Shown: positions 1 to 43,050 of the stretch, piece by piece
Layout of the letters: the number at the start of each line of letters is the position of its first letter
Position numbering within the stretch: the first letter of the stretch is position 1
IMG/VR virus record: IMGVR_UViG_3300034013_000427
Location: 1-43,050 of that record
Origin: a virus
DNA: 43,050 nucleotides
Direction: 5' to 3' (one strand)
Program-made: the position numbers and the translations under genes
The notes under the pieces: model-generated
Seen by the model: the letters and a program-made list of their open reading frames with translations, nothing else
Database searches by the model: none
Told to the model about the DNA's origin: nothing

Positions 1-1
1 A

Positions 2-148
2 GACGGAAAAGATTTAAACGGATTTACATCACCAAAGGTAAACGATTCAACCGTATGGGGCAATAACGAGCAGTATGCAGCTGATCCAAAGGCAGCATTC
101 CCATCAACAGACGTTTCAAACCAAGCGCAGGCTCAGGGACCTAAGTAA
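2..148 (+). CDS. C-terminal end of an unknown protein (partial)
   Basis: Open from the left edge to a TAA at 146-148, giving 48 visible residues. The tail is polar and rich in Asn, Gln, Pro and Ala, with no recognisable motif. The next gene starts two bases after its stop, so it belongs to the same rightward operon. Family unknown; the 5' part lies outside the window. Confidence 0.6.
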   Translation, partial: DGKDLNGFTSPKVNDSTVWGNNEQYAADPKAAFPSTDVSNQAQAQGPK

Positions 149-149
149 C

Positions 150-242
150 ATGTGCTTTGAGTGCGGTTGCGAAAGCGTAGGAAGTGAAACTGGAGTTAAA
201 GAAGTTAGCATCCAGGATGTATCAGATCAAAGGAATCAATAA
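150..242 (+). CDS. Tiny cysteine-rich protein (30 aa)
   Basis: The protein opens MCFECGC, a CxxCxC cluster able to hold a metal, followed by a polar tail. The start codon lies 2 nt after the upstream stop and the TAA overlaps the next ATG (TAATG), typical of translational coupling. The next gene opens with a similar MCKDCSCG, so the two look like neighbouring variants of one small metal-binding type. Function unknown. Confidence 0.55.
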   Translation: MCFECGCESVGSETGVKEVSIQDVSDQRNQ

Positions 243-349
243 TGTGTAAAGATTGTTCATGTGGAAAAGATGAGCAGATTCAAAATGAATCAGGTCCATC
301 ACCAGCTAGTAACAATGTTGTGACTATATCACAAATTAAAGGTGCATAG
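242..349 (+). CDS. Tiny cysteine-rich protein (35 aa)
   Basis: Starts by TAATG overlap with the preceding gene. The N-terminus MCKDCSCG repeats the CxxCxC pattern of its neighbour. The remainder is polar and probably unstructured. Its TAG overlaps the GTG of the next gene (TAGTG). Function unknown. Confidence 0.55.
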   Translation: MCKDCSCGKDEQIQNESGPSPASNNVVTISQIKGA

Positions 350-525
350 TGTCAGAAAATGTTGTAAACTCTGGAGAGGCAACTAAAAAAAATCCTTCTC
401 AGGGTAAATTTAAATCTGGTATTCATGAAAAAAGACCTCCAATGAAAGTGGATGTTAATAAACATGGCATAAGGAGAGAAACTCCTGCAGTTCCACCTAA
501 AAAGGTGGGCAGGAAAAAAATATAA
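349..525 (+). CDS. Small basic hypothetical protein (58 aa, GTG start)
   Basis: The reading frame begins at a GTG that overlaps the previous stop codon (TAGTG) and ends in TAATG with the next gene. The product is Lys/Arg- and Pro-rich with a basic C-terminus (PPKKVGRKKI), compatible with nucleic-acid or capsid contact, but that is only a composition argument. Family unknown. Confidence 0.5.
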   Translation: MSENVVNSGEATKKNPSQGKFKSGIHEKRPPMKVDVNKHGIRRETPAVPPKKVGRKKI

Positions 526-695
526 TGTCTCCAAAAAAATTTGGTAAACACCCATCTTTTAATGATACTATCATAAAAGATGGAAAGATTATAAAAATTA
601 GAAAAGACGGTAGAATTAAATCTATTGTAGATGATTATCATCCAAATCATAAAGGGGATAAAAAATTAGAAAACTTCAAGACGGAACAGAAGTAG
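525..695 (+). CDS. Small basic hypothetical protein (56 aa)
   Basis: ATG overlaps the upstream TAA. The product is Lys-rich with the segment IIKDGKIIKIRKDGRIKSIV, which looks like a short beta-hairpin. The C-terminal 10 codons overlap the next reading frame. A frameshift into that frame at the A-rich run near 655-665 would fuse the two proteins. That alternative cannot be excluded from one sequence. Confidence 0.5.
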   Translation: MSPKKFGKHPSFNDTIIKDGKIIKIRKDGRIKSIVDDYHPNHKGDKKLENFKTEQK

Positions 696-895
696 AAGAA
701 TTTTCACACCCCATAGATTTAATAATACATACTAAAGCGCCAGCTAAATGGAAAATTATTGATATGGAAACTGGTCAAGAATACATTGGAAACCAAGATC
801 CTCATGAAACTTTTTCTGAAGTATTGAGATCTAAGGTTTTTAATGGTAAAATTGGACAATGGAAGAAAATAAAAGGGAGAATTAAAAATGAATGA
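665..895 (+). CDS. Hypothetical protein (76 aa) with a probable ATT start
   Basis: An open frame runs to TGA at 893-895 and overlaps the next ATG, but no ATG, GTG or TTG exists between its upstream in-frame stop (near 659) and its conserved-looking body. An ATT at 665 lies about 7 nt after AAAGGGG, a good ribosome binding site. The alternative is a programmed frameshift from the 56-residue gene just upstream. The product contains a compact segment (KWKIIDMETGQEYIGN) that looks like an ordered domain. Function unknown. Confidence 0.45.
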   Translation: MRKLQDGTEVEEFSHPIDLIIHTKAPAKWKIIDMETGQEYIGNQDPHETFSEVLRSKVFNGKIGQWKKIKGRIKNE

Positions 896-1370
896 AGATT
901 TAAAGCCAGCTGGGTGGATAGACGAAGATTTAATTGAAGAAGCTGTAAGTTTTCTTTTTAAAGATTTAAATTTAGAAGACTATAAATATTTAAATATTCA
1001 TTTTATACCCAATATTCTTAGCGACATGTGCTCTGTTGAAGTAAAAGAATTAAGAGATGGCTATCAGATGATTGATGGAATAGCATTGGTAATAGTAACC
1101 TGTAATTCTAATGAGGAAAAAGATCAGTGGATAAAGGAAAATGATATTCCAGATTCCTGGAATGTATTTTTAGATCACGATAGAGATATATCTAAGAAGT
1201 TTTCTAATTTAAATATAGAGTATGATATCCCAGACAGGCTTTCCTGTCTAGTTGATATAGATGGCCATTTACTTTGGTCAATGAAAAGTGGATTAGCAGA
1301 AAAAAGAGATATGCTTCTTTCAAATAAATTTAATAAGAGTTTTGAAAATTTAATAGATATAGCAGAATAG
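888..1370 (+). CDS. Peroxiredoxin-like (thioredoxin-fold) protein
   Basis: The 160-residue product has the outline of the AhpC/PrxQ group. A strand ends in HFIP, followed by a Ser at 45 and a candidate peroxidatic Cys at 48 in SDMCSVEVKEL. A second strand (IALVIVTC, 65-72), a WNVFLDHD segment near 91 and a late strand CLVDIDGHLLW (120-130) follow, in the order expected for that fold. The usual PxxxTxxC is degenerate, so peroxidase activity is inferred. Extra Cys residues are at 72 and 120. The gene is coupled to its neighbours and precedes a sulfotransferase by 4 nt. Confidence 0.55.
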   Translation: MNEDLKPAGWIDEDLIEEAVSFLFKDLNLEDYKYLNIHFIPNILSDMCSVEVKELRDGYQMIDGIALVIVTCNSNEEKDQWIKENDIPDSWNVFLDHDRDISKKFSNLNIEYDIPDRLSCLVDIDGHLLWSMKSGLAEKRDMLLSNKFNKSFENLIDIAE

Positions 1371-1374
1371 TTTT

Positions 1375-2178
1375 ATGAAGCAGTTGTATTTTTTGCATAT
1401 TCCAAAAACTGCTGGTAAGTTTATTTCTAGTGAAATATTAAACTCTATACCAAATCATTCAGAATCTTTATATATAAGCACTCATTTTCCTAATAACAAA
1501 GAGTTTATAAAAGATAAAATATACATATCTGCACATGCTGGAACATATATACCTGAAAATATAAAAGATATTGATGTGGCTACAGTTGTTAGAAATCCAA
1601 TTGATGCAAGGGCAAGCTATTTTAATTTTATATATCATATGTATTTAGACACAAGAAAAGAATATATTGATCTTGGTACAATGCGTGAAAAGTTCCTGTA
1701 TTATTTATTTGAAGATAAAAATTTTTTAATTCACAACAATTATCAAAGCAGATTTTTATGCAATCCTTCCGATGAAAGATCCTGGGACAGAAAAGCATTT
1801 TTTGAAATTCATTCACCTGACATTTTTAAAAAATATCAAGAAGGGCTTGCTTTTGACTGGTTTGTTGGTAATGAAAATACATCATTGGATTTAGCTATTA
1901 AGAATATATCTAATTTTAAAATAAAAAATACTGTAGACAGATTAGATTTATTTTTAAATAGCATATCTAAATGGTTTTTATTAAACCATGGGTTGCAAAT
2001 AAAATTTAATCAAAATGAAAAAACAAATGAAAGCCTATCCACTCATAACGGCGTAGAGTATTCATCTAAAGATTTAATAGATTTGCTTACCGAAGAAGAG
2101 ATTTCTAGCATTTTATATTTAAATAGCATAGACTATGCTGTTTATAATTTTGTAAGGGAGCAAGAAAAAGATGATTAG
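1375..2178 (+). CDS. Sulfotransferase family protein
   Basis: The 267-residue protein starts with FLHIPKTAGKFI (residues 6-17), the 5'-phosphosulfate-binding loop of PAPS-dependent Sulfotransfer_2 enzymes. It also has VVRNPIDARASYF (71-83), the 3'-phosphate-binding motif with Arg73 and Ser81. Such enzymes move sulfate from PAPS to a sugar or protein hydroxyl. The gene lies between a peroxiredoxin-like gene and a two-domain hydroxylase and overlaps the latter by 8 nt, so it probably acts in a modification pathway. The acceptor cannot be told. Confidence 0.8.
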   Translation: MKQLYFLHIPKTAGKFISSEILNSIPNHSESLYISTHFPNNKEFIKDKIYISAHAGTYIPENIKDIDVATVVRNPIDARASYFNFIYHMYLDTRKEYIDLGTMREKFLYYLFEDKNFLIHNNYQSRFLCNPSDERSWDRKAFFEIHSPDIFKKYQEGLAFDWFVGNENTSLDLAIKNISNFKIKNTVDRLDLFLNSISKWFLLNHGLQIKFNQNEKTNESLSTHNGVEYSSKDLIDLLTEEEISSILYLNSIDYAVYNFVREQEKDD

Positions 2179-3472
2179 TGTAAGTCCCAATAGACCAATG
2201 AAAGAGCTAGAAGATTTCAATTTTAGGCTTGCAGGATTTTACGATGTAAGCAATATTTTAGATATAACTAATTCATTTATAGACGAGTGGAATATATACA
2301 CTTCAAGACAAAATGAGGTATACGATAATAGAGTTAATCCGCACTTGCATACAAATACATATATTATACAGGACCACCCGCTAGATTGGGTATTTGGTCA
2401 GCCAATTAAATCTGAGGCAAAAGATAAAAAGTGCTTAGAATCAATATCTCACATAATAAAAAATCTTGAGGAAGAGATTGTTGGAAAAGCGGCAAGGGTT
2501 CTTTTGATAAAGCTTGGATCTAAAAAAGATGTTGCTGTGCACATGGACGGTGGTGACTATTTGTCAACAGTTAGAAGATTCCATATACCCTTAATAACAA
2601 ACGATTCAGTGTCATATACTGTTGATAATGAAACTATACACATGAAAGCATCTGAATGTTGGGAAATAAACAATCTAAAATACCATTCTGTTAAAAATGA
2701 TGGCGAAGAAGATAGAATACATCTGCTTGTAGACATATTACCAGAGTATTCTTTTAAGGTGTATAGTCCTGAATTAGATAAAAAAATAAGAATTGTTGAA
2801 AATTTTATATCAGAAGATGAAGCCAACTTTTTTATAGATTACATAAATAAAAATAAAGATGATAAATCTAAGTTTCCCTTAACAAAAGGTGAGGTAAGGG
2901 GAAAAATTAGAAGCGAGGCTAACATACCAGAGCTCGTACCTTTAAAAAAACATGAAGAGATACTAGATGCTATAAAAAATATTTCAAAAAGAACAATGGC
3001 CGAGTTTAAAGATATTAGTGGGCAGGAAGACCTATGCACCTCAGCTTTTTGGATGACAAGGCTGGGACCAAAAACTATACTTCCTATGCACCCAGATGAT
3101 CATAAGTATGCCACACACCTGTACATGAGCTCAGTTATATACCTAAATGAAGATTATGAAGGAGGCTACTTAAAGTTTGGAGATGTTGATTTAACATATA
3201 AGCCTAAAAAGTATAGTGCAGTTTTTTTCCCATCTTCCTATTTGCATGAAGTTACTAGAATAATTAGCGGGATAAGGATGACTTTGCCAAATTGGGTATC
3301 AATCGGTCAAGAAAGAGACATATTCAGAGATAACCCTATAGTGTACGATCCAAGAACTTTGTTTGGAAGTAATTCTGACGATCCAGCGTTGCCAGCTTTA
3401 TTTCAAAGTTGGGCTAATGCCAATAACACTACCATTACTGGTTATGACGGAACAGTTTATTCTGCAAAATAA
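2171..3472 (+). CDS. Two-domain dioxygenase: Asp/Asn beta-hydroxylase-like plus 2OG-Fe(II) oxygenase
   Basis: Residues about 1-195 resemble the aspartyl/asparaginyl beta-hydroxylase cupin: H124 and D126 in HMDGGD, RRFHIPLITN at 135-144, then H172 and R182 in the KYHSV...DRIHLLVD block. Residues about 205-380 form a second prolyl-hydroxylase-type domain with H307-x-D309, YLNEDYEGG at 324-332, distal H359 and R369. Both sets of iron and 2-oxoglutarate ligands are intact, so both halves may be active. Fusion of these two oxygenase types in one chain is unusual. Substrate unknown; neighbours suggest protein or glycan modification. Confidence 0.8.
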   Translation: MISVSPNRPMKELEDFNFRLAGFYDVSNILDITNSFIDEWNIYTSRQNEVYDNRVNPHLHTNTYIIQDHPLDWVFGQPIKSEAKDKKCLESISHIIKNLEEEIVGKAARVLLIKLGSKKDVAVHMDGGDYLSTVRRFHIPLITNDSVSYTVDNETIHMKASECWEINNLKYHSVKNDGEEDRIHLLVDILPEYSFKVYSPELDKKIRIVENFISEDEANFFIDYINKNKDDKSKFPLTKGEVRGKIRSEANIPELVPLKKHEEILDAIKNISKRTMAEFKDISGQEDLCTSAFWMTRLGPKTILPMHPDDHKYATHLYMSSVIYLNEDYEGGYLKFGDVDLTYKPKKYSAVFFPSSYLHEVTRIISGIRMTLPNWVSIGQERDIFRDNPIVYDPRTLFGSNSDDPALPALFQSWANANNTTITGYDGTVYSAK

Positions 3473-4192
3473 ATGATTGTAGATAAAAATCAGATTGATT
3501 TAATTGGATACAGTGTAACACCTGTTCCAGTAAGCGAGCTTATTTGGTTAAATAAAGATGTACACTTAAGTTTTTACTTAAAGGTTCACAATGATCCTTT
3601 AGAGTACGCAGCAGTCGTCGATATTGATTTCTTTACCAGTAATAAAAAAGAAATTATAGAAAAAGAAACTGCTAAATCCTTTGCCTCAATAGTTTTAAAT
3701 GGTAAAGATGTTTTATTACATTTTAAAGACTTTCACATTAATAATACTAATGTTCGTAATTTATTTCAGTATGATAACGAATGGCATAGATTTGACATAA
3801 AAATTTTTAGGGACAATTTGTGGTGCCCAAATAAAAGATGTAAGTTTGAAGACTGCTTACATGTGGAAGCAAAATCATTGGGAGATTCGTACTTGTCATG
3901 GAACCCGAAACATATTAAAAATCATATAAAAGTTTCAATAAGCATAGATGGTTCAAAAGAAATTTATTCAAATTACATGAGCGGGGCCACACACTCCATC
4001 ATTAGTTTTAGTAATAACAATGTAAATAATACAAAAGATAGCATATTGCTTAATCAAATAACAGAATCATCTTTAGCTAATCGGCCCTCAATATCACTGA
4101 AAGAAATAAATGCATTATATGACGAAGATGAAATAGAATTTGTTTTAAAAAATTATGTTACTCCAACACCGACTATTGACATGAACCAGTAG
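3473..4192 (+). CDS. Hypothetical protein (239 aa)
   Basis: The ATG follows the preceding TAA directly. The protein is mostly alternating polar and hydrophobic residues, suggesting a beta-rich fold. It has Cys residues in a short cluster (CPNKRCKFEDC, near 118-128) and a Pro/Thr-rich C-terminus. I do not recognise the family. It sits directly behind the double dioxygenase and may be a partner or substrate, which is only a context argument. Its last codons contain the promoter of the next gene. Confidence 0.6.
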   Translation: MIVDKNQIDLIGYSVTPVPVSELIWLNKDVHLSFYLKVHNDPLEYAAVVDIDFFTSNKKEIIEKETAKSFASIVLNGKDVLLHFKDFHINNTNVRNLFQYDNEWHRFDIKIFRDNLWCPNKRCKFEDCLHVEAKSLGDSYLSWNPKHIKNHIKVSISIDGSKEIYSNYMSGATHSIISFSNNNVNNTKDSILLNQITESSLANRPSISLKEINALYDEDEIEFVLKNYVTPTPTIDMNQ

Positions 4193-4204
4193 ATATTGTA
4201 TAAT
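4176..4204 (+). promoter_or_regulatory. Sigma-70-type promoter, leaderless start
   Basis: TTGACA (4176-4181), a 17-bp spacer and TATAAT (4199-4204) give a consensus promoter inside the end of the preceding gene. The -10 is followed by 6 nt and then ATG at 4211, so transcription should begin at or next to the start codon. Confidence 0.85.
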
Positions 4205-4210
4205 TAAATC

Positions 4211-4366
4211 ATGAAAACTTTATTTACATTAATTTTACTACCGCTCATTGGGTATTTTACCTTTACTGCTTATAGAGATATGAGAAATGCTATAGATGCA
4301 ACTAAAATTCACGATAAGTATAAGCGTGATAAATTTTGGGAGTCACAAAGAGATTTTGAGGAATAG
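4211..4366 (+). CDS. Small membrane protein (51 aa)
   Basis: The first 18 residues (MKTLFTLILLPLIGYFTF) form one hydrophobic segment, followed by a charged helical tail of about 33 residues. It could be a membrane anchor or an uncleaved signal. The start is fixed by the leaderless promoter at 4176-4204. It lies just upstream of the co-chaperonin gene and shares its transcript. Function unknown. Confidence 0.6.
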   Translation: MKTLFTLILLPLIGYFTFTAYRDMRNAIDATKIHDKYKRDKFWESQRDFEE

Positions 4367-4368
4367 AA

Positions 4369-4665
4369 ATGATTAAGCCGTATGGAAACTTATTATTAAT
4401 TAAAGAGAATAGGGTTGAAGATAGGACTACATCATCTGGTATAGTTCTAATGGCTTCACTTAATGATTCCGCCTTAAGAGTTGGCAACATTGTTGACCTT
4501 GGGGATGGTGAGCATAACTATAAAGGTGAGCTTATACCAATCAAGGGATTAGCAATTGGTAACAACGTTTACTACAACCAAAACAGCGGTATAGACATTG
4601 AAGACGAAAGCGGAGAAAAGTATTTACTTTTAAATACAAAAAGTGTCCTGGCAATAAAAGTATAA
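4369..4665 (+). CDS. GroES/Cpn10-like co-chaperonin
   Basis: The 98-residue protein has the full Cpn10 pattern. It starts IKPYGNLLLIKENRVEDRTT, then SSGIVL where the mobile loop meets the barrel, then VGNIVDLGDGEHNYKGE and IGNNVYYNQNSGIDIED, ending with GEKYLLLNTKSVLAIKV. Length matches normal GroES. Phage co-chaperonins such as T4 gp31 cap host GroEL so that a large capsid protein can fold; that role is the likely one here. It is co-transcribed with the small membrane protein 2 nt upstream. Confidence 0.85.
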   Translation: MIKPYGNLLLIKENRVEDRTTSSGIVLMASLNDSALRVGNIVDLGDGEHNYKGELIPIKGLAIGNNVYYNQNSGIDIEDESGEKYLLLNTKSVLAIKV

Positions 4666-4670
4666 AGGCA

Positions 4671-4802
4671 ATGATAAATAAGATTATATGCATCATAAAG
4701 AAGCACACACTCGTAGAAGCAGGGACGTGCCCATATACTGGATCAACATATCAGTATTGTGAAAGATGCGGGGCAATGATTCCAATACAGGTGGCGGTAT
4801 GA
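4671..4802 (+). CDS. Small zinc-ribbon-like protein (43 aa)
   Basis: A short frame with C7, C20 and a CERCG knuckle at about 30-34, consistent with one small metal site. It starts 5 nt after the co-chaperonin stop and overlaps the next start (GTATGA). Function unknown. Confidence 0.5.
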   Translation: MINKIICIIKKHTLVEAGTCPYTGSTYQYCERCGAMIPIQVAV

Positions 4803-4903
4803 AAGAACCAAAGATAATGAAAATGGATTGGCGTCCATTAGGATATTGGCCAGTTTATAAAGATGGAAAACTAACATGGGAAAAGGATCCAAAAGATGAT
4901 TGA
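4799..4903 (+). CDS. Very small hypothetical protein (34 aa)
   Basis: Begins by ATGA overlap with the preceding stop and its 3' end overlaps the start of the next gene by 8 nt. It is charged, with aromatic residues (DWRPLGYWPVYKDGKLTWEK). Coupled translation on both sides is the main support. Function unknown. Confidence 0.45.
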   Translation: MKEPKIMKMDWRPLGYWPVYKDGKLTWEKDPKDD

Positions 4904-5165
4904 ATGGTTAGCAAGGCGTATATTTAGCTGGACGAGCCTAAGAGAATATATCGTTGATGAAGTTCATCTCTATGATCATCTGGATACAATTATTAATGAT
5001 CCAGAAGGAATGAAAATAGCATCTTCTAGCTGGATGGAAGGTGACACGTGGTATGGCTGGAACTATGATAGTAACGCCAAGCGTTACTACTTTGATGATG
5101 TTGGAAATAAATCTCTAATAGGTTTATGGGAAGATCAATGGTTAAGTAAGGCAGATAGTAATTAG
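4896..5165 (+). CDS. Hypothetical protein (89 aa)
   Basis: Trp- and Asp-rich acidic protein with an amphipathic N-terminal helix (MIEWLARRIFSWTSLREYI). No family recognised. It overlaps the preceding gene by 8 nt, so it is likely translated by coupling. Confidence 0.6.
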   Translation: MIEWLARRIFSWTSLREYIVDEVHLYDHLDTIINDPEGMKIASSSWMEGDTWYGWNYDSNAKRYYFDDVGNKSLIGLWEDQWLSKADSN

Positions 5166-5243
5166 AATTTCAGGTTCCTATAATGGTCGTAGAGCGGTTT
5201 CCGAAACCGATAATGAAGGTCCGATTCCTTCACCTGGAGCTTA
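5166..5243 (+). other. Short intergenic stretch with an inverted repeat
   Basis: Seventy-eight bases between two genes. They contain CGGTTTC-C-GAAACCG, a 15-bp inverted repeat near 5195-5210. One frame is open through the stretch and would read ISGSYNGRRAVSETDNEG, but it lacks a normal start and could only be used after a frameshift from the preceding gene. I see no firm gene here. Confidence 0.3.
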
Positions 5244-5435
5244 ATGCCTAAACAATGGTCAGATAAATCTCAATGGATTACACATTGCCCAATATGTTTT
5301 TGTGCAACTACACATCAATTATTAGATTTTCATTTACAATATCATGAAAATAAGATCCCAATTAGTGAGCCCGCCGAAAATAGAGAGCTTCCAGTCAACT
5401 ACGTTGACACAACTAATGGTATAATAGATATCTAA
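5244..5435 (+). CDS. C2H2 zinc-finger-like small protein (63 aa)
   Basis: Contains CPIC followed 12 residues later by HLQYH (near residues 15-34), the spacing of a classical C2H2 finger. The rest is acidic and extended. It may bind nucleic acid or protein. GGAGC lies just upstream of its ATG. Its last codons hold the promoter for the next gene. Confidence 0.6.
   Translation: MPKQWSDKSQWITHCPICFCATTHQLLDFHLQYHENKIPISEPAENRELPVNYVDTTNGIIDI
5417..5425 (+). promoter_or_regulatory. Extended -10 promoter (TGG-TATAAT)
   Basis: TATAAT at 5420-5425 is preceded by TGG, an extended -10, with no good -35 at 17 bp. It would start transcription near 5432 ahead of the membrane protein at 5451, whose AAGGG ribosome site lies at about 5440-5444. 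Confidence 0.5.
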
Positions 5436-5450
5436 CGATAAGGGTATAAT

Positions 5451-5681
5451 ATGTGGTGGTCTTGGCTATTAGCAGCTATTGGTGTAACAGGAATATTTTT
5501 TGTAGGACGAAAGGTCATATGGGCCTGGCTCCTATTGTTATTTAATGAGTTCTTGTGGATTGTTTATGCAGTTACAACTAAGCAGTATGGGTTTATTTTT
5601 GCAGCTGTAGCATACGCAGTTGTCTATATTAGATCCTATATACACTGGTCTAAAGAACCAGTAAACAAAATACATTTATGA
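5451..5681 (+). CDS. Small integral membrane protein (76 aa)
   Basis: Two to three hydrophobic segments cover residues 2-17, 22-40 and 46-64, with short polar loops and a charged C-terminus. No signal peptidase site is seen. Function unknown. The stop overlaps the ATG of the DUF6065-like gene. Confidence 0.6.
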   Translation: MWWSWLLAAIGVTGIFFVGRKVIWAWLLLLFNEFLWIVYAVTTKQYGFIFAAVAYAVVYIRSYIHWSKEPVNKIHL

Positions 5682-6457
5682 AAAACAAAATAAAGTTTCA
5701 TTCTAAATCTAACAGTAATAACTCTGTTTCAATGCATAGCCCACAACCATCAAAAAACTTTATACCAGATTGGTACTTATCTAAAGATAAATACATTACT
5801 GATGGTAAAAATAACAAGGCCATAGAGTTTTATAAGACTAAAGATGGTTCAACGAAATTAATTAGACAACGCACATATAAAACTTGTCCAGCATTATTAG
5901 ATTCGCTATCTTCTGGATACATACTGTCAACCCCATGTGATATAGAGATAAAACAAACAGATGGTTTAATTTCAGTAGTCCTTGATGATGCATTCACTAC
6001 TGGCGTTAATGGAAAGAAGGGTGAGTTTTGTTTTGTAAGAGGGGCAAACGAGGGTTTCCCAACACCCAAAGGATACAGCCTAGTTCACCTTGTCTGGAAT
6101 GTTAACTGGTTTCCAGAGCTTCCAGATGGTTACATAGCACTGTTTGCACACCCAATAAATAGGTTTGATCTACCTTTTATAACAATATCTGGCATAATTG
6201 ACTGCAGCGGGTATATAAATGGAGGTCAGATACCCTTCTTTATTAAAGACGACTTTGAGGGTATAATAGAGGCTGGCACACCATTTATCCAGATTATTCC
6301 ATTTAAGAACGAAGCTTGGCAGCATGAGAACATATTTTATGATGAAGAAGAAACAGCAATTCATAGGCAAGAGATGGATACAAAATACAGAGTTGTAGAC
6401 CTTGATCACGATACTAATTACAAACAGAAATTTTGGAGTAAGAAAATATTCAAGTAA
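5678..6457 (+). CDS. DUF6065-like protein
   Basis: The 259-residue protein matches the outline I associate with DUF6065. It has CPALLDSLSSGYILSTPCDIEI, then HLVWNVNWFPELPDGYIALFAHPINR, then SGIIDCSGY, then IEAGTPFIQIIPF. A paralogue lies at 38810, also next to oxygenase genes. The biochemical role of the family is not known to me. In this phage both copies sit in accessory regions with modification enzymes. Confidence 0.6.
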   Translation: MKNKIKFHSKSNSNNSVSMHSPQPSKNFIPDWYLSKDKYITDGKNNKAIEFYKTKDGSTKLIRQRTYKTCPALLDSLSSGYILSTPCDIEIKQTDGLISVVLDDAFTTGVNGKKGEFCFVRGANEGFPTPKGYSLVHLVWNVNWFPELPDGYIALFAHPINRFDLPFITISGIIDCSGYINGGQIPFFIKDDFEGIIEAGTPFIQIIPFKNEAWQHENIFYDEEETAIHRQEMDTKYRVVDLDHDTNYKQKFWSKKIFK

Positions 6458-6468
6458 GGGGCAATTTA

Positions 6469-6717
6469 ATGGCATACAGCAGATTCTCTAATTCAGATAT
6501 ATATATTTATTCCCATGTAGGTGGATGGATTGAATGTGCAGCATGCTGGCTAAATGAAGGATCAGATGAATATTCTTTATTCTCAATGTCAGAAGAGATC
6601 CACGATGATGGTCACTTAATAGCACACGTTAGAGAACATATTAAAGCTGGCCACGATGTACCTCAAGGATTGCTTATGGAGATACTTGCAGATGATGAGA
6701 GATATGGTAAAATATAA
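6469..6717 (+). CDS. Small CxxC/HxxxH protein (82 aa)
   Basis: Contains GGWIECAACWL (CAAC, residues 20-28) and, later, HLIAHVREHIKAGHDVP with several histidines, which together could form a zinc site. Proteins of this kind are common as single small genes in actinophages, from memory. AAGGGGC precedes the ATG. Function unknown. Confidence 0.6.
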   Translation: MAYSRFSNSDIYIYSHVGGWIECAACWLNEGSDEYSLFSMSEEIHDDGHLIAHVREHIKAGHDVPQGLLMEILADDERYGKI

Positions 6718-6719
6718 AT

Positions 6720-6941
6720 ATGGATAACATTGAATTAACAGATGAAGAGATCTCAAAGGGGTATGAGTCAGAGAACCCAGATGAAGATAAGTGGGATAAT
6801 ATTGAGAAAGCTTGCTGGAGCGGATATAAGCAGGTTGGTATGAAAGATAAGGGCGGAAGAAAAGTCCCTAACTGCGTACCAGTAAAGAAGTCTTTATTCG
6901 GCACAGAAGGCCCACAGAAGCTAATACCAAGGAACAAGTAA
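6720..6941 (+). CDS. Small protein with CWxGYKQVGMKxKGGRKVPNCVP motif
   Basis: Acidic N-terminal half followed by ACWSGYKQVGMKDKGGRKV and PNCVP, a motif that recurs in phage structural or maturation proteins, often at the end of prohead proteases. Here it stands alone in a 73-residue protein. Role unknown. Confidence 0.6.
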   Translation: MDNIELTDEEISKGYESENPDEDKWDNIEKACWSGYKQVGMKDKGGRKVPNCVPVKKSLFGTEGPQKLIPRNK

Positions 6942-6942
6942 T

Positions 6943-7110
6943 ATGGGTATACTAGATAACCTAGAATCATATCTAGAAAAGGCGGAACAGGCCGAAAAAT
7001 GCCATTACTGTAATAACATAGCTAAGTACAATGACCTTGCTGAAATAGATCAAACATATGATGTAGTAGGCGTATGTGAATGCCATTCATTTAAAGGACT
7101 ATCTTCTTAA
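6943..7110 (+). CDS. Small zinc-ribbon-like protein (55 aa)
   Basis: Short frame with CHYC at about 20-23 and CECH at about 45-48, a four-ligand arrangement for one zinc. It starts 1 nt after the preceding stop and ends 3 bases before a new promoter. Function unknown. Confidence 0.55.
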   Translation: MGILDNLESYLEKAEQAEKCHYCNNIAKYNDLAEIDQTYDVVGVCECHSFKGLSS

Positions 7111-7113
7111 CTA

Positions 7114-7143
7114 TTGACAATTCCTAGTCAACTAGGATATAAT
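7114..7143 (+). promoter_or_regulatory. Sigma-70-type promoter with palindrome in the spacer
   Basis: TTGACA (7114-7119), an 18-bp spacer and TATAAT (7138-7143). The spacer contains CCTAGT-CA-ACTAGG (7123-7136), a perfect inverted repeat placed where a repressor would block RNA polymerase. The -10 is 6 nt before ATG 7150, so the message is leaderless. Confidence 0.85.
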
Positions 7144-7149
7144 GTAAAT

Positions 7150-8115
7150 ATGATTAAATATCGCTTAGTAGCATCAATTGCTACATCAATTGTTATGTTC
7201 ATTTCTCCTGCATATGCAGTTGAGAATGGCACACTATTAACTCAAGATGAGAATGCCGTATATCTATTAGATGGCTCAGTAAACGCTTTCTTGTATCAAC
7301 CACAAATTGTATTCACATCCTCACATGGAATGGATCAGTGGGCTAAAGGTGAGCTATTTGTTAACAACAGCTCAGGCCAAAAGTCTAAGGTCGATAAGAT
7401 ACTTATGGCTCCAGGATTTAAAGATAGAATAATTACTAAAGAGGCTATTGCCGCTGGCAAAGCAGTTTTAAGTCGCTCCAATGACTTTGCAATTCTAATT
7501 CTTCAAGAGCCACTTCCAATGACTCAAAAGGTAGATCTAATTAAGAGTAATGATCTTTTAGATATAATCCGTAATCAAGAGCCAGTGTATTCAATTGGAT
7601 ATAGCTCATACGACAACACTCGTAAAAAAGATCAGCGTCCAAGGCAACTCGAAGCAAAAATGATTGATAAAGAATTAGCAAGGCAAATATACGAAGCTTA
7701 TTACTCAGTTGGACATCCTAATTGGGGGCCAAAGGGATCTACCTTTGAGTTGATAGATATTCAATTAGTACACTCTGCAGCAACGGGTTCAGGATGTAAC
7801 GGAGACTCAGGCAGCGGTTACTTCCTCAAAAGGGGTAACACTAAGGTTTACCTTGGTCCAGCAGGGGCACATGCTGTTGGTATACCAAACTGTGGGGAAC
7901 CTGGATTCTGGGGAGACAAAGGTAATGCCTTTGCAGTTGAGCCTGTGTATAAGCACTTAGACCTAATAAAGCAGGCTGAGCTAATTGTTGATCAGATGAA
8001 TGTAAAGCCAGTAGAGCCCACTGTAAAGCCCACACCACAGCCTACTGCAACACCAAAGGCGGGAAGAAAGAAAGCCTTCAGATATATACATAAAACATCT
8101 CATAGGTGTCTATAA
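7150..8115 (+). CDS. Secreted trypsin-like (S1) serine protease
   Basis: Numbered from the leaderless ATG, residues 1-23 form a signal peptide ending AYA. The catalytic triad appears as H59 in FTSSHG, D112 in NDFAIL and S220 in GCNGDSGSG, all in S1-family context. The region GAHAVGIPNCGE supplies the late disulphide. The last 50 residues are a Pro/Thr-rich stretch and a basic tail. A Sec-exported protease is uncommon in phages; it might cut host surface proteins or process virions. An upstream ATG in frame (7126) would add 8 residues but lies within the promoter. Confidence 0.75.
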   Translation: MIKYRLVASIATSIVMFISPAYAVENGTLLTQDENAVYLLDGSVNAFLYQPQIVFTSSHGMDQWAKGELFVNNSSGQKSKVDKILMAPGFKDRIITKEAIAAGKAVLSRSNDFAILILQEPLPMTQKVDLIKSNDLLDIIRNQEPVYSIGYSSYDNTRKKDQRPRQLEAKMIDKELARQIYEAYYSVGHPNWGPKGSTFELIDIQLVHSAATGSGCNGDSGSGYFLKRGNTKVYLGPAGAHAVGIPNCGEPGFWGDKGNAFAVEPVYKHLDLIKQAELIVDQMNVKPVEPTVKPTPQPTATPKAGRKKAFRYIHKTSHRCL

Positions 8116-8162
8116 TACCCATATAGATGGCGAAAAAAGTGAAGTCGAAAAGTAGAGACCCC

Positions 8163-8191
8163 TTGTCAGTACCTGACATAAATGTTATAAT
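8163..8191 (+). promoter_or_regulatory. Sigma-70-type promoter, leaderless start
   Basis: TTGTCA (8163-8168), a 17-bp spacer and TATAAT (8186-8191) preceded by TGT. The -35 lies in the inverted repeat TGTCAG-TAC-CTGACA (8164-8178). Six bases separate the -10 from ATG 8198. Confidence 0.8.
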
Positions 8192-8197
8192 AAATAC

Positions 8198-8407
8198 ATG
8201 CTGCAGAACTTAGAGATACCTGATCCATTTGCTACATTTGTGGCACACAAGTACGCTAATTTTAAGGGTATGAAATATGACTTCTTTAGCGGTGAATGGG
8301 ATATGAAATGTGGATGCTGCTCAGAGCCATTAAACGCTCCAACTAAGAAAATATTAAATAAGATCAGGCTATATCACACTCGTAATGAATGTCTTGGGGG
8401 GTACTGA
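8198..8407 (+). CDS. Small cysteine-motif protein (69 aa)
   Basis: Start set by the leaderless promoter. The middle has CGCC at about 38-41 and a late Cys at 65, with a His at 60, a possible zinc knuckle. Its TGA overlaps the next ATG. Function unknown. Confidence 0.6.
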   Translation: MLQNLEIPDPFATFVAHKYANFKGMKYDFFSGEWDMKCGCCSEPLNAPTKKILNKIRLYHTRNECLGGY

Positions 8408-8550
8408 TGAGCGATATTGATACTGACAGATCAATGCGTCTTAAATTAGCTATAGAAGAGATGCTTAAAGATATTGATATGAGCGGTGAAGAGTGGAATG
8501 ATCGTGATAAAAACGGGATCCCATATTGGGAAAAAGGCGGGGAGGCCTAA
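8407..8550 (+). CDS. Small acidic protein (47 aa)
   Basis: ATGA overlap with the previous stop. The product is a charged helix (residues 1-30) ending NGIPYWEKGGEA. The GGGGAGG at its 3' end serves as ribosome site for the next gene. Function unknown. Confidence 0.5.
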   Translation: MSDIDTDRSMRLKLAIEEMLKDIDMSGEEWNDRDKNGIPYWEKGGEA

Positions 8551-8552
8551 TA

Positions 8553-8735
8553 ATGATAACAATACTAGCTATACTAATCACATGGTATGCAACTAAACTA
8601 TACTATACAAGATCATTTACCTTTGATATAGAACAATCTAATCTAATTAAGGCCACATGCCATAAATGTGCTCGAACAGGATATGTTCACCCAGAACATC
8701 TTCGTGCTCCATATTACTGCATCTCCTGTAAATAA
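8553..8735 (+). CDS. Membrane-anchored zinc-ribbon protein (60 aa)
   Basis: The start at 8553 is preferred over an upstream in-frame ATG because GGGGAGG lies 10 nt before it. Residues 1-20 form one transmembrane segment (ITILAILITWYATKLYY). The C-terminal half has CHKC and CISC, a treble-clef or ribbon type zinc site. Function unknown. Confidence 0.6.
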   Translation: MITILAILITWYATKLYYTRSFTFDIEQSNLIKATCHKCARTGYVHPEHLRAPYYCISCK

Positions 8736-8878
8736 TGGATAAATTCGAATCATCTTGGAGCAAATTTGCCAAGGAATATGAGCCATATAAGGTAGCATGT
8801 ACTCAATGTAAGCAACTATATATCAAGCAAGATGATGACCCATTTATATGCCTTACATGCTCAGCAAGAAAGCTGTAG
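8735..8878 (+). CDS. Small zinc-ribbon protein (47 aa)
   Basis: ATG overlaps the preceding TAA. Contains CTQC (about 23-26) and CLTC (about 39-42), a paired CxxC ribbon. Last gene of the first rightward block; a hairpin follows at 8939. Function unknown. Confidence 0.55.
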   Translation: MDKFESSWSKFAKEYEPYKVACTQCKQLYIKQDDDPFICLTCSARKL

Positions 8879-8938
8879 AAATTTAAGCAATTGGGTCCTT
8901 ACCCATTATATCCCCCCTCCCTTTATCTCCCTTGTATC

Positions 8939-8953
8939 AGCCTCCTAGAGGCT
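8939..8953 (+). terminator. Hairpin terminator of the rightward block
   Basis: AGCCTC-CTA-GAGGCT forms a perfect 6-bp stem followed by TATTT, 60 bases after the last rightward stop codon. The U-tract is short, so termination strength is uncertain. Confidence 0.5.
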
Positions 8954-8959
8954 TATTTA

Positions 8960-8985
8960 GTGGAGTATTGTGGAGTAAAGTGGAG
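8960..8985 (+). repeat. Three GTGGAG iterons with 10-bp period
   Basis: GTGGAG occurs at 8960, 8970 and 8980. The exact 10-bp period puts the copies on one face of the helix, as in protein-loading sites at origins or operators. Confidence 0.5.
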
Positions 8986-9089
8986 AATCATACTATCAAT
9001 TTAGATCCAAATACTATCATTATATCTATCTAAACATACCTATGTAATGGAACCCTATCAATTAATGTTCGTAATGTCAATAGGGCCCA

Positions 9090-9118
9090 TATAAAGCATA
9101 TTGGCCAATATTTGTCAA
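9090..9118 (-). promoter_or_regulatory. Leftward sigma-70-type promoter with palindromic spacer
   Basis: Read on the minus strand: TTGACA (9118-9113), 17-bp spacer, TTTATA (9095-9090). The spacer contains the 14-bp palindrome ATATTGGCCAATAT (9098-9111). It points into the end of the rightward block and would give antisense RNA. Confidence 0.45.
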
Positions 9119-9134
9119 TAGCTTTCATATAAAA

Positions 9135-9179
9135 TTCCAGGAAATTTTTTTATTTGGTCGTAAAGAGCAATTTTGGCCC
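9135..9179 (+). repeat. Tripartite element copy 1
   Basis: TTCCAGGA, 16 bp, CGTAA, 11 bp, GGCCC. First of nine copies sharing the pattern TTCCAGGG-N15/16-CGTAA-N11-NNCCC. Spacers here are A/T-rich. Confidence 0.6.
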
Positions 9180-9250
9180 ATATTTATGGCAAAAAATTCT
9201 GTCAGATTCTGCATTATTTGTCTCATATAATGAGATATTCTATGCACATT

Positions 9251-9279
9251 TTGACAGATTATATTAGATTTATTATACA
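9251..9279 (+). promoter_or_regulatory. Rightward sigma-70-type promoter
   Basis: TTGACA (9251-9256), 17-bp spacer, TATACA (9274-9279). It would transcribe tripartite copy 2 and run antisense into the leftward gene that ends at 9394. Confidence 0.5.
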
Positions 9280-9281
9280 TT

Positions 9282-9325
9282 TTCCAGGGTTTTTTATATG
9301 TGATCGTAAAGAAGAAATTTGGCCC
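9282..9325 (+). repeat. Tripartite element copy 2
   Basis: TTCCAGGG, 15 bp, CGTAA, 11 bp, GGCCC. It starts 3 bp downstream of the -10 of the rightward promoter at 9251, so a bound protein would cover the start site. Confidence 0.6.
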
Positions 9326-9393
9326 ATAAGATGGGCATATAAAAATGGGACATATAGCTAATTAAAGCCATATGCCCCATAGGGGAAGTTATA

Positions 9394-9738
9394 TTAGAAT
9401 GAATCTAAGTCCATTATGTATTTGCTATCTCTTACTCTTGTTTCTTTCAAGGAGTCTATTGTTAGGTTTCTATCCACCGCTCCATATTTTGCTTCCAGCA
9501 TATCATTGAGCGCATCTGCTAAAAGCAATCCTTCGGATGTATATCCTTTATCCCATTCTGACTTTAATCTAAGGGAATTGTATTGGATAATGTATCTAAC
9601 TAGTTCCATTAGCCTGTCTTGGGTGTACAAGGTATGTTCAGTTGTTAATACATTTGCCATTACGGCAGGGGAGAAGTTAGCATTGTTTAGATAGTCTGTT
9701 AGTTTTTCTGCTGCTTTGAATTCGTTCGCTTTAGCCAT
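9394..9738 (-). CDS. Hypothetical protein (114 aa)
   Basis: Mostly helical acidic protein; no recognised domain. Start chosen for GAAAGAGGTGG upstream of the ATG. It is the last gene of the leftward cluster and has its own promoter (9762-9783). Function unknown. Confidence 0.65.
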   Translation of the reverse strand: MAKANEFKAAEKLTDYLNNANFSPAVMANVLTTEHTLYTQDRLMELVRYIIQYNSLRLKSEWDKGYTSEGLLLADALNDMLEAKYGAVDRNLTIDSLKETRVRDSKYIMDLDSF

Positions 9739-9761
9739 TGAGTTCCACCTCTTTCGTTTTG

Positions 9762-9783
9762 ATTATACCATTGGGCACTGACA
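9762..9783 (-). promoter_or_regulatory. TGTCA-N11-TATAAT promoter of gene 9394-9738
   Basis: Minus-strand TGTCA (9783-9779), 11 bp, TATAAT (9767-9762) preceded by TGG. No TTGACA lies at the normal -35 distance. No CRP-type site is seen upstream. Confidence 0.7.
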
Positions 9784-9796
9784 TTTGTAAATGAAG

Positions 9797-9826
9797 GGGG
9801 ACCTGCCTCCGAAGAGGAAGGTCCCC
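9797..9826 (-). terminator. Hairpin after the Lsr2-like gene
   Basis: Arms GGGGACCT (9797-9804) and AGGTCCCC (9819-9826), plus inner arms CCTC and GAGG around a tetraloop, with one mismatch. The stem is 11 bases beyond the stop codon of the Lsr2-like gene. The downstream minus-strand sequence is only moderately T-rich. Confidence 0.65.
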
Positions 9827-9837
9827 ACAGTTAGCTA

Positions 9838-9990
9838 TTACTTGACGTTCTTCTTGTCTGTGAAGACTACGCCTTCTTGTGCTGCCTTGCTGATAGCTCC
9901 TAGAGCTGCAGCTGAGAAGCGGCCACGCTTGCCCACAGAAATTCCCTGGGCCTTGAGGTACTCACGAGTTGTTGTTGGTGTTGATGTCAT
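9838..9990 (-). CDS. Lsr2-like mini DNA-binding protein (50 aa)
   Basis: Residues 9-35 read REYLKAQGISVGKRGRFSAA and on, resembling the C-terminal DNA-binding domain of the actinobacterial nucleoid protein Lsr2: a short helix, a turn and an RGR minor-groove hook. The N-terminal oligomerisation domain of Lsr2 is absent, so this would bind AT-rich DNA without bridging it. It might compete with host Lsr2. The start is backed by AGAAAGGATC upstream. It has its own strong promoter and a terminator hairpin, so it is a single-gene unit. Confidence 0.6.
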   Translation of the reverse strand: MTSTPTTTREYLKAQGISVGKRGRFSAAALGAISKAAQEGVVFTDKKNVK

Positions 9991-10026
9991 TTGGTTTGAT
10001 CCTTTCTAGATCGAGTTGTTATATAT

Positions 10027-10055
10027 ATTATATCCGAATTTCGGGGATTTGTAAA
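10027..10055 (-). promoter_or_regulatory. Sigma-70-type promoter with palindrome, Lsr2-like gene
   Basis: Minus-strand TTTACA (10055-10050), 17-bp spacer, TATAAT (10032-10027). The spacer holds CCGAA-T-TTCGG (10034-10044), a perfect inverted repeat and likely operator. Tripartite copy 3 overlaps it. Confidence 0.75.
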
Positions 10056-10083
10056 TAGGGGCCGTAAAGCAATATTTTTGCCC
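10039..10083 (+). repeat. Tripartite element copy 3
   Basis: TTTCGGGG, 16 bp, CGTAA (10063-10067), 11 bp, TGCCC. The first box is degenerate. The element covers the -35 region of the Lsr2-like promoter. Confidence 0.5.
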
Positions 10084-10147
10084 GTGCCCTTAGATTATGA
10101 CCGTTATGTCTGAATTGTCCATAACGGCCCAACCTATCTTTATTTAG

Positions 10148-10324
10148 TTATACTTCTATTTCTTCGATGTTATATGGTTCAATCGTGTCATCAGTTGAAA
10201 CTTCTGTCCAGCCCTCTACAGGAATACGAAGGGCTGATTCCCAAGCAAGGTCGTGAGACTCTGCATTAATGACTACAGAAAACTTCTGCGTTCGGTCCCC
10301 GTAGATTTTATAGTCTTGTCTCAT
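10148..10324 (-). CDS. Hypothetical protein (58 aa)
   Basis: Short beta-rich acidic protein (YKIYGDRTQKFSVVINAES near the N-terminus). ATG overlaps the stop of the upstream gene (ATGA). Last gene of the 12564-10148 unit. Function unknown. Confidence 0.55.
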   Translation of the reverse strand: MRQDYKIYGDRTQKFSVVINAESHDLAWESALRIPVEGWTEVSTDDTIEPYNIEEIEV

Positions 10325-10458
10325 AGTTCCACCTGTTCTATCTTATCTTTAATTAACTTAGCAATGATGTTGTGTGCCTCGATGTTTTCTGTTTCGGACC
10401 CACCCCACAAAAGTTTTTGGGCTGTAATAAGTTGATCGTTTAAGTACTTATCACTCAT
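10321..10458 (-). CDS. Hypothetical protein (45 aa)
   Basis: A mostly helical small protein, overlapping its upstream neighbour by 8 nt and its downstream neighbour by 4 nt. Translational coupling is the main evidence. Function unknown. Confidence 0.5.
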   Translation of the reverse strand: MSDKYLNDQLITAQKLLWGGSETENIEAHNIIAKLIKDKIEQVEL

Positions 10459-10783
10459 CTTCATCTTCGTCCTCCTCTTCTTCTTCATCAGGGTCTACGA
10501 TGTAATCCCTGCTCATCATCCAATCTAAAACTTCTTCTTGATGTTGCTCGGCGCCCCACTCTAGAGAGAAGCCCATACCAGCCTCTACAGCCTCACACAG
10601 GTGGTCCCACATCTCGTCTTGGGTTGCCTTGGCAACATAGGTGTCATCGTCTAGGATGTTATTAATAGTTGACCATGTCCATAGCCAAACAAGCGATAGG
10701 CCAAGGTCGGTGGTGTCTAGAATTTCTAAACATTCATTTAGTTTATCTTTATCTTCAGGCTTCACCACGTGCTCCAATCGCAA
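10451..10783 (-). CDS. Acidic protein with Asp/Glu tail (110 aa)
   Basis: The C-terminal 15 residues are almost all Asp and Glu, a DNA-mimic-like or counter-ion tail. The body is helical with several Trp. The ATG at 10783 overlaps the previous gene by 29 nt; a GTG near 10763 after GGAG is an alternative start. Function unknown. Confidence 0.55.
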   Translation of the reverse strand: MRLEHVVKPEDKDKLNECLEILDTTDLGLSLVWLWTWSTINNILDDDTYVAKATQDEMWDHLCEAVEAGMGFSLEWGAEQHQEEVLDWMMSRDYIVDPDEEEEEDEDEDE

Positions 10784-11033
10784 ATGATAGTTGGTATGTT
10801 AGTTCATATAGTGCTACTAGGGCGTCAAGGTACCCTTCGCATTCAGTACGGACCATAGAGTCCATTGCTTCTTCTGATTCTTCTTCCCGTTCGATTGCGT
10901 CTGCTAGTTCCTGCTCGGCAATTAGCATTAGATTTTTTAGTTCACCGTGCATTATATCTAATCCACTAACACCTGCATTAACCAAACGTTGCAAATGGGG
11001 CGGGAGCCCAAGGTCTTCCATAGTCATATCCAT
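10755..11033 (-). CDS. Hypothetical protein (92 aa)
   Basis: Helical, Glu-rich protein (EQELADAIEREEESEEAMD in the middle) that may form a coiled coil. ATG abuts the stop of the upstream gene. Function unknown. Confidence 0.55.
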   Translation of the reverse strand: MDMTMEDLGLPPHLQRLVNAGVSGLDIMHGELKNLMLIAEQELADAIEREEESEEAMDSMVRTECEGYLDALVALYELTYQLSFAIGARGEA

Positions 11034-11239
11034 TAATATACCCTTTCGTTATTATTCATTATATCAGTTGCCACTGACAATAAATGTTCGGTTGCTTCAA
11101 TTGCTCCTTGGAAGTAATCATCTGAAGGGTCATATTCATCATCCTTCAAAGGCTCCCCATTTTTAGTAGCCTCCCAATCTTGATTAAGACTAATTAGATG
11201 TAACTTCATATACTCTAGGAAATAAGATGATTTAGTCAT
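11033..11239 (-). CDS. Hypothetical protein (68 aa)
   Basis: Acidic helical protein with a central DDEYDPSDDYF stretch. Starts by overlap with the previous stop. Function unknown. Confidence 0.5.
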   Translation of the reverse strand: MTKSSYFLEYMKLHLISLNQDWEATKNGEPLKDDEYDPSDDYFQGAIEATEHLLSVATDIMNNNERVY

Positions 11240-11436
11240 TACTTAATTCCCTTCGTTTCAGCATAATGCTTAAGAGCCTTATTAATTAGTTCTCTGTTCT
11301 CTGCTTCTTCTTGTTCAACTTTTTGCTCATGTTCTCTAATTTTTTCTTCCATCTCAAGTTCGCTTTTAGCATTTTCCCATGCGCTAACTAGCATAAGCAT
11401 ACCAAATATAACAGCAAAAACCATCCATATTTCCAT
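11239..11436 (-). CDS. Membrane-anchored coiled-coil protein (65 aa)
   Basis: The start at 11436 is chosen because it forms TAATG with the upstream stop; a longer in-frame start exists at 11460. Residues 2-22 are a transmembrane helix (IWMVFAVIFGMLMLVSAW) and residues 25-60 a charged coiled coil. The layout resembles phage spanin or Rz-like and membrane scaffold proteins, but no family can be assigned. Confidence 0.55.
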   Translation of the reverse strand: MEIWMVFAVIFGMLMLVSAWENAKSELEMEEKIREHEQKVEQEEAENRELINKALKHYAETKGIK

Positions 11437-11594
11437 TAGTCGAAATACCCTTCTGCCCATAGTCCTTGTAAGAAATCATGGGCGGTTACTAGATAGTTAT
11501 GAATAGCAGGATTCTCATCAGGATTAATCAACAAGTCAGCTTGATATACTCCATATGTCATATCTGCTAAATCTTTTTGTGTATAACCTAGCAT
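11436..11594 (-). CDS. Hypothetical protein (52 aa)
   Basis: Short mixed protein starting MLGYTQKDLADMTYGVYQAD. Coupled on both sides by TAATG overlaps. Function unknown. Confidence 0.5.
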   Translation of the reverse strand: MLGYTQKDLADMTYGVYQADLLINPDENPAIHNYLVTAHDFLQGLWAEGYFD

Positions 11595-11824
11595 TATTTC
11601 TCCTCATCATATTCTAAATAGTATTGGTCGCCTGGATTTAAATCATAGAATAGATTAAATCTACCCTTTAAGTAATTGTTATCTGACATTTCTGCAAATC
11701 TAAAATCTGCAAACATTTGCCCTTCATCTAAATTAGAGTTGACCCAATCTTCGACAAGCATTTCTCCTATCTCAGAATATGTTGCGTCTATTACCATTTG
11801 ATTTTCATTCTCTAGAAAACTCAT
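11594..11824 (-). CDS. Hypothetical acidic protein (76 aa)
   Basis: Acidic protein with a Tyr-rich end (FYDLNPGDQYYLEYDEE). Overlaps the upstream stop by 4 nt. Function unknown. Confidence 0.5.
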   Translation of the reverse strand: MSFLENENQMVIDATYSEIGEMLVEDWVNSNLDEGQMFADFRFAEMSDNNYLKGRFNLFYDLNPGDQYYLEYDEEK

Positions 11825-12564
11825 TCGGTTCCCACCTTTCTATATTCGGGTACTTTAGTTTCTAAGTATATAGCATGGGTCTGACAAATTGCGACAGCAT
11901 CTAGGTCAGCCTCTCCTAGCCAATTGCAATTGCCACAAATCTGACCGCAGTCATTGTCGCAATACTCCATTTGATTAGTTGCATCACAATCACGACACAT
12001 GTTGTCGTATTCTGATTCTGAGATAACTTCTCCACGGAGGAATTCCATTTCTCCACCCCAGCCTGTTTCTTCTTCATATGATAAAGTAAATAGTAATGTT
12101 GGGTATTGTGCAGATAGTTTAGATATAGCCCCAAGAGGTCGTGACCATGCAGTATTAAAGTTGTAATGGACTACATGATTTTCAGCGTTCTCATAATCTT
12201 CCATAGTTGTATCAGGATACTTATCATCCTCGGCTACAGCCACATCCCACTTAGTACCCCATTCACGGTTATTAAAGTTGTACCAGTCATTGGTCTCAAA
12301 CTTCATCCAGTCGGCAAATGAAGAGTCGGCGGAACTAGGAGGTTGTCCATGATACTCAGTATCAGATACACCATGGTCTACATATGAATAGATATTATGA
12401 AAAGCAAAGATAGGATTAACATACTTACGTTGCTTGATATTAAATGATAAATCACCATTAGATTGAACTGAATAAACAAATGGCTTATTCATTTGCTTAA
12501 TTAAAGATTTAACTTGGTCAGGATTTCCCTCAATAGTTAAACCGTTATATACCCAATTTGGCAT
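11821..12564 (-). CDS. YubB/DUF1281 ferredoxin-like protein
   Basis: From the ATG at 12564 (after AACGAAAGG) the 247-residue protein begins MPNWVYNGLTIEG, as DUF1281 (Api92/YubB) proteins do. It then has WYNFNNREWGTKWD near 92-105 and FNTAWSRPLGAI with a later GWGGE, the usual landmarks. Near the C-terminus a four-cysteine segment (CRDC, CDNDCGQICGNC) adds a zinc-ribbon not typical of the short family members. Such genes are widespread on plasmids and phages, role unknown. A longer frame to 12648 crosses the promoter and is rejected. Confidence 0.7.
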   Translation of the reverse strand: MPNWVYNGLTIEGNPDQVKSLIKQMNKPFVYSVQSNGDLSFNIKQRKYVNPIFAFHNIYSYVDHGVSDTEYHGQPPSSADSSFADWMKFETNDWYNFNNREWGTKWDVAVAEDDKYPDTTMEDYENAENHVVHYNFNTAWSRPLGAISKLSAQYPTLLFTLSYEEETGWGGEMEFLRGEVISESEYDNMCRDCDATNQMEYCDNDCGQICGNCNWLGEADLDAVAICQTHAIYLETKVPEYRKVGTE

Positions 12565-12591
12565 TTTATATCCTTTCGTTGATATGTGATA

Positions 12592-12674
12592 ATTATACAT
12601 TGGACCACTGACAAATGGAATAGGATTGGCATGTGATACATGCCACATGATTCAACTTTGTGGTCAAGATCACA
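12592..12674 (-). promoter_or_regulatory. TGTCA-N11-TATAAT promoter with CRP-like sites, gene 12564
   Basis: TGTCA (12613-12609), 11 bp, TATAAT (12597-12592). CRP-type sites with one mismatch lie at 12632-12647 (centre 30.5 bp from the TGTCA box) and 12659-12674 (57.5 bp). Confidence 0.65.
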
Positions 12675-12678
12675 CAAA

Positions 12679-12722
12679 TTCCAGAGAATATAGTTGACAG
12701 TCGTAAAGACAATATGCTACCC
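12679..12722 (+). repeat. Tripartite element copy 4
   Basis: TTCCAGAG, 15 bp, CGTAA, 11 bp, TACCC. Starts 5 bp after a CRP-like site. Confidence 0.6.
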
Positions 12723-12743
12723 TCAAGTCTTTGCGGGCAATAG

Positions 12744-12770
12744 AAAACCCCCAGCTATGCTGGGGGTTAT
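12744..12770 (-). terminator. Rho-independent terminator
   Basis: On the minus strand AACCCCCAGC-ATAG-CTGGGGGTT is followed by TTCT, a 9-10 bp GC-rich stem with a T-run. It ends the 14253-12893 leftward unit. Confidence 0.85.
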
Positions 12771-12892
12771 GAATATGGCTGCTGATTTCCAACGAAAGAA
12801 ATAAACCGCTTTACTTAGCGCCTGGCCCTAAAGACTAATAGACGCACCATTTCATTTCTATATTAAAACCAGGACCAAGGTCCTAGGTCTAA

Positions 12893-13258
12893 TTATACCA
12901 TAACTAGTCGACTGTATTTATCTACAAATGACGCCAAGGATGATGTGAACACTACCGTGCTCAGGTCCTCTTCGTACAATGTAAACGTTTCGTTGGTCCA
13001 GTCAATTACGGGCACCTTATGTTCGTTGTCCCCTAGTTGGTTAACATAAATTCCCCAGCCTGTTGTCTGAGTCCAGTCTTCTCCAATTAGATTAGATATA
13101 GCAATACGTGTTGCATATGACTCGTCTTGCCAACGAGTTTCTGCAGCCTGCACAGCATTTGCTAATTTGGCTAGCATATTATGTCCAGCCCAGTGTCCAT
13201 ATAGAAATACTACATTTTCCTTGGAATCTCTGAATCCAAAGTTTGCTCTGTCTCCCAT
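12893..13258 (-). CDS. Phage protein with MGDRANF...LYGHWAG motif (121 aa)
   Basis: The opening MGDRANFGFRD and VVFLYGHWAGHNM near residues 16-28 recur, from memory, in small proteins of actinophages and other phages. The remainder is mixed alpha/beta. Role unknown. Stop lies 120 bases before the terminator. Confidence 0.6.
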   Translation of the reverse strand: MGDRANFGFRDSKENVVFLYGHWAGHNMLAKLANAVQAAETRWQDESYATRIAISNLIGEDWTQTTGWGIYVNQLGDNEHKVPVIDWTNETFTLYEEDLSTVVFTSSLASFVDKYSRLVMV

Positions 13259-13259
13259 T

Positions 13260-13448
13260 TTATTCTGCTTTCGTTAGTAGTTGATTTTCCTCGTAGTTGA
13301 GTAATTGTACCATTTCATGGGCCCAGTCCACAAGAGACTCGCCCTGTTTATTTTTATGGTGGCCGCAGAAGTAAAGAGAAAATGAATCTTTCTTTGCTTC
13401 CCACATAGCCTGAGCTGCACACTGGTCACACTTAAGCCATTCAGCCAT
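13260..13448 (-). CDS. DUF7455-like zinc protein (62 aa)
   Basis: Contains CDQCAAQAMW (CxxC at about 7-10) and YFCGHHKNK (about 26-34), the metal pattern of DUF7455 proteins found in actinobacteria. ATG at 13448 forms TGATG with the upstream stop; a GTG one codon earlier is possible. Function unknown. Confidence 0.6.
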   Translation of the reverse strand: MAEWLKCDQCAAQAMWEAKKDSFSLYFCGHHKNKQGESLVDWAHEMVQLLNYEENQLLTKAE

Positions 13449-13594
13449 CACAGTTTGCCACCTTCGATCATCTCAGATAGACGGTCAAGAATCCAAGAAT
13501 CGATATCATTAATATCAATCTCTGATAACTTTTCCATGATTTCATCACGAGCAAACTTGTAACCATCTGCCCAACCATCTTTATACTCTGACAT
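13448..13594 (-). CDS. Hypothetical protein (48 aa)
   Basis: Helical acidic protein starting MSEYKDGWADGYKFARDEI, preceded by AAGGAG. No family recognised. Confidence 0.55.
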   Translation of the reverse strand: MSEYKDGWADGYKFARDEIMEKLSEIDINDIDSWILDRLSEMIEGGKL

Positions 13595-13603
13595 AATCTC
13601 TCC

Positions 13604-13807
13604 TTAATAACCTGTGGTTTCGTGGTCTGATACATAAGATTCAGTTAAGTTGTACTTATCTCTAAGCCTACTTACTTTCTCAATACTACCAGTTCCGATG
13701 TTGAATGTCAACGCAGACATTGCTTGTGGGTCAAGTCCCGTTATCTCTGCATCCCAATACGCTCTCTGCATAGAGAGCATATCAGGAGCGGTAAGTTCAA
13801 AGTACAT
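13604..13807 (-). CDS. Hypothetical protein (67 aa)
   Basis: Starts MYFELTAPDM; mixed helix and coil. ATG overlaps the stop of the upstream gene (TAATG). Function unknown. Confidence 0.5.
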   Translation of the reverse strand: MYFELTAPDMLSMQRAYWDAEITGLDPQAMSALTFNIGTGSIEKVSRLRDKYNLTESYVSDHETTGY

Positions 13808-14454
13808 TAGTTCTCCCTTACATTACATACCTCAGTGTCAACAATTTCAATGTTGCCATTTTGTGAATCAACATAAAGATTGTCGTAGATTTCTTGTTCT
13901 ACATCTGTATCTGAATCAGCAAGTAAATCTAACTGAATAGTTCCGCTAACTTCAATTGTTGCAGACCACTCAACTTCTCTAGTTAACTCAATCTCAAGGG
14001 CTTCGGCAATTAAACGAAGTGTTTCTTGGTCATCTGAATCGCTATAGGCTTCAACAATAATATCTTTAACTGAAGCAATCTTATTTGTTAAGACTGAAGC
14101 AATTTTAGAGTTAGTCCGTGAGTTATGTAGTTCCCATTCAATGTTGCGAACCTTGTCGGTTGCATATTCAGGGTCAGAGTAATTGCTTACAATCTTATAG
14201 GTAACCAATAGGTCAGGGTTATATTCTACTGCAGGTGATACTGTTGTTTCCATTTGCTCCTCTTTCGTTGTTGTTGGTGTAATTGTAGCATGCTCCACTG
14301 ACAATAAGGTAGTCTTACGTCCGCAAGGGCATGTGAGTTCTGTCACACCTGATGGGAATCCAAACCCGTCAGATGATGTTAGTTCTATTAATGAATCGCA
14401 TTCATCTGGGTCACAGACAAAGGTGTACTTACTTGATACTAGTTCGTTGGTCAT
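13807..14454 (-). CDS. Zinc-ribbon protein with internal promoter and second start
   Basis: The 215-residue frame starts at a leaderless ATG 7 nt after the -10 of the promoter at 14462. The N-terminal 55 residues hold Cys14, Cys19, Cys42 and Cys44 (FVCDPDECD and TCPCGRKT), a metal site. Inside the same frame a second promoter (14282-14303), a GAAAGAGGAG ribosome site and ATG 14253 begin a 148-residue form without the zinc part. The C-terminal part is acidic and beta-rich. Two products from one frame are therefore likely. Function unknown. Confidence 0.6.
   Translation of the reverse strand: MTNELVSSKYTFVCDPDECDSLIELTSSDGFGFPSGVTELTCPCGRKTTLLSVEHATITPTTTKEEQMETTVSPAVEYNPDLLVTYKIVSNYSDPEYATDKVRNIEWELHNSRTNSKIASVLTNKIASVKDIIVEAYSDSDDQETLRLIAEALEIELTREVEWSATIEVSGTIQLDLLADSDTDVEQEIYDNLYVDSQNGNIEIVDTEVCNVREN
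14282..14347 (-). promoter_or_regulatory. Internal TGTCA-N11-TACAAT promoter with CRP-type site
   Basis: TGTCA (14303-14299), 11 bp, TACAAT (14287-14282). A perfect TGTGA-N6-TCACA site lies at 14332-14347, centre 40.5 bp from the TGTCA box. It lies within the coding frame and precedes ATG 14253. Confidence 0.75.
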
Positions 14455-14461
14455 AAAGAGA

Positions 14462-14526
14462 ATTGTACCAGGTCCCACTGACATTATCAAGGATTTCCAG
14501 GGAATTTAAATGTGAGTCGTAACACA
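14462..14526 (-). promoter_or_regulatory. TGTCA-N11-TACAAT promoter, leaderless start at 14454
   Basis: TGTCA (14483-14479), 11 bp, TACAAT (14467-14462) preceded by TGG. A one-mismatch CRP-type site lies at 14511-14526 (centre 39.5 bp away), overlapping tripartite copy 5. Confidence 0.65.
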
Positions 14527-14538
14527 CTTTTTGCCCCC
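14495..14538 (+). repeat. Tripartite element copy 5
   Basis: TTCCAGGG, 15 bp, CGTAA, 11 bp, CCCCC. Lies between the tRNA-Asp gene and the promoter at 14462. Confidence 0.6.
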
Positions 14539-14555
14539 TTAGCATTGAGGGCGCT

Positions 14556-14632
14556 TGGCGATCCATAACGGACTTGAACCGTCGACCTCTACCGTGACAG
14601 GGTAGCGCTCTAACCAACTGAGCTAATGGACC
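14556..14632 (-). tRNA. tRNA-Asp (GTC)
   Basis: Minus-strand cloverleaf: acceptor GGTCCAT pairing with ATGGATC (one G-U), D-arm with AGTTGG, anticodon stem CTACC/GGTAG around loop CTGTCAC (anticodon GTC), T-arm with GGTTCAAGTCC. The CCA end is encoded. It follows the DUF932 gene on the same strand and may be cut from its transcript. Confidence 0.93.
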
Positions 14633-14680
14633 TGGAAAAAATTGTGAGCAGTTTTTATTCATGCTCAGGAATTTATTTAT

Positions 14681-15688
14681 TTAGAACGCAGAAACTAATT
14701 TTTTAATTTTATTTTTTTCTGCGGTTAGAATTGGGTCAAAGCCTGATGCACCCGCCATAAGTGTTTCAGAATTGCCACGACCTGAACGATAGTAATCAAG
14801 GCGTTCAGTAAGTGCGTTGAATGCGCCCCACTTTGTTCCCTTGATATTAGCATTGGTTGGTGAGTTATGGTACAACTCATCAAGGAGCACGACTTTGTTT
14901 TCCCACTTAGTCAATGCAACTTTAGCAGCATCCTTATCTGGCTTAGGATAAATTGTCTGAATCAACTTTGAGAATTCAGCATCAGTGATTGATTGAGAAT
15001 AAAGAGCCTGAGCCTCTTTCTCAAATTCATCAAAGTAACCAAGAGCAAGCCCAAGAGTTTCACGAGCAACTTGGATGCGACCTTCAACAGATTGCGTGTG
15101 GCGAATCTTGAAAGATTGCTTAGCATTCTTCATTGCAAGGTTAAGAGTGTTTTGGCATACAACACGAACAGGAGTAACAGCAGCCTGAACAGCAACTGAC
15201 CCGTCATGAGATGTCCAAACAATTAGATACAACTTAGTTGCATCATTTGCGCCTTGTGGGTCAAGCACCATTGTGCGAGGAATATCCACTGTACCGAATA
15301 CAACCTTACCGCTACGAAGTGAGCCAGCAGATTCCCAACGGCAATCAGCATTAGCATCATGAATTGCATCAGCGAATGCGAATAGTTCCTCATTCTGCAC
15401 AGGCTTGTAACGCTTTCCAACAGTTGCAAGCACATCAGTGCCATTGTTGAATGGGTTATCACGAATAACCAATTGAGCATTAGATACATCATTCCATGTA
15501 TCTGAGATATGGTCAGTTAGTGGAGACAAGCGAACATTCCAATTGGAAAGTTTTGCCTCATCTAACATCATTTGAGTTGTAACATCTTCATCTTGTGTAA
15601 AGATGCGATTTGCAAGGTTGTGCCATGCAGGTGCGCCACGAAGTGCGAATGCAACTTCGCCATTTTCCATTTCTAGATTATGAGCCAT
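14681..15688 (-). CDS. DUF932 phage/plasmid-like protein
   Basis: The 335-residue protein begins MAHNLEMENGEVAFALRGAP and continues with the AWHNL segment, as in the DUF932 (TIGR03299-type) family found on many phages and plasmids. Middle motifs include GKRYKPVQNEELFAFAD near 91-107, VVFGTVDI, and AVTPVRVVCQNTLNLA near 176-191. The C-terminal half is helical. Proposed roles include replication or recombination support, but none is established. Own promoter at 15720. Confidence 0.8.
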   Translation of the reverse strand: MAHNLEMENGEVAFALRGAPAWHNLANRIFTQDEDVTTQMMLDEAKLSNWNVRLSPLTDHISDTWNDVSNAQLVIRDNPFNNGTDVLATVGKRYKPVQNEELFAFADAIHDANADCRWESAGSLRSGKVVFGTVDIPRTMVLDPQGANDATKLYLIVWTSHDGSVAVQAAVTPVRVVCQNTLNLAMKNAKQSFKIRHTQSVEGRIQVARETLGLALGYFDEFEKEAQALYSQSITDAEFSKLIQTIYPKPDKDAAKVALTKWENKVVLLDELYHNSPTNANIKGTKWGAFNALTERLDYYRSGRGNSETLMAGASGFDPILTAEKNKIKKLVSAF

Positions 15689-15719
15689 TTTTTACCTTTC
15701 GTTTGTTTGATTAGTTGTA

Positions 15720-15795
15720 AGTATAACAGATGCCACTGACATTGTCTATGATTAGTTACAATATGTCCGAATTGATCCATGTGATTAATCTCACA
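15720..15795 (-). promoter_or_regulatory. TGTCA-N11-TATACT promoter with CRP-type site, DUF932 gene
   Basis: TGTCA (15741-15737), 11 bp, TATACT (15725-15720) preceded by TGT. Perfect site TGTGATTAATCTCACA at 15780-15795, centre 50.5 bp from the TGTCA box. Confidence 0.8.
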
Positions 15796-15798
15796 AAA

Positions 15799-15842
15799 TT
15801 CCAGGGTTATCCACAAGTGGTCGTAACCCTGTGGATAACCCC
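15799..15842 (+). repeat. Tripartite element copy 6 with two inverted DnaA boxes
   Basis: TTCCAGGG, 15 bp, CGTAA, 11 bp, ACCCC. The spacers hold TTATCCACA (15807-15815) and its complement TGTGGATAA (15830-15838). The arms GGGTTATCCACA and TGTGGATAACCC form a perfect 12-bp inverted repeat. Confidence 0.75.
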
Positions 15843-15887
15843 TTAGCTTTGCGGGCCAGCTGCACATATGCAGCCAGTGTTAGATCT

Positions 15888-16142
15888 TTACAGACCTAAC
15901 TCATCCCTAGTCAATTGATTCTTGCGGTTAAAGTTTACAACTTCGGACGGGAGGTAAAGAGCAGTCGTTTTAGTCTTCTTTAAAGTATCATAGACATAAG
16001 CACGAACATTACCAAAGAAGTTACGTCGATTAGAAAATACTAATTCAGTTAAGTACTCTTTATCAACACCTTGCTCAGAATAGATTGTTAAATCATTTAA
16101 CTTGTTTTCATCATAAATTTCTACACGAAATCTATTTTTCAT
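15888..16142 (-). CDS. Hypothetical protein (84 aa)
   Basis: Basic beta-rich protein starting MKNRFRVEIYDENKLNDLTI, with a central RRNFFGNVRAYVYDTLKK. An AACAAAGGTAATAAA leader precedes the ATG. No promoter of its own is seen, so it is probably read through from the gene at 16661. Function unknown. Confidence 0.55.
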   Translation of the reverse strand: MKNRFRVEIYDENKLNDLTIYSEQGVDKEYLTELVFSNRRNFFGNVRAYVYDTLKKTKTTALYLPSEVVNFNRKNQLTRDELGL

Positions 16143-16238
16143 TTTATTACCTTTGTTAGTAGTTGTCCCCGAAGGGAGAGCAGTTTGGCGACTTACTCAG
16201 GTCGTTCGCAATTTATCGTTATGCGAGAACGATTTTAT
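16143..16238 (-). other. Spacer with imperfect hairpin
   Basis: Ninety-six bases. The complementary segments CGTTCGCA (about 16202-16209) and TGCGAGAACG (about 16222-16231) form an imperfect stem, a possible processing or weak termination site. No gene seen. Confidence 0.35.
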
Positions 16239-16661
16239 TTACAGATAACGAGCAATAGCATTGTAAGTGCTTGTGCTTACTGTTTCCTCATCTGTCATCT
16301 TTAGAATACGAATTGCGTTTTCCAATTCCTCTTTTATCTCATTGTATGAGTGGCGGTGGAGAACTTCGTAGTCCTTCTCAGGCTCTTTAGGAAAGTCTGA
16401 CTCATTAACTGTTAAATCAAAATCAACATTAAGTGTCTTGTTCCATTGACGATAGTTTGTGCGTAGGTTTTCTGCCTTAGCAAAATTAGCCATAGCAAAC
16501 TTTGCTACTTCTTTGCGCCACTTTTCTAAAGCCTTTTCGTGCTTTGCTTCGTTGGCTTCTTGTGATGCGTAATCGGCATTTAACTTTGTCAAGCGAGTTT
16601 CTAGTGCCTTGATTACCTTTGGTGTTGCTATCTTTACGCTAATTGCTTTCTGTCGTGCCAT
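16239..16661 (-). CDS. Coiled-coil hypothetical protein (140 aa)
   Basis: Residues 18-75 are a long charged helix (EANEAKHEKALEKWRKEVAK) suited to a coiled coil. The rest is helical with an acidic middle. Leader AACAACGAAAG and GGAAAC lie before the ATG. Function unknown. Confidence 0.6.
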   Translation of the reverse strand: MARQKAISVKIATPKVIKALETRLTKLNADYASQEANEAKHEKALEKWRKEVAKFAMANFAKAENLRTNYRQWNKTLNVDFDLTVNESDFPKEPEKDYEVLHRHSYNEIKEELENAIRILKMTDEETVSTSTYNAIARYL

Positions 16662-16700
16662 TTGTTTCCTTCTTTCGTTGTTGGTTGGTTTGGTTGAGTA

Positions 16701-16722
16701 ATTATAGCAGGGAGGTCTGACA
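16701..16722 (-). promoter_or_regulatory. TGTCA-N11-TATAAT promoter, gene 16661
   Basis: TGTCA (16722-16718), 11 bp, TATAAT (16706-16701) preceded by TGC. The upstream gene ends only 26 bp away and no CRP-type site is seen. Confidence 0.7.
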
Positions 16723-16747
16723 TTTCTGCGACCCCCCTGCCTTTAGA

Positions 16748-16930
16748 TTATACGCCTAGTAGTGTTTGAGCAGATACTGAAGTCCAGCGAGTTTCTTTCG
16801 TTGGGAGTTCTAGTAGCACACGCACCGAGCCAGATGTTTGTGGGTGGATTTCCTTAATCACACCTGTCTTTTTTGACTTTAGGGTGGTGAATAAATCGCC
16901 AACCTTGTAAGTGTATCCATTTACTGTCAT
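16748..16930 (-). CDS. Small SH3/KOW-like protein (60 aa)
   Basis: Sequence such as YKVGDLFTTLKSKKTGVIKEI followed by VRVLLELPTKETRW has the alternating pattern of a small beta-barrel, possibly nucleic-acid binding. Own promoter upstream. Family assignment is tentative. Confidence 0.55.
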   Translation of the reverse strand: MTVNGYTYKVGDLFTTLKSKKTGVIKEIHPQTSGSVRVLLELPTKETRWTSVSAQTLLGV

Positions 16931-16959
16931 TTATTGCCTCTTTTCTTTGTTAGGGTTGT

Positions 16960-17035
16960 AGTATAGCATTGGGGTCTGACATTAGTCTAGCCCTATCTCA
17001 TTATTTGAGAAAGTTATTGTGTGACCTTAGTCACT
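16960..17035 (-). promoter_or_regulatory. TGTCA-N11-TATACT promoter with CRP-like site, gene 16930
   Basis: TGTCA (16981-16977), 11 bp, TATACT (16965-16960) preceded by TGC. A CRP-type site with one mismatch (TGTGA-N6-TCACT, 17020-17035) is centred 50.5 bp from the TGTCA box and overlaps the stop of the upstream gene. Confidence 0.7.
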
Positions 17036-17290
17036 TTCAGGTAGCCAAGCGTCTAAGTGGTGCTGTTCGATAATAGCCCACGCGGGCGCATGAGAGTCAC
17101 CCTTATAAGATACGCCTTCAGGCATTTCGATCAACTTATTATAATCCTCATCATAGTAGGCATCAATAGCATCAATGCAAGGTTGCACCATAGAAAGCGG
17201 AACGGGTGGGTAATGATTACCCTGTAAGTGATAACCTAGTGCTACCTCTAAATCTAATTCAGTTAAATCTAATGCTGTATTGTATCCCAT
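17027..17290 (-). CDS. Hypothetical protein (87 aa)
   Basis: Acidic helical protein starting MGYNTALDLTELDLEVALGY. Start overlaps the stop of the upstream gene. Function unknown. Confidence 0.55.
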   Translation of the reverse strand: MGYNTALDLTELDLEVALGYHLQGNHYPPVPLSMVQPCIDAIDAYYDEDYNKLIEMPEGVSYKGDSHAPAWAIIEQHHLDAWLPESD

Positions 17291-17496
17291 TATTCTGCCA
17301 CCTTAAGAATTGCGTAGGAACCACGCTCATTTATTTTATCAAGTGTTGTCTTAAGAGCAGGCGCAATTAAATCCTTTAGCATAGACTCAAGAATTAAAAT
17401 CTGTGAGCCTTCGTCTAATTGTAAAAATTGCTTTGCTATTGGATGTTCCTCATCAAACTCAGTTACAAATCGGAGAGAGTGTTCTACTTTAGTCAT
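17290..17496 (-). CDS. Hypothetical protein (68 aa)
   Basis: Acidic helical protein. Leader CCAACAACGAAAGGC precedes the ATG. First gene of a two-gene unit. Function unknown. Confidence 0.55.
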   Translation of the reverse strand: MTKVEHSLRFVTEFDEEHPIAKQFLQLDEGSQILILESMLKDLIAPALKTTLDKINERGSYAILKVAE

Positions 17497-17525
17497 TTAT
17501 TGCCTTTCGTTGTTGGTATAAGAGT

Positions 17526-17600
17526 ATTATAGCCTATCCCACTGACAAATTGTGCAACACGCCCAAGCTTTATCTAATTTATTTTGTGATTAATCTCACA
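17526..17600 (-). promoter_or_regulatory. TGTCA-N11-TATAAT promoter with CRP-type site, gene 17496
   Basis: TGTCA (17547-17543), 11 bp, TATAAT (17531-17526). Perfect site TGTGATTAATCTCACA at 17585-17600, centre 49.5 bp away; the same 16-mer occurs at 15780. Confidence 0.8.
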
Positions 17601-17602
17601 AA

Positions 17603-17647
17603 TTCCAGGGGGTTGTGGATAACTGCCGTAAGCCTGTGGATAACCCC
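17603..17647 (+). repeat. Tripartite element copy 7 with two DnaA boxes
   Basis: TTCCAGGG, 16 bp, CGTAA, 11 bp, ACCCC. DnaA boxes TGTGGATAA at 17614-17622 and 17635-17643 run in the same direction, 21 bp apart. A hairpin CCCGCA-GTAT-TGCGGG follows. Confidence 0.75.
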
Positions 17648-17676
17648 GCAGTATTGCGGGCCTGCATAGCTATGCA

Positions 17677-17808
17677 TTACTCTGCATATTTATTTTTATG
17701 TTTGATCTTTCTAAAATATTTTTTCTTATTGCGAACAGGTTGCGCCGCATTACTGCGACGCAATTCCTGAATTCGCTTTACTTTATCTCGAAGTGAATTT
17801 TGGGACAT
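17677..17808 (-). CDS. Small basic protein (43 aa)
   Basis: Lys/Arg-rich (RNKKKYFRKIKHKNKYAE at the end), likely to bind nucleic acid. Overlaps the end of the preceding gene by 26 nt. Function unknown. Confidence 0.5.
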   Translation of the reverse strand: MSQNSLRDKVKRIQELRRSNAAQPVRNKKKYFRKIKHKNKYAE

Positions 17809-17974
17809 GATACCCACTCGCTTCATGAAATCTATTTACATCAAATCGTTCATTATCTTTTGCGAACATTTCCGCAAAATCATTTACCATTTTAGAAAAT
17901 AGTGCTGGGTGTGCTTTATCGCTTGCGAACTTTAAAATTTCTGCTACTGCGACATAATCTTTTCGTGTCATCAT
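17783..17974 (-). CDS. Hypothetical protein (63 aa)
   Basis: Helical protein starting with two Met codons; either could be used. Overlaps the previous stop by 4 nt. Function unknown. Confidence 0.5.
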   Translation of the reverse strand: MMTRKDYVAVAEILKFASDKAHPALFSKMVNDFAEMFAKDNERFDVNRFHEASGYHVPKFTSR

Positions 17975-18174
17975 TTAACTGATACCATTCCTGTTCTGTA
18001 GAAAACTTTTGTATAGCATTTGCCTGTTGGCGTGTAAATATTTACAGTTGAGTATTCGTTAGCAAATCCCCAATCGGTGAATAAGAAAAAGTTTTCCCAA
18101 GCACCAAATTCGCTTTCGTATTCTGCTGACCAATGAGGAGCGTGTCCGTCATAAGCACAAGTTAATTTATACAT
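17971..18174 (-). CDS. Hypothetical protein (67 aa)
   Basis: Aromatic-rich beta protein (WSAEYESEFGAWENFFLFTDW). Starts by TAATG overlap. Function unknown. Confidence 0.5.
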   Translation of the reverse strand: MYKLTCAYDGHAPHWSAEYESEFGAWENFFLFTDWGFANEYSTVNIYTPTGKCYTKVFYRTGMVSVK

Positions 18175-18317
18175 TAGTCATTTTCTCCGTTCCAAAATAG
18201 TGAGCCGTCATCTACGCAAGCGCAAGGCTCGCAATCAAAATCATTATCATTACCAAAAAAGATTACTCCGTGTCCGTGGCAATCTTGGCAATCTATTGTT
18301 AATACTGAGTTAATCAT
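18174..18317 (-). CDS. DnaJ-type zinc-knuckle protein (47 aa)
   Basis: Contains CQDCHGHG at about 10-17 (the CxxCxGxG repeat of DnaJ zinc domains) and CEPCAC near 29-34, making one complete zinc site. Coupled by TAATG to both neighbours. Function unknown. Confidence 0.55.
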   Translation of the reverse strand: MINSVLTIDCQDCHGHGVIFFGNDNDFDCEPCACVDDGSLFWNGEND

Positions 18318-18481
18318 TAGTGTTGTTCCTCGCAATCTTTGTCATAGTCAAATCCGCAAAAGTAGCAACCCATAAATTCTAGGTGTTCGATACAGTAATA
18401 CTTAAATTGACTTTCATCACAACAAAAATGTTGCTCGTCTGCGATTTCATAGAAATCGGTTTTGTCGATTATGTTTAACAT
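18317..18481 (-). CDS. Cysteine/histidine-rich small protein (54 aa)
   Basis: Has CC at about 20-21, CIEH at 30-33 and CYFC at 39-42, suggesting one or two zinc sites. First gene of the unit driven by the promoter at 18510. Function unknown. Confidence 0.55.
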   Translation of the reverse strand: MLNIIDKTDFYEIADEQHFCCDESQFKYYCIEHLEFMGCYFCGFDYDKDCEEQH

Positions 18482-18509
18482 AGTTTTCCTTTCGTTTGTT
18501 TATTTAGTT

Positions 18510-18531
18510 ATTGTATCAGTTAGCACTGACA
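18510..18531 (-). promoter_or_regulatory. TGTCA-N11-TACAAT promoter, gene 18481
   Basis: TGTCA (18531-18527), 11 bp, TACAAT (18515-18510) preceded by TGA. No CRP-type site in the 70 bp upstream. Confidence 0.7.
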
Positions 18532-18602
18532 AATTTTGCGAGGGTTCTTACTTACGACATTGGGCGAGGACTCCCTCTAAACTGCCCCTGTTTCGATTTT
18601 AT

Positions 18603-18815
18603 TTAATCGGAAGTTTTTACGGCTAAATAGCGGTAAGTATCTTTTAGATTTAGCGGTGCAGAATAAATTGGGCGTACCTGCACTTTGTAAGTATCTGCAT
18701 TTGCATACCAGACACTATCATTTTTTTCTGCTGAGATAATTTCTCCAGTAAGAGAATTTGAGCGATACATTTTTCCTACAAGTAGGCTTTCGATAGTATA
18801 GACATTTGCTGACAT
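18603..18815 (-). CDS. Hypothetical protein (70 aa)
   Basis: Start at 18815 chosen for AACGAAAGGCGG upstream; a longer frame to 18857 crosses the promoter. Beta-rich protein. Single-gene unit. Function unknown. Confidence 0.55.
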   Translation of the reverse strand: MSANVYTIESLLVGKMYRSNSLTGEIISAEKNDSVWYANADTYKVQVRPIYSAPLNLKDTYRYLAVKTSD

Positions 18816-18848
18816 TTGAGTCCGCCTTTCGTTGTTGTTATGTATGGA

Positions 18849-18934
18849 ATTATACACGAACCCACTGACATAATCTAATTACTAGCGAGTAATTCCACAT
18901 TTTGAGACGCTCAACTCATGTGATAAAAATCACA
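18849..18934 (-). promoter_or_regulatory. TGTCA-N11-TATAAT promoter with CRP-type site, gene 18815
   Basis: TGTCA (18870-18866), 11 bp, TATAAT (18854-18849). Perfect TGTGATAAAAATCACA at 18919-18934, centre 60.5 bp away. Confidence 0.8.
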
Positions 18935-18955
18935 AAATCTCGGGCGTGTCGTAAA

Positions 18956-19000
18956 TTCCAGGGGGTTGTGGATAAGTCCCGTAAGCCTGTGGATAACCCC
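18956..19000 (+). repeat. Tripartite element copy 8 with two DnaA boxes
   Basis: TTCCAGGG, 16 bp, CGTAA, 11 bp, ACCCC. DnaA boxes TGTGGATAA at 18967-18975 and 18988-18996, 21 bp apart. Hairpin CCCGC-TCTTTT-GCGGG follows. Confidence 0.75.
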
Positions 19001-19047
19001 GCTCTTTTGCGGGCGCATCAACTTTTGTCAAGTAGACACGCCGTTGC

Positions 19048-19143
19048 TTATTCGAAATCCTTAAAAATTTCTTCAAGCTTTAAGATTTGCTCATCGGTAA
19101 GATGATCAATTTCAATTGCTTTTTCAAATCCAAAAAAATCCAT
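19048..19143 (-). CDS. Very small acidic protein (31 aa)
   Basis: One helix (IEIDHLTDEQILKLEEIFKD). Coupled by TAATG to the upstream gene. Function unknown. Confidence 0.45.
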   Translation of the reverse strand: MDFFGFEKAIEIDHLTDEQILKLEEIFKDFE

Positions 19144-19337
19144 TATTCGTTTTCCATTTCTGCTAGATAATCCTCATGTTCAACTAATCCAATCGCAAAA
19201 GCAACAGGGTCGCAACATTCCAAAATTTCGGCGGGTGTAAAAGTTGAATAACCAATTTTTACAGTAGGATAAACATCATTTAGTAAATCAATAAAACTTT
19301 CTTTAATTTCTAAATCTTTTTCGAATTGTGATTTCAT
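19143..19337 (-). CDS. Hypothetical acidic protein (64 aa)
   Basis: Helical protein with CC at about 41-42. Starts by ATGA overlap. Function unknown. Confidence 0.5.
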   Translation of the reverse strand: MKSQFEKDLEIKESFIDLLNDVYPTVKIGYSTFTPAEILECCDPVAFAIGLVEHEDYLAEMENE

Positions 19338-19483
19338 TCGCTTAACTCCAAATCTCTTATGTCGGCAACATAAACATTATTTTTATTTATTCCGTATTTT
19401 AATTGAAATTGAAATGTATCAATAGCCTCATCATAGGATTCAGCCTCGACATTTATAAAAGCATTAAACTCATAAACTGGCAT
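19334..19483 (-). CDS. Hypothetical protein (49 aa)
   Basis: Starts MPVYEFNAFINVEAESYDEA; alpha/beta pattern like a small ferredoxin-like unit. Lies between coupled genes. Function unknown. Confidence 0.5.
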   Translation of the reverse strand: MPVYEFNAFINVEAESYDEAIDTFQFQLKYGINKNNVYVADIRDLELSE

Positions 19484-19485
19484 GA

Positions 19486-19665
19486 TTACCAACACTCCTC
19501 ACATGTGAATTTAGTAAAGTCTGCATCTTTTGCAAAAATCTCTAAATAGTTATTCGAACAAATTGTGCATGATAGCAAATAAGTATTTGCCTTTTGGTAC
19601 ATGTATGGATTAGAGTTAGATAACTCTCTATTCTCTAAAACCTCTGATGAAATTAAAATACTCAT
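19486..19665 (-). CDS. Zinc-ribbon small protein (59 aa)
   Basis: CTIC (about 33-36) and CEEC (about 55-58) form a two-knuckle ribbon. Overlaps the upstream stop by 4 nt. Function unknown. Confidence 0.55.
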   Translation of the reverse strand: MSILISSEVLENRELSNSNPYMYQKANTYLLSCTICSNNYLEIFAKDADFTKFTCEECW

Positions 19666-19847
19666 TTAGTTAAACTCCAATCGGTGTAAAATGGTAAGCG
19701 GTCATAGTCATCATAGAAATAAACTCTATCTATGTTCTGCTCGCATGTTTCGCAGAAAGTGTATTCGACATCTACGCCCATGCCATAGGTAGTAGATACG
19801 CTCTCCATGTGTGGAGTGTGTGTATGTGTATTTGTTAGTGTAGTCAT
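19662..19847 (-). CDS. His-rich, CxxC small protein (61 aa)
   Basis: Begins MTTLTNTHTHTPHMESVS with alternating His-Thr, then CETC near 32-35. The His run plus CxxC could hold metal. Start at 19847 follows GAAAGGTGG. Function unknown. Confidence 0.5.
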   Translation of the reverse strand: MTTLTNTHTHTPHMESVSTTYGMGVDVEYTFCETCEQNIDRVYFYDDYDRLPFYTDWSLTK

Positions 19848-19879
19848 TTGAGACCACCTTTCTTTTTCGTTATGGTAGT

Positions 19880-19966
19880 ATTTTACCACGGGGGTCTGAC
19901 ATTTATCTACCTACTAGCCAGTAATTCCAAGATGTGAGACGCTCAGCCTATGTGATAATTATCACA
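19880..19966 (-). promoter_or_regulatory. TGTCA-N11-TAAAAT promoter with CRP-type site, gene 19847
   Basis: TGTCA (19901-19897), 11 bp, TAAAAT (19885-19880) preceded by TGG. Perfect TGTGATAATTATCACA at 19951-19966, centre 61.5 bp away. Confidence 0.8.
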
Positions 19967-19970
19967 TAAA

Positions 19971-20014
19971 TTCTGGGGTTTTCCACAGATGCCCGTAACC
20001 CTGTGGATAACCCC
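19971..20014 (+). repeat. Tripartite element copy 9 with two inverted DnaA boxes
   Basis: TTCTGGGG, 15 bp, CGTAA, 11 bp, ACCCC. Boxes TTTTCCACA (19979-19987) and TGTGGATAA (20002-20010) face each other in a 14-bp stem with one mismatch. Hairpin CCCGC-TCTTTT-GCGGG and the inverted repeat GCTTGACA-T-TGTCAAGC (about 20031-20047) follow. Confidence 0.75.
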
Positions 20015-20062
20015 GCTCTTTTGCGGGCCAGCTTGACATTGTCAAGCCGACACGCCGTTAGG

Positions 20063-20188
20063 CTAGTGTGATCTTTCCGACTTTATGTGTTGCCATTCAT
20101 CTATCCACTCACGCACTACTATGCGCCCCATAATAAGGGCGGGGATAGCAATAGATAACTGCACTAGTGTAGTTAGTAGTCTATTCAT
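20063..20188 (-). CDS. Small membrane protein (41 aa)
   Basis: Residues 4-24 are hydrophobic (LLTTLVQLSIAIPALIMG), then a charged tail. Coupled to the upstream gene. Function unknown. Confidence 0.5.
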   Translation of the reverse strand: MNRLLTTLVQLSIAIPALIMGRIVVREWIDEWQHIKSERSH

Positions 20189-20388
20189 TAGACACCCCAC
20201 TCATCATTAGGTAATTTATCCATTTCATTGTTAATTAGAGATGCCCATCTATGCGCCTGTATTCTCTTATAAACCTTATAACCGATAAAAACAAGGGCAG
20301 ACAAGATAAGGAAAGCCCATGATAGGGATAGATAGAGGAAGTCCCCTAAGTCAAGCATTAAGCCGTATTCATTTAGTTCGATAGTCAT
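20188..20388 (-). CDS. Small membrane protein (66 aa)
   Basis: ATG 20388 follows GGGAGAATT. One transmembrane segment (LYLSLSWAFLILSALVFIGY, about 18-37) and a basic cytoplasmic-type tail. Function unknown. Confidence 0.55.
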   Translation of the reverse strand: MTIELNEYGLMLDLGDFLYLSLSWAFLILSALVFIGYKVYKRIQAHRWASLINNEMDKLPNDEWGV

Positions 20389-20390
20389 TA

Positions 20391-20573
20391 TTAATTCTCC
20401 CATGATAGTGCGTATAGTTTTGCTAGTTCGTCTGTATCTTCATCATTAAACTCATCTAGTGGAGGTTGTTCCTCATCTACCTCATCAAGGTATGTGTATG
20501 CGTCTGCGACATCTTCTTGGATAGTATCCCATTTAGATACGCTGTTATTCTCGTATGAGTATGCGTATGACAT
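20391..20573 (-). CDS. Acidic hypothetical protein (60 aa)
   Basis: Strongly acidic (DEVDEEQPPLDEFNDEDTDE in the middle), DNA-mimic-like in composition only. Coupled to the upstream gene. Function unknown. Confidence 0.5.
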   Translation of the reverse strand: MSYAYSYENNSVSKWDTIQEDVADAYTYLDEVDEEQPPLDEFNDEDTDELAKLYALSWEN

Positions 20574-20686
20574 TACTTATTCATCTCCTTAGCAATAGCC
20601 TCTGATTTAGTAAGTGCCTCTAGTGCTATGGCTAGAGAGGCGAGGCGTTGCGCCTCCACCATTTGCTTGTATTCATCTAGTGTCAT
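20573..20686 (-). CDS. Very small helical protein (37 aa)
   Basis: A single amphipathic helix. TAATG overlaps at both ends. Function unknown. Confidence 0.45.
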   Translation of the reverse strand: MTLDEYKQMVEAQRLASLAIALEALTKSEAIAKEMNK

Positions 20687-20835
20687 TAGTTAGTTTCTAC
20701 CTTTCGCAAGTGTGCTACTACATTTTTAGAAATCTTTTGTAAATCTTTAACTGTCTTAGTCATCTCATCTACGCTATTAGCGGTTTGAAATCCGAGGAAT
20801 TGTGAGCCGTCCCAAATTGTGTATGTTATTGTCAT
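20686..20835 (-). CDS. Hypothetical protein (49 aa)
   Basis: Starts MTITYTIWDGSQFLGFQT, then a basic helix. First gene of a five-gene unit; leader AACAAACGAAAG precedes it. Function unknown. Confidence 0.5.
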   Translation of the reverse strand: MTITYTIWDGSQFLGFQTANSVDEMTKTVKDLQKISKNVVAHLRKVETN

Positions 20836-20870
20836 TTACTGTTCTTCTTTCGTTTGTTGGTTATAATGGA

Positions 20871-20936
20871 ATTGTAGCCTATTGGGCTGACATTATCAAG
20901 CCGACACGCACCCTGTGGGGTGTGAGTTGTGTCACA
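20871..20936 (-). promoter_or_regulatory. TGTCA-N11-TACAAT promoter with CRP-type site, gene 20835
   Basis: TGTCA (20892-20888), 11 bp, TACAAT (20876-20871). Perfect TGTGAGTTGTGTCACA at 20921-20936, centre 40.5 bp away, overlapping the stop of the upstream gene. Confidence 0.8.
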
Positions 20937-21102
20937 TACCTCGCTTGAGGCGAATAGCCTCGACCTGTGCTAATTGCTCAGGTGTAGCGTTGCGGAAAGC
21001 CTGTACGCTCTCCCTTATCCAAGGTGACTTAGCCATAGCCTTTTCATGCGCTATGTGGCGAGCAAGGTCTTGCTCTGCCTTTATTCTATTTAGTGTATTC
21101 AT
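20932..21102 (-). CDS. Hypothetical protein (56 aa)
   Basis: Helical, starting MNTLNRIKAEQDLARHIAHE. ATG 21102 has leader AACAAACGAAAGG; the frame extends to 21147 but into the promoter. First gene of the leftward cluster. Function unknown. Confidence 0.55.
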   Translation of the reverse strand: MNTLNRIKAEQDLARHIAHEKAMAKSPWIRESVQAFRNATPEQLAQVEAIRLKRGM

Positions 21103-21137
21103 TAGATGAGTACCTTTCGTTTGTTTGTTATACCTTA

Positions 21138-21213
21138 AGCATAGCATGGGGGACTGACAAATTGAGGCACATCTCGGGCGTGTCGCAAAAAAATCTTTGT
21201 GATGCTCATCACA
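21138..21213 (-). promoter_or_regulatory. TGTCA-N11-TATGCT promoter with CRP-type site, gene 21102
   Basis: TGTCA (21159-21155), 11 bp, TATGCT (21143-21138) preceded by TGC. Perfect TGTGATGCTCATCACA at 21198-21213, centre 50.5 bp away. Confidence 0.8.
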
Positions 21214-21326
21214 CTCACGCTCAAGCCCAAAAGAATAATGGGCGCACTATCCAAAATGTCCGTTTTGTCCAGGGTGTGTATCATACATGTAAAAAATATA
21301 TTAACATTTTCTTAAATCCTAAAAAA

Positions 21327-21342
21327 CAGTCGACTAGAATAT
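21327..21342 (+). repeat. 16-bp direct repeat, left copy
   Basis: CAGTCGACTAGAATAT, identical to 22371-22386. The pair flanks the zinc-finger and glycosyltransferase genes. Confidence 0.6.
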
Positions 21343-21358
21343 AAGGCGGTGGTACAAT
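21330..21358 (+). promoter_or_regulatory. Extended -10 promoter, leaderless start at 21365
   Basis: TACAAT (21353-21358) preceded by TGG, with a weak TCGACT 17 bp upstream. Six bases separate the -10 from ATG 21365. Confidence 0.65.
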
Positions 21359-21364
21359 AGAGAT

Positions 21365-21478
21365 ATGACATGTTCATTTTGCGATAAATACGCATATACA
21401 AGTATGATCAACAGCAAAGGTGTTAAATATAACCTTTGCGAGATACATGTAAAAAAAATTAGCACAATTGACAAGTAA
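21365..21478 (+). CDS. Very small zinc-knuckle protein (37 aa)
   Basis: CSFC at 3-6 and CEIH at 25-28 make one CCCH-type zinc site. Leaderless start. Next gene begins 10 bases later. Function unknown. Confidence 0.5.
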   Translation: MTCSFCDKYAYTSMINSKGVKYNLCEIHVKKISTIDK

Positions 21479-21487
21479 GGCAAAGCA

Positions 21488-22381
21488 TTGATTGATTCAG
21501 AATTACCATTCTTTGGATTTGGCGTAGATATTCCAAAAATTATATGGCAAACTGGAAAAGAAGATTTTGAAAATTTACAATATCCCTTTAATATAAACGT
21601 AGAAACCTGGAAACAGGTTAACCCAGAATGGGAATACAGATACTCCAATCAAAAAGAAAAGATTAGCCAGATAAATGATTTTGGAGATAAAGATCTATCT
21701 GAGCTTTCATCTAAACTTTGGGGAGCATTTTTAGCAGATCTTTGGAGGTATATTGTTATATACAATCATGGTGGGGTATATGTAGATCTAGATACCGTAG
21801 CTCGATTGCCCTTAGACATAATTAAATACAATATTACCAATAAGCTAAACGAAACATTTATAATGCCAGATCTAGGAAAATGGGGATACGGTACGCCAAA
21901 TAGCCCTACAACTTCTATGTTGGTATATAAAGGATCGGAAGATGGCAAAAGGGTTTATTGTCAAGGCTGCTATGATTTTGTAGAGTATATTTTGGAAAGA
22001 AATGGCAATAAAAAAATTTATCTACCAAATTCTTCTTTTGCTGCAATAAAAAGGGCAAAGCCAATTAAATATGTTTTAGATGAAGTCAAAGCAAGATTTG
22101 CTATGTTTAAAAAACTACATGATTATGATATTGATGGTATTCATGGATCTATACTTTTATCAGTAGACTGCTCTGCATGGGATTATGCAATAAACAAAAA
22201 CCCTAAACTAGTAGCACAAAATTTTATATATCAATATGATGCAACACCACTTAAAGGATCACTTTGGGAAAATGAATCTAATAAAAATAAAATTTTATTT
22301 AAAGATGAATTTATAGATTATGAAATTTTGCAAATAAACAAAACATCTTACAATAAGTTTATTAATAAAGCAGTCGACTAG
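21488..22381 (+). CDS. OCH1-type glycosyltransferase (DXD)
   Basis: The 297-residue protein opens with DIPKIIWQTGKEDF, the first motif of sugar-nucleotide transferases of the Gly_transf_sug/OCH1 type. WKQVNPEWEY (41-50) is followed by ADLWRY (83-88) and GGVYVDLDT (95-103), with the metal-binding D100-x-D102. It would transfer a sugar from a nucleotide donor to a host or virion acceptor. A TTG start is used after AAGGCAAAGCA. The cassette is bounded by a 16-bp direct repeat. Confidence 0.8.
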   Translation: MIDSELPFFGFGVDIPKIIWQTGKEDFENLQYPFNINVETWKQVNPEWEYRYSNQKEKISQINDFGDKDLSELSSKLWGAFLADLWRYIVIYNHGGVYVDLDTVARLPLDIIKYNITNKLNETFIMPDLGKWGYGTPNSPTTSMLVYKGSEDGKRVYCQGCYDFVEYILERNGNKKIYLPNSSFAAIKRAKPIKYVLDEVKARFAMFKKLHDYDIDGIHGSILLSVDCSAWDYAINKNPKLVAQNFIYQYDATPLKGSLWENESNKNKILFKDEFIDYEILQINKTSYNKFINKAVD

Positions 22382-22386
22382 AATAT
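22371..22386 (+). repeat. 16-bp direct repeat, right copy
   Basis: CAGTCGACTAGAATAT, identical to 21327-21342. It includes the stop codon of the glycosyltransferase gene. Confidence 0.6.
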
Positions 22387-22629
22387 CTTTTAAAATCCAT
22401 TGACTTTGTAAAATAACAAATGCTACACTTAGTTTGCTTTGTGGGGGGCTTACCCTGAAACTCAATATGTACCAGATGACATCTGTGGATATATGTTCAG
22501 GAACTGCTTTCTCTATCTTTCCAAAAAGAAAAAATTTGGGGGGTAGGGGGGCTTTCCTAAAATCTAATATCCCCAGATAAATCATTAAAAACAAAGAAAA
22601 AAATACATAAGAAAAGGCGGGATAGAAAG
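22387..22629. other. Intergenic stretch without a confident gene
   Basis: Contains a possible promoter TTGACT-N18-TACACT near 22400-22430 and two G-runs (22541-22552), then an A-rich stretch. A 37-codon frame from an ATG near 22466 has no clear ribosome site. May encode a short RNA; nothing firmer is visible. Confidence 0.3.
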
Positions 22630-22707
22630 ATGAAGTTAATTATTGCAGTAGCCATAGTAACTGTAATGACTTTCATCCTTGGTATTATATATCAGATAAT
22701 AGGCTAA
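22630..22707 (+). CDS. Possible membrane micropeptide (25 aa)
   Basis: Nearly the whole peptide is hydrophobic (MKLIIAVAIVTVMTFILGII), one membrane helix. GGCGGG lies about 10 nt upstream. Too short to be sure. Confidence 0.35.
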   Translation: MKLIIAVAIVTVMTFILGIIYQIIG

Positions 22708-22712
22708 TATAA

Positions 22713-22787
22713 GGGCCTATAGCTTAATCTGGTTAAAGCAATTGTCTTATATGCAATCGACTTTGGGTTCAAATCCCAATAGGCCTA
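22713..22787 (+). tRNA. tRNA-Ile (anticodon TAT)
   Basis: Cloverleaf: acceptor GGGCCTA/TAGGCCT, D-stem GCTT/AAGC, anticodon stem ATTGT/GCAAT around loop CTTATAT (anticodon TAT), five-base variable loop, T-stem TTGGG/CCCAA with loop TTCAAAT, discriminator A. CCA is not encoded. UAU would read AUA, a codon used heavily in this window. Confidence 0.9.
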
Positions 22788-22788
22788 C

Positions 22789-22817
22789 TTGGTTTCTCAC
22801 TTAATAGAGAGTATAAT
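22789..22817 (+). promoter_or_regulatory. Sigma-70-like promoter, leaderless start at 22824
   Basis: TTGGTT, 17-bp spacer, TATAAT (22812-22817), then 6 nt and ATG 22824. It begins right after the tRNA-Ile gene. Confidence 0.65.
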
Positions 22818-22823
22818 ACTTAC

Positions 22824-23441
22824 ATGACTAGCAGAATAGTAACCCATATACTTGAATCAAAACTTAAGGATCTCCCGTTTTCTGTTTTAAAAAATTGCCT
22901 TGATTCAGAAATAACGCCAGAAATGTTTATAGAGTATTGCAATAGTGTATATGACGAACAGATTTCAGATTGGGATAAAAACTGTTTTAGAAGCCCAAGA
23001 CAGACAATAGAGGCAGATCACCTTAATTACTTTCCTGAATGGAAGATTATAGTAAAAGATTTATCTAAACTTTACGGGAATATAGACACTTATTATCTTA
23101 GTCTCATGCAAACTGGAGAAAAGTCGATAAATACAATACATGCTGGTCTTCACAATGATAGTGCAGATGTTGTTCACATAAATTGTTTTGGTCAAGTAGA
23201 ATGGACTTTAGTTGACCCAAATGATGTGGATCAAAAAGAAAATAAAGTTGTCTTAGAACCAGGTGATATGCTATATATGAGAGGAATGACTCTTCATCAA
23301 ACCATTCCTTTGACCAAAAGAGGATCGCTTATATTTATGACCCTTCCCTTAAATACAGATTATAATTTTAGCACTGATAATCAAAAGGAAATGCTTTTAG
23401 AAGGTATTAAAAGTGATTTATCTAACAAAAGATACATCTAG
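22824..23441 (+). CDS. JmjC/cupin-type dioxygenase
   Basis: The 205-residue protein has H110-x-D112 in AGLHNDSADVVHINCFGQVEW and VVLEPGDMLYMRGMTLHQTI with distal H158. This is the double-stranded beta-helix pattern of Cupin_8/JmjC hydroxylases such as the ribosomal oxygenases. The classical 2-oxoglutarate Lys/Thr pair cannot be placed with certainty. The substrate is likely a protein side chain. Leaderless start after tRNA-Ile. Confidence 0.65.
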   Translation: MTSRIVTHILESKLKDLPFSVLKNCLDSEITPEMFIEYCNSVYDEQISDWDKNCFRSPRQTIEADHLNYFPEWKIIVKDLSKLYGNIDTYYLSLMQTGEKSINTIHAGLHNDSADVVHINCFGQVEWTLVDPNDVDQKENKVVLEPGDMLYMRGMTLHQTIPLTKRGSLIFMTLPLNTDYNFSTDNQKEMLLEGIKSDLSNKRYI

Positions 23442-23454
23442 TTTGTATGTGGAG

Positions 23455-23460
23455 TATAAT
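23455..23460 (+). promoter_or_regulatory. -10 box of a leaderless promoter
   Basis: TATAAT 6 nt before ATG 23467. No convincing -35. It supports the shorter start of the next gene. Confidence 0.5.
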
Positions 23461-23466
23461 AGTAAA

Positions 23467-23610
23467 ATGATAGCTTATGATGTTCCTCTTTCCGCCCTCC
23501 TTTTTATAATGTGGGCTGGCATACCAGTGGAAGAATATATAAAAGGGCCTACTGAGGAAGAAACCTTAGCTTACATTGAGATGATAAGGAAGATTATTGC
23601 GGATGAGTAA
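23467..23610 (+). CDS. Small hypothetical protein (47 aa)
   Basis: From the leaderless ATG the protein reads MIAYDVPLSALLFIMWAG and ends in a charged helix. A longer frame from 23413 overlaps the previous gene by 29 nt and is less likely. Function unknown. Confidence 0.5.
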   Translation: MIAYDVPLSALLFIMWAGIPVEEYIKGPTEEETLAYIEMIRKIIADE

Positions 23611-23860
23611 ATACAGCATACTAACTGGGTTAAACTATGAAGAAGGCAAATGCGAATACTGCGATGAAGATGCATACGTGAAGCTAACTATTAAACTAGA
23701 AAGCGCTAAGGATTTAAATGATCCTCATATATGCGAATCTAGATTTTGTTCTATAAGAGGTGGAGCACAATTAGAAAGCATTAAGTTGCTATGCTCTGAA
23801 TGTTTAAATGAAAAGCTTCCACACGATTTTACTCACATGGGTAAATATGTTAATACTTAA
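23603..23860 (+). CDS. Cysteine-rich hypothetical protein (85 aa)
   Basis: CEYC (about 17-20) and a later CSEC, with extra Cys between, suggest a zinc site around a beta insertion. ATG overlaps the end of the upstream gene. A TTG two codons earlier is possible. Function unknown. Confidence 0.5.
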   Translation: MSKYSILTGLNYEEGKCEYCDEDAYVKLTIKLESAKDLNDPHICESRFCSIRGGAQLESIKLLCSECLNEKLPHDFTHMGKYVNT

Positions 23861-23922
23861 TATTAGAGTCTCTATTTTTCGGCTCACTTTTCGCCGCACT
23901 TTTTTAGTAGATAGTTTATATA

Positions 23923-24711
23923 ATGGTTAATGCTAATCCTGAAATACTAGAATTAAATTTAAAGCTTCTTTCAAGCAAAAAATTTGAAAAGCTTTCAGAT
24001 GAGGTCTATATATATAGAAACTTTTTATCTAAGCAAGAATGTATAGATTTAATAAATGAAGCTTGCCAAGATTCAGAATCACACGATTCTGAATTTACAT
24101 CTAAATCTTTAGATAGATATAGACAAAGATTGCATGAAGAATTTAACTACGAATCTCAAAGTAATATTTCTGAAAACAATTTAGGCGGCCCCTGGGATAA
24201 GCTTTTGTGTCGACAGTTAGATAAAAATAATAATTCTAATTATACATTTTCTCCTCACGTAGATATATATAATTTTTTTGTAGATTACCACAATGCAGCT
24301 GTTCTAAAACCACTAAAAAACTATACAAAAGTAACCCTTGGCCACATGTCGTTTATAATTTATTTTTCAGAAGACTTTGAGGGTGGGGAAATTCATTATC
24401 CAGAGTATGGCATTACATACAAGCCTAAAACTGGAGACATGATTCTTCATAATGTAGAAGTTGTTCATTCTGTAAAAAAAATATTGTCTGGGAAAAGATG
24501 GTCTTATCAGTCAAGTCTTAGTTCTATTAAATACATACCAGATTTAATGTACGCAAAATTTATAGAAGATAATGATTATTACATTCAATGTACAAATGAA
24601 AAAAATATAGAAAACAATCCTATATTTTTTTATAGGTCTGATCAAGAACCAATTTTTAATGAAAGGCTAAAGCCGTTTGCTAGTGTTAAAGGAAATTGGG
24701 GCGGAAATTAA
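23923..24711 (+). CDS. 2OG-Fe(II) oxygenase (prolyl-hydroxylase type)
   Basis: The 262-residue protein has an N-terminal YRNFLSKQECIDLI segment. Iron ligands are H112-x-D114 (SPHVD) and H182, with R192 as the 2-oxoglutarate contact ten residues after the distal His, and FSEDFEGGEIHYP between them. All ligands are present. The start is uncertain, since a TATAAT (23919-23924) overlaps the ATG. It converges with the next oxygenase gene, overlapping by 4 nt at the 3' ends. Confidence 0.8.
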   Translation: MVNANPEILELNLKLLSSKKFEKLSDEVYIYRNFLSKQECIDLINEACQDSESHDSEFTSKSLDRYRQRLHEEFNYESQSNISENNLGGPWDKLLCRQLDKNNNSNYTFSPHVDIYNFFVDYHNAAVLKPLKNYTKVTLGHMSFIIYFSEDFEGGEIHYPEYGITYKPKTGDMILHNVEVVHSVKKILSGKRWSYQSSLSSIKYIPDLMYAKFIEDNDYYIQCTNEKNIENNPIFFYRSDQEPIFNERLKPFASVKGNWGGN

Positions 24712-25571
24712 TTTTTTAAAGAAGCTTTAAGTGCTTCTTCTTCTGCCATATCTGCAAAAAATGCTTCTGCCAAATCTAATCCTTTTAATCCAGAGTCTTG
24801 CATCTCTTTAATTTTTTCTTTTGTAAACTGAGGATTTTCTATTAATGGCTTCATCCATTCAACCTCAAACTTAGAAGATTTATCTCCAATTTGCTCAAAG
24901 TACTCATCACTTTTGTAATTATAAAATGTTCCAGGATTATCTTCAGCTTTTAAAACAAAATTAGAGTAGGCGTATCTTGTCCCAGAAGTAACTTCTCTAA
25001 CACCGTGTGCGTAATCAGAAAATGCTCCGTGTATTACTACATCTCCTTCTTCTGGCTGATACTCTAAGCATGGTCCATCAAAGTTCGTTGTTTTCTTTGT
25101 TCCATCGGGATTTATGTTTGGATAAAATATTGCTCCGCCTTCAAACTTTCCAAAGTACGCAACTAGACCGTAGTCAATTATGCAACATGTTTGAAAAACA
25201 TCTGGCTGAGATAAGAGATGACAAGAATGCTTACCTGGTGAATCAGAATGAATAAACATTCCGTTATCTCCAGGTTTTACTTTTAAGAAATTTCTAGATG
25301 GGTGAATAACATATTCTGGAAAAATTAATTCAGATATAAATTCCCAAATATCTATTATTCCATCAATTGCTCCAGTTGTTTTATCAGCATACCAATCAAT
25401 TAATGTTTCTTCGTACTTGGTTGTAATTTCAGACTCTTTTTCAAGCTGGTCTTTAACTGAATTTAAAATTTCTTTAGGTATAATATTTTTAAAAACAAAA
25501 ACCCCAGTCTTTGTTCCATAATCATCAATTGTTGTAACAATTGTTTTGCATTCTGGTTTATCGTAAAACAT
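24708..25571 (-). CDS. 2OG-Fe(II) oxygenase
   Basis: The 287-residue protein has H108-x-D110 (FIHSD), FGKFEGGAIFYP near 140-151, YQPEEGDVVIHG, distal H189 and R199. The ligand set is complete. An insertion after FYP (about 152-168) sets it apart from the other copies. It is coupled to a 44-residue gene upstream by TAATG. Substrate unknown. Confidence 0.8.
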   Translation of the reverse strand: MFYDKPECKTIVTTIDDYGTKTGVFVFKNIIPKEILNSVKDQLEKESEITTKYEETLIDWYADKTTGAIDGIIDIWEFISELIFPEYVIHPSRNFLKVKPGDNGMFIHSDSPGKHSCHLLSQPDVFQTCCIIDYGLVAYFGKFEGGAIFYPNINPDGTKKTTNFDGPCLEYQPEEGDVVIHGAFSDYAHGVREVTSGTRYAYSNFVLKAEDNPGTFYNYKSDEYFEQIGDKSSKFEVEWMKPLIENPQFTKEKIKEMQDSGLKGLDLAEAFFADMAEEEALKASLKN

Positions 25572-25705
25572 TATTTCCTCCTAAAAAATTTATCTAAAAA
25601 ATTTTCAAATTTGCACAGCCAAGATTTGCACTCGTGTTTATTGTTGTTATTAAAATCAGCAAAATAAGGACGAGCCATAACCTGTTTAAAATGATCTCTT
25701 GCCAT
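25571..25705 (-). CDS. Small basic protein (44 aa)
   Basis: Basic protein with two Cys and a RRK end; AGGAGG inside its 3' end serves the next gene. Start lies 6 nt after TATAAT (leaderless). Function unknown. Confidence 0.5.
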   Translation of the reverse strand: MARDHFKQVMARPYFADFNNNNKHECKSWLCKFENFLDKFFRRK

Positions 25706-25711
25706 TTATTA

Positions 25712-25720
25712 ATTATACCA
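25712..25720 (-). promoter_or_regulatory. Extended -10 promoter, leaderless start at 25705
   Basis: Minus-strand TGG-TATAAT (25720-25712), six bases before the ATG. No strong -35. Confidence 0.6.
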
Positions 25721-25730
25721 CTTATAATAA

Positions 25731-25755
25731 AAAAACCCCATTTCTGGGGCTTTTT
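25731..25755 (-). terminator. Rho-independent terminator (possibly two-way)
   Basis: GCCCC-AGAAAT-GGGG followed by seven T on the minus strand, and T-rich on the other side too. It ends the 27115-25757 leftward unit just after the stop at 25757. Confidence 0.85.
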
Positions 25756-25756
25756 A

Positions 25757-25942
25757 TTACTTAAGCAAATTATTTGCTAACATCTCATCATATACTTCTG
25801 ATAGAAGATATTCCATTGCAACTAAGCCTTCAGAAATTTTAGCTTCAACCTCTTCTTCTGGCATTCCAGAACCTTTACCAAGGTATCTGTTTCCTTCAAG
25901 AAACTTTTCAAGCATTAGTTTTATTGCTGATTCTTTATTCAT
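25757..25942 (-). CDS. Hypothetical helical protein (61 aa)
   Basis: Acidic, helical. Overlaps the upstream stop by 8 nt. Function unknown. Confidence 0.5.
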   Translation of the reverse strand: MNKESAIKLMLEKFLEGNRYLGKGSGMPEEEVEAKISEGLVAMEYLLSEVYDEMLANNLLK

Positions 25943-26183
25943 TTTCTTCCTTCAAGTTATTATACGCTGGATTAGGCCCAAGGAGGAACCCATCTTTATG
26001 ATATTCTATCATTTTTTCTATTTTTTGTACATCTTCTTCGGATTTTGCCAGCATATTAGCAATTAAAACCATAATGTCGTATATCCTGTGAGACATTATG
26101 TAGTTTACTAGTGGCAAATTGTCTTCAAGAGCATCGCTTTTTTCAGAACCCGCCTCATTCGACATCTTTTGTTTTAATTCCAT
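25935..26183 (-). CDS. Hypothetical helical protein (82 aa, or 76 from 26165)
   Basis: Acidic helical protein with an IMSHRIYDIMVLIANMLAKS segment. Two ATGs are possible: 26183 within the upstream gene, or 26165 just before that gene's stop. Function unknown. Confidence 0.5.
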   Translation of the reverse strand: MELKQKMSNEAGSEKSDALEDNLPLVNYIMSHRIYDIMVLIANMLAKSEEDVQKIEKMIEYHKDGFLLGPNPAYNNLKEENE

Positions 26184-26346
26184 CTATAGCTTCTTGCAAA
26201 GTGCTACCACTTTCAAGATGGTGATTTAAATACTTAAGAAATACTGATATTGCATTAGCTGCCAAGAAATCTGTATTCATATGTATACACGGTATATTCC
26301 TTGAAACTGCTCTAACTAAATCCTGGTCTAAATCAACTTTTTTCAT
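26155..26346 (-). CDS. Hypothetical protein (63 aa)
   Basis: The start at 26346 is preferred because the longer frame overlaps the zinc-ribbon gene completely. Helical with a short IPCIHMNTDFLAANAI segment. Function unknown. Confidence 0.5.
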   Translation of the reverse strand: MKKVDLDQDLVRAVSRNIPCIHMNTDFLAANAISVFLKYLNHHLESGSTLQEAIDGIKTKDVE

Positions 26347-26542
26347 TAACTTCTTTTTCCATTCTGTCATAAAGGGCCAAGCCAATTTGCTTTTTATAAT
26401 TACAGGCCAAACAATACAAGTATATACTATCTTCGGTATCTGTATTGGCAAAGAGAAAGCCTTGGCATAATGGACAATCCATTGACGCAACAAGGCCTTC
26501 TCTTGCAAGAGTTAAATACTTAGATACTAGTTGTACCTTAAT
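26333..26542 (-). CDS. Zinc-ribbon protein (69 aa) with a probable ATT start
   Basis: The frame has CPLC and CLAC knuckles about 23 residues apart, a clear zinc ribbon. The only ATG is just before the first knuckle, but AGAAAGGAG lies 5 nt before an in-frame ATT at 26542, which is the better start by spacing. It shares the leftward transcript of the lytic enzyme. Function unknown. Confidence 0.5.
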   Translation of the reverse strand: MKVQLVSKYLTLAREGLVASMDCPLCQGFLFANTDTEDSIYLYCLACNYKKQIGLALYDRMEKEVNEKS

Positions 26543-26554
26543 ATTAACTCCTTT

Positions 26555-27115
26555 CTAATTTTTAGATGGAAATTTGTTTAGCCACTCTTTTGTCTTAGTG
26601 GTTAAACCTTTCCATGACGACCAATCTTGACCGCCATTGGTCATATAATACGTTATCTCTGCGTTGATTGCTGGATCAAATAACGAATAGTTACTGTCCA
26701 GTTTGAATTTTTCTTTACGATCATCACCTAGGTTTCCTAGCATGTTGATTTGAAAAATTCCGTAAGAACTGTCTCCAGTTTTCCTGTTGCCGTTATAAGC
26801 CATTGGGCGTCCGTTAGACTCCTTTTTAGCTACAGCCCACGCCATTTTAAGGGCGCTACCCTCAAAGCCTACAGCCTTGAGAAGTTCAACCAATTCTTTA
26901 TCTGTTAAAGATTCGGATGGTTTCCACACAGTATTACTGAATTGCTTCAGCGTTTCCTTGTTAAGTTGTGCTTCGGTTTTTACATCTGGTTTTGCAACCA
27001 GAGCAGATGCTGATTGAATCATTTCTGGTTGACCAGTAAATAAAAACAATATAGCTACTGTTATTGCAACATAGTGATGTAAAACATCGCTAAGTTTTTC
27101 TTTTATATTCTCCAT
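26555..27115 (-). CDS. Membrane-anchored lysozyme/transglycosylase-like lytic enzyme
   Basis: From ATG 27115 (8 nt after GGAGG) residues 14-27 are a hydrophobic segment, followed by a linker. The catalytic region is at about 88-186: MAWAVAKKESNGRPMAYN with Glu99, then GDSSYGIFQINM (114-125), the typical SLT/lysozyme-like pattern, and a final YYMTNGG...WSSW block. It should cut peptidoglycan glycan strands. The N-terminal signal-anchor would let it pass the membrane. It is an endolysin or virion-release candidate; a holin-like gene lies at 29341. Confidence 0.75.
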   Translation of the reverse strand: MENIKEKLSDVLHHYVAITVAILFLFTGQPEMIQSASALVAKPDVKTEAQLNKETLKQFSNTVWKPSESLTDKELVELLKAVGFEGSALKMAWAVAKKESNGRPMAYNGNRKTGDSSYGIFQINMLGNLGDDRKEKFKLDSNYSLFDPAINAEITYYMTNGGQDWSSWKGLTTKTKEWLNKFPSKN

Positions 27116-27148
27116 AGGCATTTCCTCCAATAGAGATAACGAACTATA

Positions 27149-27178
27149 AGAATACCATTGTGAGTATTAATATGTCAA
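27149..27178 (-). promoter_or_regulatory. Sigma-70-type promoter of the lytic enzyme
   Basis: Minus-strand TTGACA (27178-27173), 18 bp, TATTCT (27154-27149) preceded by TGG. Confidence 0.65.
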
Positions 27179-27251
27179 CCTAGATTAGTGCAATATTTTA
27201 TTTTAGTTAACTAATAATAAGCTTGTTTTTAATTGTTTTATTAATAAACTC

Positions 27252-27280
27252 TTCACTTTCTTAAAAAAGTTTGGTAGAAT
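27252..27280 (+). promoter_or_regulatory. Promoter of the ribonucleotide reductase gene
   Basis: TTCACT (27252-27257), 17 bp, TAGAAT (27275-27280) with TGG before it. The leader contains the hairpin CCGC-TAG-GCGG (27307-27317) upstream of the ATG. Confidence 0.55.
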
Positions 27281-27333
27281 AAGACTCTACTTAAATTAAA
27301 TTAAACCGCTAGGCGGAGAAAAAGGTACTATTA

Positions 27334-29268
27334 ATGTCCAAGACTATTGAAAACCCATACGAAAATTTTATTGCGTTATCTCGTTACGCCAGATGGATTC
27401 CAGAAGAGAGCCGTCGTGAAACGTGGGGTGAGACAGTAGATCGATATTTTAACTTTATGCTGAAGCACTTAGAAACAAATTACAATTACATTCCATCTGA
27501 AAAGCTTGTTGCGGAATTAAAAGACGGTGTATTCCAAAGAAATGTCATGCCCTCTATGCGTTCCGTAATGACTTCAGGAGCAGCTCTAGAAAGAGATAAT
27601 GTAGCGGGGTACAATTGTGCTTTTCTTCCAGTTGATTCACCACGTTCGTTTGATGAAACAATGTATATTCTTATGTGTGGCACTGGCGTAGGTTTTTCTG
27701 TTGAGTATAAGTACATCAATAAGCTTCCTTCCGTCCCAGAATCTTTAGAAAAGTCAACTACTGTAATTACGGTTGAAGATTCAAAGCAAGGCTGGGCAAA
27801 AGCATACCGTGAGTTGTTAGCGCTACTATGGTCGGGTCAAATTCCAGCAATAGATGTTTCTAAAGTTCGTCCCGCAGGCGCAAGGCTTAAGACGATGGGT
27901 GGACGTTCGTCTGGACCGCAGCCCCTTATTAATTTGTTTGATTTTACAATTGCAAAATTTAAGAATGCTACAGGAAGAAACCTTAAGCCCATTGAATGTC
28001 ACGACATTATGTGCAAGATTGGTGAAGTTGTTGTAGTAGGAGGAGTACGTAGATCAGCAATGATTTCTCTTTCAAATATTAATGATATTGAAATGGCACA
28101 GGCTAAATCAGGTAACTGGTGGGAGCAAAACCCACAACGTGCATTATCAAATAACTCCGTTGCTTATTCTAGAAAACCAGATATGGAGCAATTCATTGCA
28201 GAATGGAAATCATTGTACGATTCAAAATCAGGAGAGCGTGGAATCTATAATGTTGCAGCAGCTCAAGCACAAGCAGCAAAGTATGGACGCAGAGATCCAG
28301 AAATTCATTACGGAACTAACCCATGCTCAGAAATTATTCTTAGGCCGTATCAGTTCTGCAATCTTTCAGAAGTAGTTTTGCGTGAACACGACACAAAAAA
28401 AGAAATTGAGCGCAAAGTTGAGCTGGCTACAATTCTTGGAACATGGCAATCTACTCTTACTGACTTTAAGTATATTCGTAAAATTTGGAAAGATAATACA
28501 GAAGAAGAACGCTTACTTGGTGTTTCTCTTACTGGGCAGTTTGGTCATAAGCTAATGTCTGGAAAAGAAGATTTGGTTTCGCTTGAAGCATTTTTAATGA
28601 GCCTTAAAGAGTCTGCAAGAGAAACAAATAAAAGCGAAGCTGGAAAGATTGGCATTCCTGAGTCGGCAGCTATTACCTGTGTAAAACCATCTGGAACGGT
28701 ATCTCAATTAGTTGGAGTATCTTCAGGTATGCATGCTTGGCATTCTCCTTACTATATAAGAACCGTTCGTGGCTCAAAAGGAGATCCAATTTCTGTTTTT
28801 CTTAAAGAAGTTGGCATACCAGTAGAAGATGATGTGATGAAGCCAAACGAAACATATGTTTTTTCTTTTCCAGTAAAAGCTCCAGAGGGTGCAATTGTTA
28901 GAAATGATTTGACAGCTATTGAGCATTTAAACATTTGGCTAGTTTATCAACGTGCATGGTGTGAGCATAAGCCTTCTATTACTGTTTCAGTAAAAGAAGA
29001 TGAATGGATGGAAGTTGGGGCTTGGGTATACAAAAATTTTGATGAAGTTTCTGGAATTTCATTCTTGCCACACTCAGATCATTCATATAAGCAGGCACCG
29101 TATCAAGAAGTAACAAAAGAAGAGTACCAGAGCCTTGTTGCAAAAATGCCAAAAAGCATTCGTTGGGAAGATTTATCTTTTTATGAAACAGAAGACGGAA
29201 CATCTACAAATGCAACACTTGCCTGTAGCTCTGATGGCAATTGTGAATTGGTAGATATTAGCGCATAG
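27334..29268 (+). CDS. Adenosylcobalamin-dependent (class II) ribonucleoside-triphosphate reductase
   Basis: The 644-residue enzyme matches the monomeric RtpR/NrdJ type. GYNCAF holds the first redox Cys95. GVRRSAMIS is at about 237-245. NPCSEI (329-334) has the thiyl Cys331 and Glu333. FCNLSEV holds Cys342. The C-terminal pair Cys631/Cys637 re-reduces the active site. It makes dNTPs without oxygen but needs cobalamin, supplied or scavenged by the host. At 644 residues it is shorter than the roughly 740-residue lactobacillus enzyme, so an insertion domain is probably missing. It sits between the lytic enzyme and the holin-like gene. Confidence 0.9.
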   Translation: MSKTIENPYENFIALSRYARWIPEESRRETWGETVDRYFNFMLKHLETNYNYIPSEKLVAELKDGVFQRNVMPSMRSVMTSGAALERDNVAGYNCAFLPVDSPRSFDETMYILMCGTGVGFSVEYKYINKLPSVPESLEKSTTVITVEDSKQGWAKAYRELLALLWSGQIPAIDVSKVRPAGARLKTMGGRSSGPQPLINLFDFTIAKFKNATGRNLKPIECHDIMCKIGEVVVVGGVRRSAMISLSNINDIEMAQAKSGNWWEQNPQRALSNNSVAYSRKPDMEQFIAEWKSLYDSKSGERGIYNVAAAQAQAAKYGRRDPEIHYGTNPCSEIILRPYQFCNLSEVVLREHDTKKEIERKVELATILGTWQSTLTDFKYIRKIWKDNTEEERLLGVSLTGQFGHKLMSGKEDLVSLEAFLMSLKESARETNKSEAGKIGIPESAAITCVKPSGTVSQLVGVSSGMHAWHSPYYIRTVRGSKGDPISVFLKEVGIPVEDDVMKPNETYVFSFPVKAPEGAIVRNDLTAIEHLNIWLVYQRAWCEHKPSITVSVKEDEWMEVGAWVYKNFDEVSGISFLPHSDHSYKQAPYQEVTKEEYQSLVAKMPKSIRWEDLSFYETEDGTSTNATLACSSDGNCELVDISA

Positions 29269-29277
29269 TGGTACAAT
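29248..29277 (+). promoter_or_regulatory. Promoter upstream of the holin-like gene
   Basis: TTGGTA, 18 bp, TACAAT (29272-29277) preceded by TGG. The leader has two small hairpins, GAGC-TAAG-GCTC and CTAGG-CTTCCCG-CCTAG, followed by AAGGAGG. Confidence 0.55.
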
Positions 29278-29340
29278 TATAGAATTGAGCTAAGGCTCAA
29301 AATTCCTAGGCTTCCCGCCTAGAAATAAGGAGGATCAAAA

Positions 29341-29574
29341 ATGGCAAAAGCTAAAGAAGATCTTAATGGAGATGGAAAGGTTACAATGCAAGAGAAGATT
29401 CTAGCAGCACTAGCAAGTTATGGACGTCATTTTCTAGGAGCGGCAATTGCTCTATATATGACAGGCAACACCAGCCCAAGAGACCTACTACTTGGCGGAT
29501 TTGCTGCCACAGCACCCGTAATTTTGAAAGCACTCAACCCTAATGAACCATCATTTGGGTTTACCAACAAGTAA
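29341..29574 (+). CDS. Holin-like membrane protein with an EF-hand-type loop
   Basis: The 77-residue protein begins with DLNGDGKVTMQE (7-18), which matches a calcium-binding EF-hand loop (D-x-N-x-D-G-x-V-x-x-x-E). Two membrane segments follow (about 33-43 and 50-65), and the end NPNEPSFGF resembles actinophage holins. AAGGAGG gives strong translation. Its place after a lytic enzyme and before tail genes fits a holin. The calcium loop is unusual and could link pore opening to ion changes, as inference. Confidence 0.6.
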   Translation: MAKAKEDLNGDGKVTMQEKILAALASYGRHFLGAAIALYMTGNTSPRDLLLGGFAATAPVILKALNPNEPSFGFTNK

Positions 29575-29594
29575 ACAAAAAATAGTCAATTAGA

Positions 29595-29628
29595 AATACT
29601 CCTGTGCTAAAATTAGTACAGGAGTATT
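29595..29628 (+). promoter_or_regulatory. 11-bp inverted repeat around an extended -10
   Basis: AATACTCCTGT (29595-29605) and ACAGGAGTATT (29618-29628) are perfect complements. The loop contains TGC-TAAAAT. It could be a terminator after the holin gene, a promoter with its operator, or an RNA processing site before the tail operon. Confidence 0.5.
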
Positions 29629-29650
29629 CCTATTTAGGAGACTATGGCAA

Positions 29651-29998
29651 ATGGCAGGACAAAAGAATTTCGAAGTAGATCAAAATGCAACATTTAGTTT
29701 TATAGTAGAATATAAAGACGAAAATGACAATGCGATTGATCTTACTGGTGCATCTGCAAAGATGCAGGTGCGTGATACAAAAGGCGGCAGCAAATTAGCC
29801 GTTACACTAACATCACCATCTGGCGGAATTACAATTGATGGACCTAATGGTAAATTAACTGTAAGAATGACACCAACACAAACAAGTAAAATCTTTTATC
29901 CGAAATCATCTTATGATGTTATGGTTGTAGATTCTAATGGGAATAAAATAAAGCTCCTTGAAGGGTTTATGACCCTAAATAGATCGGTAACTATTTAA
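29651..29998 (+). CDS. Baseplate/tail-fibre accessory protein
   Basis: The 115-residue protein has the immunoglobulin-like pattern FSFIVEYKDENDNAIDLTGA followed by AKMQVRD and a later YDVMVVDSNGNKIKLLEG, seen in small proteins next to phage tail fibres. ATG 29651 is preferred over one 7 nt earlier in another frame. Overlaps the next start (TAATG). Confidence 0.6.
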   Translation: MAGQKNFEVDQNATFSFIVEYKDENDNAIDLTGASAKMQVRDTKGGSKLAVTLTSPSGGITIDGPNGKLTVRMTPTQTSKIFYPKSSYDVMVVDSNGNKIKLLEGFMTLNRSVTI

Positions 29999-30438
29999 TG
30001 ACTGAATCCGTAGTTGTTCGAGAGCAAATAAATAAAGTAGTAATTTCTTCTCCAGGTCCACAAGGACCAAGAGGAAGAACCATTCTAAATGGAAATGGAG
30101 ACCCAGCAGCAAATTTGGGTCTTACTGGAGATTTTTACTTTGATATGCTTTCAGCTGCATTTCACGGACCAAAGCTTTCTGATTTAAATTGGTCAGGAGC
30201 AAGCAAAATATTTTTAACAAATAATACACTAGCGTATCCTTGGGAATTAACCCAAGTTACTGGTCCTTTATCTGGAGTGTATTCTGTTGTTATTAATCAT
30301 GGACTAGGATATCAACCAAACGTAACAGTTAAGTCTAGTGCAGGCGATATTTTGGAAACTGGAATAGACTACAATAGTACTAATCAAATAACACTGACTA
30401 TGGCTCAACCATTTTCAGGGACAGCATACCTGTCATAA
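29998..30438 (+). CDS. Tail-fibre protein with short collagen-like segment
   Basis: Residues 19-27 read PGPQGPRGR, three Gly-X-Y triplets. These are followed by a NGNGDPAANLGLTGDFYFD block typical of phage fibre adaptors, and a C-terminal beta domain (NHGLGYQPNVTVKSSAGD). The collagen-type stretch would trimerise. Proline in Y position is a possible hydroxylation target. Confidence 0.6.
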   Translation: MTESVVVREQINKVVISSPGPQGPRGRTILNGNGDPAANLGLTGDFYFDMLSAAFHGPKLSDLNWSGASKIFLTNNTLAYPWELTQVTGPLSGVYSVVINHGLGYQPNVTVKSSAGDILETGIDYNSTNQITLTMAQPFSGTAYLS

Positions 30439-30449
30439 GGAGATAGCAA

Positions 30450-31517
30450 ATGGCAAGAAAATTTTTAGTTAGCGTTGATCTCAACAAGAATGAGTTGCTC
30501 AATGCTAGAATTCAAAACTTAGGCGCAGCGCCTTCAAATCCAGTATCTGGTCAAATATACTACAATACTGGCACAAATATTCTTTACTTCTATAATGGAA
30601 CAGAGTGGACACCCGCATCTGGCTCTACAGAAGTTATTCAAGACATCATTGGCTCATCCGTATTAGGCGGTACCGCTCTTACAGCTACCTATAACGATGC
30701 AGCAGGAACAACAACATTAAAGTTAAACGATACATCAGTAACCGCTGGATCTTACGGTTCATCTTCATCTATACCTTCATTTACAGTTGACGCACAAGGT
30801 AGACTAACATCTGCAGCCGAAACAAGTATTCCAGATCCAGTAATTACACTTTCAGGAGATGTAACTGGTTCTGCAACAATGACCAATTTGGGTGATGTTA
30901 CAATATCAACTACAATTGAGCCAAACTCAGTTGCCCTCGGAACTGATACAACTGGAAGCTATGTTTCAACAATTGCAGGAACATCTGGAGAAATTACAGT
31001 ATCAGGCTCTGGATCAGAATCCGCAGCAGTAACTATTGGATTGCCAGATGATGTATCAATTACTGGTAACTTAAGCATTGGTGGAAACCTTGATGTTCAA
31101 GGATCTATTAACTCAATAAGCACAACAGAAGTTAATATTGTTGATAATAAAGTAGTTCTTAACACAAACGTAACAGGAGCCCCATTAGCAGATGCTGGCC
31201 TTAAGGTAAACCGTGGAACCTCTGCAGATGTAGAGCTTTTGTGGAACGAAACGGCAGACCAATGGACATTAACAAATGATGGCACAAATTATCATGAGAT
31301 AACAAGAAAATATAAGACTACGCTAAATACTTCAGCAACATCTTATACAGTAACCCACAATTTAGGAACAAAAGACATAGTTATTTCTATCTACGAAGTT
31401 GCAGCACCATATGCAGAGATACTTGCAGATGTTGAGCATACATCAGATTCAGATATAACTATTAAGTTTGCAGTTGCACCAGCATCTGGAGAATATAGAG
31501 TAGTTGTAATAGGATAA
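30450..31517 (+). CDS. Tail-fibre protein (355 aa)
   Basis: The N-terminal MARKFLVSVDLNKNELLNAR and GQIYYNTGTNILYFYNGTEW blocks recur in the neighbouring fibre gene at 31527. The middle is Thr/Ser/Gly-rich with repeated beta strands. The C-terminus has YTVTHNLGTKDIVISIYE and YRVVVIG, a small beta sandwich found at fibre ends. AGGAGATAG precedes the ATG. Confidence 0.65.
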   Translation: MARKFLVSVDLNKNELLNARIQNLGAAPSNPVSGQIYYNTGTNILYFYNGTEWTPASGSTEVIQDIIGSSVLGGTALTATYNDAAGTTTLKLNDTSVTAGSYGSSSSIPSFTVDAQGRLTSAAETSIPDPVITLSGDVTGSATMTNLGDVTISTTIEPNSVALGTDTTGSYVSTIAGTSGEITVSGSGSESAAVTIGLPDDVSITGNLSIGGNLDVQGSINSISTTEVNIVDNKVVLNTNVTGAPLADAGLKVNRGTSADVELLWNETADQWTLTNDGTNYHEITRKYKTTLNTSATSYTVTHNLGTKDIVISIYEVAAPYAEILADVEHTSDSDITIKFAVAPASGEYRVVVIG

Positions 31518-31526
31518 GGATTTCAA

Positions 31527-31904
31527 ATGGCCAAAAAGTTTAAGTCATTATTAAATCTTCTTACACTTGCAGAAGATCCGTTGAGCGGATCCACTGGAGA
31601 TGTTTATTTTAATGTAACAAGCAAAAACATTAAAATTTACAACGGTGCAGTGTGGGTTGACTTAACTCCTGGCACTACTGACCCCGCTCCATTCTATATG
31701 CATACACATTCCTATGATGGAAATGTACATACAGTTAACCTTCAAGAAACAATAAACTTTTCTGAAGATATTAACAATAATGCTGGCGTATTAGAAACTA
31801 ATCCTGCTATAATTGGTCTAGACGGTGGTACTCCAACATCATCGTATGCAAACGCAAGTTACACAGAATTAACACTGTTGGACGGAGGACAAATTGGCAA
31901 CTAG
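31527..31904 (+). CDS. Short tail-fibre protein (125 aa)
   Basis: Shares the opening (MAKKFKSLLNLLTLAEDPLSGSTGDVYFN) and KNIKIYNGAVWVDLTPG with the gene before it, then has a His-rich MHTHSYDGNVHTVN segment and ends GGTPTSSY. Probably a chaperone-like or adaptor fibre part. Confidence 0.55.
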   Translation: MAKKFKSLLNLLTLAEDPLSGSTGDVYFNVTSKNIKIYNGAVWVDLTPGTTDPAPFYMHTHSYDGNVHTVNLQETINFSEDINNNAGVLETNPAIIGLDGGTPTSSYANASYTELTLLDGGQIGN

Positions 31905-32445
31905 CTACCCAACATCAAAAGATAATCTTACAAATCCTGCCGCAACTGAATCAATGGAAGGCCATGCAGACCTGCACGGTAATGTCAATGATGCAATTGA
32001 GGCAATTGAGAACAAGCTGGGTGTAGACGGATCAACGGATGTAAACTCAATAGATTATAAAGTAAGTCAGCTTCAAGCAAACCTATCTACTTTAGATGCA
32101 GAAAATGCTTCAGAGCTACTAGGTTTGGACGGAAACAATGATCTTACTATAGACGGTATAGAAAATAAAACAACTATAGATTCATTCTCAAAGACAGTAT
32201 ACAAGACAGTTAGATATACATTACAGACTGATAAATCTGTTGGAAACTTAACTCACACATCAACAATTGTCTTGCTTAACGATGGAACTGATGTTCATAT
32301 CTCAGAGTCAGATATAGTATCAAACACAGATTTATCTTTAGCTACAGTTACTTTTGAAGAAAATAGCGGTATAATAAGTCTATGCGTAACACCTGTTTCA
32401 GGATCAATAAAAGTAAGATATTTTAGAACAGCATTAAAAGCATAA
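31894..32445 (+). CDS. Tail-fibre-associated protein (183 aa, TTG start)
   Basis: A TTG start overlaps the previous stop and follows GGAGGACAAA. The opening TSYPTSKDNLTNPAATESM and HADLHGNVNDAIEAIENKLG recur in phage fibre shafts. The C-terminal half ends with a beta domain (YTLQTDKSVGNLTHTSTIVL). Confidence 0.6.
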   Translation: MATSYPTSKDNLTNPAATESMEGHADLHGNVNDAIEAIENKLGVDGSTDVNSIDYKVSQLQANLSTLDAENASELLGLDGNNDLTIDGIENKTTIDSFSKTVYKTVRYTLQTDKSVGNLTHTSTIVLLNDGTDVHISESDIVSNTDLSLATVTFEENSGIISLCVTPVSGSIKVRYFRTALKA

Positions 32446-32472
32446 AAAAAGCAGTAAAAGGGAGTCATATCA

Positions 32473-34071
32473 ATGGCAACAGTAAACAAGAATTTTAGAA
32501 TTAAAAATGGTCTTATCGTTGAGGGTGGAACAGCTACCGTTAACGGTTTTGGTGTATTAACCAAGGCACAGGCAGACCAAGACTACATTGTTGGTCTTAT
32601 TGGTGGTACAGCAACTTCAGCTAACACAGTAAATACTGTAGTTAAGCGTGATGCATCAGGCAATTTTGCCGCAGGAACAATTACTGCTACATTTGTTGGT
32701 AACCTTACTGGTGATGTAACAGGTACAGTTTCAAGTCTTTCAAATCATGACACAGCGGATCTTGCAGAAAATGCAGCAAACAAATATTTTACAGATGCTC
32801 GTGCACTTGCAGCAACAGCCGCAGCATACGATGCAGCAGGCTCAGCAGCAGCAGCACAGTCAGCAGCAACTACAGCAGCAGCAACAGATGCAACAACTAA
32901 GGTAGCAGCAGAAGCAGCACTTAGAGTATCAGGCGACGCAGCTTCAGTATCAACTGCAGCAGCAGATGCTACTACAAAAGCTAACGCAGCTCAAGCAGCA
33001 GCAGAAGCCACAGCAGCATCAGATGCAACATCTAAGGCTAACGCAGCTCAAGCAGCAGCTATCTCAGCAGCAGCAGCAGATGCTACTACAAAAGCCAACG
33101 CAGCACAGTCTGCAGCAGCATCAGATGCTACTACAAAAGCCAACGCCGCTCAAGCAGCAGCCGAAGCTACAGCAGCAGCAGCGCTTTCATCTGCAATCTC
33201 AACAGAGGTTTCAAACCGTAACACAGCAATTTCAACTGCAGTAGATTCATTAGTGGATGGCGCACCATCACTTCTTAACACATTAAATGAATTAGCAGCA
33301 GCAATCAATGATGATGCTAATTACACAACAACTATAACAACAGCCCTTGGAACAAAGGCTAACTCAGCTCAAGTAACAACAGATATTGCGGCAGCAGTTT
33401 CAACAGCTGCATCAGATGCTACTACAAAAGCCAACGCAGCTCAAGCAGCAGCTATCTCAACAGCCGCATCAGATGCTACTACAAAAGCTAACGCAGCTCA
33501 AGCAGCAGCAGAAGCAACAGCAGCAGCAGCGCTTTCAGCACACAGCGCAGATACAACAAACATTCACGGAATTGCAGATACTTCACTTCTAGCAACTACA
33601 GCAAACGTAGCAACAGCAGTTTCAACAGCCGCATCAGATGCTACATCTAAGGCTAACGCAGCTCAAGCAGCAGCAGAAGCAACAGCAGCAGCAGCTAATA
33701 CTGCTCAGCAAAATGGAACTACATCATTTACAGCAATTAATTACAATGATGTTGCTAAGCAGGTCGCAGCAACAACTGGAAACATTGCGGTGGCAGCAGA
33801 AACAACAGCTATTTCATGGGTAGCAGCAGACTACAGAAGCGCTAAGCTTGTAGTTAAAGCAAAGAATGGTGTTCACACCCAGGTTTCAGACTTGGTTGTA
33901 ACACTTGATACTGCAAATAACGTAGGAGTTTCTGAATATGGAATTACATATTCAAACGGAACAGAACTAGCAGCAGTAACAGCAGATTATTCTGGATCAG
34001 ATGTAAGAGTCAGAGTAACACCAGCAAACGCTAACACAGAAGTTATTGTTGTTGGAATACTAATTAAATAA
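32473..34071 (+). CDS. Ala-rich coiled-coil tail-fibre protein (532 aa)
   Basis: N-terminal adaptor MATVNKNFRIKNGLIVEGG is shared with the gene at 34141. Residues about 115-430 consist of repeated DATTKANAAQAAAEATAA units, a long Ala-rich helix suited to a trimeric shaft, broken by short SADTTNIHGI turns. The last 100 residues form a beta-rich tip. Likely a receptor-contact fibre. Confidence 0.7.
   Translation: MATVNKNFRIKNGLIVEGGTATVNGFGVLTKAQADQDYIVGLIGGTATSANTVNTVVKRDASGNFAAGTITATFVGNLTGDVTGTVSSLSNHDTADLAENAANKYFTDARALAATAAAYDAAGSAAAAQSAATTAAATDATTKVAAEAALRVSGDAASVSTAAADATTKANAAQAAAEATAASDATSKANAAQAAAISAAAADATTKANAAQSAAASDATTKANAAQAAAEATAAAALSSAISTEVSNRNTAISTAVDSLVDGAPSLLNTLNELAAAINDDANYTTTITTALGTKANSAQVTTDIAAAVSTAASDATTKANAAQAAAISTAASDATTKANAAQAAAEATAAAALSAHSADTTNIHGIADTSLLATTANVATAVSTAASDATSKANAAQAAAEATAAAANTAQQNGTTSFTAINYNDVAKQVAATTGNIAVAAETTAISWVAADYRSAKLVVKAKNGVHTQVSDLVVTLDTANNVGVSEYGITYSNGTELAAVTADYSGSDVRVRVTPANANTEVIVVGILIK
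32960..33715 (+). repeat. Coding repeats of the Ala-rich fibre shaft
   Basis: Near-identical blocks encoding TTKANAAQAA occur about eight times. Out-of-frame readings give Gln-rich frames that are not genes. Such repeats allow length change by recombination. Confidence 0.6.
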
Positions 34072-34087
34072 TTAAATAAAGGTTTCG

Positions 34088-34110
34088 GGGGGATTCCTTA
34101 AAAATCCCCC
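34088..34110 (+). terminator. Intergenic GC-rich hairpin
   Basis: GGGGGATT-CCTTAAA-AATCCCCC, an 8-bp stem between two fibre genes. No T-run follows, so it may be a processing or attenuation hairpin rather than a full terminator. Confidence 0.5.
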
Positions 34111-34140
34111 AACAAAAACTTAGGGGATATGTGAACTTAA

Positions 34141-34506
34141 ATGGCAACAGTAGATAAGAATTTTAAAGTAAAGAATGGGCTCAATGTCGCAGGAACTGCC
34201 ACATTTGGGTCTAATGTTGTTTTAGGAGAAACACCCCTTAGATTTGATACAGTAACAAATAAATTACAGCTTCAAATAAATGGTGCTTGGGTCCCAATTG
34301 CACTTAATTCTGAGATCCCAGACACTTCACAAGATATTAGCTTTATGGATATTGGTTTAGCTATTGATTATAATGGGCAGCCAATATATACAGTACAGGC
34401 AAATGGAGTCACTCCAACAGGAATAAATAAGTTTATCGATGGAGGATCACCATCCTCTACAGATAATGATGTTTCAATGGTTTTTGATTCAGGTGCTCTA
34501 GCTTAA
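34141..34506 (+). CDS. Short tail-fibre protein (121 aa)
   Basis: Opens MATVDKNFKVKNGLNVAGTA like the 532-residue fibre and ends with a IDGGSPSSTDNDV block like the end of the gene at 31527. Probably an adaptor or short fibre. Confidence 0.6.
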   Translation: MATVDKNFKVKNGLNVAGTATFGSNVVLGETPLRFDTVTNKLQLQINGAWVPIALNSEIPDTSQDISFMDIGLAIDYNGQPIYTVQANGVTPTGINKFIDGGSPSSTDNDVSMVFDSGALA

Positions 34507-34515
34507 AGTAATAAA

Positions 34516-34524
34516 TGATATAAT
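34516..34524 (+). promoter_or_regulatory. Extended -10 promoter (TGA-TATAAT)
   Basis: TATAAT (34519-34524) with TGA before it, 35 bases upstream of the 734-residue fibre gene, which has AAAGGGG as ribosome site. Confidence 0.5.
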
Positions 34525-34558
34525 AAGCAGTATAAATAAAATATAAAGGGGTAATAAA

Positions 34559-36763
34559 ATGGCAACAGTAAGAATTCAAGTACGAAGAGGAACCGCTTCA
34601 CAATGGACCTCAGCAAATCCAACTTTGGCAGCAGGAGAGCTCGGCGTTGAGTCAGATACTAACCTCTTTAAGTTTGGTAACGGTTCAACAGCATGGACAG
34701 CCCTTGCTTACGCAAATAACTCAGATGTAGCGATTGGTGAAATTTCCCAAGACGCAATTAATACAGCACTTACAATGGGTGCGGGTCTTACAAAGACATA
34801 TAATGATGGTTCAAATACTATCACAATTACAGTAGATTCAAATGTAGTTGCGCTTAAGTCATATGTTGACAGCGCATTAACAGCTCACGAAACTGATACA
34901 ACTTCTGTTCATGGAATTCAAAATACAGCAGATCTAGTTTATTTGACAGGTGCTCAAACACTTACTGGAAAAACTTTAACAAGTGTTGTTTTAGATGGTA
35001 CTCCTGTAGCACCAACACAAGCAGCTAATGATAATTCTACTAAAATTGCAACAACAGCATACGTTCAAACAGAGCTTGCAGATCTTATAGGAGCAGCACC
35101 AGCATTGCTAGACACATTAAGCGAGCTATCAGATGCACTTGGCGATAATGAAAACTATGCAGCAGCAATGACAGCAACAATAACTGGTATTAATAATACA
35201 GTTGCAACAAAACTTGCTACAGCAGATTTTACAGCACATGTTATTGATACAACAGATGTTCATGGAATTTCAAATACAGCAAACTTAGTTTATACATCAG
35301 ATTCAAGACTTTCTGATACTAGAACCCCTACAGCTGGATCTGTTGTTGCAGCGTCCATGGCCGTAGATTCTGTTGCAACAACAAGCTTGCTTGATTCTTC
35401 TGTAACTACTGCAAAAATTGCAGCAGTTTCAGTCACAGAAGCTAAACTTGCTGACGACTCAGTAACAGCAGCAAAGATAGCAGCAGGAGCGGTTGGAACT
35501 TCAGAGATTGCAGACCTAGCAGTTACTGCTTCTAAAATAGCAGCAGATGCAATTGGATCAACTCATATTGCCACATCTGCAGTAGGAACTTCAGAGATTG
35601 CAGACGATGCAGTAACAGCAGCAAAGATAGCAGCAGGAGCGGTTGGAACTTCAGAGATTGCAGACGATGCAGTAACATCAGCAAAGATTTTTGCAGGATC
35701 CGTTGTAACTGCCTCAATTAATAATTCAGCCGTTACAGAAGATAAAATTGCAGCACTTGCAGTTACTGAAGGTAAGATAGCAGCAGGAGCAGTAACATCT
35801 GGCAAAATTGCAGATGGAGCAATTGTAAATGCAGATATTAACGCAGCAGCAGAAATTGCAACATCAAAGATAGCAGGCCTTGACACAGCACTTGGCCTAC
35901 TGGCACCTCTTGCTTCGCCAACATTTACTGGTACAGTAACTCTTCCAGCAGGAACAGTAACAACAGGAATGATACTTGATGGAACAATTACAGATGCAGA
36001 TATAAATGCAACTGCTGGAATTGCACAGTCTAAGATCTCAGGATTAACTACAGATCTTTCAAATAAGCTAGATTCAACAACAGCTGCTTCAACTTACGCA
36101 CCACTTGCTTCACCAAATCTTACAGGAACTCCTACAGCTCCTACAGCAGCAGCAGGAACTTCTACAACACAAGTTGCAACTACAGCATTTGTTGGAACAG
36201 CAGTAGCAGATCTTGTTGCATCAGCACCAGCAGCACTTAATACTCTTAATGAGTTAGCAACTGCACTTGGAAATGATGCTTCGTTCTCAACAACAGTTAC
36301 AAATGCAATTGCACTAAAGTCACCACTAGCTTCTCCAACATTTACTGGTACATTAACTGCACCAGCAATAACAGCAACTGGTTTAGTAACTGCTTCAGCT
36401 TCAGGTATAGCATTTACAGATGGAACACAAACAAAGGCAGGAGTTCCATCATTGACTGTAATTGGAACTACAATTTCTGCAGCATACAACCTGTCAACAG
36501 GCGGACTTGCCCTGAGAGATCAGTTAATACCAATTTCAGGTACACAGGTAATTACAGTACCAACAAATGCAACAACAGCATATCCAATTGGAACTTCAAT
36601 AAGCTTCTACCAGGCATCTGGAACTGGAGCAAGTTTTGCCTTCGCAAGCGGAGTCACACCTCTTGCAACACCAGGACAGACACTAAGAGCTCTATCATCT
36701 TCTGCAACACTAACAAAGGTTGCAACAGATACTTGGTTACTTGCTGGAGATCTAAAAGCTTAA
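34559..36763 (+). CDS. Large tail-fibre protein (734 aa)
   Basis: Residues 1-50 (RRGTASQWTSANPTLAAGEL, then GVESDT and KFGNGSTAW) are the N-terminal domain seen in many phage fibres. Repeats of the type VTAAKIAAGAVGTSEIADDA cover about 270-430. Two copies of the ASPTFTGTVTLPAGT type block (about 460 and 590) and a APAALNTLNELATALG block, also in the 532-residue fibre, follow. The tip at about 640-734 is beta-rich. It is the largest fibre and likely binds the host. Confidence 0.75.
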   Translation: MATVRIQVRRGTASQWTSANPTLAAGELGVESDTNLFKFGNGSTAWTALAYANNSDVAIGEISQDAINTALTMGAGLTKTYNDGSNTITITVDSNVVALKSYVDSALTAHETDTTSVHGIQNTADLVYLTGAQTLTGKTLTSVVLDGTPVAPTQAANDNSTKIATTAYVQTELADLIGAAPALLDTLSELSDALGDNENYAAAMTATITGINNTVATKLATADFTAHVIDTTDVHGISNTANLVYTSDSRLSDTRTPTAGSVVAASMAVDSVATTSLLDSSVTTAKIAAVSVTEAKLADDSVTAAKIAAGAVGTSEIADLAVTASKIAADAIGSTHIATSAVGTSEIADDAVTAAKIAAGAVGTSEIADDAVTSAKIFAGSVVTASINNSAVTEDKIAALAVTEGKIAAGAVTSGKIADGAIVNADINAAAEIATSKIAGLDTALGLLAPLASPTFTGTVTLPAGTVTTGMILDGTITDADINATAGIAQSKISGLTTDLSNKLDSTTAASTYAPLASPNLTGTPTAPTAAAGTSTTQVATTAFVGTAVADLVASAPAALNTLNELATALGNDASFSTTVTNAIALKSPLASPTFTGTLTAPAITATGLVTASASGIAFTDGTQTKAGVPSLTVIGTTISAAYNLSTGGLALRDQLIPISGTQVITVPTNATTAYPIGTSISFYQASGTGASFAFASGVTPLATPGQTLRALSSSATLTKVATDTWLLAGDLKA
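35461..35665 (+). repeat. 55-base direct repeat inside the large fibre gene
   Basis: Positions 35461-35515 recur exactly at 35611-35665, 150 bp apart. They encode the VTAAKIAAGAVGTSEIAD unit. Exact identity points to a recent duplication. Confidence 0.65.
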
Positions 36764-36791
36764 TTAATATAAAGAAATAGGAGATATATAA

Positions 36792-37718
36792 ATGTCAAAA
36801 CATATAGGTAGAAAGTCATCTGCTCAAGATAACTTTGTGGGACCAAATCCAGTAACTGGAGTAACCGCAACAGATTATTTAAACGGAGTAAACAACGCTA
36901 GAGCGTTTAATGACGGAGCAATTACAGTTTCATGGTCCGCTCCAGTAGCAGGAAATACACCTACTGGATATAAAGTTTATGAAGCTGGAGTTCTACGGGC
37001 AACTGTTGCTTATGGTACAAATACAGCATTAATAACTGGCTTAGGCTCAAATACTTCACATACATATGCAGTTTCGTCTTATGACTCCTATTTAGACAAT
37101 TCTTCAAATGCAGTTGCTGCACCAGCAGCAACAGCAACTACTGTTCCACAAGCACCAAATACCCCAACAGCAACAGCTGGTGTAGATTTGGATACAATTG
37201 CATGGACACTTAATGCAAATGGTGGAAAAACAGTAATTGATATATATATTGAATCAAACGAAGCGACTCCAAAAAATAAAACAGTTACAACCGCATCAAA
37301 TGGAAGCACAACTATTGCAAATGAAGCAAATACTGCACAAGCTTACAGAGTACGAGCAAGAAATGCAAATGGCTCTAGTTCATTTTCAGCATTTTCTAAC
37401 TCAGTTACGACGCTACCGCCTTCATTCTTTAGCCCACCGTTCTTCCCACCTGGCTTCTTCAGCCCACCGTTCTTCCCACCTGGCTTCTTCAGCCCACCGT
37501 TCTTCCCACCTGGCTTCTTTAGCCCACCGTTCTTCCCACCTGGCTTCTTCAGTCCACCGTTCTTCCCGCCAGTGTTCTTCAGCCCACCGTTCTTTCCACC
37601 TGGCTTCTTTAGCCCACCGTTCTTCCCACCTGGCTTCTTCAGCCCACCGTTCTTCCCACCTGGCTTCTTTTCTCCACCAGCATTTGGTGGCGGCCAATTT
37701 TCTTTGAGGGCGTACTAA
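36792..37718 (+). CDS. Fibronectin-type tail protein with Pro-Pro-Gly repeats
   Basis: The 308-residue protein has two fibronectin III-like domains (about 18-115 and 118-208; WSAPVAGNTPTGYKVYEAG, then YRVRARNANGSSSF). From about 212 it has eight units of SPPFFPPGFF (the fifth has Val for Gly) and a GGGQF end. X-Pro-Gly is the classic target of collagen prolyl hydroxylase, and five such oxygenase genes follow at once. Phe-rich repeats would be sticky unless modified or buried. AGGAGAT precedes the ATG. Confidence 0.7.
   Translation: MSKHIGRKSSAQDNFVGPNPVTGVTATDYLNGVNNARAFNDGAITVSWSAPVAGNTPTGYKVYEAGVLRATVAYGTNTALITGLGSNTSHTYAVSSYDSYLDNSSNAVAAPAATATTVPQAPNTPTATAGVDLDTIAWTLNANGGKTVIDIYIESNEATPKNKTVTTASNGSTTIANEANTAQAYRVRARNANGSSSFSAFSNSVTTLPPSFFSPPFFPPGFFSPPFFPPGFFSPPFFPPGFFSPPFFPPGFFSPPFFPPVFFSPPFFPPGFFSPPFFPPGFFSPPFFPPGFFSPPAFGGGQFSLRAY
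37431..37670 (+). repeat. Eight 30-bp tandem coding repeats
   Basis: Each unit encodes SPPFFPPGFF. Copies differ by few bases (third-position changes, and the 37551-37580 unit with the Val change). Low variation suggests recent expansion or gene conversion. Confidence 0.85.
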
Positions 37719-37719
37719 T

Positions 37720-38124
37720 ATGACTAAACATTATGCGATCTTATCATTAAATAAAGTTATAGATAAAATTGATGTTGAAAATGTAGATGAAGATCTAAAT
37801 AGAATAGATAGATTTTCAGAACTGTTTGCATCTGAGTTTTTCTGTAAAGATGTAACCGAAAGCAAAAAAGTTAAATTAGATTCAGTATGGGATGGAAATT
37901 CTTTCTCAGAGTTTGATGTCGAAAGAAATGAAGTTTCTCCATACTCCGTAGCTCTTATTTCAAACAACACTGTAAAAGCAGTTATTAGAGTATATACTTT
38001 AAAAAGACATAATCTATACAAAGAAGCAGAAGTTAATGGAATTTCTGCAGTTGAAGTACCAGAGTCAGACATTGAGCAGGTAAAAACTGGAATGTCATGG
38101 GACGGTACATCTTTTACAGAATAG
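37720..38124 (+). CDS. Hypothetical tail-associated protein (134 aa)
   Basis: Contains DSVWDGNSFSEFD and, at the end, GMSWDGTSFTE, a doubled WDG(N/T)SF motif suggesting two beta units. Lies between the Pro-rich tail protein and the oxygenases. May be a fibre assembly or tip protein; family unknown. Confidence 0.5.
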   Translation: MTKHYAILSLNKVIDKIDVENVDEDLNRIDRFSELFASEFFCKDVTESKKVKLDSVWDGNSFSEFDVERNEVSPYSVALISNNTVKAVIRVYTLKRHNLYKEAEVNGISAVEVPESDIEQVKTGMSWDGTSFTE

Positions 38125-38136
38125 GAAGTTAGTTCT

Positions 38137-38832
38137 TTGAGTAAAGATATTTTAAAAAATGAGATATCTCCTGGTCTATGGGTTTATAAAAATCAAATAG
38201 ATAAAAATATCATCAATGACGTAGAAGATCTACTGTCTAAATATGATGATGATTTTGAGTGGCGAGAAGCAACAGTAGGATATGATGTAAAAGTACCTTC
38301 ATATAGAGACTGTGTAGATTTTAAAATTCAAAAGCAGGAAATGCCCAACATGCCAGAAAGCAGAAAAGATTTAAATAAAATATGGCAAAAAGCATACGAT
38401 ATGCAGATAGATGCAGTTAAAGATTACTGCAAACTTTATAACATTGATATGCAATTCTGGGAAGCAATGAACTTTATTAAATATGGAGAAGGCCAGCATT
38501 TCCAAGAGCATTCAGATCATGGATTTTCTTACATAGCAACAGTTTCATTGGTTTCATATCCAAACGATGACTATGAAGGAGGGGAATTATATTTCCCTAA
38601 ACTTAATTTAACCATAACTCCAGAGGCAGGAGATATAGTTATTTTTCCTTCAACTTATTTGTTTTCACACAGAGCAATGCCAGTCAAATCAGGAGTTAAG
38701 TATTCAATAGTTACAATGCTTGATTACAACGATAACACTCACAATCAGGAGTTTGATCTTCTTAGAATGAAAAGGACTAATTCTGCCGCTGCAAGAGAAA
38801 GTGCAATGAGTGGAAATAATAAAAGCTTATAA
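38137..38832 (+). CDS. 2OG-Fe(II) oxygenase, collagen-P4H-like Lys (TTG start)
   Basis: The 231-residue protein has H125-x-D127 (QEHSD), YPNDDYEGGELYFP (141-154), distal H178 and Lys188 in the position usually held by Arg. Collagen prolyl 4-hydroxylase also uses Lys ten residues after the distal His. TTG start 9 nt after AGGAAG. First of five oxygenases in a row; the next gene begins inside its 3' end. Confidence 0.8.
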   Translation: MSKDILKNEISPGLWVYKNQIDKNIINDVEDLLSKYDDDFEWREATVGYDVKVPSYRDCVDFKIQKQEMPNMPESRKDLNKIWQKAYDMQIDAVKDYCKLYNIDMQFWEAMNFIKYGEGQHFQEHSDHGFSYIATVSLVSYPNDDYEGGELYFPKLNLTITPEAGDIVIFPSTYLFSHRAMPVKSGVKYSIVTMLDYNDNTHNQEFDLLRMKRTNSAAARESAMSGNNKSL

Positions 38833-39526
38833 AACCAAAGAAGGCTTTGCAGAAATAAAGACTCTTCCAGTTAAAAGAGACTGGATGGATAGCACTTGGC
38901 AAAAGCATGCCTATCATTGCTTTCCAGTAACTTTAACAAATACATTAGGGTGGTATTTAAGTTTTCCAGAAGATATAACTTTTATTTGGGACGGTATTTC
39001 AAATTTTGATCCATCCCATGTCAAGATTTTAAAAGGTGACAAATACGCTTATGCTGGAAGAGCAAACGGAACAATAAGTTTTAATACAGGTATTAAATTT
39101 AAAACCGAAAAAAATGTAACATTGCTGACCATGCCCGCTCCTAATTTTTTTATTGATGGTGCATCTCCTTTTACAACATTAATAAGCACATCATTCTTTA
39201 GAGCAGATCTTCCAGTAGCTTGGATGATCACATCTCCAAATAAAGAAATTACAATTCCAGCTGGTCACCCAATATGCTCAATAATACCAATCAGTCTTGG
39301 AGATTTAAATAATTCAGAAATACAAATAGGACCAGAACCAAAAGAACAAGAAGTTTCACAAAAAGAACTATATGAATATTCTATGGCAGTTCATGAAATA
39401 AACAAAAAGTTTAGCTGGTCCGATTTTTACAGAAATGGTGTTGACCATAAGGGAAAAGCCTTGGGTGATCATGAAATAAAAGCTTTAAAGCTAAAGGTTA
39501 TAGAGTATAGCCCTAGTGATATTTGA
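38810..39526 (+). CDS. DUF6065-like protein, second copy (GTG start)
   Basis: The 238-residue protein has CFPVTLTNTLGWYLSFPEDI and TFIWDG near the N-terminus. TMPAPNFFIDGASPFTTLIS, LPVAWMITSPNKEITIPAGH and PICSIIPISL follow. The order matches the copy at 5678. GTG start overlaps the oxygenase gene by 23 nt. Function not known; placement between oxygenases suggests a shared pathway. Confidence 0.6.
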   Translation: MEIIKAYKTKEGFAEIKTLPVKRDWMDSTWQKHAYHCFPVTLTNTLGWYLSFPEDITFIWDGISNFDPSHVKILKGDKYAYAGRANGTISFNTGIKFKTEKNVTLLTMPAPNFFIDGASPFTTLISTSFFRADLPVAWMITSPNKEITIPAGHPICSIIPISLGDLNNSEIQIGPEPKEQEVSQKELYEYSMAVHEINKKFSWSDFYRNGVDHKGKALGDHEIKALKLKVIEYSPSDI

Positions 39527-39535
39527 TATAGAATA

Positions 39536-39544
39536 TGGTATATT
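39536..39544 (+). promoter_or_regulatory. Extended -10 promoter, leaderless start at 39551
   Basis: TGG-TATATT (39539-39544 for the hexamer), six bases before ATG 39551. Confidence 0.55.
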
Positions 39545-39550
39545 GTACTT

Positions 39551-40297
39551 ATGGAAATAGTTAATCAAGGAATTATGGGGGGCGGAAGAGCTCCTATATC
39601 AATTACACCATCAGGTTTTTTTGGGGACTCAATAGATAATATTGTTGAGCTAGAAAACTTTATAACAGAAGAAGAACAGAAGAGGCTTATTAACTTTGCT
39701 CTAACTAATAAAGTTTGGGATAAAACAGAGACCCATATTGATGAAGACGGTTTAGTGCTTTACGATGCAAATATTTGGGAAGATAGAGTTTGTACTGCAG
39801 CCTCACTAAAAAAATCTGATCCAGCAATAATTGATTTGCTATGGGACATGATTGATAGGCTAAAAATAGAAGTAGATAAATTTTTTAATGTTAACGTTCA
39901 AGCAACTGGCCCAGCAATTGTTAGATGGCCAGTCGGAGCAAGACAAGAGCCTCATGCAGATAAAGAGTTTCACACAGGAGAAGAAGAAGGAAGACCAAAT
40001 GATTTTCCTTACTATGACATAGCTGGACTATTCTACTTTGACGATGATTACGAAGGTGGAGAGCTGTATTTTCCAAGACACGGTATTGAATTTAAGCCAA
40101 AGCCTAGGGCAGCTTATTTTTTCCCAGGAGATAAGTATTATGCTCATGGAGTTAGACCAGTAAAGTCTGGAAACAGATTTACCGCTCCATTTTTTTGGAC
40201 CATTGTAGAGCACACTGGAGAAAAACAACCTCCGAAAGATTATTCAGACCAGTTTAAATCGCCGTCATGGCAAAAGCTTTATGGAGACAGGGGTTAA
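39551..40297 (+). CDS. 2OG-Fe(II) oxygenase
   Basis: The 248-residue protein has ENFITEEEQKRLI near 35-47, H135-x-D137 (EPHAD), FDDDYEGGELYFP (163-175), distal H199 and R209. Ligand set complete. Closest in outline to prolyl hydroxylases of the P4Hc type. Leaderless start. Confidence 0.82.
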   Translation: MEIVNQGIMGGGRAPISITPSGFFGDSIDNIVELENFITEEEQKRLINFALTNKVWDKTETHIDEDGLVLYDANIWEDRVCTAASLKKSDPAIIDLLWDMIDRLKIEVDKFFNVNVQATGPAIVRWPVGARQEPHADKEFHTGEEEGRPNDFPYYDIAGLFYFDDDYEGGELYFPRHGIEFKPKPRAAYFFPGDKYYAHGVRPVKSGNRFTAPFFWTIVEHTGEKQPPKDYSDQFKSPSWQKLYGDRG

Positions 40298-40300
40298 CAG

Positions 40301-41146
40301 ATGCATAGTTTAAATATAGTTGATGATATAAATTCTTTAGATTGGACAGAGCTGCTTCCAGGTGTAATCCTTTACAGAGGAATGCTAAAAGATCCAGACC
40401 TTGCATATAAGATAATGATGCGCTCAGAGTCTTCTGAACAAAGTAATTTTTTCCAGAACTGGACTCCATGGGCTCAATATGGAACATACACCCAGGCAAA
40501 AGATCAGCAAATGATTGAGTCAGCAGAAAAAAATGAAATTTTTGAAGAAGAAAAAGCTTTATACGAAGAGATTGCGACATCTTACGATAAAGCAATATCA
40601 CACTATTTTAAGCACACTGGAATTGAAATTCCAGAAGGTGCAAGATATAGTGGTCAGTCATGGTGTAAGTACTTCAATCTAATTGATACATTAAAAAATA
40701 AAATGACCATGCAATATCACACTGATTTTATTATTTCTCAGAAGGATATGCCTGGAGAAAAGTTTCACACAACATGTACTTTTTATATTAATGACAATTA
40801 CAATGGCGGAGATATAGAGTTCTTTGTTGAAGGTAAATTTGTAAATCATAAACCGTCTGCTGGAGACCTTCTAGTATTTCCATCAGGAGAGCCTTTCTAT
40901 CATGGAGTAAAAACAATACCAGATGGAAATAAGTTCTTCATTAGAAACTTTGTAATGTTTGATTATGATGGCTCAAAAGAGTGGTTAGCAAATCAAAAAA
41001 GATACGGCGCATATAGGTGGGGTAAACAAGAAATTGAAAGAATCGCAAATGAAGACCCAAGAAATATGATCTATATAAGAGATAATGAAGTTATATCTTA
41101 TGAAGAAATAATGGGCGTTGACACTGGCGGAGGAATATACAATTGA
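40301..41146 (+). CDS. 2OG-Fe(II) oxygenase with Lys at the 2-oxoglutarate site
   Basis: The 281-residue protein has H140-x-D142 (QYHTD), INDNYNGGDIEFF (163-175), distal H201 and Lys211 ten residues on. The GG(E/D) turn has Asn in place of Glu. Starts 3 nt after the previous stop and overlaps the next TTG. Confidence 0.8.
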   Translation: MHSLNIVDDINSLDWTELLPGVILYRGMLKDPDLAYKIMMRSESSEQSNFFQNWTPWAQYGTYTQAKDQQMIESAEKNEIFEEEKALYEEIATSYDKAISHYFKHTGIEIPEGARYSGQSWCKYFNLIDTLKNKMTMQYHTDFIISQKDMPGEKFHTTCTFYINDNYNGGDIEFFVEGKFVNHKPSAGDLLVFPSGEPFYHGVKTIPDGNKFFIRNFVMFDYDGSKEWLANQKRYGAYRWGKQEIERIANEDPRNMIYIRDNEVISYEEIMGVDTGGGIYN

Positions 41147-41922
41147 AACTAATTAAAGTTAGAGATAATGAGCACCCAGTATATTTGTATGAAGATTTTT
41201 TAACTAAAGAAGAATGCGCTGGTATTATTAAAATGTTTAACAATCTTATAAAAAGCGGAGACTTTGAATGGCATCCAATTTCTTTTTATGAGTCTTATGC
41301 GTATAACATGCCAAACCAACTAACAGATGATAAGAATAAGCTATCTCGATGGTATGCAGATGCTGGATTGCCAGACAACTTCCTAGATGACCTAGAAAAA
41401 AAGTTTAAAGATGCAGCTCGTGAAATAATCGGAGGAGAAGCTTATAAAATAAGTTTTCATAGTCAAAAATGGATTCCTGGAGCATATGCAGCTTTTCACT
41501 CAGACAACAGTTATGATGGTGAGCCAAGTGCATTTGAAAGAAGTAGATACGCAGGTTTTCTTTATTTAAACGATGAGTTTGATGGCGGGGAACTTAATTT
41601 TAAAAACTTTGATTTAAGCGTAAAGCCTAAAACAGGAATGTTTGCTATTTTTGACGGCGGTCATGAAAACACTCATGAGGTAACACCTGTATTTAAAAGC
41701 GACAGATATACTGTAGGATCATTTTGGGATGATCGGCCAGAAGAAGATTATCCTCAAGAAACAAGAGACAGGTGGGCTTCAGAAATTGATGATACAAGAA
41801 AGAAACAAAAAGTAGAGCAAGAAGAGTGGAAAGAGATAAGAGATAGCGGAAAAAGAAGAACGCCAGATGGCAGAGAGTATGATGCAGTTTTAGCAGAAAG
41901 CGGAGAAATCCATGGAAATTAG
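41143..41922 (+). CDS. 2OG-Fe(II) oxygenase (TTG start)
   Basis: The 259-residue protein has YEDFLTKEECAGII (16-29), H119-x-D121 (AFHSD), LNDEFDGGELNF (142-153), distal H178 and R188. The last 50 residues are a charged helix. The TTG start overlaps the stop of the preceding gene. Confidence 0.8.
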   Translation: MKLIKVRDNEHPVYLYEDFLTKEECAGIIKMFNNLIKSGDFEWHPISFYESYAYNMPNQLTDDKNKLSRWYADAGLPDNFLDDLEKKFKDAAREIIGGEAYKISFHSQKWIPGAYAAFHSDNSYDGEPSAFERSRYAGFLYLNDEFDGGELNFKNFDLSVKPKTGMFAIFDGGHENTHEVTPVFKSDRYTVGSFWDDRPEEDYPQETRDRWASEIDDTRKKQKVEQEEWKEIRDSGKRRTPDGREYDAVLAESGEIHGN

Positions 41923-42604
41923 AGAAGTTCAGCCAAGGCAAATGTACACTATGTTTGACATTGTGTTTCACGATAGAGGAATAGTTTATTTTGAAAATGT
42001 AATTAGTTATCCAGAGACCCTGTTAAAAGTTATGGAAGACCTAGATTCTAACCCAAAATCACATAGCGGAATACCTGAATGGAGCAAGTGGGGGGCAAGC
42101 AACGATGATAATCATGGGTATGGAATTCAAAAGTTTATTGATACCTCTAAAAAGCTTATGAACACCGATGATGAGTTTTTAAACAAACAAGTTTTGTATG
42201 TTGTTAATAGCTTAATCATGGCCCCAGAAATGTGTGCAAAAAGATATGCTGAAATAATGCGTAGAGATGCATCTAGAATCCAAAAAGTAGATAGCACACC
42301 AGAGCAGGTTAAGATGGGCCTAGATTATATTAAGGTTGCTAAATATGACACTGGTAAAGGTATGGGTCCGCATTGTGATGCTGAAGATCCGTCTGGTACT
42401 GGACAAAATCTAAAGTACTCCCTAGTTTGCTATTTGAATGATGATTACGAAGGTGGAGAAATTTACTTTAAAAATCAAGATATAAAGATTAAGCCAAAGG
42501 CAGGTAGCCTTGTTCTATTCCCTTCAGTTCATCCATATTTACATGAATCTCTTCCAGTTACAAAAGGAAATAAGATCATGTTTACTACTCATTGGATGGT
42601 TTAG
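41912..42604 (+). CDS. 2OG-Fe(II) oxygenase with Lys at the 2-oxoglutarate site
   Basis: The 230-residue protein has H154-x-D156 (GPHCD), LNDDYEGGEIYF (175-186), distal H211 and Lys221. Another Met at 11 could be the start. It overlaps the previous gene by 11 nt and ends the oxygenase run. Confidence 0.8.
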   Translation: MEIREVQPRQMYTMFDIVFHDRGIVYFENVISYPETLLKVMEDLDSNPKSHSGIPEWSKWGASNDDNHGYGIQKFIDTSKKLMNTDDEFLNKQVLYVVNSLIMAPEMCAKRYAEIMRRDASRIQKVDSTPEQVKMGLDYIKVAKYDTGKGMGPHCDAEDPSGTGQNLKYSLVCYLNDDYEGGEIYFKNQDIKIKPKAGSLVLFPSVHPYLHESLPVTKGNKIMFTTHWMV

Positions 42605-42628
42605 TCGATATCCAATAGGATTGGTATC

Positions 42629-42637
42629 TGATATAAT
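42629..42637 (+). promoter_or_regulatory. Extended -10 promoter, leaderless start at 42644
   Basis: TGA-TATAAT (hexamer 42632-42637), six bases before ATG 42644. Confidence 0.65.
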
Positions 42638-42643
42638 TTAAAT

Positions 42644-43050
42644 ATGTCATATTACCTTTTAGCAATTAAAGACTCTCCTCTAGGCTTATGGAAGCTAGAT
42701 GAGACATCTGGATCTGTAGCTTATGACACTTCTGGTTGCGGAAATAATGGTTCTTATGTTGGTCAGATATCTAGGTCTAGTTTGCCAATTGTATCTGGAG
42801 GATCACATTCTAATAAAATAGACAGCGTTAACTACTTACAGTTTACATTATCAAAAGATTTTTCTGGAACAAATGGCACTGGTGGGTTTGCAACAACAGA
42901 CACTTACGATAATGACTTCACATTAGAAGTTTGGTTTCATCCAAAAACCTTAACATCCTTAACACCCATACTTGCTGACTCAAATGGCATAGGTCTGTAT
43001 TGGGATAAAGGAAATGTCGTATTTAAATTAGAAGATCAAAGAATTGATTA
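42644..43050 (+). CDS. LamG/concanavalin-type lectin-like protein (partial)
   Basis: Open to the window edge, 135 codons seen. The start LLAIKDSPLGLWKLDETSGS, then AYDTSGCGNNGSYVG, and FTLEVWFHPKTL near residue 90 are the landmarks of LamG-like jelly-roll domains that bind glycans. Probably another tail protein that contacts the host surface. Confidence 0.7.
   Translation, partial: MSYYLLAIKDSPLGLWKLDETSGSVAYDTSGCGNNGSYVGQISRSSLPIVSGGSHSNKIDSVNYLQFTLSKDFSGTNGTGGFATTDTYDNDFTLEVWFHPKTLTSLTPILADSNGIGLYWDKGNVVFKLEDQRID

Follow-up and report, generated by a model that had tools for sequence, protein, structure and literature searches.

The window analysed here, a stretch of 43,050 nucleotides of viral DNA, carries in one minus-strand block of small genes a set of TGTGA-N6-TCACA palindromes that are probably sites for a CRP/GlxR-family activator of an actinobacterial host, placed in class-I-like positions. 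What the sequence provides is the identity of the sites, their upstream-only placement, their helical phasing and their conservation; it also divides the genes into those that have a site and those that do not, and no phage CRP could be detected. From these we infer an actinobacterial host that has a CRP, which reads the sites and activates, and an output that follows the cAMP or carbon state of the host. In the mechanism we propose, some of the phage's own promoters would each be preceded, at a whole number of helical turns, by a CRP/GlxR-type site, where the host CRP, presumably with cAMP, would help the host RNA polymerase in a class I manner.

Palindromes and core promoters in the window

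The minus-strand core promoter in the window has the form TGTCAG-N10-TANNNT. Sixteen minus-strand TGTCAG boxes were listed and fifteen counted as promoters, the box at 18809 being dropped because it belongs to the ATG TCA GCA that begins a coding sequence. An earlier note on this DNA had placed palindromes upstream of most of these promoters, and ten of the fifteen do have a site; the five that lack one have their boxes at 9778, 11074, 11881, 16717 and 18526. Representative core promoters and all palindromes with at most one mismatch are as follows, with distances measured from the palindrome centre to the first T of TGTCAG:

9394-21213, minus strand, small-gene block, holding all minus-strand boxes and all sites with zero or one mismatch
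17526-17547, minus strand, example core promoter TGTCAG-N10-TATAAT (box 17542-17547, -10 at 17526-17531)
15720-15741, minus strand, core promoter of the DUF932 gene (box 15736-15741, -10 at 15720-15725)
16701-16722, minus strand, core promoter without palindrome (box 16717-16722)
11058-11079, minus strand, core promoter without palindrome (box 11074-11079)
9762-9783, minus strand, core promoter without palindrome (box 9778-9783)
14332-14347, minus strand, perfect palindrome, 36.5 bp upstream of box 14298-14303
15780-15795, minus strand, perfect palindrome, 46.5 bp upstream of the DUF932-gene box 15736-15741
17585-17600, minus strand, perfect palindrome, 45.5 bp upstream of box 17542-17547
18919-18934, minus strand, perfect palindrome, 56.5 bp upstream of box 18865-18870
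19951-19966, minus strand, perfect palindrome, 57.5 bp upstream of box 19896-19901
20921-20936, minus strand, perfect palindrome, 36.5 bp upstream of box 20887-20892
21198-21213, minus strand, perfect palindrome, 46.5 bp upstream of box 21154-21159
12632-12647, minus strand, one-mismatch palindrome, 26.5 bp upstream of box 12608-12613
12659-12674, minus strand, one-mismatch palindrome, 53.5 bp upstream of box 12608-12613, out of register
14511-14526, minus strand, one-mismatch palindrome, 35.5 bp upstream of box 14478-14483
17020-17035, minus strand, one-mismatch palindrome, 46.5 bp upstream of box 16976-16981

The site at 14511 shares bases with GTCGTAA, a distinct intergenic repeat, and that at 17020 overlaps the 3' end of an upstream ORF.

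These seven perfect and four one-mismatch palindromes are all the sites of either class in the 43,050 bases. On rescanning, the coordinates given in the earlier note were all correct and its centre-to-box distances, which run as far as the last base of TGTCA, were exact. It estimated about 0.04 perfect sites by chance at equal base composition. In 100 dinucleotide shuffles of the window the mean was 0.05, and none reached seven; for sites with at most one mismatch the shuffles gave 1.72 on average against 11 observed, and again none reached the observed number. When two mismatches are allowed the window has 18 sites, below the 23.3 expected, and the enrichment is thus limited to close matches. 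Chance or a composition artefact has a negligible probability, being refuted by the shuffles and by the reversed-pattern and N7 controls given below.

The arms of the palindromes favour one sequence. Upstream of 166 clustered boxes, 42 of the perfect 5-6-5 inverted repeats have TGTGA arms, and any other arm sequence is seen at most three times. In the unselected centre of 81 sites, counted in both orientations and including loci fetched for carrying the motif, T has a frequency of 0.54 at +5, and at +7 T and A have frequencies of 0.59 and 0.27; a T at +5 and a T/A-rich middle are likewise preferred in E. coli CRP and GlxR sites. Variation affects 0-4% of sequences at half-site positions and 18-24% in the N6, a comparison that is partly conditioned since only rows with a site of at most one mismatch were taken. 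These observations support the palindromes being CRP-type sequences and putative operators. They also bear on the suggestion that the palindromes are RNA hairpins or terminator parts of the upstream genes, as the sites do lie between a gene end and the next promoter, beside repeats, some of them able to fold. Such an origin is very improbable, since the arm sequence is constant, whereas a hairpin would let it change as long as pairing was maintained, a stem of 5 bp is weak, and the phasing to the downstream promoter would be left unaccounted for.

Conservation among related phages

Perfect sites were found in all 16 phage records searched, seven of which were selected for having the motif, with four to eight sites in each and 102 in total, and the reversed-pattern control gave none. 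A scan of a viral collection returned at least 120 stretches with palindrome and box, and no palindrome with the N7 control spacing. The palindrome-bearing relatives are uncultured bacterial viruses from fresh water and form a family.

At homology-selected loci, a tree of the DUF932 gene has sites in 64 of 64 rows of one clade and in three of 19 rows outside it, and loci more distant still keep the box promoters in 16 of 18 cases, with any perfect site in one. The earlier note had named promoters kept without palindromes in related phages as evidence against its reading; such promoters occur in the more distant relatives. Of the 190 perfect sites in 45 loci at the 59-76% level, only 89 have a TGTC[AG]G box downstream, and part of the remainder is phased to a box-less extended -10; in 13 of the loci no perfect site has a TGTC[AG]G box downstream. 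No alternative palindrome recurs in the site-less relatives, the commonest inverted repeat being found in four of 94 upstream regions. Since distant relatives have boxes without sites and five of the 15 window promoters are site-less, the putative CRP site is an extra input peculiar to certain lineages and does not switch the block as a whole.

The division between genes with and without a site is itself conserved. In ortholog counts that were not deduplicated and that include motif-selected loci and repeated pieces, perfect sites are present in 18 of 19 orthologs of group 0 (box 21154-21159), with the best site at 36.5 (2), 46.5 (12), 57.5 (1) or 67.5 bp (4); in 62/68 of group 2 (box 19896-19901); in 115/143 of group 3 (box 18865-18870), which includes a false in-ORF box; and in 88/95 of group 5 (box 17542-17547). 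For four further groups the counts of perfect sites, followed by those with at most one mismatch, are 25/36 and 34/36 for group 1 (box 20887-20892), 33/107 and 99/107 for group 6 (box 16976-16981), 107/119 and 112/119 for group 8 (the DUF932-gene box) and 79/126 and 105/126 for group 9 (box 14298-14303). By the same counts no site with at most one mismatch was found at orthologs of the boxes at 16717-16722 (0/115), 11074-11079 (0/61) and 9778-9783 (0/34), and a search for two-mismatch sites at six site-less groups gave none that was consistent.

We considered whether the CRP sites compensate for a weak or lost -35 element. This is contradicted by homology-selected loci, where the -35 is better at promoters with a site (means of 3.27 and 3.58 matches) than at those without (2.60 and 2.90).

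Spacing of the sites and their likely reader

The earlier note had described spacing in helical steps and proposed that related phages be scanned for it; both the arrangement and its phase recur in related uncultured phages. At clustered, homology-selected loci, site-to-box distances repeat every 10.2-10.4 bp, with R=0.86 and p~5e-11 for 32 perfect-site distances and p~1e-20 for 73 distances with at most one mismatch. Within ortholog groups the distance changes by whole turns, one gene having its site at 36.5, 46.5, 57.5 or 67.5 bp. Some off-phase sites are also conserved: in group 5 the best site is at 41.5 bp in 40 of 95 rows, and in group 10 (box 12608-12613) it is at 53.5 or 54.5 bp in 68 of 82. 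In counts pooled without deduplication over the window and 80 DUF932 loci, the box-to--10 spacing is exactly 10 in 1041 of 1093 boxes (spacings of 8-12 being allowed) and 45 one-mismatch sites lie at 26.5 bp; pooled distances of 110.5-112.5 bp were discarded as an artefact of a false box within an ORF.

The phase is probably set by something other than the TGTCAG box, since a number of box-less sites keep the register of boxed promoters. Specifically, box-less perfect sites of the 59-76% clade (89 unique contexts) gave 40 distances to an extended -10, with 16 at 51.5-53.5 and 10 at 71.5-73.5 bp, which is that register; the minus-strand control has a recurrent value of its own (104.5, nine times).

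Of 482 perfect sites in the 80 closest loci, 477 are followed on the gene strand by a box, which is strict in 431 cases and has one hexamer mismatch in 46; none of the 482 overlaps a strict core promoter. This bears on whether the host CRP might bind in order to repress or silence the promoters, for example until cAMP falls. CRP-family proteins both activate and repress, and in M. tuberculosis repression goes with binding near the start site (PMC4117774). Here the sites avoid the core promoter, and an upstream, helically phased placement is the geometry of activation as set out in PMC6301791 and PMC4117774, so that repression appears quite unlikely. With respect to the predicted start site the palindromes are centred at about -54.5, -64.5, -74.5 and -84.5, and the class I positions of E. 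coli are given as -61.5, -71.5 and -81.5 in PMC6301791; the register is therefore about 3 bp off the E. coli optimum, where the start sites are predicted and the E. coli polymerase may not match that of the host. Of the switching by a host CRP from class I positions that the earlier note had suggested, the CRP-type sequence, the upstream placement and the helical phasing stand, the extension to the whole block does not, and the class I positions are qualified by the offset of about 3 bp.

The reader is likely to be a host protein, since no CRP gene exceeds the cut-off in 16 phage records. The CRP family (PF00325) had matches below the cut-off in three of these records (best E 0.059), and the cNMP-binding domain (PF00027) passed it in none of 16; the two sets of 16 records, all of unstated completeness, have nine in common, and the window's own record is a 43-kb fragment. 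Sigma-70 region 2 (PF04542) likewise had no match over the cut-off in 16 records. WhiB, an actinobacterial marker, is present in 15 of 16 phage records, which points to an actinobacterial host. A scan of genome contigs found a single bin, the cyanobacterial L208, as a candidate host; as the only WhiB match in that bin is on the phage contig, we took the contig to be mis-binned. Phages E7 and F5 of 'Ca. Planktophila' (PMC10202952) were absent among the best 30 matches of a WhiB protein search.

A non-CRP DNA-binding protein encoded by the phage could instead read TGTGA-N6-TCACA. In favour of this, the perfect sites of phage contigs G002, G014 and G023:C31, with nearly all boxes, are confined to one block of small genes each, and many phage proteins have no Pfam match. 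Moreover, besides WhiB, the proteins scanned from the 117-kb record G002 include one with a helix-turn-helix domain (HTH_17, E 2e-4) and one with a weak Xre/MbcA/ParS match (E 0.0076). Against such a reader, no CRP/FNR-type domain was found in six-frame searches or in the Pfam survey of G002, outside which lay 43 of 186 selected ORFs, mostly structural, and the central bases of the sites have CRP/GlxR preferences. WhiB also occurs in many Streptomyces relatives, three of which, in the part of their sequence read, have no perfect palindrome (two) or a single one. A phage-encoded reader is therefore unlikely, and we favour the host CRP/GlxR-type activator.

Relation to known systems and significance

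The CRP, GlxR and Mycobacterium CRP regulons (PMC6301791, PMC4117774) share with the phage sites the TGTGA-N6-TCACA sequence, the upstream position and a periodicity of about 10.5 bp; the phage arrangement differs in being carried by a virus, in its register and in having a TGTCAG spacer box in the core promoter. A viral parallel is that of cyanophage Pho boxes read by the host PhoBR, where the phage also carries sites for a host regulator before several genes; as described in PMC10976474, a putative Pho box was found at seven of 14 up-regulated genes and PhoB bound three promoters. In contrast, the present putative sites are of CRP type, are strictly phased to a fixed core promoter and come from phages of inferred actinobacterial hosts. 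The middle promoters of T4, with their MotA box and sigma appropriation, are alike in having an AT-rich flank, a box by the -35 region and an extended -10 (about half of those of T4), but TGTCAG is fixed 10 bp from the -10 whereas the MotA box lies at 12 +/- 1, and no CRP input to the T4 promoters is given in the passages of PMC2988021 consulted.

Streptomyces phages of the Stanwilliamsviridae type resemble the window in their DUF932 gene (51% identity in Riptide, 48% in Yaboi and 38% in Comrade), in their many small genes, most with an intergenic gap of their own, and in the glycosyltransferase and ribonucleotide reductase genes that adjoin the block. They differ in that Riptide and Yaboi have no perfect palindrome in their first 50 kb and, judged by eye, conventional -35/TAGACT-type promoters, and Comrade has one palindrome in 49 kb. 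We found no description of CRP/GlxR sites in such phages among the titles and abstract openings of the open-access literature returned by the terms used.

More speculatively, and with considerable doubt, the palindrome could be a movable CRP operator cassette, gained and lost by promoter and by lineage in whole turns, such that a subset of phage genes follows host cAMP and the phage-specific TGTCAG box provides a second, CRP-independent control at the same promoters. The host CRP might also contact a factor on the TGTCAG box.

If the favoured reading is true, freshwater phages of a widespread family read the central carbon and energy regulator of the host at as many as ten promoters within a single genome segment, in a layout stricter than that of the cyanophage Pho boxes. 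The alignments would then be a natural experiment on the geometry of CRP and RNA polymerase, in which helical phase is kept and distance changed at many promoters, and would give access, at the level of sequence, to the way in which phages of lake bacteria fit infection to host nutrition. CRP-like sites set whole turns of DNA upstream suggest that viral gene expression is adjusted to the metabolic state of the infected cell.

Candidate CRP-type sites and promoters in the window

The earlier note had placed seven perfect and four one-mismatch TGTGA-N6-TCACA palindromes, candidate operators of CRP/GlxR type, in the window, and we found a site at each of these positions and no further ones with zero or one mismatch in the whole window. 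By chance, 0.05 perfect sites would be expected, against the seven observed. Every one of the sites lies in a minus-strand block at about 9.4-21.2 kb, coding for many small proteins and one DUF932 protein (E 4e-56). It was also right that most promoters have a site upstream, as 10 of 15 minus-strand promoter-like TGTCAG-N10-TANNNT sequences do. These 15 promoters (9778-21159) have the TGTCAG box at about -28 to -23, in the -35/-10 spacer, and an extended -10 a fixed 10 bp away; a sixteenth minus-strand box, at 18809, was dropped as a promoter, being the ATG TCA GCA with which a coding sequence starts. Other features noted in the window are:

15807, 15830, 17614, 17635, 18967, 18988, 20002: DnaA-box-like 9-mers TTATCCACA, three pairs and one single
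9157, 10061, 12700, 14516, 15820, 17625, 18978, 19992: intergenic repeat with a GTCGTAA-like core
9265-9328: additional copy of this repeat
14556-14632, minus strand: tRNA-Asp gene, inside the block between two CRP-type promoters

The 9-mers, which we take to be DnaA-box-like, sit just upstream of four CRP-type sites in the window, and 397 occur in 1.30 Mb (80 DUF932 loci), clustered 60-130 bp upstream of promoter boxes. The repeat recurs between genes with the plus-strand layout TTCCAGGG ... GTCGTAA ... GCCC, folds well in only some copies and is overlapped by the CRP-type site at 14511.

Helical phasing of site and box

Eighty loci of related phages, chosen by DUF932 homology, were analysed together with the window, allowing box to -10 spacings of 8-12. 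The spacing was exactly 10 in 1041 of 1093 boxes (1025 on the plus strand, 16 on the minus), and 438 of 489 perfect palindromes lay 15-130 bp upstream of a box. Of the 482 perfect sites in the 80 loci, 431 are followed on the gene strand by a strict box, 46 by a box with a one-mismatch hexamer and five by none; 0/482 overlap a strict core.

For the phasing statistics, perfect-site distances within 75 bp, from site centre to the first T of the box, were taken from clustered, homology-selected loci only (n=32). They fall at 26.5 (1), 35.5-36.5 (16), 45.5-47.5 (7), 56.5-57.5 (4) and 67.5 bp (2), with two off phase at 42.5 and 49.5. The helical phase that the earlier note had described recurs in related phages: among periods from 7 to 14, 10.4 bp fits best, and there the Rayleigh test gives R=0.86 and p~5e-11. 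With up to one mismatch, 73 distances from clustered, homology-selected loci gave p~1e-20 and a best period of 10.2, and a set including motif-selected loci agreed, with p~2e-12 for 44 perfect distances from 166 clusters. Recurrent off-phase sites occur at 41.5 in the ortholog group of the promoter with box 17542 and at 53.5/54.5 in that of box 12608. In two further ortholog groups the distance shifts by whole turns: 36.5, 46.5, 57.5 and 67.5 in group 0, and mainly 36.5, 46.5 and 56.5, also 68.5, in group 17.

Distribution and conservation of the sites

In ortholog groups whose rows are not deduplicated and partly motif-selected, the DUF932 gene retains a site with at most one mismatch in 112 of 119 orthologs, three of the five site-less window promoters belong to groups with none (0/115, 0/61, 0/34), and in the groups of the other two it is rare (8/71, 1/39). 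Among rows having a site with at most one mismatch, a count thereby partly conditioned, deviation from the group consensus affects 0-4% of sequences at half-site positions, 18-24% at the central six and 10-36% in the flanks.

A further 63, more distant loci were chosen with the L208 DUF932 protein as the homology reference. All 45 loci at 59-76% identity to it carry one or more perfect sites, 190 in total; only 89 of the 190 have a TGTC[AG]G box downstream, spread over 32 loci. Related phages with the promoters and without the palindromes, which the earlier note had set against its reading, do exist: at 45-56% identity, 16/18 loci have at least one box (nine have five or more) and 1/18 any perfect site, a single one in L346, away from boxes. 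A DUF932 tree, dereplicated at 96% to 83 rows, was rooted at midpoint and has several unsure long branches. Counting every perfect palindrome within a locus, one clade has sites in 64/64 rows (support 100/100) and the remainder in 3/19 (L331 seven; L346 and L238 one each). Several of the seven in L331, a 96.5-kb contig, are at phased distances; this lineage outside the main clade suggests that the site was acquired a second time, or exchanged.

Among named phages, those of Streptomyces are the nearest relatives, including Stanwilliamsviridae (Yaboi, Comrade), with a best DUF932 match of 51% identity and the best 30 WhiB matches at 43-49%. Whereas the window has TGTCAG-box promoters, in the first 50 kb of each of the Streptomyces relatives Riptide and Yaboi the promoters look conventional by eye and there is no perfect palindrome. 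WhiB, treated as a marker of actinobacterial phages in passages of PMC6802176 and PMC10202952, is present in 15 of 16 phage records searched; these 15 measure 97-117 kb, and the one without a match is the window itself, a 43-kb fragment. L208 is a 110-kb phage contig (CAINGU010000031.1) within a MAG labelled cyanobacterium; it looks mis-binned, as it carries the single WhiB match found in the 5.4-Mb bin.

Perfect sites are confined to one block in each of the phage contigs G002, G014 and G023:C31, with one box outside it in G014 and two in G023:C31; in G014 the block is at both contig ends, as if the cut point fell within it. One 124,540-base contig has a DUF932 gene near both ends (L341, 1-12490; L342, 107521-124540), which suggests a block within a long terminal repeat; the Streptomyces relatives, with two places in each record, give a similar hint.

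Core promoter and putative regulator

The box, preceded by WWW and followed by TGnTATAAT, recurs across a wide phage group, including relatives lacking CRP-type sites. In site-less relatives an exact TTGACA stands 16-18 bp upstream of the -10 at 10/64 clustered boxes, which places the box in the -35/-10 spacer; the two site-bearing sets have 0/56 and 2/129. A weaker -35 at promoters with a site is contradicted, since these retain a TTGAAA-like -35 that matches better than at palindrome-less promoters. Phage WhiB is a candidate reader of the box.

Across L287-L331 (the 59-76% loci), 101/190 perfect palindromes lack a downstream TGTC[AG]G box; some of these are in phase with an extended -10 that has no box, and many are in other places, such as close to a recurrent TATAATA stretch. 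Among 40 listed distances of box-less perfect sites in this clade, 26 are 51.5-53.5 or 71.5-73.5 bp from the extended -10. Because this is the register of boxed promoters (36.5+16, 56.5+16), RNA polymerase, not the box, probably sets the phasing.

Neither sigma-70 region 2 nor a cNMP-binding domain gave a match at E 0.1 in the 16 records searched for WhiB, and Crp HTH gave none over the cut-off in 16 records, nine of them shared (three weaker matches, best E 0.059). A Pfam survey of 143/186 selected ORFs of G002 (117 kb) found no CRP-type domain; its DNA-binding candidates were WhiB, one HTH_17 protein (E 2e-4) and a weak Xre/MbcA/ParS match. None of the open-access literature listed in our searches describes CRP sites in phages of this kind. 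Cyanophage Pho boxes are a precedent for phage use of a host regulator, and passages of PMC10976474 report binding of host PhoB to some and warn that predicted Pho boxes are unreliable without binding tests, which applies to the candidate CRP-type sites too.

The phage sites share the periodicity of E. coli class I promoters, where, according to PMC6301791, CRP cooperativity is strong at -61.5, -71.5/-72.5 and -81.5/-82.5, modest at -64.5 (5.8-fold) and near nil at -66.5 and -76.5. With the first base of the -10 set to -12, the phage centres are predicted at -54.5, -64.5, -74.5, -84.5/-85.5 and -95.5, about 3 bp off that register on predicted start sites. In Actinobacteria CRP may have a different contact partner, or a factor on the box may be different. 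We infer the identity of the reader, activation and cAMP dependence, and our best reading is that host CRP/GlxR, with cAMP, would bind upstream of a subset of promoters and aid RNA polymerase there in class-I fashion.
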